Shown piece after piece: positions 1 to 64,000 of a stretch of 64,000 nucleotides of DNA. The translations under genes and the position numbers were made by a program. A model generated the notes under the pieces. The model saw only the letters and a program-made list of their open reading frames with translations, was not told where the DNA came from and made no database searches. The DNA comes from Beta vulgaris subsp. vulgaris (lineage: Eukaryota; Streptophyta; Magnoliopsida; Caryophyllales; Amaranthaceae), in the NCBI RefSeq assembly GCF_026745355.1, contig NC_079206.1:45013216-45077215 (forward strand), given 5' to 3'. Every line of letters starts with the position of its first letter. The first letter of the stretch is position 1.

Positions 1-272
1 ATGATTTGACTATTTAAAAAGGTTGACTATTTTAAAAGTCAAATGAAATTATTTTTAATAGCTTAATAAAATTAGAAATATTTTAATTAAGCATGTTTTA
101 ATAAAGGTTTTGAATATTAAATTATATTGAAAAAGAAGTTTAATGGAATCGAAAATCCTAAAAGGATAAAGGGAAAGAGTCATGTTGATGACTAAAGTCT
201 TAATTGTCCATCTTATTAGTCATCAAGTTTCATTAAACATTATCTTTTTTCCTAAGCCCGTAAAGGGAAGCC

Positions 273-282
273 TTTATATAAA
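273..282 (+). promoter_or_regulatory. TATA box of Gypsy-1 5' LTR
   Basis: TTTATATAAA lies in AT-rich DNA about 55 bases upstream of a CT-rich leader. The same box occurs at the matching place in the 3' LTR near 9690, and a related TTTATAAATA occurs near 53183 in the solo LTR. It probably sets the U3/R border of the LTR. Confidence 0.65.
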
Positions 283-438
283 TATCCTAAAAACCCAATT
301 ATTTTACCCTACACACTTATTTTCTCAAAATCACGTCACTCTCTCTCTCTCTCCCCTTCCTTCGACTTTTCTCTCTCTTCCTCGCGCGTCGTTTCTTTCG
401 GCCTTCTCTCTCAAAATTTGTTTCTTCTTCTTCAAGTA

Positions 439-463
439 ACGTTTCTTGTTCAACAAGAAACGT
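439..463 (+). promoter_or_regulatory. Leader hairpin in LTR
   Basis: ACGTTTCTTGTT, one base, then AACAAGAAACGT gives a perfect 12-bp stem with a one-base loop, just downstream of the CT-rich leader. A near copy with one changed base is in the 3' LTR (about 9852-9876). A further related copy is in the diverged solo LTR near 53332. Function unknown. Confidence 0.6.
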
Positions 464-2458
464 CACAAATCCTTCTCAAGAACCGAATCTGCTGCCGTCG
501 GTTTCCTGCTGCTGCTGTTGCTGGCCGGCGCCATCTTCCTCCATTGTTTGTTGGTTATTTTCTTTCTTCCTTCCTAAGATTCCATTAAAAGACTAGGTTT
601 TATGTTATTTTATTATTATTTATCATGTTTACCAATTAAATTACTGTTTTATATATATATAATTTCGGTTATTATAGTTGATAATATAAGAAATTTCAGA
701 TTTATTATATTGAGTTTATTTTTAGTTTTAATCATGGAAATAAGAGCTTTTAGGGTTTTTATTTGCTAGAAACTAAAGAAATATATTATGAACTATAAGA
801 TTTGTTTAGTACGTAATGTTAAATACGTTGTACATATTTTCAGAAGAGTTATTAGATTTTAAAAGTGTTGTAATTTCAGAAAAGAAGTATTTATGGAGTT
901 TTTAAGGATTTTTAATTGCTAAAATAATAGTACTATACTAGGAATTAAAAATAACTTAAGTTTGACACTTAAAAACGATTTTAAACGTGCTTTTAAGGGG
1001 TTAATCTATTTAAAGCTGCTGTAATTTTTGGTTCAAGTTATTAATTTTAGTTACTTTATTTTCTAGGCGGAGAATAGTTGTAGGAGACTTTTAACGATTT
1101 AAAAGTGGCCTACAGGCTAGTATATACGAGGTACGCACATTATTTACGTGTTATGTGGCTTAGTACCATGTTTAAGGAAGGTTTAAATTTTTAGTATCAT
1201 CTATAGGAACCTGATTGTTCATATATGTGATTACTGGATTTATTTTACATGTTATATGCCTGTGTGCAACATGTGATCTAGAAGTAGTTATGATTTTCAG
1301 AATATAATGTTTGTATGGAATGATTGATGCAAGCATGTTAAGTATTAGTTTATTTATTAATTCATATAAGAATTAGTATATGTTAAATGGAATCATGTAA
1401 TGCATGTATTCTTGAGAAGTATCATTTTATCATCTTATGAGGGCCGTGGACCTTATGTAGTAAGTTACAAGTTATACCTATATAAAGGTAAGTTTATTGT
1501 TGGCTAGGTTCAACAAGTAAGTGAGTAAAGAATAAAAAGGAATTAAGTAGTCTTGGATTGTAAGTTGTGATCACTTGTTAATCCAAAGATAAAAGAAGTT
1601 CTGTTATGACTATTTGATTTTAATTATGTGTTACTTGTCTGTGTGTGTCAACACAAGTAATAAGATGTAATTAACGTAAAGTGTAACGAGAATAAGTTAT
1701 AGACTTTAGACTTGTGCACGTCTAGAGTTGGACATAAGGGTTGGGGTTATGGTGAGCGTGCCATAGCTTTTCTATAAATGGATTGATCACCATCCCTCTT
1801 TTATTTCAAAGGTTCCTCGATATCGCAGGTCACTCTAAAATGCTGATTCGCGCCCGCATTTCACATTAGTAGGCAAGACAACTCGTCTCAATAACTATTC
1901 CATTTAAGTATTAAAAGAATGTTTTGAGTTTAGTAGTAAAAGTTGTCTGCATTTATTATATGATTATTTATTATTTATTCCTATACGTTATTGTTTAGTA
2001 TCATGTTTAGGAATATTTATATTTGATATGTAGTACTCAGCTTTGCTGATTACGTGCTTTACTTGTGTGTGTGATCATGGCATTGCCTTATTGATCCTGT
2101 GATGATCCTACTGGTGAGCAGAGTCGATATTGCATTGACATTACAGGTTGGCAGATGTGCGTCACATTGGGAATCTGGAGTAGAGTGTATATATCTAGCA
2201 TAGTTTAAGTTCTGTTTTCGTAGGAACATATTTATTTAAGGTTGTGGTTTATTTAAGTTGGTGTGTTTAAGTTTCAAACACTTGTCATTTATTTAGTAAA
2301 TTTTAATAAAGTTGGTTTTTAGTAAATTGTTTTCCGCTGCAAAATTCTGAATAAGCCGATACGTTATCACACGGGCGATAATGCCTGGGTAATTCTCTAA
2401 GTTTTATATTATAATGGTATTTCTGAAAAGAGAGAATTATTATCGGGGTGTTACAAAG

Positions 2459-2473
2459 TGGTATCTGGAAGCT
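2459..2473 (+). other. Primer-binding site of Gypsy-1 (degenerate)
   Basis: TGGTATCTGGAAGCT lies three bases after the LTR end. It resembles TGGTATCAGAGC, the initiator-Met tRNA complement used by many plant retrotransposons, with a few changes. It would prime minus-strand DNA synthesis. Its position fixes the orientation of the element as + strand. Confidence 0.7.
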
Positions 2474-3187
2474 TTAGGTTATTTTAAGACTTATAGGCGC
2501 CTAAATAGCTAGCTAGCTTATTAGTTATTTGAAGGAAGCCTTAGAATTGCTCCTACGTATTCATTTTGAAAACTTATATAGAGTGTATATATTTTTAGAA
2601 CTGAAATTTTTTTTAAGAACCCGAATTTTTTTTTTTTTGGAAATTCATATGGTGCGTTTTTTTGTGATCGAATTTTTTTATTATTATTCAAAATCTTGAT
2701 TATATTCGAAAAGTTTTTTTTCAAAAATTATATGAGTTCGGAAATTTTTTTTCGAATAATTTGAGAGGTCCGAATTTTTTTTTGTTTCGAGTCGGAAATT
2801 TTCGAGTGATCATAGGTTCGAAATTTTTTTTTACTCGAAGATTTTTTTTAGGCACTTAAGTAAAATTATTTATAAAAGTGTCTGCATTATATTTTATGCC
2901 TTTAAAGTTATATTATTGCATTGTGAGAATGGGTAGTATAGGAAGGGCATATATGATAGCAACATTATATGCCTGCATCAGGAAGTTAGTTCAGCATCAT
3001 TATTATTTTTCTTCCCTGCTAATGATGCATAATGTTTTTCTTCCCTGCTAACTATTATATCCTTCTTGCCTGCTAAGGTGTTATACTTTTCATGCCTTTG
3101 TTTTTGTTTACCCTTATGATTTCTTGTGGGAACACGTTAGAGAGAGTGCTAAACCACTATGGTTTATTGTATTGTAGCTCTTCAATC
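2474..3187 (+). other. Untranslated leader of Gypsy-1
   Basis: No convincing coding sequence. At 2600-2850 there is a run of T-tracts of 7-14 bases, each next to a TCGAA/TTCGG-like core. At 3000-3080 a short motif of the type CTTCCCTGCTAA is repeated three times with variation. Both look like low-complexity leader DNA. Confidence 0.6.
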
Positions 3188-3586
3188 ATGTCTGCTAATC
3201 TAGGAAGCTATTTTAACCCCATCATCGTGAGCGACGACGAAGTCGACGAGTTTCATGCACCTAACGACCATAGCGAGTATACGGATCTGCACTGGACGAT
3301 GCGATGCATCTTAAGGAGAGGTTTGCCTAGTGATGATGAGATAATACTAGAAATGGACCATGCTAGAGGCACCACTAGGGAAGACATCTACCATGCTTAC
3401 TTCAGGTATGAAACGGAAACTGAACCTGAAGAGGATGAGGATACCATACCCATTAGAAGATCAAAGATACAAATGAAATTCATTGACTATGATGAGGATG
3501 GGTAAGAAGAGGAATTTGAGGATGCTACATTCATGCCTGATCAGTATAAGGAAGCTGAGGATAAAGATAGCAATATAGTGCCATAG
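3188..3586 (+). pseudogene. Extra acidic ORF upstream of gag in Gypsy-1
   Basis: A frame opens at ATG 3188 (MSANLGSYF...) and runs 105 codons to TAA at 3503-3505, then continues in the same frame for 26 codons to TAG 3584-3586. The product would be rich in Asp and Glu, with stretches such as EVDEFHAPNDH and ETEPEEDED. An earlier in-frame ATG at 3092 precedes a leader-like hydrophobic stretch and is a less likely start. The frame lies between the PBS and gag, where most Tekay-type elements have no ORF. Codon-like composition and acidity suggest a once-real protein now broken by one stop. I recognise no domain and assign no function. Confidence 0.5.
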
Positions 3587-4076
3587 AGTTATACATATAC
3601 TTATATTTTTTTATATATACAGATTTGCATAAGATATTAGTTATAGGAATAATGTTGGAGGTGTGCCAACAAGGACAGAGGTGTTTTAGAGAGTTATTAT
3701 TTTAGGAAAATAAAGATACTATGATGTTATTTTTATTTTTATAATTGTTCCCTTTTATGGAAGAATAAAGATAGTATTTAGTTTATTTGAGTGAGTAAGA
3801 ATTTATTTTGGGCACGTGATGGGAATATTTTTTTATTTAAATTTTCATTGTGTGATCATACTATTACTTGCTCGTTTCTACCTTCATGTTGGTATGAATA
3901 TATATTTTTACGTGAACAATTATGTGATTATTAGAGAACACTTCATGTTGGAACTTAGTGGAATTGTTTGTTGATGCGATCTTTAATGATCAAATCAAAT
4001 GTTTCCTTATTAGATGACTATGTAAGTTATACTGGAACCTAAGTAGAGTTATATTACTTTCACGTCCCAGAGTAAA
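3587..4076 (+). other. Spacer between extra ORF and gag
   Basis: AT-rich DNA with no supportable coding region. It may hold the gag leader. The bases just before ATG 4077 (near GTCCCAGAGTAAA) show nothing diagnostic. Confidence 0.5.
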
Positions 4077-5971
4077 ATGGCCAACAATACTGATTTAGCT
4101 GCTGCTATTCGCCTCTTGACGGAGAAACTGACTCAGGAAAGGGTTGAACGTCCTGAGACTGCTGGAGAAATGTTCGAAAGATTGGCTAAAGTTAAACCAC
4201 CCTACTTTAAGGGACAATCTGACCCTACCTTCTTAGAGAATTGGATTAGGGAATCTGAAAAGTTATTCGAGGTAGTGAACTGCCCTGCTGATATGAGAGT
4301 AGGTCAGGCTGTGTTATATCTGAAGGATGAGGCTGACCTATGGTGGAGAGAAAATGGTGCTAGACTGAGTGCCGCTGAAGGATTCAATTGGGAAGCATTT
4401 GTGGTAGTCTTTAGAGGGAAGTTTTACCCTGCCTTTATGAGGAAACAAAAAGCCCAAGAGTTCATCTACCTTAGGATGGGTAGTATGACCATTTCTGAGT
4501 ATTATAGCAAATTCATAGCCCTGTCTAGGTTTGCACCTGAGGTTGTAGCCATTGAGGAGCTTAAGGCTCAGAGTTTGAGCAAGGGTTAACTGATGAAATT
4601 CAGTTGGGACTAGGAGGTGAGACCTTTACATCCTTAGATGTGGTGTATGTAGGAATGGCAACGGGTCGGACTTGGACCGGATTATGCATAATCCGACTCC
4701 GACCCTACAGAAAGTCGGATTTTAAATCCGAGTCCGACTCAGACTCCGAGATCCGACTTTGAAAATCCGAATCCGACCCGACCTAAAATCCGAACATCCG
4801 ACTTCGAGATCCGACCTGACTTAAAATCCGGACATCCGACTTAAAATCCGAACATCCGACTCCGAACCTGATCCGACTTATTTTTCTTCCAATTGTTTGA
4901 TCATTTTTTCTTTGGGAAAAGCCTATATAATACAACTGGCTGAAAGTCGAAGTCAGATTATAGATAAATAATACATTACATAAATAAAAAAAAAGGATTG
5001 ATTGACTCAAAGTCGGAGTCGGATTCGGATGTCGGATTATTTTATGAGATCCGACTCCGACCCTCCTCCGACTCGGAGTCGGATTTTTTAAACAGAGTCG
5101 GAGTCGGATTATTTTTTTGTCGGAGTCAACTCAGATTTTTTCCTTCGGATCGGAGCGGACTAGGGTCGGATTCGGATTGGATTGCCATCCCTAGGTGTAT
5201 GGGTGAGCTTCGCATATCTATGGGTTGCAATCAAGGAGAGATAAGAAGAATGGGATAGTTGGTGAGAAGAGGAAGGATGTTAATGCTGGGGGAAACCTGA
5301 GGAATTTCAAAAAAAACCGAAATGGTAATGGGAATTTTCAAGGGAGGAACAACCAGGATAACTGTAGTCAGAGTAGACCTAATAGAGTTTACCATTGCAA
5401 AAAGTGTGACAAAAACCATCCTGGGAGAGACTGCAAGGGAGATTTGGTGACTTGTAACTATTGCCAGAAGAAGGGCCATAGGGAGTATGAGTGTTTCTCC
5501 AAGCACGGTAAAGATCTGAAGACTCAAGGAAATGGTAACCAGGTTAGATCAGGGTCCAACCAGTCAGGGAACCAGGGTCCTAAGCCTGGAGGTCAGCAGA
5601 ATAACCAGGGGAGCTATAGTAAGCCTGCGAATGAGAATCCTAACCAGAATAAGCCTGCGGGAAAAATGTTCATGATGAGTCGTAACGAAGCTGAGAGATT
5701 TGCTGATGTGGTTACTAGTAATTTTTCTATTAATTCAGTCCTTGTTAAAACGCTATTTGATTCGGGGGTGACTTATTCTTTTATATCGTCTTCTGTCCTA
5801 AAGAGTCTGGGGTTAGTAGAATTCGAATCAATTGACTTGTCTATTAGTATTCCTACTGGCGAAGTCATAAAATGTACTAAGCTGTTTAAAAACCTACCTT
5901 TGAAGATAGGAGGGTGTGTCTTAATTGAATTCAACTTGGGAGACCTATATGTGATCCTTGGGATGAACTAA
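4077..5971 (+). pseudogene. gag-pr: Gypsy-1 gag and protease, decayed, split by a hAT MITE
   Basis: Gag would form the virus-like particle and the protease would cut the polyprotein. The first 170 codons (4077-4589) carry the capsid-like region with FLENWIRESEKLF and a YLRMGSMTISEYYSKF block. A small frameshift near 4570 creates a stop. A 544-bp MITE then interrupts the gene at 4650-5193. Beyond it, 5225-5971 reads into two zinc knuckles, CKKCDKNHPGRDC and CNYCQKKGHREYEC, and then the protease site LFDSGV (family norm DSGA) near 5757. The frame stops at 5971 where a Trp codon is expected (GMN-stop). Clearly a pseudogene. Confidence 0.88.
4650..5193. mobile_element. hAT-type MITE inside gag
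   Basis: The ends are TAGGAATGGCAAC on the left and, read inverted from the right, TAGGGATGGCAAT. The 8-bp sequence GGTGTATG flanks both sides (4642-4649 and 5194-5201). An 8-bp duplication with this terminus is the mark of hAT elements. The 544-bp body is made of repeats of TCCGACTCCGAC in one half and TCGGAGTCGGAT in the other, so it can fold on itself. No transposase is coded, so it is non-autonomous. Confidence 0.88.
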
Positions 5972-7115
5972 TTGAGTCTGTACAAGGCTAACATTGATTG
6001 TGAGATTCAAAAGGTAGTGTTGAGAAATCTTTCGGGAAAATTGACCTCCTATAGACGTTTCGGGAAACCTAAGAAGTTTGGAGTTATCTCTGCTATGCAA
6101 GTAAAAAAATTGATTGAAAAAGGGTGTGAGCTATTCTTCTGTAGTGTGCAGGATGTCAGTAAGGAAGCTGAGTCAAAACTTGAGGATGTCCCAATAGTGA
6201 ACGATTTTATGGATGTATTTCCGAGTGAGGTTTCAGGTATGCCACCTACTAGAGCTGTTGAGTTCACTATAGACTTAGTTCCTGGAACTGCACCTATATC
6301 TAAGGCACCCTATAGAATGGCACCTCCTGAGATGAGTGAGTTGAAGACGCGATTGCAAGAGCTCTTAGATAAAGGTTATATTAGGCCTAGTGCATCACCT
6401 TGGGGAGCTCCTGTTTTATTCGTGAAGAAAAAGGATGGGAGTATGAGGTTATGTATCGACTATAGGGAGTTGAACAATGTTACCATAAAAAACAAGTACC
6501 CTTTGCCTAGAATAGATGACCTATTCGACAATTGAATGGAGCAGTGTGTTCTCAAGATTGACTTACGTTCGGATATCACAATTGAGGGTAGCGATAAGGA
6601 TGTACCTAAGACTGCCTTTAGAACGCGTTATGGTCACTACGAGTTCACTGTAATGCCATTTGGGTTAACCAATGCTCCTGCTATATTTATGGACTTGATG
6701 AATAGAGATCTTTCATGAGTTTTTGGATAAGTTCGTAGTGGTTTTCATTGATGACATTTTGATATATTCGAGGAATGAAACGAGCAGTGAACATTTGAGG
6801 TTATTTTGGAGACTTTGAGGAAGAACCAACTATATGCCAAGTTCTCTAAGTGTGAGTTTCGTTTGGAGAAAGTAGCATTTTGGGTCATTGTGTTCTAAGG
6901 AAGGAGTCTCAGTAGATCCTGCTAAGATTCAAGCTGTGAGTGAGTGGCCAACTCCAAAGAGTGTGTCAGACATTAGGAGTTTCTTGGGTTTAGCTGGCTA
7001 TTATAGGAGATTTGTGAGAGATTTCTCGAAGATAGCAAGACCTATGACCAATATGATGAAAAAGGAGTCAAGTTTGAGTGGAATGAAAAGTGTGAGGAAG
7101 CTTTCCAGATCTTGA
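5972..7115 (+). pseudogene. pol (RT): Gypsy-1 reverse transcriptase, decayed
   Basis: The RT copies element RNA into DNA. Visible blocks in order: [20 protein letters not shown], the [20 protein letters not shown] stretch, [27 protein letters not shown] with a damaged catalytic Asp region, and the active-site block FIDDILIYS at about 6745-6772. The last is shifted in frame relative to the block before it. The connection region [16 protein letters not shown] and [16 protein letters not shown] ends it. Stops at 6533-6535 and 6716-6718 and frameshifts near 6720 and 6890 show it is dead. Block order and wording fit Ty3/Gypsy chromoviruses. Confidence 0.9.
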
Positions 7116-7510
7116 AGGATCATTTAACCTCTGCACCAATTTTGACCCTGCCTGATGGAAATGAGGGGTATGAGGTATATAGTGATGCATCGAAAAATGG
7201 TATGGGTTGTGTGTTACAACAGAATGGTAAGGTAATAGCGTGTGCGTCGCGTCAATTGAAACCTTATGAGGCTAATTACCCTACCCATGATCTAGAGTTA
7301 GCTGCTATAGTGTTTGCATTGAATTTGGAGTTTTGGAGCAACTTGTAAGATATTTACAGACCATAAGAGTTGAAGTACATCTTCACCCAAAAAGACTTGA
7401 ATATGAGGCAGAGAAGATGGCTGGAGTTGATTAAGGATTATGATCTAGACATCCAGTATCATGAAGAGAAAGCAAATGTGGTGGCTGATGCCCTAAGTAG
7501 GAAATCGAGT
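7112..7510 (+). pseudogene. pol (RH): Gypsy-1 RNase H, decayed
   Basis: RNase H removes RNA from the RNA-DNA hybrid. The block [16 protein letters not shown] and [20 protein letters not shown] carry the usual catalytic Asp and Glu region, and [13 protein letters not shown] marks the end of the domain near 7500. A stop at 7346-7348 and a small disruption near 7350 break the frame where a FTDHKSLKYIFTQ-like block is expected. Confidence 0.88.
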
Positions 7511-7779
7511 CATAGCTTGAGTACGTTGATAGTCCCTGAGGAGTTGTGTCGAGATATGCAAAGGTTGAGCCTAGAAATTTTAAATCCCGGGGAAAGTGAG
7601 GCGAGACTTAGTACTCTTTCTTTGGGAGTGTCAGTTTTCGATGAGATTATTGAGGGTCAAGTTGGTGATGAGCACCTAGACAAGATCAAGGAGAAAATAA
7701 AGCAAGGAAAGGAAGCTGACTTTAAGATTCATGATGATGGGAGTCTAAGGTTTAAAGAATGCACAGAAGTGCAATGGCC

Positions 7780-8545
7780 TTAAGAGACGCCTTATGGATG
7801 AGGGGCATAATACTCCATATTATGTGCACCCTGGGGGTGACAAATTGTATAAAGACCTTAAGGGTATCTATTGGTGGTCAAACATGAAGAGAGAGGTAGC
7901 TGAATATGTGTCTAAGTGCCTAACTTGTCAGAAGGTGAAGATAGACCATAAGAGACCTATGGGAAAGGTTCAATCGTTAGGGGTCCCTGGATGGAAGTGG
8001 GATTCTATTTCTATGGACTTTGTGACTGCCCTACCTAAGACGAGAAGTGGAAATGACACCATTTGGGTTATTGTGGATAGATTGACCAAATCAGCCGTGT
8101 TTATACATATTAAGGAGACATGGAGAAAGAAACAGCTCGCTAAAACTTACATTAAGCATGTGGTGAGACTTCATGGAGTTCCAAAGGACATTATTTCTGA
8201 CCGTGACTCTAGATTTCTATCGAAGTTTTGGAAAAAGGTCCAATTAAACCTTGGGACAATATTGAAAATGAGTACAACCTTTCACCCTGCGACCGATGGT
8301 CAGACTGAGAGGACTAAATGTTGAGAGCATGTGCGATCGATTTTCAGGGTAGTTGGGAAGACCAATTAGATTTGATTGAGTTTTCTTACAACAATAGTTA
8401 TCATGCAAGTATAAAGATGACACCTTTTGAGGCATTATATGGACGAAAATGTAAGAGTCCCATTTGCTGGAATGACTTCAGTGAGAATATAGTCTTGGGG
8501 ACTGAATTTATTGAGGAGACCGTCAAGAATGTCCGACTAATTTAG
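7780..8545 (+). pseudogene. pol (INT): Gypsy-1 integrase core, decayed
   Basis: The integrase inserts element DNA. An HHCC-type zinc region is visible (EGHNTPYYVHPGG ... CLTCQ). The DDE core follows with MDFVTALP (first Asp), SDRDSRFLSKFW (second Asp) and DGQTERT (Glu). A frameshift near 8310 moves the rest to another frame (FQGSWEDQLDLIEFSYNNSY and MTPFEALYGRKCKSPICW), which ends at TAG near 8543. The motifs are clear; the gene is not functional. Confidence 0.9.
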
Positions 8546-8559
8546 GCTCGAATTCAAGC

Positions 8560-9062
8560 TGCACACGATAGGCAGAAAAGTTATGCTGATTTAAAACGAC
8601 ACAAAGATGAGTTTGCTGTAGGTGATAAAGTGTTCTTGAAAGTATCACCCACTAAGGCGTTATGAGATTTGGGAAAAAGGGCAAGCTAAGTGCTAAATAT
8701 GTAGGCCCATATGAGATTTTGGAGCGCATTGGGAAAGTAGCTTATAGGTTGGCATTGCCAATGGAGTTTGAAAAGATGCATGATGTATTCCATATCTCCC
8801 AACTTAAGCGCTATATCCCTGATGAGCGTCATGTTAGAGCCTGAAAGTTCAGATAGATAGTAGCCTCACATATGAGGAAAGACCTGTCAAGATTCTCGAC
8901 AGGAAAGTGCGTAGTACCGCAAAAAGGATGTTCAATGTCAAAGTTCTTTGGTCTAACCACGAGTCAGAAGAGGCAACGTGGGAAGCCGAAGATGATATGA
9001 GAAAAAAATATCCAGACCTATTCCTTGAGGTGAGTTACGAGGGCGTAACTCGTTTTCTTTAA
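8560..9062 (+). pseudogene. pol (INT-CHD): Gypsy-1 integrase C-terminus and chromodomain
   Basis: The segment near 8662-8840 gives GPYEILERIGKVAYRLALP and DVFHISQLKRYIPD, the usual end of the Gypsy integrase. After a frame change it reads KILDRKVRSTAKRMFNVKV and LWSNHESEEATWEAEDDM near 8890-9000, a chromodomain of the Tekay/Del type. Such domains are known to steer integration to heterochromatin. The reading frame closes at TAA 9060-9062, immediately before a purine run. This is the main reason for the Tekay assignment. Confidence 0.85.
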
Positions 9063-9336
9063 GGGGGGTAGAATGCGATAAATTTCGCGCTTTTGTCTAT
9101 TTTTATGAAATTTCATGTCATATTGTATGCCTATGTGGGCAATTTGCACATGTTAGTGCAAAAGAAGTAGATCTCCGCATAAGAAAAGTGTTCATAAGTA
9201 ACCAAGTGTTTTAAAAATGGGAAAGTGCACAAGAGGCACTACCTTTCTTCAAAACTTTCGAAATGATGAGTTCAACTTTTGAAAGTACGAGGTTTTGTGT
9301 AAGTTTCGGGACGAAACTTCTTTTAAGGGGGTAGAC
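9032..9336 (+). promoter_or_regulatory. 3' noncoding region with two hairpin-plus-polypurine modules
   Basis: Module 1: stem GAGTTACG/CGTAACTC (9032-9051), then CTTTAAGGGGGGTAGAATG (9057-9075). Module 2: stem AAGTTTCG/CGAAACTT (9301-9319), then TTTTAAGGGGGTAGAC directly before the 3' LTR. Module 2 is in the right place to be the true polypurine tract that primes plus-strand DNA. Module 1 overlaps the pol stop codon and looks like a second, internal copy. Confidence 0.75.
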
Positions 9337-11787
9337 TGTAATCCCCACAATTTTAAAGAATTTTTATAAATATTTAAGTATTTATATAGTTATATTTAAA
9401 TCCAAATGAGTTTGGAAAATGATTTGACTTTTAAAAAGGGTTGACTATTTTAAAAGTCAAATGAAATTATTTTTCATAGCTTAATAAAATTAGAAATATT
9501 TTAATTAAGCATGTTTTAATAAAGTTTTACATATTAAAGTATATTGAAAAGAAGTTTAATGGAATCGAAATCCTAAAAGGATATAAAAGGGAAAGAGTCA
9601 TTTGATGACTAAAGTCTTAAATGTCCATCTTATTAGTCATCAAGTTTCATTAAACATTATCTCTTTTCCTAAGCCCGTAAAGGGAAGCCTTTATATAAAT
9701 ATCCTAAAAACCCATTTATTTCACCCTACACACTTATTTTCTCAAAATCACGTCACACTCTCTCTCCTCTTCCTTCGACTTTTCTCCCTCTTCCTCGTGC
9801 GTCGTTTCTTTCGGCCTTCTCTCTCAAAATTCGTTTCTCCTTCTTCAAGTAACGTTTCTTGTTCAATAAGAAACGTCACAAATCCTTCTTAAGAACCGAA
9901 AGATGCTGCCGCCAGTTTCCTGCTGCTGCTGTTGCTGGCCGGCGCCATCTTCCTCCATTGTTTGTCGGTTGTTTTCTTTCTTCCTTCCTAAGATTCCATT
10001 AGAATACTAGGTTTTATGTTATTTTATTATTATTTATCATGTTTACCAATTAAATTACTGTTTTATATATATATAATTTCGGTTATTATAGTTATAATTA
10101 AGAAATTTCAATTTATTATATTGAGTTATTTTTAGTTTTAATCATGAAATAAGAGTTTTTAGGGTTTTTATTGCTGGAAACTAAAGAAATATATTATGAA
10201 CTATAAGATTTGTTTAGTACGTAATTTTAAATACGTTGTACATATTTTCAGAAGAGTTATTAGATTTTAAAAGTGCTGTAATTTCAGAAAAGAAGTATTT
10301 ATGGAGTTTTTAAGGATTTTTAATTGCTAGAATAGTAGTACTATACTAGGAATTAAAAATAACTTAAGTTTGACACTTAAAAACGATTTTAAAACGTGTT
10401 TTAAGGGGTTTTAATCTATTTAAAGCTGCTGTAATTTTTGGTTCAAGTTATTAATTTTAGTTACTTTATTTTCTAGGCGGAGAATACGTTGTAGGAGACT
10501 TTTAACGATCTAAAAGTGGCCTATAGGCTAGTATATACGAGGTACGTACATAATTAACGTGCTATATATGTGGCTTAGTACCAAGTTTAAGGAAGGTTTA
10601 AATTTTTAGTATCATCTATAGGAACCTGATTGTTCATATATGTGATTTCTGGAGTTATTATACATGTTATATGCCTGTGTGCAACATGTGATCTAGAATT
10701 GATGATGATTATCAAATTATAATGTTTGTATGGAATGATTGATGCAAGCATGTTAAGTTAGTTTATTTATTAATTCATATAAGAATTAATATATGTTAAA
10801 GTGAATCATGTAATGCATGTATTCTTGAGAAGTATCATTTTATTATCTTATGAGGGCCGTGGACCTTATTTGGTAAGTTACAAGTTATACCTATATAAAG
10901 GTAAATTTATTGTTGGCTAGGTTCAACAAGTAAGTGAGTAAAGAATAAAAAGGAATTAAGTAGTCTTGGATTGTAAGTTGTGATCACTTGTTAATCCAAA
11001 GAAAAAAAAAGTTCTGTTATGACTATTTGATTTTAATTATGTGTTACTTGTCTGTGTGTGTCAACACAAGTAATAAGATGTAATAAACGTACAGTGTAAC
11101 GAAAATAAGTTATAGACTTTAGACTTGTGCACGTCTAGAGTTGGACATAAGGGTTGGGGTTATGGTGAGCGTGCCATAGCTTTTCTAGGAATGGATTGAT
11201 CACCATCCCTCTTTTATTTCAAAGGTTCCTCGATATCGCAGGTCACTCTAAAATGCGGAGTCGTGCCCGCATTTCACATTAGTAGGCAAGACAACTCGTC
11301 CCAATAACTATTCCATTTAAGTATTAAAAGAATGTTTTGAGTTTAGTTCAGTAAAAGTTGCCTGCAGTTTATTATATGATTATTTATTTTTTATTCCTAT
11401 ACGTTATTGTTTAGTATCATGCTTAGGAATATTTATATTTTATATGTAGTACTCAGCTTTGCTGATTACGTGCTTTACTTTTGTGTGTGATCATGGCATT
11501 GCCTTATTGATCCTGTGATGATCCTTCTGGTGAGCAGAGTCGATTATGCATTGACATTACAGGTTTGTAGATGTGCGTCACATTGGGAATCTGGAGTGGA
11601 GTGACTATATATATCTAGCGTAGTTTAAATTCTGTTTTCGTAGGAACATATTTATTTAAGGTTGTGGTTTATTTAAGTTGGTGTGTTTAAGTTTCAAACA
11701 CTTGTCATTTATTTAGTAAGTTTTAATAAAGTTGGTTTTTAGTAAATTGTTTTCCGCTGTAAAATTCTTAATAAGCCGATACGGTAT
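9337..11787 (+). repeat. 3' LTR of Gypsy-1, part before the Copia-1 insertion
   Basis: It begins TGTAATCCCC right after the polypurine tract and matches the 5' LTR with scattered differences. In the stretch equivalent to 181-272 I count about four. It is interrupted at 11787 by Copia-1, which duplicated GGTAT. The last 83 bases of the LTR resume at 25542. The TATA box, leader and hairpin are preserved. Confidence 0.93.
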
Positions 11788-13913
11788 TGTTATTTCACTA
11801 GGAACACTACCAGAGGGGGGGGTGAATTGTAGTGTGGAACTTATTGCCCAAATAATGCGGAATTTAAAACATAAGCAATAAGGAACTGAAATTGCAAGAG
11901 AGATTTTTACGTGGAAACTTCTTGTCTCAATACAAGAAGAAAAACCACGACCTACTTAGGATTTAAACTCTTCACTATAATAGGAAATCTCCTATGATTC
12001 AACCTATTACATACTCAAGTTCCACTCGGAACTCCAACTCTCTCACAATCTCCACTCTATACTCTAGACTTAACTCTAAGTCTTTCAAGAGTTCCCACAA
12101 CTCTTTACCAAAGGTTTACTCAAACCCTTCACCCCTAGATAGACTTCACCCTAAGTCTACGCATACACAACTCAAACTTACTCAAGTTCCTAACTCGAAC
12201 TTACTCAAGTTCCTAACTCGAACTTACTCAAGTTGCTAACTCGAACTTACTCAAGTTCCTAACTCGAACTTGATACAAGAATTCACTCAAACCCTTTACC
12301 AAGTTCCCATTACAAGAGTTCACTCAAACCCTTTAACCCCAAACACAAATACAGACGCTTGATAATTTGGTTTAACTCTAGTATATAGAAACTGAATAAC
12401 TGTAAAGGAACATGGCGCTCGTAGGAACTTGAAACTCAAAGGAACTGACTCAAACAAGGAATAGATTATATATTTCTTTTGCAACGCTATTCCTTAAGCC
12501 AAACTTATGGAATGACATAAGTCTAACACTATGGAAAGACACCAGTCAGACAATTAGAAACTCAATTGAACTGGTATATTTATAGCAGTCTTTTAGAATG
12601 AACGTGGGATGAATAATCATGTGTTAGTGGTTAAACCATTATCCCATGATGTTCCTTCCCTTAAGGAACACGTTCCTTAACACATCCCATGATCTCCATG
12701 ATCACTGTTTAAACGTGGGAGAGAATTAAGTTACTGCTTCCTAAATTTTAGCAACCACTTTGAGCATTAATTTGAAAATCTGATTTAATTAAAAACATAT
12801 TAATTATTAAATCTGAAATTAAATTATTTTAATAAAAATATTATCTTTAAATTTCTTCCATAAAAAGCTAATAATATTTTTATTATCTTTTTAAAAATAA
12901 AATCTTTTCCTTAAAAAGATTTTCCATAAAATCAGGTTTTTCCTTAAATAAAACGGTTACCTATAATCTAGGCATATTTTACTCAACTGACATAACTGTA
13001 CCGTTGTAATGCTCCATCCTAAGTCTAGTTCCTTTTAATAGTTAGTCCCTTTAACTTAGATTAATAGACTACCACGTCTGTTCCTTTAGAGAGGAACAGA
13101 CAGACAATTTCTTTAACAATACTCATTATACGTATTATAAATCTAGCCTTTTTATATTCCAAAAACTAAAAAGATAAAATTAAATTAAAATCAGATTCCT
13201 AAAAGAAACCGATTTTATTAAACCTGTTTTATTTAAAACTTATCTTTTATTTTAAAACTAAAACTTATCCTAAAACAACTAACGCATATTATTCATAATA
13301 TTTAACCATGTAGAGATTTATTAAGAAATAAACTCTAAATAAATTCTTATAGATTAAGATAATAATATGCATCAGATTTATTGACTCTTAAATACATTTG
13401 ACTCTAAGTTCCATGAGTTCCTTTGACCTTACGAGTTCCTTTAGACCTTATTCTTTTACGTTTCACGTTTCCATATACTTACATGAATCCTAGAATATAA
13501 ACTCATATTTTCTGCCTTCATGCTCCATGCTGCTCCAACTCAAGAACCGCATGTTGATAGCTCCACCTTTGGAACTTCAGTGTGCTAATTCCTTCAAGAA
13601 ACTTCGCACTCATAGTTCCTACTCAGGAACTTCTTGTTTCAACTCTGAAACGTTATATTGCTGCTCCCACTCAGGAACTGCTCTAGAACTTCATATTCAA
13701 TGTTCCTCATAGGATGTACCTAGGAACCGCTCTATTTGTGTTCCTTATAGGAGCTCTTTTAGGAACTTCACTTGTTGGAAAACCTTCATGATGCGATATA
13801 TTCAACCTTTGATGACTTGTTTCATGTTAATGTAATATGCACATCTCAAACACACATGTTAGTTAGATAATCATCATTTGTTTACAATCATCAAAATACT
13901 ACATGACTCAACA
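11788..13913 (-). repeat. 3' LTR of Copia-1
   Basis: This 2126-bp block is repeated at 23413-25536. In 11901-12060 I count four differences from the other copy. It contains four tandem copies (12178-12275) of a 23-bp unit around ACTCAAGTTCCTAACTCGAA, against three in the other LTR. GTTCC and GGAAC pentamers are very frequent across it. Confidence 0.93.
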
Positions 13914-13930
13914 ATTTCCCCCTTTTTGAT
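13914..13930 (-). other. Polypurine tract of Copia-1
   Basis: Read on the - strand this is ATCAAAAAGGGGGAAAT, directly next to the LTR start TGTTGAGTC. It primes plus-strand DNA synthesis. The context GTCATCATC just upstream is usual for SIRE-type Copia elements. Confidence 0.8.
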
Positions 13931-15799
13931 GATGACAAACAAATGATGCTTATCACAAATTAAGCAATAAACGGTGTACTTTAATTCCCCATAATAAACA
14001 AGTCATGCATGTATATGAAGGAAATATCAACATAAATAAACACATCATACAAAGAACATTCATCTTAGAAGGATATAGACTTAACTATATTTGACCATAA
14101 GCATCATACATATTCTTTCCCCTTTTGTCATTATCGAAAAGGATCATCTTACACACATTTATTTTAGGTAAATCATATACACATTATTTTATATGCTACA
14201 CTTACCACCATCATGGTTAAGCACTTGTTAGTCCCAAAGCCTCAAGAATCTCAGTTTTCAAACTTAGGATGAATGTGCTACACAAATTTCCAACTCACAA
14301 TCCAAAGACCCAACTTCAAAAACCATCGAAGGAACTTGACAGGTAAGAAAATAAAAGTCAAGCAAAAAACAATTTTGAAAGTCAAGAAGATAAAGAGATA
14401 GGACATTGTAATATCCGACTCAAAGAAATATGAAAGAAGTTTGTGGAAAATTTTGAGTAAAAGGAACTTGAGATATATTGTGTACTCTATGGTTTAGACT
14501 TATAATAAGAGGTTCTCAACAATAATTATAGTTAATCACTTCACCTCGCACTATTTAAATCTCTGTCAAACCCCACACACATTCACCTTGATATATATCT
14601 ATCAAGTTCACTTTACTTAACTAATCAGCCATGAGGAACTCATTGAGTGAAGAAACTTGAACGAATTCATCTTTATAGTCAAGTTCTTTCAATCATTCGC
14701 TTATGTTCATCTTCTCAAATCATCAAATCCATGAGTAAGCATTTTCACAACCATATATATGACATTGAATTCTAGAAAATAATAAAGATTGGATCACCCT
14801 TGTTTACTTTTTTTCTTTTTTTTTTTTTTTTTTACACAAGGGTGTCATTACAAGATGTTGTACTTTTCCTAGAATGTCACATTTACCTACCACAAAGAAG
14901 TAAACATATATATCGATTCCTTCCTTATTCCCCCTGAGTTCTTTACCATTCCTTCATCATTAGGAACTTATATGAGTAGTTCCATCTAATTATATATCTT
15001 TCTGAGCATCAATTGATAAAACATATAATACTTGCTTCTTACTTCTTCCTTAACTTCCCCCTGAAAACGTATTTACCATTTATCACTCTTTATGTATCAT
15101 TGAACCATAAAAAGTCATGAATTTTAATTTAGAGCACATGGGAATTAGGATATTTGAAGTGACATGATATGAATGGAATGATAAATTAATTAATCAAAGT
15201 GTATTTGAAGAAAAGTGGTGTGAATTGTTGATAGTTGGCTAAGAATAGGTTTGTTCCCTGTAAAAGTTAAATGAAATGAAATGGAATATATTAAGGGAAT
15301 TTACCGTCTTGTTCCAACAAGGTTTCTTTCATTGTATCTTTGGCAACTTAGGACTTTCATGTTTGACAGCATCCACAATTCTATTATGAGACCTCTAATA
15401 CTCTTAGGCAAGGGAATATGCCTTTACGACACAAAAATTAAGTGTAACATATTTACTCTAATATGCATATAATCACTTCAATTTTAGTATGTGTAAGAAC
15501 CCAATTCGACAAAACTTTTGGAAAAGAACATGTTTATGCTCAAGTCATACTTCATTTAGTCTTGTTCCTCTAAACAGACCATGAATAGGTGAAATTATAA
15601 AGAACATATATTTAAAGCAAGACTTATAAAATTTATGCATTCAGATTAATAAATTTTAACAATGTAATATATTAATGTGAATAGGAACATCATAACTTAA
15701 GTCATATTTCACCATGAATATAAAATTACCTCAAGTACTGGACTGATTTTGATGACTTACTTTTGAATTACCGAACTGTTAGTTCCATCATTTTGATAT
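13931..15799 (-). other. Decayed 3' interior of Copia-1
   Basis: AT-rich DNA where RNase H and any 3' extra ORF would lie. I see no frame or motif that I can support. There is an 18-base poly-T run near 14816-14833. Confidence 0.5.
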
Positions 15800-16260
15800 C
15801 TTCACATCTGATGGACACTTCCATTCCAACTTGACTCATACTCATCATTCTTCAAAAGTTCCTTGATATGTTTTTGTCTTAATATCATTATGCTCCAAGA
15901 GAGTAGTTGAGTTCCCTTATCATGCTCGTGTACTCATTTGCGTATAAGGTTAGCAAAAACTCTTGCATAAAATAGTGAGTGTACCAAAAATATTATCCAT
16001 ATTACAATGTACAACTACTAAGTCAATTCTCTTGAAAACATAAATTATTATTTATTTTGAAATCATTTTTCAAGAAGAAACTTGATGTTGTTCCTCGTAG
16101 ATTTCCAGCAAAAAGGAATTATTTTGAACACATTGAAAATCAATTTAGAACAACCTAAATCCCATGTAACCAACAGAAAGAATATTCAATTATTTCATGA
16201 CCTAGCTATATGAATAAAAGTTTCCTCAAAATCAATACCTTTGTTTAGTTGTTCCTCTCA
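15800..16260 (-). pseudogene. pol (RT): Relic of Copia-1 reverse transcriptase
   Basis: Read on the - strand, several Copia RT blocks survive among stops and frame changes. GIDFEETF (16206-16240) matches the start of the RT domain. HMGFRLF (about 16145-16167) matches the HMGFKLFQMD-type block. FANLIRK with downstream GTQLL (about 15905-15965) matches the FANLMRKEFEMSMMGEL-type block. KELLKN (about 15850-15870) matches the KELLKKY-type block. Block order is correct for a Copia element. The density of stops shows long decay or a non-coding, mobilised-in-trans element. Confidence 0.75.
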
Positions 16261-17223
16261 ACAACTAACCTGTATAGAGTTTCTTCGCCTATGTCTCCAT
16301 ATTCATTGAGTTGAACTTTTATTTGATGAACTTGATGATCTTCATTTTAAAGCTCATCTCTATGAGGTCATATAGATGGCTATTGTTGCTTGTGATCGAG
16401 AGTGGCATATTTCATGTTAGGAATTCTAGCTCCATAGGAAATTGGGAGTTCAACATGAAAACCATCTTTAACCTGTTTACTGTGAACAAATAAGTTAGTT
16501 TCAATTAAAATAATATGCTCACTCATTACTGTGCACATTATTTTATTTGTTGTAAATTTAGTCTGTTTGCAATTGAAGGCGCGTCACAGGAACATCGCCT
16601 CTTCACTTATATCAATGAACATCCCTAGTAAAATATTCTACTTTTGAGTTTGTAGGGTGTCTTGTTGATCAAAGATGTAACCATATCCTTGTCGATGATT
16701 AGGAAGCGGTATTGGTGACTTTCGTCCAGAAGTTTCTTTCTGGTTATAATGTTTTTCACTTTGAAAGCTTGTAGTCAGTATCTTGTTTCCTACAAAATCA
16801 TCAAACTTGTTTGGAACTTGGTTCCATGGTTAGATCTTGAATATAATAATTTATGAACACTTATACTTTTAGCAATGATTACACATTATGTGGAATACTT
16901 ATCTTTGCGATTAAAGAAAAGAATCAAGTGTTCCTTAAATAATTATAAACAAGAAAAATCTCCTTCAAAATTCTAATCTAAACACTTAAGATGTCACGCA
17001 AATTCATATGAAAAGGTTCCAAGAATTTGTGATGCAAATCAAATTTTGAAAGAAGATAAGATCACATACAATCTTCATGGACACATTATACAAACGTTTA
17101 CCTTTAGGAACTAGATATAAGATATAAGATATACCTATAATCAAGTTCCTTCGTCTAAGTTTGTCAACCATGATGAAGTTAGAATGTTATTATTTTGATA
17201 GATATAAGTAGATCATCCTCAAT
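16261..17223 (-). other. Decayed interior of Copia-1
   Basis: This should correspond to the integrase-to-RT part of pol. I see no supportable motif. It ends at the AAT target site of CACTA-1. Confidence 0.45.
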
Positions 17224-17244
17224 AATCACTAGTGCATAATTGAC

Positions 17245-17640
17245 CTAAAGTATCACCCCAAAAGTGTTACTTAAAGGCCTAAAAGTGTTGCTTTAGGTCA
17301 TATATAACACTTTTGTAAGTGAAACATCTGCCCGTGCTACCTATTCTCTAAGGTAACACTTTCCAACGCTAATGTTTCACTTTCTCAAGTATTACTCAAA
17401 ATTCTCTAACGTAACACTTTTTTTAATCTAATGTAGCATTTTTACAGTGTTACTAATAATGTTTTATGTAACACTTTTTCGTCTATAGTAGCATTTTTTA
17501 TGTCATCTCTTGACTTATAGTAACACTTTGTTAAATATTATGTATCATTTTAAATCAGCATATGTAACACTCTATTAGATATTTGGCAACACTTCTTATC
17601 AGCTAGTTTTATAGTGTAACACTTCTATTTCACATATCTT
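17245..17640. repeat. Left subterminal repeat array of CACTA-1
   Basis: More than ten copies of GTAACACTT-like words, with two to three in the opposite sense near the tip. They are spaced irregularly by roughly 20-45 bases. The same word in the opposite sense fills 20745-20990 at the other end. Confidence 0.85.
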
Positions 17641-19849
17641 ATAGTAATATTCTTTAATTTATCGACATATATACAATGATAATAATAGTAAAACTTATAA
17701 ACGTAATAATTGAAGAGGAAATAAAATGATATTATTGATATAAATGAGTAGAAATACTCAACGCCCATTGTAAAAAATGAGCCAAAGAGTTTACTCAATA
17801 AAAGCATAATACAAGGTCAATGAGAAATGAGAAGAGCTTTGCTTGTTAGATTTCCAAAATCAACTGCCTTTCGCAATGTAATGTATGAGTCTTATGAAAT
17901 ACTCCTATTCTGGAGTGACTATGGCCTTGTTCACCCCTGACCCTTGCTAGTCTAGGTCAAGTGTGCTAAACTTTTGTTTACATATCACAGCATTCAAAAA
18001 GAGTAATTACTTTGCTCTCCGTGTCTGTGTACTCCTCCAATTCCTCCGGTCACAAAGACTGAAATGCTAACCTGCAATTGTACACATAACAGTCAGCCAA
18101 CAAATGAAGATAGGAAACGACATAAACTGTGCAATGCAATATTGGGACATAGCTAATAATTGAGGCAAAAAACATTGTTGCCGAAACTATTGTAGCACCA
18201 TTTCCTCCACCGGCAATCTAGAGTAAAAGTGAGATAGTTTACTTCAAGTGAAATTAGAACTAAGCGCAATACATTCATGTACAATAAGCATTATTTGTCG
18301 AAGAAGCATGAAGACCAAACGAGACACGTAAGAAGTCAGACAAACTAATTGCGAAATTTATTTGCTACTACACTTCAGGGACTTTGTCACCTGCCAAAGA
18401 TTTCCTGACAGCCAGGCTCATTTAACAAAACTATAAGCAGATGCATACTTGTCCTTCATTGAAACCGAGCTCCTGGATCCAGTAATATGCTGAGTAATAT
18501 GCTGAGTACTGATATAAGGGGGAAGGGGCACTTTTGGTAGTACTTTCATAAGTTAGTGGCTTGAAGACTAAGTAAGTTGGTTAGGATAGAAACTCTATAA
18601 ATAGAGGAAGTAAGATCAGGGAAAGCATGGAAAATATTAATGAGAGTTCTGGTGAGATTTTAAGAATTTATTAGGAGGGAATCAAGCCTGTTGGAAGTTT
18701 GTTACTATCTTTACATAATTTCTGCAATTTCCATTTTATTAATACAAATTCATTTTCAGTCCTTAATCATCATTTCAAGCTGAATTAGCTATGTCAGTTC
18801 TTAACATAATAACTCGCAAAATGAGAGAATAAAGGACATCGCAAAGAGGCTGGAAGCTTGAAGGATCACAGTGTAGGATAAAGAGACAACATGTCTAGAT
18901 AGACTAGATTCCTGAACATTGGTAATAACCATTAAACAGGATATGAAATATGTAACCTTTGGGAATTCAGATGATTTATGAGACAATAATATCATACCAT
19001 ATCACACCATTACCTTAATATCTCTAGTAGCTTATGGACTCAAACATATACAACCTTAACCAAAGAGCTGCAAAAAAATCCTCTTTGATCCTTAACCTTA
19101 CAATTGCAAAGTGGTTTTCTCAAATATACTAAGTAAAGGATAGTTTTGAAAAGAAATAAAGAAACTATCAGATCTAATCCATCATAATCCAAATTCCAAA
19201 GTTAGAAAATTTACCCACTAGAGACTCCTTAAAGTTCAATGACAAAAGCATGACTGTCTTTGATATAGGCTAAACTAAGCTACATAATTGGCGCAAATCA
19301 TGTTCATCTAGTCCTCACTGATGTCTTTGGATGAAAATCATATAGCGTGGATGGATTAGGAGTTACTTACATCAATTTCATAGCGTGGATGGATTAGCAG
19401 TTTCATATATCAAAATCTAGAAATATTGGGCAATAAAGTGAGAATACCATCTTGTGTGAGATCCTCAAAACATAGACATGATGAGCACCTCACATAAAAA
19501 GAATCTATCATTTACAGACTTACAAGTGAGAATCAGTTTAATATATCAAAATCTAGAATAAGTGGAATGTCCAAATCAGTCATATCCACAACAATATTAA
19601 CAACTTCACCAATATATCACCAGAATCATGCTAACTTGATACTACCAATTAAATCTGAATTAAACAATAAGGTTGAATATCAAATTTCAATACATCAACC
19701 AAGAGGAATGTCCAAATCAATCATTCCAAGTATACTTATAAACACCAATTGAAATCCATATTTCTCTCCAAACATAAATCAAATTGAAACTAATTGAAAC
19801 TTATACCTTACAATGAATATCATAGTAACAACTAACACGTTCAATTCAT
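17641..19849. other. Interior of CACTA-1, origin unclear
   Basis: No coding region that I can support. At 18480-18510 the word AGTAATATGCTG is repeated in tandem. At 18596-18604 TATAAATAG lies in a small palindrome, followed by an untranslated-leader-like stretch. At 19340-19760 several phrases (for example TAGCGTGGATGGATTAG and ATATATCAAAATCTAGAA) recur once, as in decayed repeats. These could be old LTR pieces or captured non-coding DNA. Confidence 0.4.
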
Positions 19850-20742
19850 AACAAAGTCAATTAAATTGCTAAAGGAAAGAGATGGCAGACTTAGTTTAGT
19901 ACTTCTGCTCTTGTGAGCAGCGAAGAACAGAGCCACGAGCACAGAGGGGTTGAGGGGGTTTCAAGGCTTTGACAGCGACTGAGCACCGGCGAGCGACATC
20001 CGACAGGGGAGGTGTGCTACAACGAAGATGCGAGGCTCTGATGCAGGCGCGGTGAGGCTGTTCGAGTACCGTAGCAAAGCGAATCAGAGGAGGGAGCGAA
20101 GGAGGACAGCAGAACAGACCACAACAACACCATAAGTTAGCGACGCATCATTGACGGAACAACACCACCGCCACGCAACCATGGCAACGCGGCGCACGAA
20201 GAGCAGCAGAGCGACACCCTCGAACAACAAGTAAAGAAACAGGGGAGTAGAGAATGACGCGAAATTTTCGGCAACCTTAGAGAACGCTGGCGAGACGTGA
20301 CGAAGGTGAGCGAGAGAGAAACAGAGAGTCTGACGGGGAGGAGAGAGAATAAGATTGGGGGTTTTCTTTGGGGGTTTTTCTCGAGCGTGGTAACTGATAA
20401 GAGGGAGAAAGAGTTGGGGTTTTAGTTTAGGTGAGAATGCCAACCAAAAGATCTAGAGGGGGGGTTGTTTACTTCATTAACCGAAAACATAAAGGAAGGG
20501 ATTAAGGGAACCCGACTTTGGTTTCCTATTTGGGTAAATACATATCAACAAATTGCTCATTAAACGCGATATATAAAATAATATAATAATAACTTCATAA
20601 AATTAATATAATAAATATATATACATGATCGACAAATAAAATTCATACTCCATAACTCAAATAAAATAAGATTTTCGAAACATAATTAATTTAATAATTG
20701 TAATTAGCTTTTAAACACACTCTTAAAAACAGGGCTATTACA
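19850..20742 (-). repeat. Possible LTR fragment inside CACTA-1
   Basis: Read on the - strand it starts TGTAATAGCCCTG at 20742, a form common for plant Gypsy LTR starts. It continues through AT-rich DNA to a pyrimidine-rich, GC-richer stretch (20450-19900) that looks like a retrotransposon leader. A 119-codon open frame at 20084-20443 on the - strand has no recognisable domain and is probably chance. The other end and a target duplication were not found. Confidence 0.35.
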
Positions 20743-20744
20743 GT

Positions 20745-20990
20745 TACTTAAAGAAAAAAAGTGTTACTGTTAAATGTTACCAATATGTATGTGTTACCTA
20801 AAGGTGTTACCTATTTAAAAGTGTTACAGCAAAATGTTATTCAATTAAAAAAGTGTTACTTCAAAATGTTACTTATTGAAAATGTGTTACATCAAGTGTT
20901 ACGAATTGATTAAGTGTTACTAAGGTGTTACATATATATTCGACAAACTTAAATTTTGAACAGTGTTACCTCATATATGTTACCTTAGGC
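20745..20990. repeat. Right subterminal repeat array of CACTA-1
   Basis: About a dozen GTGTTAC words in one sense, spaced 15-30 bases apart, opposite in sense to most of the left array. They lie just inside the right terminal inverted repeat. Confidence 0.85.
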
Positions 20991-21009
20991 CAACTTTGTA
21001 CTAGTGAAT

Positions 21010-21191
21010 GACTAGTCATGTCATGTTGTTAGGAACGCAATTGAGATCCACAAAGTATGTGTTCCTTACTTGATTCCCTTCAAGCATGACATTTCTAGCT
21101 TTTATTGATGACGCAATTTAATTGCGAAACAATCAGAGTTAGTGAACTTTAAAAATTGTAAACATAATGTGCTTCATTAACTCGACAATAA

Positions 21192-21230
<39 letters not shown>

Positions 21231-23398
21231 GAAACAAGAACTTAACTCACCAACATTTGATTATTAAATAGTCTTACCATTTTACGTTGGTTTCTGAAGC
21301 TACAATTCCTTCATCATAAGCATATAGCGAGAGTAACGTTGATTTGTCCATCATCATATGCTTGGAACACTCGTTGTCGAGCTATATCTTACGAGTTGTT
21401 CCCCTCACTAAATATTATTTGTTCCTTTATTTTGGGTTGCCATAAACTAAGAAACATAATCCGTAAACCGAACCCAAAAGGAAATATTTTGTGCATTTGA
21501 ATATTAGTAGGTTAGTCAAAAGAGATAATATAATTTTACAGCGCAAAAAGAATAATCATAAAGTTCCAAAATTAATCTCATGTGAAAAAGGAACTTCTAC
21601 TTTGTTCCTTTGAACCGAAATCGATTTCAAAAGAATTTGAAACTCGTTCCAAATTATGAATTATTCCTGTACCATTTAATCTTAGTCTACCATCGCTTTA
21701 TTCAAATCGATAGTCAATATTTATTGATTTTAAAAAAACAATTTTATGCATTTAATTTAATGAAAATAAAATAAGTAGACAATAGGAACAATTTGCTATT
21801 ATAAGATAATAAATGCACTGAGACTTTAATTACTTAACTCACTTAATCACTTAGTCAGGTACACTTAGAACTTCATTAATTAAGATCCTATATAATAGTT
21901 GGATTAAACGTGAGATTAGATCATAGGATCATGGATTTACACGTTGTTCCTTTCCTTGAGGAACAAGCACATCATGCACCACTTTGTATACGTTCAATTG
22001 AACGTGTTATATCCATTATCTCACCTTCCTAAATTCTAGGAAATTGTTAAGCATGATCTTTTATTATCTTTTCTTATCCCAAATAAGAGTTTAATTTCAA
22101 TTCTTTTTAATAATATCTAAGAAGGTTTATCTTTAAATATAAATGATTTAACTTAGTTAAAATTCTTTTTCTTAAAACCTTCCTAAATTTTAGCCTTAAA
22201 CTTCTATTACCATTAGGACATGAATATAAGTTAATTGTTGCTTCATGCTTAATTACTATGTTCTTATGACTATACTAAAGTTCGTTTGAATCATTTTATT
22301 TGTGCCAATACGTCTGTTCCTTTCAGAGGAACTGATAATCATTTTCTTATTACACCCATAAGTTCCTTTACCAATATTAATTATATCCGTAGACAAACAT
22401 ACAAGATATAATTTTACTTGCACAAAAACTTGAAGAGAAGTTAAATTGAAATAATTCATATATATGTAACAACCATAAAACAACTTCTCTTTCATAACCT
22501 TCTTCAATCATGTATTTATAAGAGATATTAAAAATCAAATTTGATAATTATAATAATTACCAAGATATATAGTATGTAAGATTATTAACCAATTTCCTAA
22601 GAAATATATTTCATCTTTTACATACTTTTTCTAGCTTTTGTAGTCATAGGAACTCATGTCTAGAACTACTTTCTAGAAACAACTAACCTCTACATCAAGA
22701 GATGTCAGTTCCTTCACATTACCTGCAAAATAAGCAAGATCTTGGTTTTTGGTACCCAAATATATGTTGGATCCTTTCTTGTTAGTAGGAGCAACATAAA
22801 ATATCCATATTCATGATGCACGCATATATCTACCACTACTAACAAGGAGCATCATGTACCGACATAAGAAATATTTCAAATATTCATGATGCATAATAAA
22901 ACTATCATTTGGCAAATGAATAATAATATGAGCGTGATATAACATGCCAAAAATAATGGATTGTCCTTAAGATGAGAAACCAAGTTCCAGAGACACAAAT
23001 ATGCATTGTTCCATATAACTTGTTCCTTCAACCATTTCTAGTATATGATTCTTTGATATTTTAAAGAAATTGGAAATCTGAATTTTGTCTTTAGAAAACA
23101 ATGCTAAAGTTATCCTAAATTTCTATAAAAACATCAAAGCCAAATAAAACAATCTTACTAGAAATACTATAAGGAACAAGTTCCAATGTAATATATGCGA
23201 ATAAAGAATATCTCAAGGAAGAGATACTTACATCAAAGGGGTTGTTCATAATCCTTGAGTGACTTTTAATTTGTGTATAAAAAGTTAGCCTTCACTTGTT
23301 CCTTTGAATGACATCGGGTGGAGTTCCTTTCTCGTACGTGTTCTTTCTTCTTGCAGGAACTTAACTCAGCAGGGTTTCCTGCTTATCAATGAGTTCCG
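21010..23398 (-). other. Decayed 5' interior of Copia-1
   Basis: By orientation this should be the leader, gag and protease region. I see no zinc knuckle, protease or other motif, and no long frame on either strand. GTTCC/GGAAC words remain frequent. Confidence 0.5.
21194..21229. repeat. (AT)n microsatellite
   Basis: An uninterrupted AT dinucleotide run of about 36 bases. It is likely to be length-polymorphic. Confidence 0.95.
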
Positions 23399-23410
23399 GC
23401 TCTGATACCA
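23399..23410 (-). other. Primer-binding site of Copia-1
   Basis: GCTCTGATACCA on the + strand is the exact inverse of TGGTATCAGAGC, the complement of the 3' end of initiator-Met tRNA. It is two bases from the LTR and fixes - strand orientation. Confidence 0.92.
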
Positions 23411-23412
23411 AT

Positions 23413-25536
23413 TGTTATTTCACTAGGAACACTACAAGAGGGGGTGAATTGTAGTGTGGAACTTATTGCCCAAATAATGCGGAATTTAAAACATAAGCAA
23501 TAAGGAACTGAAATTGCAAGAGAGATCTTTACGTGGAAACTTCTTGTCTCAATACAAGAAGAAAAACCACGACCTACTCAGGATTTAAACTCTTCACTAT
23601 AATAGGAAATCTCTTATGATTCAACCTATTACATACTCAAGTTCCACTCGGAACTCCAACTCTCTCACACTCTCCACTCTATACTCTAGACTTAACTCTA
23701 AGTCTTTCAAGAGTTCCCACAACTCTTTACCAAAGGTTTACTCAAACCCTTCACCCCTAGATAGACTTCACCCTAAGTCTACGCATACACAACTCGAACT
23801 TACTCAAGTTCCTAACTCGAACTTACTCAAGTTCCTAACTCGAACTTACTCAAGTTCCTAACTCGAACTTGATACAAGAATTCACTCAAACCCTTTACCA
23901 AGTTCCCATTACAAGAGTTCACTCAAACCCTTTAACCCCAAACACAAATACAGACGCTTGATAATTTGGTTCAACTCTAGTATATAGAAACTGAATAACT
24001 GTAAAGGAACATGGCGCTCGTAGGAACTTGAAACTCAAAGGAACTGACTCAATCAAGGAATATATTATATATTTCTTTTGCCAACGCTATTCCTTAAGCC
24101 AAACTTATGGAATGACATAAGTCTAACACTATGGAAAGACACCAGTCAGACAATTAGAAACTCAATTGAACTGGTATATTTATAGCAGTCTTTTAGAATG
24201 AACGTGGGATGAATCATGTGTTAGTGGTTAAACCATTATCCCATGATGTTCCTTCCCTTAAGGAACACGTTCCTTAACACATCCCATGATCTCCATGATC
24301 ACTGTTTAAACGTGGGAGAGAATTAAGTTACTGCTTCCTAAATTTTAGCAACCACTTTGAGCATTAATTTGAAAATCTGATTTAATTAAAAACATATTAA
24401 TTATTAAATATGAAATTAAATTATTTTAATAAAAATATTATCTTTAAATTTCTTCCATAAAAAACTAATAATATTTTTATTATCTTTTTAAAAATAAAAT
24501 CTTTTCCTTAAAAAGATTTTCCATAAAATCAGATTTTTCCTTAAACAAAACGGTTACCTATAATCTAGGCATATTTTACTCAACTGACATAACTGTACCG
24601 TTGTAATGCTCCATCCTAAGTCTAGTTCCTTTTAATAGTTAGTCCCTTTAACTTAGATTAATAGACTACCACGTCTGTTCCTTTAGAGAGGAACAGACAG
24701 ACAATTTCTTTAACAATACTCATTATACGTATTATAAATCTAGCCTTTTTATATTCCAAAAACTAAAAAGACAAAGTTAAATTAAAATCAGATTCCTAAA
24801 AGAAACCGATTTTATTAAACCTGTTTTATTTAAAACTTATCTTTTATTTTAAAACTAAAACTTATCTTTTATTTTAAAACTAAAACTTATCCTAAAACAA
24901 CTAACGCATATTATTTATAAATATTTAACCACGTAGAGATTTATTAAGAAATAAACTCTAAATAAATTCTTATAGATTAAGATAATAATATGCATCAGAT
25001 TTATTGACTCTTAAATACTTTTGACTCTAAGTTCCATGAGTTCCTTTGACCTTACGAGTTCCTTTAGACCTTGTTCCTTTACCTTTCACGTTTCCATATA
25101 CTTACATGAATCCTAGAAAATAAACTCAAATTTTCTGCCTTCATGCTCCATGCTGCTCCAACTCAAGAACCGCATGTTGATAGCTCCACCTTTGGAACTT
25201 CAGTGTGCTAGTTCTTTTAAGAAACTTCGCACTCATAGTTCATCCTTAGGAACTTCTTGTTTCAACTCTGAAACGTTATATTGCAGCTCCCACTCGGGAA
25301 CTGCTCCAGAACTTCATATTCAATGTTCCTCATAGGATGTACCTAGGAACCGCTCTATTTGTGTTCCTTATAGGAACTCTTTTAGGAACTTCACTTGTTG
25401 GAAAACCTTCATGATGTGATATATTCAACCTTTGATGACTTGTTTCATGTTAATGTAATATGCACATCTCAAACACACATGTTAGTTAGATAATCATCAT
25501 TTGTTTACAATCATCAAAATAGTACATGACTCAACA
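23413..25536 (-). repeat. 5' LTR of Copia-1
   Basis: Matches 11788-13913 closely. It has three rather than four copies of the 23-bp unit near 23796-23870. It also has an extra tandem copy of about 28 bases near 24835-24895 (AACTTATCTTTTATTTTAAA repeated). The promoter of the element should lie here on the - strand. Confidence 0.93.
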
Positions 25537-25624
25537 GGTATCACACGGGCGATAATGCCTGGGTAATTCTCTAAGTTTCGTATTATAATGGTATTTCTGA
25601 AAAGAGAGAATTATCGGGGTTACA
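25537..25624 (+). repeat. 3' LTR of Gypsy-1, final part
   Basis: After the duplicated GGTAT the sequence resumes CACACGGGCGATAATGCC and runs to ...ATCGGGGTTACA, the end of the Gypsy-1 LTR. The final GTGTTACA of the 5' LTR is shortened by two bases here. Confidence 0.9.
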
Positions 25625-25969
25625 GTTTTAATAACGTTTCCTGATTATTTGAGTGATTTGCGTGATTTTCATTACGTGATGTTCTCAATTGTATGAGTGA
25701 TTTGTAAAGTTTCTTCTTTTAAGTGATTTGTGAGTGAGTGTTGTAAATTAATTTGCGGTAGTTTTCTTTGAGTTTCGATTTTGATTTTGACATTCCTTTT
25801 GTAATTTAGAAAGGGAAGGAGGTCAAAATAGGCATTTCAAAAGAGGACACCGTAGCTCCCCTTTCTCTTATATAATAGAGATTATATGCCCTTTTTGTTT
25901 TTTTTCTTCCTATTTTAACTGTTCCTATTTCTCAATATACTTCTTTAGTTTTAAATATAGTTCATTATA
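25625..25969. other. Flanking spacer right of Gypsy-1
   Basis: AT-rich, with GTGATTTG repeated several times between 25645 and 25735. No gene or element seen. Confidence 0.5.
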
Positions 25970-26210
25970 CTACCTCTGTTTTTATTTAGTTGCAACATTC
26001 ACCTTTTTGCACAAACTTTGAGAAATGAGAAAAAAGAGTATAATTAACCCACTTGCCCCTGCTACTAGTACTGTAATTAAATGGGGAAAGAGAGATTTAA
26101 GGGTAATATAGTCAAATTATCCCAAAAGCTTTCCTAACAAGGGAAATGTTGCAACTAATAAAAAACACCTAAAAGTATAAATTGTTGCAACTAAATAAAA
26201 ACAGAGGTAG
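25970..26210. mobile_element. Stowaway-type MITE
   Basis: A 241-bp element with near-perfect terminal inverted repeats starting CTACCTCTGTTTTTATTTAG and TA on both sides (25968-25969 and 26211-26212). TA target choice and the CTMCCTC-type start fit Tc1/mariner-derived Stowaway MITEs. It codes for nothing. Confidence 0.92.
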
Positions 26211-26212
26211 TA

Positions 26213-27651
26213 TGTAAATAAAAATTATAACGATTGAATATTAGTAAACTACTTATTACGGCAAATCAACCAAGACCCCACGTGACTACATTTTTTAATA
26301 AATATCGAAAATAATTTAGAAAATTCTCTCTAATTATAATTTATAAGTATTGTCAAGATTCCAATTAGGAAGCAAAAAAAACATAAAGAGTACTTTCCTT
26401 CCTATTTACTTGATTTTAAATTACCCCCTTAGTAAATCAACTATTCATACCAAAAAAAGATGAAAGAAAATCAAACTCAAATATAGCATAAAAAAATTAA
26501 CAAAGAAAATTATCAATCAAATATTTGATCAATCAATACACAATCAAGTAGTAAACCAAAAAGGAAAATACAATCAATCAACAAAGGGGGATGATTTAAT
26601 TAAAAAAAAATACTGTGTTGATAAAAATATAAGAAATACTTAATAAATCTGCATAACATTCTTTTGTCGCTCATCAGTTTTAATTTTAAAAATCTTAGAG
26701 AAAGTATAAATAAAATAGATAATAAAAGACGAGTTTGGTTAAGTGATATATGCTTAATCAACAAAATTAACTACCCCAAAAAACATGTCTAATGTTCAAA
26801 TTTTACCTTTGTTTATGCCCAAAAAAGTTATAAATTATGTTCAAAAAAAGTGAGGCACGCATCGCTTGCATGAATTGATAGTATACAATAATGTATGTAC
26901 ATTTATCAACTCACTACCCTAATTTAGGGATTGATTTATCTACTGCTGCAAGTTTACATGATATATATACGGGATTGAGAGAGAAAGAGAGAGAGTCCAC
27001 TCGAAAACATTTTGGTGCTTCAAGTTTTTTTATTTTATCAAAATAATATATCAACACCATCACAAGTATTGGCCATCCATCCTGAGCCACATTTAGACAC
27101 TATGTGCAAGTTCATGTGTTGCGCCAATTGCCACTATTAAACTATATATCCACATCTTCCATCCAAGTTGTTCATGACACTTGCAATCAACAATATGTCG
27201 AAATATACAAAAAAAAAAGAGAGAGATGTTCTTTACATCATTCTTTTTCCAATATCTCTTAAGGGTAAAAAGAAAGAAAATAAAGAAAGCTGAGAACTTA
27301 GAATCAAAATTTTAATGCTCATGAATTAGATCTACAACACCAATTGGCAAAGCTGGTTCATATGGCACAAAACCTCGGCCACCAAAAACGGGTCTCATAA
27401 ATTTCGTTGCTTTAAGTTTACATAGGTATTGTACTATTGTGTTGTTATCTTGTATCCCTATAAAAGTTGTATATAAATGTCATGCATTCTTCTAATTATA
27501 AATATTATATCTTTCCCTAGAATTCTTATTGCAGTGTTTCTTCTCCACGTTTTAGTCTTATGATTTCTATCCACTTTGTTCATACAAGGTAATAATTGTA
27601 TTCTATTTCATGTATACGAACAATGGTAGAGATGCATTGTTTATTAGTTTG
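26213..27651. other. AT-rich spacer
   Basis: No supportable gene. There is a purine-rich GA microsatellite near 26968-26995 and scattered A-runs. The region may be old degenerate repeat DNA. Confidence 0.5.
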
Positions 27652-27653
27652 TA

Positions 27654-27971
27654 CTCCCTCCGTTTCCTAAAGATCTTCCCTCTTTCCATTTAAGGGTGTT
27701 CCCAAAAGATCTTCCCTCTTTTGCTTGATTTCTTATTTGGCAAAACAAATTTCCCTATTTACCCTCTCATGTCACTATCATATGGTCCACCATTACATTA
27801 TTATTTCAATTTTACTCCCTTTCTCTCTCCTACTTTAACCCCTTTTTATTTGTTTATTTATCTTAACCCCTTTCTCTCTCCTACTTTACTCACACCATGC
27901 CCCATACAACTTGATTTTCCTTGATATCTGTAGGAACAGTAAGTGGGAAGATCTTTAGGAAACGGAGGGAG
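27654..27971. mobile_element. Stowaway-type MITE
   Basis: A 318-bp element whose ends CTCCCTCCGTTTCCTAAAGA are inverted copies of each other, flanked by TA (27652-27653 and 27972-27973). The CTCCCTCCGT start is the classic Stowaway terminus. Internal direct copies of AAAGATCTTCCCTC lie near the left end. Open frames in it are chance. Confidence 0.93.
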
Positions 27972-27973
27972 TA

Positions 27974-28255
27974 GATTTGATTGTTGATAGATGGGTATTC
28001 TATTAAAGAATTTTGAGTACCTTAAAGAGGGTCTGATTTTCTCCTCCAAAGTCTTGCTACACACCCACGGTTAATGCCACAATTCATATGATACTATTGA
28101 TATTTTCGGTCGTCATCATCACTACTATGATCAATAGAATATCTTTTATCTTGATGAAAATATCAAACTCATGCCATGAGCGATTATTGAAGATCAAAAT
28201 ATCTTTAACTTTCCAAGTTATTGATCTTGAAATTTTAACCTTGAATGTCGACCCA
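27974..28255. other. Spacer between MITE and LINE tail
   Basis: No feature seen. The poly-A tail of the LINE on the - strand starts next to it. Confidence 0.5.
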
Positions 28256-28271
28256 TTTTTTTTTTTTTTTT
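28256..28271 (-). other. Poly-A tail of the LINE
   Basis: Sixteen T on the + strand mark the 3' A-tail of the - strand LINE, as expected from target-primed reverse transcription. Confidence 0.8.
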
Positions 28272-28626
28272 ATAATTAAAATTCCATTTCATTAACTCCA
28301 ATGGGGAAGAGATAGAAAGCCTCTACTAATGACAGGATATTACTTCAACTAAGAAGGAAACTTTCATAGTGCTTGACACACCCTGTGAAGAGGAGGCCTT
28401 CACACTCAATCCATATTACATCCTAAAATCGAGATACAATCAAATTAAAACTAGCTTACCGAGGTCAGCGTCTTTCACAAAAAAAATCTTCGCATGGCTA
28501 GATTTGAATACTACAGAACATTCATGAAAAAAAGACACACCATCTATGCTGAATTCCCATCATATGATAACATACTCAACGACTTGAGATGTTGATGGAT
28601 GAGATGAATTTTGGGCCTTCAGTGAG

Positions 28627-29046
28627 TTATAACCATGCAATGAATTCCGAATGGCGGTGGAGACCTTGCTTGGCAAGGGAGTCGGCCACGAAATTTGTGG
28701 TTCGACTTTTGTGAGAGATCAAGATGTTCAGGCTTATTTTGCACTCATTTATAATGAAATTGAGGTGATAGTTCAGATTCCATGCGCCATCTGAAGCACT
28801 ATTACACCATGACACCACGTTTAAAGAGTCTGATTCGAGAATTATTTTGCAGTTTTTGGAGGTATCACTTGAGAGAGAGATTGCAATTGCATGTTGTATT
28901 GCTAATACCTCCACGCAGTTAATCTCCATGAATGCTATAGGTGAAGAGAAGAGGCAAATGAAGTTGCCCAAGTGATTGCGCAATACCCCTCCTATTGCGG
29001 AGCATGAATCTGGATTATGAACAGATGCATCCATGTTCCACTTCAC
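28627..29046 (-). pseudogene. LINE RNase H domain
   Basis: A 139-codon open frame. It starts MKWNMDASVHNPDS, the place of the first catalytic Asp (family form NVDGS/NTDGA). It then shows IGGVLRNHLGNFI, CVEVLAIQHAI (catalytic Glu), IILESDSLNVVSW (second Asp) and SRTTNFVADSLAKQG (last Asp). The order matches the RVT_3-type RNase H at the C-terminus of plant LINE ORF2 and of related host proteins. Position downstream of the RT and zinc regions assigns it to the LINE. It is cut off from them by a solo LTR. Confidence 0.85.
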
Positions 29047-29530
29047 ACAGTTAACTTCAGGAGGAGACCATACCTAAGTGGGAATAAAAGTAGCGAGGGA
29101 TTGCGGTTGACTCGATTTGCCATTCCACACTAGGCATGTCGGATTACGCTAAATGTTGACGAGAATAGGGGAATTCATCATTCCATCCCGAGATCTACCA
29201 ACTTAATCTGAGCAATATTAGGTCTTGGAGATTTTTAACGGATGTACTTGAGGAGCCAAAGATTCTAAGATTTCTTTCCGTCCACAATGTCTATATTATG
29301 ATAAAATAAGAGGCAGCCTAAACCTTTTTGAAAAAAGGAAATTTTTTTTGGGCTACACCACTGTACGGGTGCTTCTCTGAGGCTTTTTGGAAAGACCCAC
29401 TTTGTATGCCACAAATTCAGCCACCAAGCACGTAACTTTTGAGAGAATATGCAGTGAAGGAAGAGATCACTTGATTCCTGACTTGTTGAACATAGGAGGC
29501 AGAGAGATCTTCTTCACTTGAGATTATACT
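29047..29530 (-). pseudogene. LINE linker between zinc region and RNase H
   Basis: Decayed coding DNA. Fragments such as SSDLFLHCIFSQKLRAWW (near 29400-29470, - strand) match the C-terminal end of the zf-RVT region of plant LINEs. Frames are broken. It ends at ATACT, the target site of the solo LTR. Confidence 0.65.
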
Positions 29531-31251
29531 TGTAACACCCCCAAATTACTCACTTTTAAATAAATAATTTAATAAATAAATATTTGAGTAATTTAGGAGT
29601 ATTACCGCCAAGTGACTACCACGCTTTCGGCAACCAACTACTAACTAACCAAAATAACTTGCAGCGGAAGACTTTAACCAAAAATAATAATACTTCTTTA
29701 TTAATAAAAGTAAATATTGTCTCAAAACTCAAAATAAATGAAACATTCTAATCTAGGTGAAGATCCCCTTCCTAGTATGCTCCCATGCACATCCAAAATT
29801 CACCTGCAAATTTGCTTACCAAAAAGGTAAACAGGGCAAAGCCAAATAGGAAAAAAGAAACACGCTTCAGTATAAAACTGAGTATGAAATATACTAAATA
29901 AGTAACACACTTGTTAGTTCGTCATAATTTTTCATTTCGGAAATTCCATAACACAAAAATTCAAGAATAACTCTTTAAGAATAAACTATTTTCAAACACT
30001 TAATAATAATTCAAGAATAACATTTTAAGAACAAACTCTTACCAAACACTTGAATAATAATTCAAGAACAACAAGAACAAACTCTTTCCAAACACTTGAA
30101 TAGTAATTCAAGAATAACCTTTTTAAGAATAAACTCTTTCCAAACAACTTGGATTAAAAATAATCCTGAAAACAATTCCTCTTCTTATCTCCCCTTCTAT
30201 TTTGCTAAGTGTGCATACAAGTGGACTTTGAATCTCTTGATATTAATCAAGCGGAAATAATAATAATATGACTTGTAAGTCATGAATAAACCTCCTTTTC
30301 TCATAAACAACTTTTTGAACATTCAAAGTTCATAAAAACCAATCAACCTTTCCTTGTAAAAATAATTTAATTTTCCAAAAAGGATAACAAAACTTCTATA
30401 TAAAATGATTGATAATATCATTCCTTCTTTTCACTTTCAAGAGTGAATAATAAAACATTGTAACCATTTTAAACCAGATTTCTAAACCAATCCAACCAAT
30501 AAAATCAATAAACAACTTTATCATATAAACCACATTTTAAAAGATCTAGCTACATAACGTACCTTGATCTTGCACAAAAAGTATACTAGTATCTCCACTT
30601 AGTCTTAATCTTGAACGATCTCCTAACAAACCAATAATAAAAATCTAATAAGTAACTTATCACATGAACTTAATCATGAATGTAAACATGAATAACCTAT
30701 CATGAGCATAATATTTTTGAGTAAGAAACATGGAAAATCTTTTTCTTTTCTTAACCCAAAGAGAATTAGAACTTGAATAAGAAATATAAAACTAGAATAG
30801 ATAAGAAGAGAAAGAAGAACCTTGAAGTATGGATTCTCCAAAGTTTTTGTGTGGAAAAGATGGCTAAAGGTGTGGGTATTTATAGGAGTAGAATAGGTAG
30901 AGTACTTAATTTTGAAAATTAAAGAGTTTGTAACCTTCACCATAAATTAGGAGATTAAACCAAGATTTGTAACCTTCATCATAAATTTGGAAAACAAAAC
31001 TCCCCCATTTACTTCACAATCCCGTCAAAAATAATGGCCTAATTTTTTTTTTTTTTTTTTTTTTTGGTTTTTTGAATAATTTTGACTAGGATTCAAAACC
31101 AAAAGTTTAACAAATCCAATTTTGGCGCCATCTTCCGCCAAAATAATTTAAAACGAGTGAAATTGCTAAAATACCCTTTGCTTAAAATATTTATTTTAGA
31201 AAATAAATATTTTAATTAATAAATAAATACTTGAAAATATGGGGTATTACA
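29531..31251 (-). repeat. Solo LTR inserted in the LINE
   Basis: It runs TGTAACACCCCC ... GGGGTATTACA with ATACT on both sides (29526-29530 and 31252-31256). No internal region exists, so it is a solo LTR left by LTR-LTR recombination. Read on the - strand it begins TGTAATACCCC and ends GGGGGTGTTACA, like the Tekay-type LTRs in this window. It shares GCAGCGGAA near its 3' end with them. A TATA-like TATAAATACC (- strand) lies near 30876-30885, followed by a leader. Confidence 0.93.
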
Positions 31252-31256
31252 ATACT

Positions 31257-31535
31257 GATGAAAGCCAGTTTATGACGGGTATTTATCTTCCCAAGTAATG
31301 CAGTCCATACAAAAACTTCAATGCGATGTGGAATGACCCCCTTCCACAATCCTTTAACTGCATCGTGATGAAAAGGTGTACTGAGTTTGTTGAGTTCAAA
31401 GGTGCAGGATTTGGTGGTGAAGTAGCCCGACTTGTCAAAGGCCCAAAAAAGTTTGTCTCCTAATTCGTGGGCAGGGCACACTTGTTTTGATACTAAGTCG
31501 AGGTTCAGTTTTTCGGCCAAGTCTTGAGGCCTCAT
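31257..31535 (-). pseudogene. LINE zf-RVT region
   Basis: The frame reads LFWAFDKSGYFTTKSCTFEL and WKGVIPHRIEVFVWTALLGK, the typical zf-RVT (reverse transcriptase zinc-binding) phrase of plant LINEs, and runs into the solo LTR. It is part of ORF2. Confidence 0.82.
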
Positions 31536-31599
31536 TGCTCTTCTTCATTCGAAGCTCCATATCCAGTTATACCCTTCAAAAACCTTGGGACTCCAAAAA

Positions 31600-33260
31600 T
31601 GCATTTTGATTGATCGCTATTAAGAATAGCCTCAGAAACATCTTTTTTAATGGCATAAAATCTAGCCAAGGATCGTGCCAAAGAATGAACTTTTTCCATC
31701 ACCAATGTTTTTTCGAATCCCCTTGATTAGGAGAGATTTCGATCATGCATTGTTAAAAATCGCAGCACATATATGTTTCCAAGGTCCACCAAAGGATGGA
31801 GGTCAAAGATCCGAGATAGAAAAGGACTCACCATATTTGTATTTGTCTTGAATCACTTTGCACCACATTGGAGAGGGGTCATGAGATAACCTACATATCC
31901 ACTTAAAAAGCATTGTTAGGTTTTTGTGGATGATGTTGCTAATGCTCAAACCTCCTAGAGTTTTCGGAAGTTGAATGATGTCCCATGAGACAAGAGGAAT
32001 GCCCATGCTTCCACTCCATAGAAAGAGTCGGTTATTTTGTTGAGTTTTTCCACAACTCCTTTAGGAATTGGAAATAGAGACATGAAGTATCGTGGAAAAT
32101 TTGAGAGAGAAAAATTGATTAAAGTTAATATTCCTCCTATTGGAAGCATTTTTCTTTCCAAGTGGTAAGTTTCTTTGACAATTTGTCTATGATAGGATCC
32201 CATGCTTGAATTCTTGTGAGATTTCCACCGATCGGTAAACCAAGATAAGTGAAAGGAATAGACCCCGATTAGCATAAGTGAAAATTTGTGGCACATTGAA
32301 GCCACTCATTTGATGTGTTGATCCCCATTAACGAGCTTTTGTGATAGTTTACTTCTAAGCCCGAAGCAAGATGGAAGAGTATTAGAGCCTTTTTTATGTT
32401 CTTGAGAGATTCTATATTCGCATCACAAAAAATGAGAGTATCGTCGGCATATTTTAAATGCGTTATTTTTAAGCCATTCTTGCAAGTTTCAATCCCTTGC
32501 CACAAATTTAGGTTTGTAGCCTTCTTTATCATTTGATGAAGTGCCTCTACAATTAGCACAAATAAAAAAGGTGATAGAGGATCACCTTGACGAAGCCTCT
32601 TTAAAGCTTGAATTGAAGGCTTAGGGAGCCATTGATTAGTATTGAAGCAGAAGCCGTTGTCATGCAAGCCATGATCCACTCACACCAGTGAGCGGGGAAC
32701 TTCATTTTTTTCAAGAATCCACTGAAGAAAGTTCCAAGACACATTGTCATATGCCTTGTGAAAGTCTAATTTGAGCAACGCTGCTTCAATGCCTCTTCTT
32801 TTGCATGATTCAATTACCTCACCTGCTACCAGGGCTCTATCTAAGATTTGTCTCCCTTCAATATATGATGATTAAAGAACACCAATAAGAGAACCCATCA
32901 CTTTTTGAAGTCTTCTTGCCATTAACTTGGCTATTATTTTGTAAATGCACCCAACCATGGAAAATGGGCGATAATCCTTGAAGCTTGAAGGATTTGTAAT
33001 TTTTGGAATGAGCGCTATATACATCGTGTTAGAGCCGCGGGGAAGACAAGATGTGGCCCATAATTCTTGAACAATCTCGTACATATCACTTTTGATGATG
33101 TTCCAAGCGTTTTTTACGAATTTGAAGTTGAACCCGTCTGGCCCCGGGGCCTTGTCCGAGTCACACGAAGCCATTGCTTCATCAATCTCTTCGTTGGTGA
33201 ATGGTTCTGTGAGGAAACTTGCCTGCGCTTGAGATATGTGATTAAAGTCAAGATTATATA
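31600..33260 (-). pseudogene. LINE reverse transcriptase, decayed
   Basis: RT blocks in order on the - strand: DKAPGPDGFNFKF and PKITNPSSFKDYRPFSMVG (32872-33174), LLKLDFHKAYD (about 32740-32790, motif A), QGDPLSPFLFVLIVEAL (about 32560-32610, motif B) and LKYADDTLIF (about 32430-32460, motif C with YADD). A thumb-like region follows to about 31600 in broken frames. This enzyme would copy LINE RNA at the target nick. The catalytic YADD is preserved but several stops break the frame. Confidence 0.92.
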
Positions 33261-33789
33261 AGGTGGGCCTGATTGGGAATTCTTATCTAAAGATTTTTTT
33301 TAAAGAATTTCGATGCTTCTAGTTTTATTTGGGCTGGATCATTGACTGTTTCTCCACCAATATCAATGCTTGCAATTGAATTCTTCCTCTTCTTATTAGA
33401 TGCAACATCGTGGAAGAACCTTGTGTTTGGTCTCCCTCATTGAGCCATAAGACTCGAGAATCTTGGGTCCAATACAACTTTTTCCTTTTAACCCACATCC
33501 ACAGATCAGTTTGGGCCTTTTTTCGAAGCTCTAATTCACTCGGACTGAGATCTCTTTGATTGCTTAGGTTATCAAATCGTTGGATTGGGTCTTTTAGCTA
33601 TTTAATGTTTGAGTCAATATTACCAAACTCATTATGATTCCACGTTTTTAGGCTCCCTTTAACCTTCTTCAGTATGTCGACCATGGACTGATTTGAGGTG
33701 TTGCTCCAAGATTCTTTCATAATTCTCATGCAACTTGGATCAGTAAGCCAATAATTGGGAAATTTGAATGGTTTTGGTCCCCAGTTTCT
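33261..33789 (-). pseudogene. LINE region between endonuclease and RT
   Basis: By position this is the linker of ORF2. Frames are broken and I see no block worth naming. It continues the LINE without interruption. Confidence 0.55.
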
Positions 33790-34531
33790 TGATTAATAAT
33801 GAACCAATAATGGACAGTGATCATATAATCCTCTTTGCAAGAGTGTAACCTTCATTGATGGAAATATGTTGATCCATTCAGGACTAATTAGGAGCCGATC
33901 AAGAATGCTTTTCGAGTTTCCTCGAAACCAAGTGAAACCTCCGCTAGAATAAGGTATTTCAAGAAGCTGCAAGTCTTGCATGAACTGTTTGAAGTTCAAT
34001 TTCGGATTAAGAAACTAGTTGGCTCCCTCGTTCCTTTGCATCTAATACTTTCTCCAATAATGAGACATTGGAGAGATTGGTTGTTCTGAAATTCTGTAAT
34101 TTCACGCCATACATCAATTCTTGAGTCTGCATAACAAGGATTATAAATGTTAATCAATGTGAAATTGAAGTTGTGCATTATTGAAAAAAATCCACTTATT
34201 GTTATCTAGTGACGAGTCACCGTGTTGGAACTCATTATGAAGGTGGATTTGATTTAGAAAGATAGTATGCCTCCTGAGTTCCCTATTGAAAGGTTGGAGA
34301 GGTGATCAATTTCATTCGATTTCTAGCACGATTGGATGCTCTTGGAGTTGATATTCTCCATTTTAGTTTCCTATATAAATACAAAAAATGGGTCATGAGA
34401 TAAGATAAGTTTCTTGAGAGAATTTTTTTTGCTCTGGCTGTGAGGCCACGAATGTTCCAAGAGATAATGGACATCATAATCATTGTGTGATGAGATGGAA
34501 GAATGAGGCCTAGGCATGATTGGCTTTCCAA
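33790..34531 (-). pseudogene. LINE APE-type endonuclease, decayed
   Basis: The start reads MSIISWNIRGL (about 34440-34475), the usual first block of plant LINE endonucleases. Later blocks are FTLINIYNP (about 34140-34170), LIIGES where LIIGDFN is usual (about 34050, with loss of the catalytic DFN), GGFTWFRGNSKSILDRLLIS and LYDHCPLLVHY (33793-33960), the SDH-like end. The enzyme would nick target DNA. Altered catalytic residues and frame breaks mark it as dead. Confidence 0.85.
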
Positions 34532-34759
34532 TTTTGCCTCTGATTCTGTAGAACATTTTCAATTCTTTTCTTGAGTTGTGTTGTTTGTGCCATGAAAAGA
34601 GAAGCCTAGAATGTTGGCCATTTCAATTACATCATCAACTTGTATGCCATTCATGGGTTGACGTAGGAATGAGAGAGAAGCAGTCATTTGATTGCCTGAT
34701 GATGACTGCATTTTCAGCATCCGTTTTTTCTCCAGTTTCTCCTTCTATTGTTTTCTTTT
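34532..34759 (-). pseudogene. Possible LINE ORF1 end
   Basis: The - strand contains NGIQVDDVIEMANILGFSF in one frame, just upstream of the endonuclease. It could be the end of ORF1 but no diagnostic zinc knuckle is visible. The LINE is cut here by an LTR fragment. Confidence 0.35.
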
Positions 34760-35813
34760 TGTATAACACCCCGATATTTCTCTCTTTTCCAAAATACATT
34801 TTAATTATAAAAACTTAGAGAATCATCAAGGTATTATCGCCTGTGTGATAACGTATCGGCTTATTCGAAATTTTGTAGCGGAAAACATAATAAATAACTT
34901 TAGAATTGAAATTTGATCAAATACAAAGTCCACTCCAAAGGTCAACCAACAAAGTCAAAGTTAACTCAAAAGCAAACCAACTAAGAAATGTATAAATCCA
35001 AAGTACTATTATTAAACTACACAAGCTCTCCAATTCCGGACCTAATGATGCATCATCTTCATACCTGTAGATGACAATGCACTATTGATCCCTATAGACT
35101 GCTTACCAAAATGGATCATTGCAGGATCAATAAGGCATAGCCATGATCAACACACACAACAAAAGCACGTAATCAGTAAAGCTGAGTACTACACAATAAA
35201 TAAATAAAATAATCGTAACATGATACTACATAACAACAAGAATAAATAATAATATAACTTGCAGATCTCTTACTGAACTAAACTTCACAACCAATAATTC
35301 AATTACTTTAAATGGAATAGTCAATGGAACGAGTTGTCTGACTAAAAATCAACCTTCTCTTTGGAAGACGAAATACGGACGTGACTCCGTATTCCCATGA
35401 CCTACAATATCGAGGAATAACCTTTACAATAAAAAGGGAAACAATAATCTATTGGACCCCAGGAAAGCCATGGGCTACCCATGTACTCCAACTCTCTACT
35501 AGTCCAACACTTCAGACGTGTACAAGATTAAATTTATTACTATCCACGTTTCACTTTACGTGATTTACCATTTATTACTTGTCATGACTCACAGGCAATA
35601 CATATAACACAATGATCAAACAATCACAACTTTCATTTTTATCTTAGTATTAGATAAGTGATCACACAACTTAATCATATCTTCCTTGTTCGTTGAACCT
35701 ATCCAACAACCAAACTACCTTTCAAAGGTATAAAAATATCAACTTACCAAATAAGGGAATTTGTCCTTACAGAGTAGTGAAATAATAAGGGAACATTATT
35801 TGATCATGAATTT
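34760..35813 (-). repeat. Truncated Tekay-type LTR
   Basis: On the + strand it starts TGTATAACACCCCG, then shows GATAACGTATCGGCTTATTC, GTAGCGGAAAAC and CAGTAAAGCTGAGTACTAC. These are inverse copies of landmarks in the Gypsy-1 LTR. Similarity fades near 35813 at the region equivalent to LTR positions 1400-1440. So the U5 end and more than half of the LTR are present in inverse orientation and the U3 start is missing. No target duplication was found. Confidence 0.82.
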
Positions 35814-36477
35814 TAGGTTAATTATTGATTTTGCTTTAGTTAAATTAGGAGTGAGTAGTCTCTTTTCTAGGGCAAAAGGAAGGAAGCCATGTTTATACCA
35901 TGATATTTTCTTTGAAATTGATTGATTTATAGATTAGGGTTCTGAGTAATTCCAATTAGTAAGTCTTAAATAGTTTGATTCTTGTAATTAGCCAATATCA
36001 AGAGTTAATTAATTTTTTAATCGGAATTAGAATTGAAAGATCATATTCTTAGAGGCTTCATTATAATTGGCAATTCTGAATATGTTAGTGATCGTACTAC
36101 ATATAGGCTGAATTGAAAGTGTTAATAACCGACCGAAGGATTAAGTATTTCTTTAATTACTCATCATCTAGTTTATTTGTTATTGAATTGATTTATATTC
36201 TTTGAATGGTATGAGCATGGTGGACACAGAACGTATGCCCTAGACTTTTAATTTATTGATTAAACCAACATTTTGATATTACTTGCTTCTAGTTTAGTTA
36301 TTATTCAAATCAAACATTCATTTTTCTGAGATAGTTTATTATAATGAAGCGAAAATTGATAAAAACTATCTCCATGTGGGATCGACTCGTATTTGTTAAG
36401 TATCTGCTAACAACGGACATCATGCACTTGCGGTATTACTTTTTAAAATCATCAAACGTAAAGCGCATCAGACATTA
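35814..36477 (+). repeat. Possible Gypsy (Athila/Tat-like) LTR-end fragment
   Basis: No coding region. The end contains CTCCATGTGGGATCGACTCG and CATGCACTTGCGG, phrases often found just before the PBS of plant Athila/Tat-type elements. It is cut where the PBS would be and joins the Copia-2 fragment. Assignment is tentative. Confidence 0.4.
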
Positions 36478-36831
36478 TTCAGTATCTAGGTACAAGCTTG
36501 GTTTCATGGAGCTCAAAGAAACATAACACAATTGCTTTGTCCACTGCATAAGCAGAGTATGTGGCAGTTGATGCATGTTGTTCCCAGGTCCTCTGGATCA
36601 AGCAATGAGTAAGAGACTTTTACATTAAGTTTAAGTGTGTTCCTATCTATTGTGATAATACAAGTGCCATTTGCATTTTCAAGGATCCAGTTCATCATTT
36701 AAGAGTCAAAGATATACACATTAGGCATCTTTTACTTAAAGACAATGTAGAAAAAAGTCTTGTCAAAGTTGAATTTTGTCCTTCTGAAAATCAAATAGCT
36801 GACATCTTGACCAAATCACTTCCTAGAGACA
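36478..36831 (+). pseudogene. pol (RH): Copia-2 RNase H, first part
   Basis: One frame reads LVSWSSKKHNTIALSTA, stop, AEYVAVDACCSQVLWIKQ, stop, VPIYCDNTSAICIFKDPVHH, KDIHIRHLLLKDNVEKSLVK and NQIADILTKSLPRDMF. The AEYVA, DNTSAI and ADILTKSL blocks are the RNase H signature of Copia elements. Two in-frame stops exist. The frame is cut by the Tat element after AGACA and resumes at 48574. Confidence 0.88.
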
Positions 36832-37236
36832 TGTTTCTGTCTAGAAATTAAGGGTGTTAATTCCTTTGCTTAGGGAATACCGGGTCAGATCTGAATGTCC
36901 TGAGTCCAAAGTCCGTACGCCGAAATCCTGCAAAAGTAATGGTTAGACTGCCCCAGAGGTGGTTCCGGGATCGCCTCTTCGACGCTCAAGTCAGTGATTA
37001 AGCTAGAGAGATAAAGTCTAGAGAGAGATGCTCTGGTTTGTTAGGTAAGAATTCAATACCTTCTCATTGATGAGGGGGTTGGGTATTTAGAGTGCTTTGG
37101 AAATCCCAGCTGTAGGCCAGCTGGAATGCACTGACAGCTGGAAAACATTGCCATAGGTGGGCCCCCCTGGGGGCTTAAGGCTTCGCTGGGCTTGAATTGT
37201 CCCTGGCTGGCTTAACCTTGGAAATAAGCCCAAACA
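36832..37236 (-). repeat. 3' LTR of the Tat element
   Basis: Matches 48149-48568 with scattered changes. It lacks a short tandem duplication present there (CCCAGCTGTAGGCCAG). Its TATA box has decayed to TCTAAATAC (- strand), while the 5' copy keeps TATAAATAC. The - strand polypurine region GTGGGGCTAAT lies next to it at about 37237-37247. Confidence 0.93.
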
Positions 37237-37379
37237 ATTAGCCCCACGCCAGGAATGGGAAGTATCGAGGCCTTGCTGAAGCGTCTCCCGTTCGTGGCGG
37301 AACCTAGTTGGCCCTGAGGCGAGATCGACCTGATCCTACAGGAAGAGAGCGAGCTGACCCGGTCCCCTTAAGAGAGGGG

Positions 37380-38090
37380 AGGCGTGTGCCGACCCGGTCT
37401 CCTTGAGGAGACGGGAGCACATGCCGACCCGGTCGCATAGAGGAGATGGGGGGCGTGTGCCGACCCGGTCTTCTTGAGGAGGGGGAGCACATGCCGACCC
37501 GGTCTCCTAGAGGAGAGGGGAGGCGTGTGCCGACCCGGTCTTCTTGAGGAGGGGGAGCACATACCGACCCGGTCTCCTAGAGGAGAGGGGAGGCGTGTGC
37601 CGACCCGGTCTCCTTGAGGAGAGGGGAGCACATGCCGACCCGGTCTCCTAGAGGAGAGGGGAGGCGTTGGCCGACCCGGTCTCCCTAAGGAAAGGGGAGG
37701 CAAGTGCCGGCCCAGTATCCTTGAGGAGAGGGAGCACATGCCGACCCGGTCTCCTAGAGGAGAGGGGAGGCGTGTGCCAACCCGGTCTCCTTGAGGAGAG
37801 GGGAGCACATGCCGATCCGGTCTCCTAGAGGAGAGGGGAGGCGTTGGCCGACCCGGTCTCCCTAAGGAAAGGGGAGGCAAGTGCCGGCCCGGTATCCTTA
37901 AGGAGAGGTGGCGTATGCTTCCCTAGTGCCCTTTGAGAGGAGAGGATGGCGTACCGACCCGGTCTTCTCTGAAGAGGGGAGGACATGCTTCGACCCGGTC
38001 TCCTTAAGGAGAGGGGGGAGCGTGCCGACCCGGTCTCCATGAGGAGAAGGGGGAGCGTGCCGACCCGGTCTCCACTAGAAGAAGAGGCGT
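37380..38090. repeat. Tandem array A in the Tat 3' region
   Basis: About twenty copies of a 35-36 bp unit built on GCCGACCCGGTCTCCT and GAGGAGAGGGGAG. Two variants alternate (with GCACAT or GGCGTGT), giving a 70-bp higher-order period. Period read from starts of CCGACCC at 37389, 37424, 37459, 37494 and onward. Long Arg/Pro-rich open frames on the - strand here are by-products of the repeat. GC content is far above the surrounding DNA. Confidence 0.93.
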
Positions 38091-38183
38091 GAAAAACATA
38101 AGATTTTACCGGCATGGCTCGGATGGGGGCCAATGAGTCCCATGCTTGTCCGAGCCGGTGTCCTTCCTTGCTAAGCCAATTCG

Positions 38184-38961
38184 TTGGACGCGGCTCGGAT
38201 GAGGGGCCAATAAGCCCCATGCTTGCCCGAGCCGGTGCCTTTTCTTGCTTAGCCAATTCGTTGGACGCGGCTCGGATGAGGGGCCAATGAGCCCCATGCT
38301 TGTCCGAGCCGGTGTCTTCTCTCGCTAAGTCAATCTGGGACTTAGGAGACTGACTCAACCAAAGAGGAGAGCCTCCTTGGGCCGAGTTGGTTGGACGCGT
38401 CTCGGATGAGGGGCCAATGAGCCCCATGCTTGTCCGAGCCGGTGCCTTCTCTCGCTAAGTCAATCTGGGACTTAGGAGACTAACTCAACCAAAGAGGAGA
38501 GCCTCCTTGGGCCGAGTTGGTTGGACGCGGCTCGGATGAGGGGCCGATGAGCCCCATGCTTGTCCGAGCCGGTGCCTTCTCTCGCTAAGTCAATCTGGGA
38601 CTTAGGAGACTAACTCAACCAAAGAGGAGAGCCTCCTTGGGCCGAGTTGGTTGGACGCGGCTCGGATGAGGGGCCAATGACCCCATGCTTGTCCAAGCCG
38701 GTGCCTTCTCTCGCTAAGTCAATCTGGGACTTAGGAGACTGACTCAACCAAAGAGGAGAGCCTCCTTGGGCCGAGTTGGTTGGACGCGGCTCGGATGAGG
38801 GGCCAATGAGCCTCATGCTTGTCCGAGCCGGTGCCTTCTCTCGCTAAGTCAATCTGGGACTTAGGAGACTGACTCAACCAAAGAGGAGAGCCTCCTTGGG
38901 CCGAGTTGGTTGGACGCGGCTCAGATGAGGGGCCAATGAGCCCCATGCTTGTCCGAGCTGG
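38184..38961. repeat. Tandem array B in the Tat 3' region
   Basis: A 130-bp unit starting TTGGACGCGGCTCGGATGAG at 38261, 38391, 38521, 38651, 38780 and 38910. A short 77-bp unit lies at 38184, and the first full-looking step at 38261 lacks the same 53-bp block. One unit is 129 bp because of a single deletion. The copies are nearly identical, so the array expanded recently. Confidence 0.93.
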
Positions 38962-39295
38962 TGCCGGGAACTTTAGGAGTGCTGGCAAAAGTGACCGAGC
39001 TTGGGATCCGAGCTCATGAACTTGAGCTGGTGAACTTAATGGGAATTCGAGCTGACGAACTTCACTGAAACCTTGGAACTTGAAGTGCCACGTGGCAATC
39101 GTGGATTGTTGGGGTGCTAGAAAACATGGTGGCGATTTAACTTCCGGCGATTCATAGCACTTTGTGACCCTTCGCATTCTTTGGAGCGGTATCTTTCGGA
39201 TTGTTTTGGGCCATCTGAGAGGCCCATCAAGAGGGCAAAAGCGCAGGTCCCGGTCCATATTTCGACGCGGGACACGGAAATCGAGGATTTTTTCC
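38962..39295. other. Unique DNA between array B and the antisense promoter
   Basis: GC-richer DNA without a gene that I can support. Short repeats of GAGCT(T/C)... and GAACTT words occur at 38990-39080. It is the presumed upstream region of the antisense gene. Confidence 0.5.
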
Positions 39296-39300
39296 TATAA
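39296..39300 (+). promoter_or_regulatory. TATA box of the antisense gene
   Basis: CCTATAAGTAGGG at 39294-39306 is followed about 35 bases later by a CT-rich leader with two long CT runs (39341-39415). This is the usual layout of a plant core promoter. CAG then GTACGC at 39438-39446 could be the donor of an intron in the leader. Confidence 0.55.
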
Positions 39301-39448
39301 GTAGGGAGAGAGGGGAGAGATTTTGTCACTTTTACAATTCTCTCTCTCTCTCTAAACTTGAGTTTTCTGCTCTCTCTCTCTCTCTACTTCGGAGCTCTTT
39401 CTCTCTCTAAGTCCGGGCTTCACTTTATTCGTCCGACCAGGTACGCTT

Positions 39449-42078
39449 TTGTTTTGTTTTTTCACTAAGTTTTTTCTCTTTCGTTTAATAAAATCGGCCG
39501 ACCCCCTCTTGTTGATAAATAATGGGGAGCTCGTCCGAGTCAGTGACACCTCCCCCTCACCTCCTTATAATTTAGCCGAGGAAGTGAGGGGTATGGGAAT
39601 GGTATTGGTGTCAACTTTAATAAGTTGCCCGGATCCCTCGGCTGTGCCTGAGGCGCTTTCCTTCCCGAGTACTCCTTCGCAAGCCGAGGAGGAGGATGCC
39701 GAGGGTGCCATCCCTCTACCCTGGGAGGTGTCCCTGGCCTATCCCTTTTCGAGGAGTTACTTAGACAAGTATTTGTCTGATGGTGTAGTTAGGATAACTA
39801 TGCCGGGAGAAGAAGGCGAAGCTTCGACGTCCGGGCGATTCGTGTATCCTGAAATAGACCCCAAGGGCGGACCGGGAGCGAAGTTTCCTCTGCGCTCATT
39901 AATAAAGGCTTTGCTAGAAGATGCCCGAGGCCAAGCAGCCAAATTTCAAATAAAGGACCCCTATTTGCTGGTCCGACCCGATGCTAGCCATACTATTTTG
40001 ACTCCTCCACCCGGGTGCACTGCCTTTTACTACAAAGCCATGGAAATGGGCTTGGGGTTCCCGCTGACCAAGTTCAAGAAGGATTTGCTGAACGCATACA
40101 ATTTGTGTCTGGGTCAGCTTTCCCCGAACTCCTGGGGCGGAATTCTGGCTGTCCAGGTGATCCGTGACCTTATTGGTGTTAGGCCAACCCTCACTCTCTG
40201 GCGCCATATGTACAAGCTGTACGAGATGCCGGCAGGGGATCATGGTCCTGGTTGGTGGTGCTTCCAGGCTCGGCGGGGCTACCGAACGGTCCTTGACCTT
40301 CCCACTTCCCAAAAAGGGCTTCGCCGAGGATTTGCTTTTGTATATCACGGAGGGGAGTGGGGTATCCCCACCATACCTCCGTCGGCCGACCCAAACCATT
40401 GCTTGAACTTCAAGGTGCCCGAGCTATCCGATGAGGAGGCTGTGGCTGCTATTTATATGCAATTGGAGGCCAAGATTGTAGATGGCGGCGAAGTCTTTGT
40501 AGCGGGGAACTGGCTCCCGAGCTGCAAACTTTTTAAGAACGAGCACTTCCTGGCGGCGTTCGGTCTGAGCCCGGCCTTTCCTAAGGGTAATTCGGCAAAA
40601 GGGGGTCCGGTTGACTTGTTTTTATTGCTTTATTTGCTATATCTTTCTAACCGCCTTTTTCCTTTTCCAGAAGCTTCTCTAGCATTCATTAAGGAAACCG
40701 ACCAAGAAATTGCTGAACGATTGACTTCCGCTGCTTTGAAAGCTGCTACGATAAAGGCCGAGATGAAGGCCAACAAAATCAACAAACCCTCCAAGCCAAA
40801 GGTATGCAATCTTTCCATCCGACTTGGTTGGGGCTTACATTTCATAATCTCACCAACGTTTGGGTTTTTCTAGGACCCTTCCAACCCTAAGCCGAAGAAG
40901 CGTAAGGAACGGGACGAGGTGAGGGTCGAGCTGACCGAGAAGGCTTTGGCTAAGGCCCGGGCCGAAAAGGAGGGTTCTGCAAAGAAGACGAGGAAGGAGC
41001 CTTCTGTCGAGGTAAACAGTCCTCGACCAACTTCCGGAGAGGGTGACACTCATGTCTCGGTTCACCCCTCCGACCCCTCCTTGGCTGAGCAGACTCTGTC
41101 CGAGGCGCCAGTCCCCTTCACTCAAATGTCCAAGACGGACAAGAAGAGGAGGATTTATGATGCCTTGGAGATCCTATGTACCCAGACCGACCGAGATCAT
41201 ATCAACGCGGTCAATGGGAGGAATGAGTCGAGCGAGCTTTTTCGCTCCTGGATGGACGTAAGTGAATTTGTTTTACTTTGTCTTTTACTTTGCCTTTTTC
41301 TTTGCCTTTTATCTCTCAACCTCCACCTTCTAACTAGCTTTCATCTTAGCAGTTTTCTATCCGGATGACCAAGGTGGCCGAGGACCGGCTTGCTTTGGTT
41401 CAAGAGGTCCAGGAGCTGAAGGATGCGGCTCGGACGCACTTTGACAAGCTCTACCAAGCTAAGGAGGGTAAGCGCTTGGCCGAGCTGAAGCTGGACGAGG
41501 CTGAAGAGAAGATCCGAAAGGGCGAGGAGGCCTGGCAAAAGGAACAGGAGGAGTGGAAGGTGGAGAGGGCCAACTTATCAACGGCCAAAGGCAATGCTGA
41601 ATCGGCTAAGGCTGCCGCTAAGGCCAAAGTGACTCGGATCCAAGGCGACTTGGACAGGGTTAAATTTAAGCTAGCCACGGCCGAGGCTCAGCTAAAGGAA
41701 GCCCAGGCGGCGGTCTCTCGTTCCCAGGAGGAATGGTTCACGGCATGGCAGGCCTCTGATGCCTGTACTGACTTCTGTGCCGACGTGGGCCAATCCTCCC
41801 ACAAGATGGGTGAAGACGAGGCACTATCCAAGCTCAGGGTCGCCCTTACCGACTGCTGCCCTTTAGCGGACTGGAACTCGGTCTGGTCCCGCTACCAGGA
41901 GCTGGTTGAAGCCGAGGCAGCCGTGATTCGAGCCAAGATGGTCGAGGAGGCGAGCTCGGATGATGAAGATGATGATGACGATGAGGAAGCTGTCGAAGAA
42001 GGCGGAAGCACCAAGCCGCCTCAGCCAGAGATCGCTGCCGAGCAACCTGCGGCCAACCCCTCCACCCAGCTGCCTTAG
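39449..42078 (+). CDS. Antisense gene of the Tat element, "putative gypsy-type transposon" family, spliced
   Basis: It lies opposite to gag-pol, tail to tail with integrase. Coding blocks: 39449-40586, 40671-40801, 40874-41257, 41353-42078. The gaps begin GT and end AG: 40587-40670 (84 bases, ends TTTTCCAG), 40802-40873 (72 bases, GTATGC to TTTCTAG) and 41258-41352 (95 bases, GTAAGTG to TTAGCAG). Splicing across the last two restores the frame. The first part has YYKAMEMGLGFPLTKFKKDL and LWRHMYKLYEMP, as I know from Tat-lineage antisense ORFs annotated as Transposase_28-type. The end is an Ala/Glu/Lys coiled coil (41370-41760), then an acidic tail with a DDEDDDDDEE run. The start is unsure: ATG 39522 (MGSSSESV) is in another frame, and ATG 39593 is in frame. 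Function unknown. Confidence 0.8.
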
Positions 42079-42487
42079 GATTTTAGTTTCTCTTCTTAGC
42101 TTACTTAGCTAGTGGCCTCTCCGATGGAGTTATTTGTAATTTTGGGCCTTTTGTATTTTTGCTTTCATCCATGTATTTTTTGCAAACTTTTGGTTGTGTT
42201 TTGCAACTTCATTAATGCAATACAACTGCTATTTTGCAATTTCACTTGTCCTTTGCCATACAATTTATTTTTGTTATTTGTAATATCGCAATTTATAGTG
42301 GACTGGTTAAGTCTTGTTTGCAATATTTTCAAAATGGACTGGTTAAGTCTTTTCACTTCTTGGGCAAAAACCCGACTTGATACATAGACTGGTAAAGTCC
42401 GAGTTGTTACATTCGAACATAATAGGCAAATCCGACCAGGTAGCGCCGGTTGTATAATATGCCCCTATTGCAAGTAACAAAAAGAAA
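42079..42487. other. Convergent intergenic region in the Tat element
   Basis: AT-rich DNA between the stop of the antisense gene and the end of integrase on the other strand. It probably holds the 3' end of the antisense transcript. There are two copies of GGACTGGTTAAGTCTT (near 42300-42350). Confidence 0.55.
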
Positions 42488-43820
42488 TTACACATAGTAT
42501 TTTTTGAGATTATCTAGGTTCCAAGGTCGAGCCAGGGGGACCCCTTCGGGAGATTCGAGCCGGAATGTCCCTGGCTTGAGGACCTCTGTAACCTTGTAAG
42601 GGCCATCCCTGCCCCCAACTTCCCTTTGAGATGGGAGAGTCCGGTGGCTTCCACTTTTCCGACGACCCAATCACCAAGGTTGATCGGCCTGGGCTTCACT
42701 CGCCTGTTAAAATGCCTTGTGATTCTTTGCTTGTACCGGATGGCTTGCAGTAACGTATTGCCTCGAGTTTCCGGCAACAGGTCTAAGTTGATGGGTTTCT
42801 CCTCTTCGTTCTTGTCGAACTCATAGAATGTCATTCGAGGAGAAGGGATCCCCACCTCGACCGGGAGGACGGCCTCGCTGCAATAGACCAATCCGAAAGG
42901 GGAATACCCCGTAGCCTCTTTCACTGTTGTTCGGCCCGACCAAAGGACTCCGGGTAGGTCGTCCACCCATGCCCCTTTAGCTGCGTCAAGGGACTTCTTG
43001 ATTCCCTTCAGGACAATTTTATTGGCCGATTCGGCTTGCCCATTGGTTTGAGGACGGGAGACGGCGGAAAACCTTGTTTGGATGCCGAAGCGGGCGCAAT
43101 AATCTCGGGTCGGCCCGCTGTTGAATTGTCGGCCATTGTCCGACACCAGTGCTCTTGGAATTCCGAACCGGGTGATGATATTCCTCCAGATGAACAGTTG
43201 GACTTGCTTATCAGTAATTGACGCCAGCGGTTCGGCTTCTGTCCACTTGGTGAAGTAGTCGATGGCCACAATCAAGAACTTTCTTTGCCCCGATGCCGGG
43301 GGAAAAGGTCCGAGCAGGTCCATGCCCCACTTGTCGAAGGGTAGTACCGCTTGAATGGTGGTGAGGGGAGTAGCAGGAGCTCTAGGTATGTCCGAGTGGA
43401 CCTGGCAAGATGGGCATCGTCGGGCCAGATCCGAGGCATCGGCCTTCAAGGTGGGCCAATAGTATCCTGCTCTTAGGGCTTTTCCAGCTATTGTTCTGCC
43501 CCCTTGGTGGCTACCGCACGCTCCTTGGTGTATTTCCCGGAGGACATAGTTTCCTTCCTCGGGGGTTACACACTTGAGAAGGGGATAAGTGAAAGACTTT
43601 TTGTAGAGCTGACCGTCGTGCCAAAGGAACCAACCAGATTTATGCTTGACCCAGTCGGCTTCCTTAGGGTCGTCTGGTAAGGTCCCGTCTCGCAAGTACT
43701 CCACAATTTCATTCATCCAGCCCGAGGAATGGTTGAGGACCAGCTGTTCTTTGGCGTTTATGTTGGGCTCCCTCAACACTTCCCAAGTTATGGTTCTAGG
43801 GGCCGACCCTTCAGCAGAAC
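42488..43820 (-). pseudogene. pol (INT): Tat integrase, near-complete with a late frameshift
   Basis: The zinc region reads EIHQGACGSHQGG ... ARRCPSCQ. The DDE core has WGMDLLGPFPP (Asp), LVSDNGRQFNS (Asp) and QTNGQAESANK (Glu). The C-terminal GDWVVGKVEATG block then shifts frame near 42620-42660; the end ESPEGVPLARPWNLDNLKKY is in another frame and stops at 42488. The long open frame covers 42514-43977 together with the end of aRH. All three catalytic residues are present, so the damage is slight. Confidence 0.92.
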
Positions 43821-44323
43821 TGGCCATCCGAGCCAGTGCATCAGCCTGCTGATTTTCCGAGCGAGGGATATGAGTAATCCGGAATCCGGACAACCGTCCA
43901 ATGACTGCTCGAGCTTTAGCCAAATACATTCTCATGTTATCCTCCTTGGCCTCGTATTCTCCTGAAACCTGACCCACAATGAGCTGTGAGTCGGATTTTG
44001 CTACGATTTGAAGTTGCTCCGGCAGGATGCAAAGTTGTATTCCGAGGATAAGGCTTCATACTCGGCTTCGTTGTTAGATCCAAGAAACTCAAACTTAACA
44101 GCATACTCAATTTTATCCCCGACCGGTGGTTTGATGACCAGCCCGGCTCCACAACCATTCTTCGTGGAGGATCCATCGACCAGCAACTCCCATTCTTCCT
44201 GTGAGCCGACCGGGGTCTGGTGGCGCACTCGATGATGAAATCAGCAAGGGCTTGGGCTTTGATCGCCTCTTCGGGCTCAAATTCTAGCCCAAAATCCGCT
44301 AGCTGATCCGCCCAATCGGTCAT
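43821..44323 (-). pseudogene. pol (aRH): Tat second (archaeal-like) RNase H
   Basis: WELLVDGSSTKNGCGAGLVI (first Asp) and GSNNEAEYEAL (Glu) lie at about 44040-44200 in one frame. After a frameshift near 44000 the rest reads GQVSGEYEAKEDNMRMYLAK and RSENQQADALARMAS (last Asp) in the integrase frame. NNEAEYEAL is the hallmark of the extra RNase H known in Tat-lineage elements. It lies between the first RNase H and INT as expected. Confidence 0.85.
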
Positions 44324-45672
44324 CCGACTCGAGTGGTTCCTACTTTCAATGATCTTCCGAGTGGCTGTCCGGTTAGGACTTTGATGGGGTGCGCTTGAAA
44401 GTAGGGCTTGAGCTTCCGACTTGCCATTACTAAGGCAAAGACCATCTTCTCGACATCACTGTACTTCGCCTCAGCCCCTCTATAGCATGGCTGATGAAGT
44501 AAACAGGATGTTGCTTTCCTTCTCGCTCGGCTATCAGGACTGCGCTAAGGCGTAGTCCGAGACAGCAAGTATATGAACAAAGGTTCCCCCGGCAAGGGGG
44601 AGATCAGTTTAGGCAAGGTTGCCAAGTGATTCTTGAGGGAGGTGAAGGCTTGCTCGGCTTCGTGTCCCATGCGAACTCTTTTCGCTTCAAGGCCTTGAAG
44701 AACGACAAGCTCTTATCAGCCGACCTGGAAGAAACGACCGAGCCGGCTAGCAGCCGGTTAGGCGCTGTACTTCCCGACGTTCCGAGGAGATTTCATCTCT
44801 AGGACCGCTTTGATCTGTCCGGGTTGGCTTCGATTCCTCTCTCATCCACTAGAAATCCGAGGCACTTTCCCCCCTTAACTCCGAAGACACATTTTTTGGG
44901 TGTTAGCATCATTCGGTACTTTCTCAGGGTGCTCAACGTTTCTTTCAGATCTGCTGGGTGATCCGACTGAGCCTTGCTTTTGACTATCATATCGTCAACA
45001 TACACTTCAATGTTCCGACCCAATTGATCGCTGAAGATTTTGTTGACGGTTCGTTGATATGTAGCCCCTGCATTTTTCAGGCCGAACGGCATCATCTTAT
45101 AGCAGTAGACACCCTGAGGAGTAATGAATGCCGTATGAACCCTATCCTTCTCGGCCATGGGAATTTGATGATAGCCAGCACTCGCGTCCATGAAGCTGAG
45201 AAGGGCATGCCCTGCCGTTGAATCGACCAGCCTATCGATTTTTGGCAGAGGGTGATTGTCTTTTGGGCAGGCTTTGTTTAAGTCGGAAATCGACGCACAT
45301 TCGCCATGCCCCGCTCGGTTTTTTGACTAATACCACGTTGGCTAGCCACTCCGAGTACTGACATTCTTCAATAAAACCCCTTCTCAAGCAGCTTCTTGAC
45401 CTCCGCGGCTGCTGTGGCATTTCTTTCAGGACCCTGGTGCCTGAGCTTTTGTTTAATTGGTCTGAACCCCTCTTTGATGTTAAGCTCATGCACATGATTT
45501 TCGGGTCGAGACCAGGCATTTCGTGGCCTCGTAGGCAAGACATCTTGGTACTCCGTGAGCACTTGGATGATATCTGCCTTGTTTGAGGGTCCATGGCCTT
45601 GCCTACCCTGACAGTCCGACCGGGTCCTGGCCGATGCGACTCTTCGTCATCCTCGGCTGGCTGGGCGTTCAT
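44324..45672 (-). pseudogene. pol (RT-RH): Tat reverse transcriptase and first RNase H, decayed
   Basis: Blocks on the - strand: EYQDVLPTRPRNAWSRPE region (about 45520-45560), ECQYSEWLANVVLVKKPSGA with WRMCVDFR (about 45310-45375), MDASAGYHQIPMAEKDRVHT and FGLKNAGATYQR (45060-45191), NIEVYVDDMIVKSKAQSDHP (YVDD, about 44960-45015) and CLGFLVDERGIEANPD (about 44820-44870). The RNase H part toward 44330 is in broken frames. Motif wording is that of Tat/Athila Gypsy RT. The catalytic YVDD is intact, but frameshifts near 45230 and 44800 disrupt it. Confidence 0.9.
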
Positions 45673-45842
45673 TGTTGGGGTTTCAGTTATATATACCCGA
45701 GGCGGTTGAGGGCTGACCCTTCATACTTTCTCTTTTCGAGCTTTTGACGTCTTTTTCGAGTCCTTTTGGACGTCGTTATTCGACCTTTTGGACGTCGTTA
45801 TTTTTGAGGCTATTCACATAGCACTCTCTTGCTGTTTGCTGA
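45673..45842 (-). other. Linker between Tat PR and RT
   Basis: Short coding-like DNA in broken frames. A tandem duplication GACGTCGTTATT(C/T) occurs at 45760-45805. Confidence 0.5.
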
Positions 45843-46271
45843 TCACTTGAATCTTTCCCACCTTTCCGTCATCAGTTTCGAACTGCATGAGGATTGATAG
45901 GTAGATATGGCGGCCTTAGCCTTGTTCAGCGTGGGTCTCCCATTATTATGTTGTATGGCAAGGGATGTCGACCACCAAGAAGTCGACTGGTAGGCTTCTC
46001 CCCTTGCCTTTTCACCCATCCGAGTGGGTAATTTTATTGACCCGACCGGGTGTACAGAGTTGTCCCCGAAGCCTATGAGCGGCTGATTCAAGGGGGTTAC
46101 ATCCCGCTCGGTGTATTGCAGCTTCTGGAGGCACTCGAGGGTGATGATGTTAGCGGATGACCCGCTATCAACCAAAACCCTCTTTACCCGGGTATTTGCC
46201 ACCTTGAGTTCGATGACCAATGGGTCGTCATGTGGCGTATGCAACGTCCGACTGGGCTCCCCAAAGGTCAT
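45843..46271 (-). pseudogene. pol (PR): Tat protease
   Basis: The frame of 142 codons reads RTLHTPHDDPLVIELKVAN and RVLVDSGSSANIITLECLQK, where DSGSSA is the aspartic protease site, and then LIGFGDNSVHPVGSI. This is the usual Tat PR wording. It overlaps the end of the gag frame by four bases in another frame, so either a frameshift mutation or programmed frame change separates them. The C-terminal 45 residues look off-frame. Confidence 0.88.
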
Positions 46272-48060
46272 GACGGGCAGCTGGGACGGGGCAGCTGGAC
46301 ATCGAGTACCTGATGCTTGAGGTTTTGGAGGTGGGCCTTGCGTGCTCGGCCGGTCAGGCCTCCCGACGCGAATCCTCCTGCTATGACACTGATGAACCCT
46401 TTGGTGTCTCCGCTATTTGACTGACCCACTTTTTGCTTCCCTTTCTCCTCGGCGGAGTGCTTTAGGTAGTGGTTGAGCTTCCCTTGGTCGGCTAGACCAT
46501 CCAAGGATTTTTTAAGCTCTCTGCAGTCTTTGGTGGTGTGTCCACACTCCTTGTGGTAATCGCACCATAAGCTCTTGTCTCTCCGAGACGATGATGTCCG
46601 AATGGGTGCTGGCCTGGGAAGCCAATTTTTGTTCCGGATGTCAAAATAGATCTCTTTTCGGTTTTTATTGAACCGAGGGTCGTTGCCGTTATCGATGAGC
46701 CGATCCCCACAGCCCCCCGTTCTCTGATGCTTAGGCTGACCCATGTGACCCCCTTCATCTTTTCTCTTCTTGGTCCCTTCATCCGAGTAACGACAGATGT
46801 CTGTTGCTTGGATGAATCTTTGGGCTCTGGCCATGGCTTTTGAGTAGGTCTTCACCTCGTTCTCGGCCAGTGACCATCTGAGCCGACCCGGTTGGAGTCC
46901 GGACATGAGGGCTGCGAAAGCTACCGCATCCTGCAAGTCGGTGATTTTGAGGGACTCTTCATTGAACCTCTTGATGTAGTCTGACAGAGGTTCATTCTTG
47001 TCTTGCTTCACCCCCATGAGATGAAGGCTGGTTTTTCTTTGCCTCTTTCCAGCTACAAACTGGTGGATGAAGAGGTGTTCAAGTATGGCGAAGTCAGTGA
47101 TGACCCCCGCCGGGAGTTCTTGGAACCAATTGAGGGCTAGACCCTTGAGGGTGGTGGGGAAGAAACGACACCAGGTGGCCTCACAACTTGTCTGAACGCT
47201 CATCTGAGCCTTGTAACTAGCCATATGATCATCTGGGTCGGTTAGGCCCGCGAATGGCTCGATCAAGGGAGTTTTAATTTTTCCCGGGGTTGGGGTCCCT
47301 AGGATTTCTTGACTGAAGGGGATCAGGAACTTGAGCCCTCCTCCAGTCAGCCTAGGAGGCTGAGAATGAGCCGAGTCCCCTTGACCCTCTCGGTCATTTG
47401 CCTTCTTCTTGAGGAACTCCCGGGCGTCATAGCCTTGGCTGAGGCGCTTCTTGTTAAGAAAATCTCGGGTGTCTTGGGGTTTCCGACCCGCGCCCCCTCT
47501 CGAGGACTTAGATACGTGGGTCTCCGCGTGCTGACGGGCTGACCCCTGTCGTGCGGATTTCTCTTTCTCCCGACGACTTGGGTCTCTCGCATCGGATCGT
47601 GGCCGGCTAGGCTACTGATCCCGATTAGAACGAGAGTGGTCATCCCTTTGGTCCCTTTGAGAGCGGACCACAGTGCGCTCTCTGTGCTCATGTTGGTTGA
47701 GCGGGATGAGCTGGTGTTGCCTCTGTTGGAGCATGGCCATCATATCCATCATGCCTTTTTGAAAGGTTTCTTAGAGCTGAGCAGTAATAAGGGCAATGTC
47801 CGCCGCAAAGAGCGGTTGGGGCTCGACATTCTGAATTTGCTGAGAGGCGGATCGGGGGTCCAAAGTTTGAACGGTGGGGACCTCCGACCCAAAGAGGGGG
47901 TCTGCTCGGCCTCCCTATTATGCGCGGGTGAGTGGCCTCTCTCCGGCCGAGGGACTGGGGGTTCCCTATTATGTGCGGGCGAGTGGCCTCTCTCCGGCCG
48001 AGGGACTTGGTCAGAGGCTTGCTTGCTGCGAGTGTTTTTGGTTGGTGCCATTGTCAACTG
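46268..48060 (-). pseudogene. gag: Tat gag
   Basis: Gag starts near 48051 (MAPTKNTRSKQASDQ) with a tandemly repeated VPRPERGHSPAHNRE, and is broken by stops and frame changes to about 47270. From there 332 codons are open to 46268. They contain LKGLALNWFQELPAG, DYIKRFNEESLKI and AFAALMSGLQPGRLRWSL (retrotransposon gag domain), and the knuckle CDYHKECGHTTKDC followed by RELKKSLDGL. The protein would form the particle. The C-terminal third is closer to intact than the N-terminal part. Confidence 0.9.
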
Positions 48061-48125
48061 GCGTTTGAAGCTGAGTAGCTGATGGGGTAAATCTTAATGA
48101 GTGGTGGCGAAGTAACTTTTCGTAC

Positions 48126-48148
48126 TCTTCCCACAGACGGCGCCAAAC
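48126..48148 (-). other. Primer-binding site of the Tat element
   Basis: The - strand reads TGGCGCCGTCTGTGGGAA, two to three bases from the 5' LTR. This phrase is typical of Tat/Retand-group elements. It fixes the orientation. Confidence 0.88.
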
Positions 48149-48568
48149 TGTTTCTGTCTAGAAATTAAGGGTGCTAATTCCTTTGCTTAGGGAATACCGG
48201 GTCAGATCTGAATGTCCTGAGTCCAAAGTCCGTACGCCGGAATCCTGCAAAAGTAATGGTTAGACTGCCTCGGAGGTGGTTCGGGATCGCCTCTCCGACG
48301 CTCAAGTCAGTGATTAAGCTAGAGAGATAAAGTCTAGAGAGAGATGCTCTGGTTTGTTAGGTAAGAATTCAATACCTTCTCATTGATAAGGGGGTTGGGT
48401 ATTTATAGTGCTTTGGAAATCCCAGCTGTAGGCCAGATCCCAGCTGTAGGCCAGCTGGAATGCACTGACAGCTGGAAAACATTGCCATAGGTGGGCCCCC
48501 TGGGGGTTAAGGCTTCGCTGGGCTTGAATTGTCCCTGGCTGGCTTAACCTTGGAAATAAGCCCAAACA
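48149..48568 (-). repeat. 5' LTR of the Tat element
   Basis: 420 bp, TG...CA ends, next to TSD AGACA. It keeps TATAAATAC (- strand, about 48396-48404) and has a 15-16 bp tandem duplication of CCCAGCTGTAGGCCAG near 48420-48450 that the other LTR lacks. Confidence 0.93.
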
Positions 48569-49236
48569 AGACAAATTTGAGAAAGTTTGCCTAGAATTAG
48601 GAATGATTATAATTCATTGAGTGTGCTACACAAAATAAACCCTTAGTCTCATAAAATACAATAATTGACTAGCAATATGTTGTGAAGATGTTCATATATT
48701 ACACATCACGGTAAATGACTCACATTTTGTCTTCATAATACTCCCCTTATTGTCCATGCATATACTTGAGCCCAAAAAAAGTAAGGACAACGTACATATA
48801 GCTTAGAACTTAACATGCATGAGTTCACATACCTTCTTCATTTTTTATTCTTATTATTCCTCTCATTTCTCTTTTTTTCTTTTTAGTTTTATTTGTATCT
48901 TTTTTCCATCCACTCCATCAAATATTGATTATCCCTCTTCATTAATCCCCACAAACAAATTTCAAAAATTAAATCAAGCAATATTTCACCAGCGTGCATG
49001 TACATACCCAAAAATCAATAAATACAAATGATTTAGAGAAGGGGAAAAGAAAAGCCGCATTTAATTCTTTTACCATCCGTCACAAAATTACTCACATAAA
49101 AACCCATCAAATCAACCCACTTTCACACGCCAAAATTCACCACTTTTAACCCCAAAACCAACACCTCAGCAAAACAACTTTATTCTCTCTCCTAAAACCT
49201 CTCGATCTCAAACTCATCTTCTTCACCTCACCAAAA
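48569..49236 (+). other. End of Copia-2 pol and spacer
   Basis: The first 52 bases continue the RNase H frame as DKFEKVCLELGMIIIH and stop at TGA 48618-48620. The rest is AT-rich spacer up to the extra ORF, with pyrimidine-rich leader-like DNA at 49150-49235. Confidence 0.75.
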
Positions 49237-50396
49237 ATGGCTTCCAAACGAAACACATCCGATGATGCCCAAAACTTACCCACCGAAAAATATTCTAAAT
49301 TGGTCGACTACAATGCTAGTGAAACCGAATCATCCAACTCCAACGCCAATTCGGTCTCATGAAATTTCGGGAGAACCAGAAGCGAATTCTCTGAAAAAAG
49401 AAGATCTCTTGGACGAAGTTGAAATAGAGCAAGACAAGGAAGTTCTGGTTCATACTAAAAGGGGTAAGAAATCGAAGTCCTTTAAATATATAATTGGGTT
49501 TTGTGTTGACTTTTCTTGGTGCAAGAAAGTCAAAATGGAGTCAATTTATTGATATAGTTAAATTTCAAAAATGGGTCAAAGTCCTTAGTTTTGATGAGGG
49601 GTGAATCCTTAACCTTGATAGGAAGATGGCTTATTCAATAATTCGTGCATAAGGGTAAGGAACTTTGGATGAACTAATGCGAATGGGTGTAAGTGTATGA
49701 AGATGAAATGAGTGAGTTTATTTCTAGTTTTGAGAATAATGAGGGATTGTGTATTGGGGTGGACAACAGGAAAATAGTGAAATTTTCAGAAAAACTGTTG
49801 CGCGAATGGTTGAAGTACCTCTTGAAGGGTACAAGGAGTATGTCAAGGGAAGGACTAAACTTAATGTCAATGGTGCATCAAATGCTACCATTCTAAAATA
49901 CTTTGGGGGTAAGAAATCTGACTTGTCTCTTGATCAGAATGATCTTTCTCCTCACCACAAATTTCTTTTCCAACTGGTTTAGCGGTTCATCTTACCGAGA
50001 ACATCCAAACGGACTCAAGCGAGTCTTATGGATCTCTCACTAATATTCTGCCTTGCTAAAAACATTAAGATCAAGTTCCCTGCCTTAATGATCTCCGATC
50101 TCTCTTATTGCATTTCCCATCACACTAAGGTTGGATATGCCAACTTTATTCCCGTAATCCTCAAGAAAAATCAGATAAAACTCCCCTCTAGTACATCATT
50201 TGATCTTGAACCAGATAATTACTTGACCAAGGATGCCCTTTCAAGGTTTTCCTTTAAGGTACTGGGTAGGAAATTGACCTTTGAGGGAGCAGAGACAATG
50301 GGGAAGGGTGCAGTGACAGAGAAGATCGAACATGTGGTCTCTTCTTTCTCTGTTCGTCCCAACCCTAATCCCCAATATCACTTTCCTTTCTCTTAA
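49237..50396 (+). pseudogene. Extra ORF downstream of Copia-2 pol, decayed
   Basis: It starts MASKRNTSDDAQNLPTEKYS (ATG 49237) and can be followed through several frame changes to TAA at 50394-50396. Readable blocks are LKKEDLLDEVEIEQDKEVLV (charged, about 49395-49455), VYEDEMSEFISSFENNEGLC (about 49690-49760), GYKEYVKGRTKLNVNGASNA (about 49828-49890), MDLSLIFCLAKNIKIKFPAL (50028-50087) and SYCISHHTKVGYANFIPVIL (about 50100-50160). The last two resemble the part of plant retroelement ORFs annotated as putative plant transposon protein (Transposase_32-like). Its place after pol is where SIRE elements have a third ORF. Function unknown. Confidence 0.6.
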
Positions 50397-50694
50397 TCAC
50401 ATCAAACAATTTTTTTTGGGTTGTATTAAACATTGGTGACTTGTTCTTAATTTAATTTTATCATATAATTGTGCGGTGCACATCCTACTTTGATGATTAT
50501 TTTGCTTTTTTATCTCTTTATATTTTACCTCTTTTTCTAAATCTTTTCATATCTCCTTTTCTCCATGAACTCATCTTGTGCATTTTTTTTGTTTTTATGC
50601 ATTGCTCCCGCCTTAATATGCTCCTGACCCTGCTTGGATGGCTAGCTTTGATCTTGTTTATATATTGTTTTTTATGCATCTTGCTGATTTCGTT
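50397..50694 (+). other. Copia-2 3' region before CACTA-2
   Basis: T-rich DNA with no supportable gene. It ends at ATT, the target of CACTA-2, and continues at 52270 with the polypurine tract. Confidence 0.55.
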
Positions 50695-50697
50695 ATT

Positions 50698-52266
50698 CAC
50701 TAGTAGAATAAATGCTTATTGTTGTGGTCATTAAGTGGCTATTGCGACAATTTTGGCCGCGCAGCAGTTATGGGCGCATCAATAGAAAATTACCTATTGA
50801 TGCGATTTATGACCGCAACAATAGGGTAACCTATTGTTGCGGTTTATGACCGCACGCAACAATAGGGTACCTTGCAACAGGATAACCTATTGCTGCAGTT
50901 CCTAGCCGAAATCGCAGCAATATGTATTTTTTTAATATTAAAAAAGTAGACCTATTGATGCGGTTTTGGACTAAACCCGCAGCAATATGTGCACTTTAAA
51001 AAAAATTGAAATTGAAATCTTCAATGTTAAGAATACTTAAAATGCCATAAAAACTAAAGGTATCTAAAACATTAGATCAACCCGCGAAAATACAGCATAA
51101 GCATATCCTAAATCAAAGCTCATTCCAAGAATCTAGACCAAAAGATGTATTTTAACAACAACATTCAAAATCATAAAATATCAACTGAAGACAATCCTAG
51201 ACATCATATCTAAATCAAAAATAAAAAAATGAAGAAAATAAAAAATACGGAAGTTTAGATCTAAATCGAAAATTAAAATAAAAATGAAGAAAATAAAAAA
51301 TACAGAAGTTTAGATCTAAATCGAAAATTAAAATAAAAAATAAAGCAAATAAAAAACAGAAGTTTAGATCTAAAGGTAAAAAACAAGAAAAAAAAAACTA
51401 AAAACGGATCTAAAGCCGAAGAACCGCCGAAGGAGCTTCACCTTTGTCTGGTTCGAAGGACAAACACCGGGCTTCGAACGGCCAAAAAAGAAGAACTCTC
51501 GACGGAATCGGCAACGAATCGGCCATTCATGGAAGTCGAGGAACCGCTACAGCCGGCAGTGTTGATGAGGGGAAACGCATATTCGAAGGAGAATCGACTG
51601 TGTTTTAACCGGCCATTCACGGATGTCGAGGAACCGCTACAGCCGACGGGCTTGATGAGAGAAAATGCAGATTCGAAGAAGAATCGACGGGTCTTTTGAG
51701 GAGTGAGTATGGGACTAGACGAGTTTAAGCGAAAGTGGAAGGAGAATCGACGGTTTTCAGCGAAAGTGGAAGGAGAATCGACGATTTTCAACGAAAGTGG
51801 AAGGAAAATCGAGGGGGAAGGCAGGGGATGGAGTCAGAGGATATTGCAATGGTGATGAGAAGAGTGAGAGGAAAGAGTAGGAGACGGCAGAGGAGTGAGA
51901 GGAAAGAGGCGTTGAAACAGGAGAGATGAAAGAAGGGATAAAACCCTAACCGGCACGCCGTTTATACTTTTTTTAAATATTTTTTAATGATATTGTTGCG
52001 GTTTTTGTCAAGTACTGCAATAATTTATTAAAATATTCTTTTAATATATTGTTGCGGTTCTTGACAAAAACCGCAGCAATATGTCTAGTCAAATAGTCAA
52101 CTTTTTTTCAAAAATTTTCCTGTTGCCATATTGCTGCGGCTTTAGGCTGAAACCGCAGCAATATATTTATTTTATATTTTACCTTTTCTATTTACGTGAT
52201 ATATTGTTGTGTATGGGTAAAACCGCAACAATACCACCGCAACAATAAAAAATTATTCTACTAGTG
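50698..52266. mobile_element. CACTA-2, non-autonomous CACTA element
   Basis: The left end CACTAGTAGAATAAATGCTT and inverted right end CACTAGTAGAATAATTTTTT match, with ATT on both sides (50695-50697 and 52267-52269). Subterminal DNA is made of TTGTTGCGGT/ACCGCAACAA words and CCTATTG(A/T)TGCGG pairs. The body (51000-51960) codes for no transposase. It contains a duplicated 70-80 bp stretch around GTCGAGGAACCGCTACAGCC (51534 and 51626) and three copies of CGAAAGTGGAAGGAGAATCG (51731-51810). Total 1569 bp. Confidence 0.9.
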
Positions 52267-52284
52267 ATTGCTTTTGATGATGAC

Positions 52285-52297
52285 AAAAGGGGGAAAA
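52285..52297 (+). other. Polypurine tract of Copia-2
   Basis: AAAAGGGGGAAAA follows TTTTGATGATGAC, the usual SIRE-type context, and precedes a TG that starts the 3' LTR. It matches the PPT of Copia-1 read on the other strand. Confidence 0.75.
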
Positions 52298-52811
52298 TGG
52301 TTGTGGCACATCAAATAAATATTCTAATCTTCTGTTTTCTTAGTGAAGCTTTCTTACTTAGTCTCTCTTGTCACAAAAGCTTTAGGATGTTAGACTAGAT
52401 TTGCTTTAAGATGTTAGCGTAGATTTATTAGTTTAATTATTCGAGTTTTTTTTTTGTTTTCTAGTTCGTATATGTTAGTTTTTTTTACTTTTATTAAAAC
52501 CCATAGCTCTTAATTCTTTTGCTATTGTTTATTTTTCTTTCTTGATTTTATTTGAAGCCTTATATTTGCCATCATTAAAAAGGAAGAATATTATTATATT
52601 TCATGTTTTAATGATGCCAAATACTTAGGTATTAATATTATTCTATTTTAGAAAATTATAAAACACCAAAAATATTGTCATGTTTATTAATCTTGTACAG
52701 GAAGATTTTATATCTAAGTAAAGATGTTGTTTTTATATACTTTGAATTATAAGGCATGTTTGATGATCTATTAACTTAGAATCTTTGTATCAAAGATTCT
52801 TAGGGTTATTA

Positions 52812-55795
52812 TGTAATCCCCCGTAATTTTATGGATTTTATAAATATATTTTAGTATTTATATATTTATATATTTATATTTAAACATAAATTAGTTTTAA
52901 ATGATTTAATTATTTAAAGAAGGTTATTTTAAAAGTCAAAAGAAATTATTTTAAGGATTTAAGGAAGTTAAAAATATTTTATTTAGGCATGCTTTAAAAA
53001 AGGTTTGAAATACTGATTTGATTTGGAAATGAAGTCTAAGTGGGATTAAGGAACCCAAAATCATAAATAGATTAGAAAAAAAGGAGTTATATTGATGTTA
53101 GGAGTTCTAATTCATAATTCCTATGCATCATCAAACTTTAGTTAAGCCCAATCTCCTTTTCCTAAGCTCAAAAGGAAAACCTCTTTATAAATACTTTAAT
53201 ACCCAATTATTTTACCCCATACAAAGATTTATTTGCTCCCTCCTCACACTCAAGTTTTCAACCAGCCCTATTCCTTCTCTCTCCTCACGGTTTTCTTTCT
53301 TTCTCCTCTCAAGTTTTCTTCTTCTTCAAGTAACGTTTCTTCTTCAACAAGAAACGTCACACAACCTTGAACCTTCACACCCATTAATCTGCTACGTCAT
53401 TATTGCCGCTGTGTGTCCAGTTTTCCTGCGCCTTGCACTCTTCTTCTTGGTTCTTTGGTTTGTTGGTTAATTTATTTTCTTCTTCCTCAAGTTTCCATTA
53501 AAGACTATGTTTTTATGCTTTATTTTAATACTAATCATGATTATTGACTTTAATTTATTGTTTTAATAAATAATCTTGATTTATATATATTAGATATTGA
53601 AAAAATAAAATTTCAGATTTGTTATTATTTTAGATTGAAGTTTTAATCATCAAAGCATGGATTTAGGGTGATAATTATTAGAAAACCATAGTATTATGTT
53701 GTACACTATGAGATTGTTCTAAATTATGAATTTAAGCATGTTTACATATGTTTAAAGAGGATTTTATGATTATATAAGTTGCTGGAATTTTAGAAAAGAC
53801 TTTAATAATGGAGTTTTAAGGATTTTAATTACTAGTATGGTAGTACTATGCAAGGAATTAAAAGTAATTGAAGTTTTGATAGTAAAAACAACTTTTGAAT
53901 ATGTTTAAAGGGGATTTTAAATATTTTAAAGTTGTTGTATTTTATTTAGAGTATTGATTTTAGTTTATATTGATTATTTTTTAGGCGGAGAATACTCAGT
54001 AGGTGACTGTTAAGTAATCAAAGGTGGTCTATTGACTAGTTTACACAAGGTACGTACATACCTATGTGCTATGTGATATAATATTATGAGTCAAGAAGGA
54101 AAAGTTGTAGTATCATGTATAGGAACTTTATAAGTTCATATGTGATTTCTAGTATGATTGAATTTCACATGTTTATGCCTGTGTGCAAGCATGTTAATTA
54201 TAAGATTGGTTATGAGTTAAAGATTGTCATGTTTGTATGGAATTATTGATGCAAGCATGTGGATGGAAACTTTATTTATTAATTCATGTGGGGGAATTAA
54301 TATATTATTGAGATTGAATCATGCTATTCATGTGTTCCTTTACAAGTATTATTTTCACTACTTTATGAGAATTGTGTGTCTTATTTGGTAAGTTGATGTG
54401 TTATGCCTTTGAAAGGTAAGATTGATTGTTGGCTAGGTTCAACAAAGTAAGAAAGGATTGGAATTAAAAAGAAGTAATATTGGATTGTAAGTCGTGTGAT
54501 CACCTATTAAAATCCTAAGATAAAAGAGAAGTTCAGTTGTGAATGCTTGATTTGATATTGTTTTGTTACTTTTGTGTGTGTGTCATAACAAGTAATAAAA
54601 TGTAAATCACGTAAAGTGTAACAATAATAGTTATAGACTTTAGATTGGTGCACGACTAGAGTTAGACATTAGGAGTTCGGGTGCATGGTGAGCGTGTCAT
54701 GGCTTTTCTAGGTAATGGACTGATTACCAACCTATTTTTCAAAAGGTTCCTCGATATTGCAGGTCATTCTGGAATACGGAATCGCGCCCGTATTTTGTCT
54801 TCCTAGGTGAATGCATAGATAAGACAGCTCAAGTCCAATAACTATTCCATTAAAGTAATAAAAAGATGTTGGGAAATTCCCACTGGTAACCCTGTACTAT
54901 GGAACAATTGCAATGGTAAACCGTTTTTCTTTTGAGTTTCAAAAATAACCCTATACTTAGTAATATTATACAACTTTGACATTAATGATGGTTTAATCGT
55001 TACTTCAACCATTAGTATTATTGGTTTACCTAACCCAGATTAACCAACATTAACTAATACAAATAAAATGTTCTTCAATACTTCATCATAGTGAAGAAAG
55101 TCTAATAATACTAATGGTTGAAGTAACGATTAAACCATGATTAATGTTACAGTTGTATAATATTACTAAGTATAGGGTTATTTTTGAAACTCAAAAGAAA
55201 AACGGTTTACCATTGCAATTGTTCCATAGTACAGGGTTACCAGTGGGAATTTCCCAAAGATGTTTAGAGTTTAGTTCAGTAGAAGTTGTCTGCAGAATGT
55301 TATATTGTTATATTATTATTTACCCCTGCATGTTATTTATTAGTATCATGTTAGAAAAGCTTATGTATTAGTATATAGTACTCAACTTTGCTGATTACGT
55401 GCTTTGTTTGTGATTGTTGATCATGGATTTGCCTTATTGATCCTGTGACGACCCATTTTGGTGAGCAGATTCTTTAAAGCATTGACATTTATAGGTTTGC
55501 AGATGTTGCATCATTAGAAATCTGGGAATGAATAGCTTGTGTAATCTAGTATAGTATATATTTTCTGCGTTAGTAGACACCTATGTAATAAGTTTGATTT
55601 GTGTAGACATTTATAGAGTGTTTGATTTTAAGTACTATTTATTATAATAAAAGTTTAAAGTTTAGTTATATGTTTTCCGCTGCAAATATCTGAGTAAGCC
55701 GATACGTTATCACACGGGCGATAATGCTATGGTAATTCTCTATGTTTTATATTAAAAAGGTATTTCTGAAAAGAGAGAATTATCGGGGTGTTACA
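52812..55795 (+). repeat. Solo LTR of the Tekay-type family, with a MITE inside
   Basis: It starts TGTAATCCCCC and ends CGGGGTGTTACA, with TATTA on both sides (52807-52811 and 55796-55800). It matches the Gypsy-1 LTR in order and wording but is clearly diverged. It keeps the TATA region (near 53183), CT-rich leader, leader hairpin (near 53332), CTTTGCTGATTACGTGCTT (near 55387) and the GCCGATACGTTATCACACGG box (near 55698). No coding interior, so LTR-LTR recombination removed the rest. Confidence 0.94.
54871..55255. mobile_element. Mutator-type MITE, nearly palindromic
   Basis: A 385-bp element with arms of about 152 bases that are almost perfect inverted copies (start GGGAAATTCCCACTGGTAAC) and a loop of about 80 bases. 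The 9-bp AAAGATGTT flanks both sides (54862-54870 and 55256-55264). Nine-bp duplications, long inverted repeats and a G start are the marks of Mutator-like MITEs. No protein is coded. Confidence 0.88.
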
Positions 55796-56648
55796 TATTA
55801 GATGTTACTGTTGTTATTGTTGTTTAACAGTTGAAGCAAGTGTGGCATAAAATTGTTGCTCGAAAAATGGTTGGAGCAAGTGACGCATAAAAGGAGGAGC
55901 TACCTCCTTGAAGCTCTCCAACCCCTTAACCACTTGTTAAATGTGAGCAACTACCTGCTGGAAACCCCCCCCCCCACTAACGGATAGTGGAGGTTGTTAG
56001 TTACCGTTGCAATATTCGTGAAGAATGTGCAGCGAAATCAGGCCAAGATCTCCACGACACTACAAGCAGACAAATAGGAAATCGTGGAGTAATAAAAGTC
56101 CAGAAGAAGATGATTAATTACATCAGCTATATAAGAGGAAGATCATTCGAAGAAAAACAAACAACTTTCAAGCACAAAAAGTCAATCATTATTTAAAAAA
56201 AAATTCTGTATTTCTTTTCTTCTACATTTCCTTGTAATATTCTAAGTGTTTGGGTGAGAGAGAAACAAATCAGAGAATATCCTTGATATAAAAAGAGAAA
56301 AAGAAAGAGAGAAAAGAAAAGACTTCTAGTGAAGTCAAAGTGAGTGGCATCAGTTCAGGAAGAACTGAGTGACTAGGAACAAGTTCCTAGAGGAATAGAG
56401 AAGGTCCTTGTTAGGTTGTAAAGAGAGATCTTTTTGCCTATTTCAGTAAAGAAAGTTAAGTTAAAATTCATTGGGATCAAGGTTTTTCTTCCTATTGGGC
56501 CTAGAAAGTATTTCTTATAAAATCTCGTGTGTCTTTTCTCTTAAGTTTTTAAATTATATTTATTCCGCATTTTAAATTCAAAAATTTTCCCTCAATTACA
56601 ATTCACTCCCTCTCTTGTAGTTGGTTTAGTGTTCATACTAGAACAACA

Positions 56649-56978
56649 ATAAGCATTATATGGTGGTGGGTGACAAATATGCAATAGGTTTAAAAGGAGC
56701 TAATTTTTTTTGTTAGGAAGAGGGGTTGTGGCTGCCATGGAAAAAAAGAGAGAGGAAGAAAGAAAAAAATAATTACATGTTCAAGAACTATCACAAGTCA
56801 TAACATATTATTTTGGAAGACGAGCCAAATAGTCTAGGTTCTTTTAAAGTAATATATATATATAGTTGAGATTATTAAAAGAGGATGATCATATAGTTGG
56901 AATTATGAATTATCATGAAAAACTTTCCTAATCATCATAATCATATCTTTGGATTAAAATCAATATTATTACTCTATA
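56649..56978. other. Flank right of Copia-2
   Basis: AT-rich, a short TA microsatellite near 56845. No gene seen. Confidence 0.5.
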
Positions 56979-57243
56979 CTCCCTATGCCACATAATAGTC
57001 TAAACACTTTCTGTATTTGTTTGTCCCTAATTATCACAATCATTAATTTTTGCATGGTCCCACTCTATCTTTGTCAATAAAGGATTCCCAACTATCTCTT
57101 ACATTTAGTAAAAAAATACATCACCAAGTCCTACTACATCTATTTTTTCAATAAAATAACATTTGATTACCACATTGATTAGAATTTATCACTTTAAGCT
57201 ACGTGTCTCAAGAAGTGTTTAGAATTTTTTGGTTCAGATGGAG
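56979..57243. mobile_element. Degenerate Stowaway-type MITE
   Basis: The left end CTCCCTATGCCACATAATAG and inverted right end CTCCATCTGAACCAAAAAAT are related, and the inner parts of both arms share CTAAACACTT. TA flanks both sides (56977-56978 and 57244-57245). Length 265 bp. Confidence 0.7.
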
Positions 57244-58025
57244 TAATTTATTCCCCCATTTTTAAATAGATGCATCCATATCGACTTGAACATTTGCCAA
57301 TGTACAACTTTGACTATTAATATTTCTAATCATCAATTACTAATTAATAAAAAAATACAAAAAAATATTTCGAAAATATATATCAAAACAAGTTCAACAT
57401 TTTGTTTGCTGACATCATTTGATACATATGTACGAATATATGGTCATGATGGAATCTGAAAATAATTCAAAATTCAAAATAAAAAATCTATTTGTCAATA
57501 AAAAATTATCATATTTTTCATAAACATAAAATAATATTGAATTAAACATATGTAGGCACGAGCTATACTCCAAGTACTTATAGTTATCATTATTAATAAT
57601 TTACTTTAAAATTATATCACCAAATATCATTTGGTTTAATGGTTAAGACTTGATCATAAAATCAAATCCTATACAATGCATTTACTATTTTTTGTTGTTG
57701 TACATATATAATGTGTAGTAAAACAAGATAAAAAAGAGCATCACGTGGCACTATTACTTAATTAAGAGCACCTTTTAATATATTAGTATAGAGTATAGAT
57801 AGATAGATTTGTATTTTGTCATATTACATAAAATAACTTGGCCTTGATTTTTTCCATCCCCCATTTTAGTCTCTCTCTTCTCTTTCTTCTTCCTTCAATA
57901 TTTTTCAAACTAATGTTTAACACCAATTTCTCGAATTTCATAGGAAAATAGGGGAAAAAGATTTCAGTTCGATAAATTTTGGACTGAATTGAACTCGACT
58001 CCAAACACCCCTAATTAAGGTTGTC
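57244..58025. other. AT-rich spacer
   Basis: No gene or element that I can support in this stretch. Confidence 0.5.
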
Positions 58026-58351
58026 TAGAGTGCGGTATGGACAGCACCATACCCCAATGCAAACCGTTTTTTCGCGGTTTGGGTTGGTTTGCGGTTTTAA
58101 AATTGCGGTTTGGGTTATAATTTCAAGAAAACCGTGGTTTGCGGTTTGGGTTGGGTTTTAATTATTGTAAACCGAAACCCGTACCGTAAACCACAATTTT
58201 ATATAAGTTTTTTTCAATTTTTTTTAAATACACTTGACAAGGTGGCATACAAGTATACAACTGAAAAAAAAAGTTTGAGGTAAAGAACTTGGACACTTTT
58301 GATAAATTATTATTTATGTTTAATTATGAAGTCAAATTCATATTTATTTGG
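58026..58351. repeat. Possible hAT-like MITE arm with GCGGTTTGGG repeats
   Basis: The word GCGGTTTGGGTT and variants recur about five times at 58060-58160. The first part is then followed by plain AT-rich DNA. Right of the Athila-like insertion, 63360-63440 holds inverted words of the same kind (CCAAACTAAACTGCACCAAA). The two may be the ends of one old MITE that served as target. No clean terminus or duplication was found. Confidence 0.35.
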
Positions 58352-58383
58352 ACTATTTATATTTATTAACAAATTTTTTTACT
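58352..58383 (+). repeat. 32-bp direct repeat, left copy
   Basis: An exact 32-base copy of 63283-63314. The two bracket the Athila-like insertion. The last seven bases (TTTTACT) also match element sequence at 62044-62050, so the left border is blurred by microhomology. Confidence 0.95.
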
Positions 58384-59219
58384 GATTAAAAGAACATGTC
58401 GTCTTTTGTGTTTAGATAGTTTTTCATCTGTTTTGAGAGAGAATTCAAAGAAAATATTGTAATCCTTTATATTACGGAGAGCTAATCTTCCATCTTGGTG
58501 TATCAATCGAATCAACCATTTTAATCAACTTGTGAGTTCAATTCTTCCTTTTAATTGCTTGAATGTTGATGATTTTTCATGTTCTTCATGTTTGATTGTT
58601 TTTGTGCTTAAGTTAACTTGATCAATTAACTTCTTGCTTATTGCAATCTCTACTATCTAGATAATTGTCTGCTTTGAGATTATCTAGGGTTTGTAGTTTA
58701 TGCCCAATTATCGCACGCTCGTGGATGATTGAGTATAAGAAGAATCATCATAAAATTTTGCATTCGACCGCTTGTGTGAATGCTAGATTACCCTATTGAA
58801 ATCTCCCTAGTTGTTATCAAATTGCTTAATTAAACCTAGAACGCTCGGGCTAGGTTGTTACGCCATTAAGGGTCAGATTAGAGCGCTCGCTTAGTCTTAC
58901 CACTACGTTAGGGGAGATTGAATCTTATGATTCACAATAGGGCGTTCAAGTAACTTAGGTGTTGAATTGTTCAATAATCAAGGGTTGAATTGGTTGTGAA
59001 GATTAATTGCCAAGATCTCGTTTATTATTTGATCTTCCTTGTTTTTGCTTTGTTTGTTTCATTTTCATTCCTCAAAACCCCCCCATTGTTACCATAGCAC
59101 ACGTCTAGTCAAACCAAACCTGCGTTCTCTTGGATTCGAACCTTACTTCCTTATACTACGTTTGTGTAGGGTAGTATTGATTTATTTGCGCGTTAGCCGA
59201 TACGACTTAGGCCTCGCCA
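58384..59219 (+). repeat. Partial 5' LTR of the Athila-like element
   Basis: The first 621 bases recur at 62051-62672, so this is the 3' part of an LTR whose start is missing. It ends ...CTCGCCA just before the PBS. Repeated GCGCTCG/CGCTCG-containing phrases (for example CGCACGCTCG, AACGCTCGGG) are scattered at 58710-58950. Confidence 0.85.
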
Positions 59220-59223
59220 AATT

Positions 59224-59241
59224 TGGCGCCGTTGCCGGGGA
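59224..59241 (+). other. Primer-binding site, Athila type
   Basis: TGGCGCCGTTGCCGGGGA, a phrase typical of Athila-like and related Gypsy elements, four bases after the LTR end. Confidence 0.92.
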
Positions 59242-59302
59242 GGCAGCAAGTTTGGGTTTTTTTTGTTGTTTGTTGTTTGTTGTTGGTGTGTGAACCCGTC
59301 TT

Positions 59303-61597
59303 ATGGTTCACACCCGTTCTACTAATCAAGGAGCTTTGTTTTTTGATTCAGAGATCGAAAGGACGCTCTATCGGTTGGGAAAGGAAATTCGGGATCACTT
59401 CCGTGAGTTGCCTTATTATATTGGTACTGAGGAAGAAGAGATGCCGCCTAGAGCTGATCCGACATTGAGGGAGCTTTCTACTCCTAATCTGGACCAGGCA
59501 CCATTAGCCATTCAATATCCAGAGTTTGGGGAGAATGTTACTTTTGAGCTGAATTCAGGTCTTGTTCATTTACTGCCAAGCTTCCATGGTTTAAATGGGG
59601 AAGATCCAATCAAGCATCTTGCGGAATTCCATGATGTTTGTACTAGTATGCAGCCACGAGGTGTTACGGAGGATCAAATCAAACTGCGGGCCTTTCCTTT
59701 TTCATTGAAGGATAAGGCTAATGATTGGTTCTATCATCTAAGCCCCAACAGTATCAACACATGGAGAGGGATGAAGCAAGCTTTCTTGGAGAAGTTATTT
59801 CCTTCAAGCAAGTTAAATGAGCTTAAGAAGGCCATTAGCAACATTGAGCAAGGATATGATGAGATCCTTTATGACTACTTAGAGAGGTTTAAGAGGCTCG
59901 TTGCTTGTTGTCCCTACCATGGTTTTGCCGAGAAGGATCTTGTGCTGTACTTAGTTGCTGGGCTCCTTCTAGATGAGAGAAGGATGGTGAATGCTGCTTG
60001 TGGGGGTAACATTGATAACAAGACCCCACAACAAGCCATGGAGCTCATAAGTGAGTTTGCTGAAAGTTCCCGCACTTATTCTAAGAGAAATACCACTCGG
60101 GGAGTTAAAGCGACAAGTTCTACATCATCTTTGGAGTCGGAGGTGTCCGCCCTTAAGGGAATGTTCCGGCAATTTTTGGTGGGTGGTAATCAACAACAAG
60201 TGAAGGCTTGTGGTATTTGTTCCAACAACGGTCATCCGACTGATTCTTGCTCGACTTTGCAAGAGGAAACCCGAGAGGTGAATGAAGTAGGATATCAAGG
60301 ACAAAGGAAGTATGATCCATTCTCAAACTCTTACAATCCCGGATGGAGAGATCATCCGGCCTTTAGTTACAAGCAAGGGAATCCAACTCTTCAAGGAAAT
60401 CAGAATTTTCAACAAGGTAATCACCCTCCTCCTCACATGCCACCATATCAAGCTCAAGGGAAGTCCTCTAGCTCCAACTCAATGTCCACCGAGGATATGA
60501 TCAAGGCCTTGGCTCAAAATTTGACTACTATGCAGTCCAACATGGTGCAATTTCAACAGGAGACAAGGTCTAGCATTCACAATTTGGAAACACAAGTGGG
60601 CCAAATGTCTAGTGTCGTGAATAAACTTGAGGCCCAAAGTTCGGGGAAGCTACCATCTCAAACCGAGGTGAATCCCAAGAGGAATGTGAGTGCCATGACT
60701 TTGAGGAATGGCAAAGAGTTGGTTGATCAAGAGCCCGACAAAAGCAAAGTTGTGGAGGAGATTGTAACCAAGGAAGAGGAGGTGGAGGTTCTAGTCCCAT
60801 CAAAAGAAGCTGAAAAATTGGTGAGTCCTAGCTCTCACCAAGAGGTAAAATCTTTTCCGGATTTCAAACTGGTTCCCCCATTCCCCGAAGCATTAAAGGA
60901 CAATCGTAAGCTTGAATCTTCTAAGGATATTTATGAAACATTTAGTCAATGTGTCGTAAATATTCCTTTGTTAAAATTGATAAAAGATGTGCCTTTGTAT
61001 GCTAAGTGGTTGAAAGAAATTTGTTCCATCAAAAAGAAGAAAAATTCAAAAGGGAAGCAAAAGGTGAAGGTTAGTGAACATGTTTCCGCCGTTTTTCAAA
61101 AGAGAATACCTAAAAAATGCAATGATCCGGGCATGTTCACTATACCTATAACCCTCGGTGACACAAAGATTGATAGGGCTATGCTAGATTTGGGGGCCTC
61201 CATTAATGTGCTTCCTTCTTCCTTATATGAGTCCATAGAACTTGGTGAATTGCTTCCTACTCATGTTGTCATATAATTAGCGGATCGGTCCACTTCCATT
61301 CCTAGAGGTGTATTGAAGGATGTTCTAGTGGAAGTTGATAAAATGACATTTCCTGCTGATTTTTATGTAATTAACATGGAGCATGATAGGCATTCCGCCC
61401 CTATTCTTTTAGGGAGGTCGTTCTTGAAAACGGCTAATGCTAGGATCGATTGTGGCACCAATTCTTTGACCATGCGGTTTGATGGTAAAAATGTTGAGTT
61501 TAAAATGCATGATGCCATGGGAAGTACAGAGGATCACTTTATCTATTCTATTGATGTGGCTAACCCGAGTGTTCATATGGCATTTTTCAGTACCTAA
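59303..61597 (+). pseudogene. gag-pr: Gag-protease of the Athila-like element, one nonsense codon
   Basis: 657 codons are open from ATG 59303 (MVHTRSTNQG) to TAA 61274-61276, then the same frame continues to 61569 and runs out at TAA 61595-61597. Gag block: FHGLNGEDPIKHLAEFHDVC, KDKANDWFYHLSPNSI and YDYLERFKRLVACCP. Zinc knuckle CGICSNNGHPTDSC at residues 303-316. Coiled-coil-like stretch near 395-450. Protease site MLDLGASINVLP near residue 627, then ILLGRSFLKTANARID downstream of the stop. The stop stands where a Gln of the VVIQLADRS phrase is expected. After VANPSV the frame enters unrelated 3' region DNA, so pol was lost by deletion. Otherwise strikingly intact. Confidence 0.92.
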
Positions 61598-62175
61598 TTC
61601 ACTATTTTTGTGTGGACTTGAACATGTTTTGGTATGATTTTGAACTCTTTCTCAACAATTTGTATTTGGGTTCTTTAATTTCTTTTATGTTGGTGAGAGG
61701 GTCCAATTGGAACAATTTGCTATTGAAGAAAATGCCAAGTCACAAACTCAAGTGTGCAAGTGGAATAAGTCATCAAAGTATGCATTTAAGTGGCAAGGAA
61801 ACAAAGATGGAAGTGAGTATTTATCAAATGATGAAGCATCACGAGGAAAGAAAGAAGGAAGCTGTACTGGAAGGCTCCGCGGTTGCGAAGCTAATGACCG
61901 CGGGCGCGACGAATTTTGGAAGAAAACTGCCGTGAGCATCTCCGCGACCTCACCGCGGGCGCGGACCCCCTCCGCGGTCGCGGAGCTTTCCTCCGCGGTC
62001 GCGGAGCCCTGTAACGCAGAATTCGGCTTTTCGTCTTCCCCTGTTTTACTGATTAAAAGAACATGTCGTCTTTTGTGTTTAGATAGTTTTTCATCTGTTT
62101 TGAGAGAGAATTCAAAGAAAATATTGTAATCCTTTATATTATGGAGAGCTAGTCTTCCATCTTGGTGTATCAATC
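61570..62175 (+). repeat. Inverted repeat, left arm
   Basis: 606 bases that recur inverted at 62669-63273 with a few differences. It starts TGTTCATATGGC and includes a GC-rich tract (61880-62010) built from CCGCGG and TCGCGG words, then enters LTR sequence at 62051. Frames coding in both arms are mirror copies of one another and not genes. Confidence 0.95.
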
Positions 62176-62668
62176 GAATCAACCATTTTAATCAACTTGT
62201 GAGTTCAATTCTTCCTTTTAATTGCTTGAATGTTGATGATTTTTCATGTTCTTCATGTTTGATTGTTTTTGTGCTTAAGTTAACTTGTTCAATTAACTTC
62301 TTGCTTATTGCAATCTCTACTATCTAGATAATTGTCTGCTTTGAGATTATCTAGGGTTTGTAGTTTATGCCCAATTATCGCACGCTCGTGGATGATTGAG
62401 TATAAGAAGAAATCATCATATAATTTTGCATTCGACCGCTTGTGTGAATGCTAGATTACCCTATTGAAATCTCCCTAGTTGTTATCTAATTGCTTAATTA
62501 AACCTAGAACGCTCGGGCTAGGTTGTTACGCCATTAAGGGTCAGATTAAAGCGCTCGCTTAGGCTTACCACTACGTTAGGGGAGATTGAATCTTATGATT
62601 CACAATAGAGCGTTCAAGTAACTTAGGTGTTGAATTGTTCAATGATCAAGGGTTGAATTGGTTGTGAA
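62176..62668 (+). repeat. LTR portion between the inverted arms
   Basis: 493 bases equivalent to 58509-59000 of the partial 5' LTR. It forms the loop of the large inverted repeat. Confidence 0.92.
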
Positions 62669-63273
62669 GATTGATACACCAAGATGGAAGATTAGCTCTC
62701 CATAATATAAAGGATTACAATATTTTCTTTGAATTCTCTCTCAAAACAGATGAAAAACTATCTAAACACAAAAGACGACATGTTCTTTTAATCAGTAAAA
62801 CAGGGGAAGACGAAAAGCCGAATTCCGCGTTACAGGGATCCGCGACCGCGGAGGAAAGCTCCGCGACCGCGGAGGGGGTCCGCGCCCGCGGTGAGGTCGC
62901 GGAGATGCTCACGGCAGTTTTCTTCCAAAATTCGTCGTCCCCGCGGTCATTAGCTCCGCGAGCGCGGAGCCTGCCCGTACAGCTTCCTCCTTTCTTTCCT
63001 CGTGATGCTTCATCATTTGATAAATACTCACTTCCATCTTTGTTTCCTTGCCACTTAAATGCATACTTTGATGACTTATTCCACTTGCACACTTGAGTTT
63101 GTGACTTGGCATTTTCTTCAATAGCAAATTGTTCCAATTGGACTCTCTCCAAACATAAAAGAAATTAAAGAACCCAAATACAAATTGTTGAGAAAGAGTT
63201 CAAAATCATACCAAAACATGTTCAAGTCCACACAAAAATAGTGAATTAGGTACTGAAAAATGCCATATGAACA
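62669..63273 (-). repeat. Inverted repeat, right arm
   Basis: Inverse copy of 61570-62175. It joins the preceding LTR at a shared GATT. Its other end is followed by nine bases, TGGCATATC, of which ATGGCAT is an inverse copy of ATGCCAT a few bases earlier. The 32-bp direct repeat follows. Confidence 0.95.
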
Positions 63274-63282
63274 TGGCATATC

Positions 63283-63314
63283 ACTATTTATATTTATTAA
63301 CAAATTTTTTTACT
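63283..63314 (+). repeat. 32-bp direct repeat, right copy
   Basis: Exact copy of 58352-58383. Together they mark the borders of the Athila-like insertion. Confidence 0.95.
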
Positions 63315-63452
63315 CTTAGATTACATAATTAATATTGCAGAGAAAAAAATGATTAGATCCAAACTAAACTGCACCAAATCGTTTTGCGAGGCTCAATTTG
63401 CTTTGGTTTGGGCAAAAATACAGTACGATTTAGATTGGAAAAATATCAAATT
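63315..63452. other. Spacer, possible MITE arm
   Basis: Contains CCAAACTAAACTGCACCAAA and GCTTTGGTTTGGGC, which echo the repeats at 58060-58160 in inverse. Confidence 0.35.
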
Positions 63453-63693
63453 TGTTGAGAAACAGTGGATGAACAATTCCACTGTTCACATATATGTGAA
63501 GTCCACATTTCCTGCATGCATTTAATGCATGTTAGGTAATTTTTCTTCCGTGTTGAAAATCTTACAATTGTGCACAGTAGAAAACTTTGCTTATAAATAC
63601 CATCAATGTAAGAAATCAGTTTATACATCAATACGAATAACAATACTCTCTGATATATTTACATACTTCTCTCTCTCCATATTTCTCACAACA
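63453..63693 (+). repeat. 5' LTR of a further Copia-like element (Copia-3)
   Basis: A 241-bp block from TGTTGAGAAACAG to CTCACAACA. It has a TATA box TATAAATA at 63592-63599 and a pyrimidine-rich end. CGTTATCAGCATGAG follows at once, like the TTATCAGCACGAG primer region of many short-LTR plant Copia elements. The 3' LTR would lie outside the window, so the start is tentative. Confidence 0.6.
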
Positions 63694-63708
63694 CGTTATC
63701 AGCATGAG
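63694..63708 (+). other. Primer-binding region of Copia-3
   Basis: CGTTATCAGCATGAG directly after the putative LTR. It contains TATCAG as in tRNA-iMet-primed elements. Confidence 0.55.
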
Positions 63709-63800
63709 TGTTCTACCGAAAAAAATTTAAGTATCTTTAAAAACTTTACATCTATTCTATTTTAAGTTTTTCTCCAAACCCAACTCTTTACTATCCGAAC

Positions 63801-64000
63801 ATGGATCAACAAAGTAACGGGATTAACATTGTTTTACACAATGTCTCTGTTTTGGGTGTTTATTATTGGATAGAGCGAAACAATGTGCCATTCACTACCA
63901 ACCCAGCGAGGGGAACTGTAATACAACCTCGACCCAGTAACCGTAACGACGGTACAAATACCCGTACTAGAGAAAACCGACAAACCCCTGTTCCCAACAC
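63801..64000 (+). CDS. Open frame at the right edge, partial
   Basis: ATG 63801 (MDQQSNGINIVLHNVSVLGV) stays open for 66 codons to the window edge. The product so far is rich in Asn, Thr and Arg. It lies about 95 bases after the primer region of Copia-3, so it could be the start of gag, but it does not show the usual Copia gag opening. No function assigned. Confidence 0.35.
   Translation, partial: MDQQSNGINIVLHNVSVLGVYYWIERNNVPFTTNPARGTVIQPRPSNRNDGTNTRTRENRQTPVPN

What the first reader, a model, noticed from the sequence alone, without database searches (positions are those of the whole stretch)
58352..63314. Athila-like insertion with a 32-bp direct repeat, a 0.6 kb inverted repeat and microhomology junctions
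Normal LTR elements show a 5-bp duplication and two direct LTRs. Here an exact 32-bp direct repeat brackets a partial LTR, gag-PR, a 3' region, and an inverted copy of that region. The left border shares TTTTACT with internal element DNA (62044-62050). The inversion joins at a shared GATT (62669-62672). The right border has a nine-base filler, partly an inverse copy of the adjacent ATGCCAT. These marks suggest reverse-transcription products with template switching that were captured at a staggered break by end joining, rather than integrase-mediated insertion. An alternative is later rearrangement of a normal element.
Basis: partly seen in the sequence, partly recalled or inferred. Interest (0 to 1): 0.75.

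Follow-up and report, generated by a model that had tools for sequence, protein, structure and literature searches.

The report
Retrotransposon DNA patched into chromosome break
In what is most likely sugar beet DNA, two pieces of a jumping gene appear to have been used as patching material when a broken chromosome was repaired, instead of inserting themselves by their own enzyme; this looks like a natural example of an already described kind of event.

Summary
The finding is mostly real. A 32-bp exact repeat flanks a 4.9-kb Athila-like insert. Neither border is an LTR end: the left shares 7 bp with the element, and two LTR-bearing tracts meet head-to-head at GATT. The five best gag relatives are Beta vulgaris proteins.

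Two corrections. (1) The 'nine-base filler' is element sequence: 4 of 5 relatives reach this point and all four encode it wholly or in part, one with one base different. (2) The left tract carries an unreported protease-to-3'-region deletion at a 7-bp TGTTCAT. The right tract is undeleted there, so the tracts probably come from different molecules.

Best explanation: Athila DNA, possibly cDNA, was captured at a break staggered by about 25-32 nt and joined by microhomology without integrase. [quoted passage not shown] Later rearrangement of a normal element, LINE-type insertion and simple foldback fit less well.

Donor type (cDNA or chromosomal), empty site and assembly correctness are untested: the genome search was unanswered in 10 of 10 tries. 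New member of a known kind.

The parts
58352..58383 (+). left copy of the 32-bp target duplication; its last 7 bp (58377-58383, TTTTACT) are also element sequence
58377..59219 (+). 5'-truncated LTR (LTR part A); likely LTR end ..CGCCA at 59219
   Evidence: 97.8% to 62044-62685; LTR end inferred from the PBS-like motif just downstream
59224..59240 (+). primer-binding-site-like TGGCGCCGTTGCCGGGG (tRNA-Asp type; motif and assignment recalled)
59303..61276 (+). gag and start of protease ORF, ending in an in-frame TAA at 61274-61276
   Evidence: PF03732; Beta vulgaris relatives, best P0001 93% over 84%; start and stop read
61277..61594 (+). rest of the protease frame after the stop; ends SVH|MAFFST across the deletion junction
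   Evidence: 12 relatives, the first four rows with PF13650, though the piece itself has no Pfam match at 0.001; beet P0003-P0005 read SVHDVFDVR here
61570..61576 (+). internal deletion junction in the left tract: 7-bp microhomology TGTTCAT between protease and 3' region; what normally follows protease is absent
   Evidence: comparison with right tract 63273-63267, which continues into different sequence
61577..62043 (+). 3' region, candidate polypurine tract (61843-61861) and U3 part of the 3' LTR
   Evidence: sequence reading
62044..62672 (+). LTR part B, broken off before the LTR end
62669..62672 (.). head-to-head join of left and right tracts at shared GATT
62669..63282 (-). right tract: LTR (up to the equivalent of 58508), U3 and 3' region in antisense; not deleted at the TGTTCAT point
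   Evidence: 96.8% to 61570-62191; relatives P0121, P0123-P0125
63283..63314 (+). right copy of the 32-bp target duplication

Best explanation
A chromosomal break with ends offset by about 25-32 nt was repaired with Athila DNA. The left end (..TTTTACT-3') paired with 7 bp inside an Athila LTR and gained a 4.3-kb tract (partial LTR, PBS, gag-protease, then after an internal jump at TGTTCAT the 3' region and most of the 3' LTR). The right end gained a separate 0.61-kb tract from an undeleted Athila molecule, with little or no overlap. The tracts were joined head-to-head at GATT, and filling in the offset ends gave the 32-bp duplication. Integrase was not needed. Shown: the anatomy, the overlaps, and that the right tract lacks the deletion. 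Inferred: one event, the break, the pathway (polymerase theta type or other microhomology joining), and cDNA rather than chromosomal donors.
For: Exact 32-bp duplication abutting both borders. No LTR terminus at either border. Overlaps of 7, 7 and 4 bp, where random junctions reach these lengths in 0.08%, 0.07% and 2.0% of draws. Different source molecules: the right tract runs 9 bp past the deletion point with element sequence, and 8 of the 13 substitutions between the tracts (one 1-bp gap left out) fall in one 52-bp stretch (6 and 2 of 20,000 permutations as clustered; width chosen after seeing the data; at widths 30, 80 and 120, 377, 57 and 533 of 20,000). Both chromosomal 3' ends are followed by element SENSE sequence, so if these ends primed synthesis the template was antisense. 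Ordinary elements E2 (GGTAT) and E3 (AGACA) in the window have 5-bp duplications. Hint of cDNA: the outer end of the right tract and the landing point of the deletion lie 9-16 bp apart in element coordinates, at a hairpin of -9.0 kcal/mol (z -2.24; 2 of 200 shuffles as stable) that ranks first of 249 28-nt windows in the A+T-rich 3' region (post hoc), as a reverse-transcriptase pause or transfer site could be.
Against: No empty site, second accession or long read was seen. The deletion could have happened after insertion. The clustered differences could partly be later mutation: the A/B LTRs differ at 9 of 628 positions and the tracts at 13 of 596, Fisher p 0.39, so different molecules rest mainly on the undeleted end. 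With the G+C-rich LTR part included the hairpin is only 84th of 1,081 windows. The overlap at the right border cannot be measured because the parent copy is unknown. In mouse cells duplications at offset breaks come mainly from Ku80/CST-dependent end joining and form at comparable frequency without polymerase theta (passages), which sits awkwardly with a purely theta-type pathway.
Confidence: 0.7

Rival explanations
1. One aberrant cDNA: template switches in the virus-like particle made the deletion and the inverted tail in a single molecule, which was then captured as one piece at a break.
For: Short-homology jumps are typical of reverse transcription (recalled); abnormal template switching is proposed to make complex plant LTR elements (PMC1950507, abstract and results section); deletion point and outer end coincide within 16 bp.
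Against: The tail is not a copy of its neighbour: it lacks the deletion and differs at 13 of 596 positions, so a second template is needed, and an inverted join needs a switch between opposite-sense strands.
Confidence: 0.15
2. A normal Athila insertion was later rearranged (nested opposite element, deletions between short repeats).
For: Deletions at short repeats are common in plant LTR elements (recalled); the deletion at TGTTCAT could be of this kind.
Against: Later deletions would have to remove both outer LTR ends and yet leave an exact 32-bp repeat touching both borders.
Confidence: 0.08
3. LINE-type target-primed insertion of Athila RNA in trans, with twin priming.
For: Frames that look like a LINE reverse transcriptase by eye lie in the window (not tested); long variable duplications and inversions occur with LINEs (recalled).
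Against: No poly(A) at any border and no TTTT/AA-like nick (motif recalled). Twin priming gives antisense then sense on one strand (recalled); here the order is sense then antisense, i.e. both target ends continue into sense sequence.
Confidence: 0.02
4. Assembly artefact (foldback chimera of a normal element).
For: Reads could not be checked.
Against: Foldback chimeras should give near-identical arms (recalled); here the arms are 96.8% identical, one lacks the deletion, and the flanks carry an exact 32-bp duplication.
Confidence: 0.05

Closest known systems
[quoted passage not shown] abstract, part of the introduction and sections 8 and 10 seen)
   Same: LTR-element pieces truncated at both ends, often with short microhomology, sometimes several pieces in sequence; one natural MuERV-L gag insertion with a 10-bp duplication that the authors do not ascribe to integrase
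   Different: Plant, Athila-type donor; longer duplication (32 bp); exact 7-bp overlaps at two joins (theirs mostly 1-5 nt in multiple insertions, 2 bp and an imperfect 27 bp in the two natural cases); head-to-head two-tract structure with an internal deletion in one tract
Patch-mediated DSB repair making tandem duplications in plants (Vaughn and Bennetzen 2014, Schiml 2016; originals not held; known here through passages of PMC7971508 and the abstract and passages of PMC8355091)
   Same: Duplication of tens of bp expected when nearby opposite-strand nicks are repaired; 3' protruding ends favour it (mouse cells)
   Different: Here 4.9 kb of foreign DNA lies between the two copies
T-DNA capture at CRISPR breaks in Arabidopsis (PMC10923293, passages)
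   Same: Extrachromosomal DNA captured at plant breaks, partly through polymerase theta joining with microhomology and templated insertions
   Different: Donor is T-DNA
Errantivirus/Athila retrotransposons of beet, 'Elbe' lineage (PMC11603912, passages; the 2012 paper itself not read)
   Same: Donor family is gag-bearing with an Athila-type PBS motif, relatives in Beta
   Different: Assignment to a named Elbe family not tested; this copy lacks everything between protease and 3' region and both outer LTR ends
Template-switch complex LTR elements of Triticeae and other grasses (PMC1950507)
   Same: Chimeric LTR-element product
   Different: Those have outer LTRs highly similar to each other and 5-bp duplications from a single integration

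Membership tests
RMDR / DSB capture of retrotransposon DNA | Element piece truncated at both ends | tested here: met
   Borders lie inside the LTR (left) and inside the 3' region (right)
RMDR / DSB capture of retrotransposon DNA | Microhomology at least at one border, no integrase-type ends | tested here: met
   7 bp at left border; 7 and 4 bp at internal joins
RMDR / DSB capture of retrotransposon DNA | Captured DNA is a reverse-transcription product | tested here: inconclusive
   Only the coincidence of two end points at a hairpin speaks for it
RMDR / DSB capture of retrotransposon DNA | Known pre-insertion site | not testable with these tools
   No plant genome collection on hand; the genome search unanswered in 10 of 10 tries
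Canonical Athila (Ty3/gypsy) integration | Two complete LTRs with TG..CA outer ends | tested here: not met
Canonical Athila (Ty3/gypsy) integration | 5-bp target duplication | tested here: not met
   32 bp; E2 and E3 in the same window have 5 bp
Athila-like element (sequence relationship of donor) | gag related to plant Athila-type elements, Asp-type PBS | tested here: met
   PF03732, beet relatives, PBS motif; the Athila name and the tRNA assignment are recalled and no tree was built
LINE twin priming | poly(A) end and antisense-then-sense order | tested here: not met
   no poly(A); order sense-then-antisense

The most novel reading that the evidence does not exclude
Natural plant RMDR from the contents of one particle: both ends of a staggered break were continued on minus-strand Athila cDNAs, one of which had stalled at, and one jumped at, the same RNA hairpin, so the locus preserves a snapshot of failed reverse transcription. 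The resulting inverted repeat of about 0.6 kb could also give hairpin RNA against its own family.
Probability: 0.25. Interest if true: 0.6.

Novelty: new member of a known kind. Interest (0 to 1): 0.42.

Why it matters
If read correctly, it shows that plant LTR-element DNA can enter the germ line without integrase and make a long target duplication, so such loci could be missed or misread by annotation that expects intact LTRs and 5-bp duplications. The coincidence of a tract end and a deletion landing point at one hairpin suggests a testable mark of reverse-transcription origin, which the mouse study could not decide for most of its captured sequences. My nine literature searches listed no title or abstract start describing a plant case with this combination; three of the lists were capped (20 of 53, 20 of 23, 12 of 39 papers), and the library lacks most subscription journals.

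Tried and rejected
Filler / snap-back at the right border: rejected after the protein search. Foldback of one molecule: disfavoured because the arms differ by the deletion and by clustered changes. Host MITE at the insertion site: flanks looked hAT-like by eye, but left flank against reversed right flank scored 19 against a shuffled mean of 19.5 (200 shuffles), so not shown. TGGC..GCCA as LTR termini with the LTR start near 61578: dropped by eye, since no purine tract precedes it. Other copies of the fusion SVH|MAFFST: none in the 137 proteins held, but of the 769 hits only the 120 listed could be scanned. DNA relatives: none confirmed in viral contigs (gag query; 10 pattern stretches) or genome contigs (3'-region frame as query; 59 pattern stretches); both collections are a poor place for plant DNA. 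Rfam: nothing at gathering score in 57500-64000. An alignment of the right tract with relatives failed on stop codons; I compared translations instead. Age: if all A/B LTR change is later, 9 of 628 and a recalled rate of 1.3e-8 give roughly 0.5 million years, an upper bound for that reading.
Full report
What was checked. I read the stretch 57800-64000 and searched 57000-64000 for repeats. The 32-bp repeat is exact at 58352-58383 and 63283-63314. Self-comparison of the window gives LTR part 58377-59016 against 62044-62685 at 97.8% and the inverted pair 61570-62191 / 63273-62653 at 96.8%. No other copy of the element was found in the window: apart from these, the short LTR-to-right-tract match and the 32-mer, the element's hits are under 50 bp.

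Source. The gag-protease frame (59294-61273) has 769 relatives at E <= 0.001 among 7,990 scored candidates, of which 120 were listed. The five best are Beta vulgaris proteins (P0001 93% identity over 84% of the query); most of the others listed are from other plants, a few from unnamed contigs. Pfam gives Retrotrans_gag. A PBS-like motif stands at 59224. The name Athila and the tRNA assignment are recalled. The host is therefore most likely beet, but no genome record names it.

The filler is not filler. An open frame across the left tract's 3' region (61564-61932) found five proteins among eight candidates, all from unnamed ENA contigs. Four reach upstream of the point where the two tracts stop matching; P0122 does not. 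P0121 reads FDMPCSYGIFQYL and P0125 MPCSYGIFQYL; P0124 (YAMFIWHF) and P0123 (ICHV) fit the same DNA in the two other frames. The right tract, read in sense from 63282, gives DMPCSYGIFQYL, ICHV and YAMFIWHF in its three frames. So 63274-63282 belongs to the element. P0124 implies a single different base there, P0125 covers only six of the nine bases, and the matching is by codons, not DNA.

The left tract is deleted. Beet relatives P0003-P0005 read PSVHDVFDVR at the end of the protease; the left tract reads PSVH and then passes into the 3' region (MAFFST). The shared letters are TGTTCAT (61570-61576). The right tract has GATATGCCA before TGTTCAT where the left tract has protease sequence. The two tracts therefore do not copy each other at this point. 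Substitutions between the tracts number 13 of 596 (one 1-bp gap left out); 8 lie within 52 bp, a clustering met in 6 and 2 of 20,000 permutations. The width was chosen after seeing the data; at widths of 30, 80 and 120 the counts are 377, 57 and 533 of 20,000. The A/B LTR pair differs at 9 of 628 (one gap left out); the two rates do not differ significantly (p 0.39). A deletion after insertion remains possible and would remove the main argument for two molecules.

Chance. For random junctions drawn from these sequences, an overlap of 7 bp or more came up in 0.08% (target by LTR/3' region) and 0.07% (gag by 3' region), and of 4 bp or more in 2.0% (LTR by inverted LTR/3' region), 200,000 draws each. 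The right border overlap is unknown; by the relatives' codons I expect 0-1 bp (inference).

Mechanism. At both borders the chromosomal 3' end runs into element sense sequence. If those ends primed synthesis, the template was antisense, which speaks against priming on element mRNA. The order sense-then-antisense is the reverse of LINE twin priming (recalled). A staggered break whose ends were continued on, or ligated to, Athila DNA and whose tracts met at GATT explains the borders, the 32-bp duplication and the unequal tracts with the fewest steps. The outer end of the right tract and the landing point of the deletion lie 9-16 bp apart in element coordinates. They sit at a hairpin (-9.0 kcal/mol, z -2.24, 2 of 200 shuffles as stable) that is the strongest of 249 windows in the A+T-rich 3' region but 84th of 1,081 when the G+C-rich LTR part is included. 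I take this as a hint, chosen after the fact, of reverse-transcriptase pausing and so of cDNA. The inner end of the right tract (LTR position 58508) lies about 40 nt after a TATA-like TTTATATTA at 58466, near where a transcript might start; this is unexplained. Which joining pathway acted is open: microhomology suggests a polymerase-theta type, but in mouse cells duplications at offset breaks depend mainly on Ku80 and CST, with theta-type joining as a partial substitute (passages of PMC8355091).

Comparison. Two ordinary LTR elements in the window, E2 (11788-25536, GGTAT) and E3 (36832-48568, AGACA), show 5-bp duplications and TG..CA ends. The closest described process is RMDR in mouse, including a natural MuERV-L case with a 10-bp duplication not ascribed to integrase. 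Plant literature supplies duplications attributed to repair of adjacent nicks and capture of foreign DNA with microhomology. A review of endogenous plant pararetroviruses proposes entry as filler DNA at breaks (PMC10377300, passages). A review of the plant LTR life cycle describes integrase-independent entry as Rad52-mediated recombination and single-strand annealing into related sequences (PMC12786077, passages), which is not what is seen here.

Verdict. Observation partly confirmed, interpretation partly supported, known kind of event, moderate interest. The empty site, donor copies and reads remain untested because the window's own genome could not be reached (10 of 10 genome-search runs unanswered).

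Noticed in passing
1-11787 and 11788-25536: Nested LTR elements: LTR pair 1-2367/9419-11787 (94.9%) whose 3' LTR is split near its end by a second element, 11788-25536, with LTRs 95.8% alike, TG..CA ends and a 5-bp duplication GGTAT.
   Followed up: partly
36832-48568: LTR pair 36832-37237/48149-48569 (93.4%) with 5-bp duplication AGACA; between them gag-pol-like frames on the minus strand (by eye) and plus-strand frames of 503, 164 and 242 aa at 39362-42078.
   Followed up: partly
37356-38965: Two tandem arrays beside the 36832 LTR: 37356-38073 (period 36/70/141) and 38260-38965 (period 130, 5.4 copies, 97% matches), partly covered by minus-strand open frames.
   Followed up: partly
63453-64000: Apparent start of another LTR element (TGTTGAGAAACAG.., followed by TTATCAGCA at 63696) about 140 bp from the insert; runs off the window.
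   Followed up: no
28627-33282: Minus-strand frames that look like a decayed LINE (RNase H-like and reverse-transcriptase-like by eye).
   Followed up: no
58466-58508: TATA-like TTTATATTA about 40 nt before the LTR position at which the right tract ends; may mark the transcript start.
   Followed up: no
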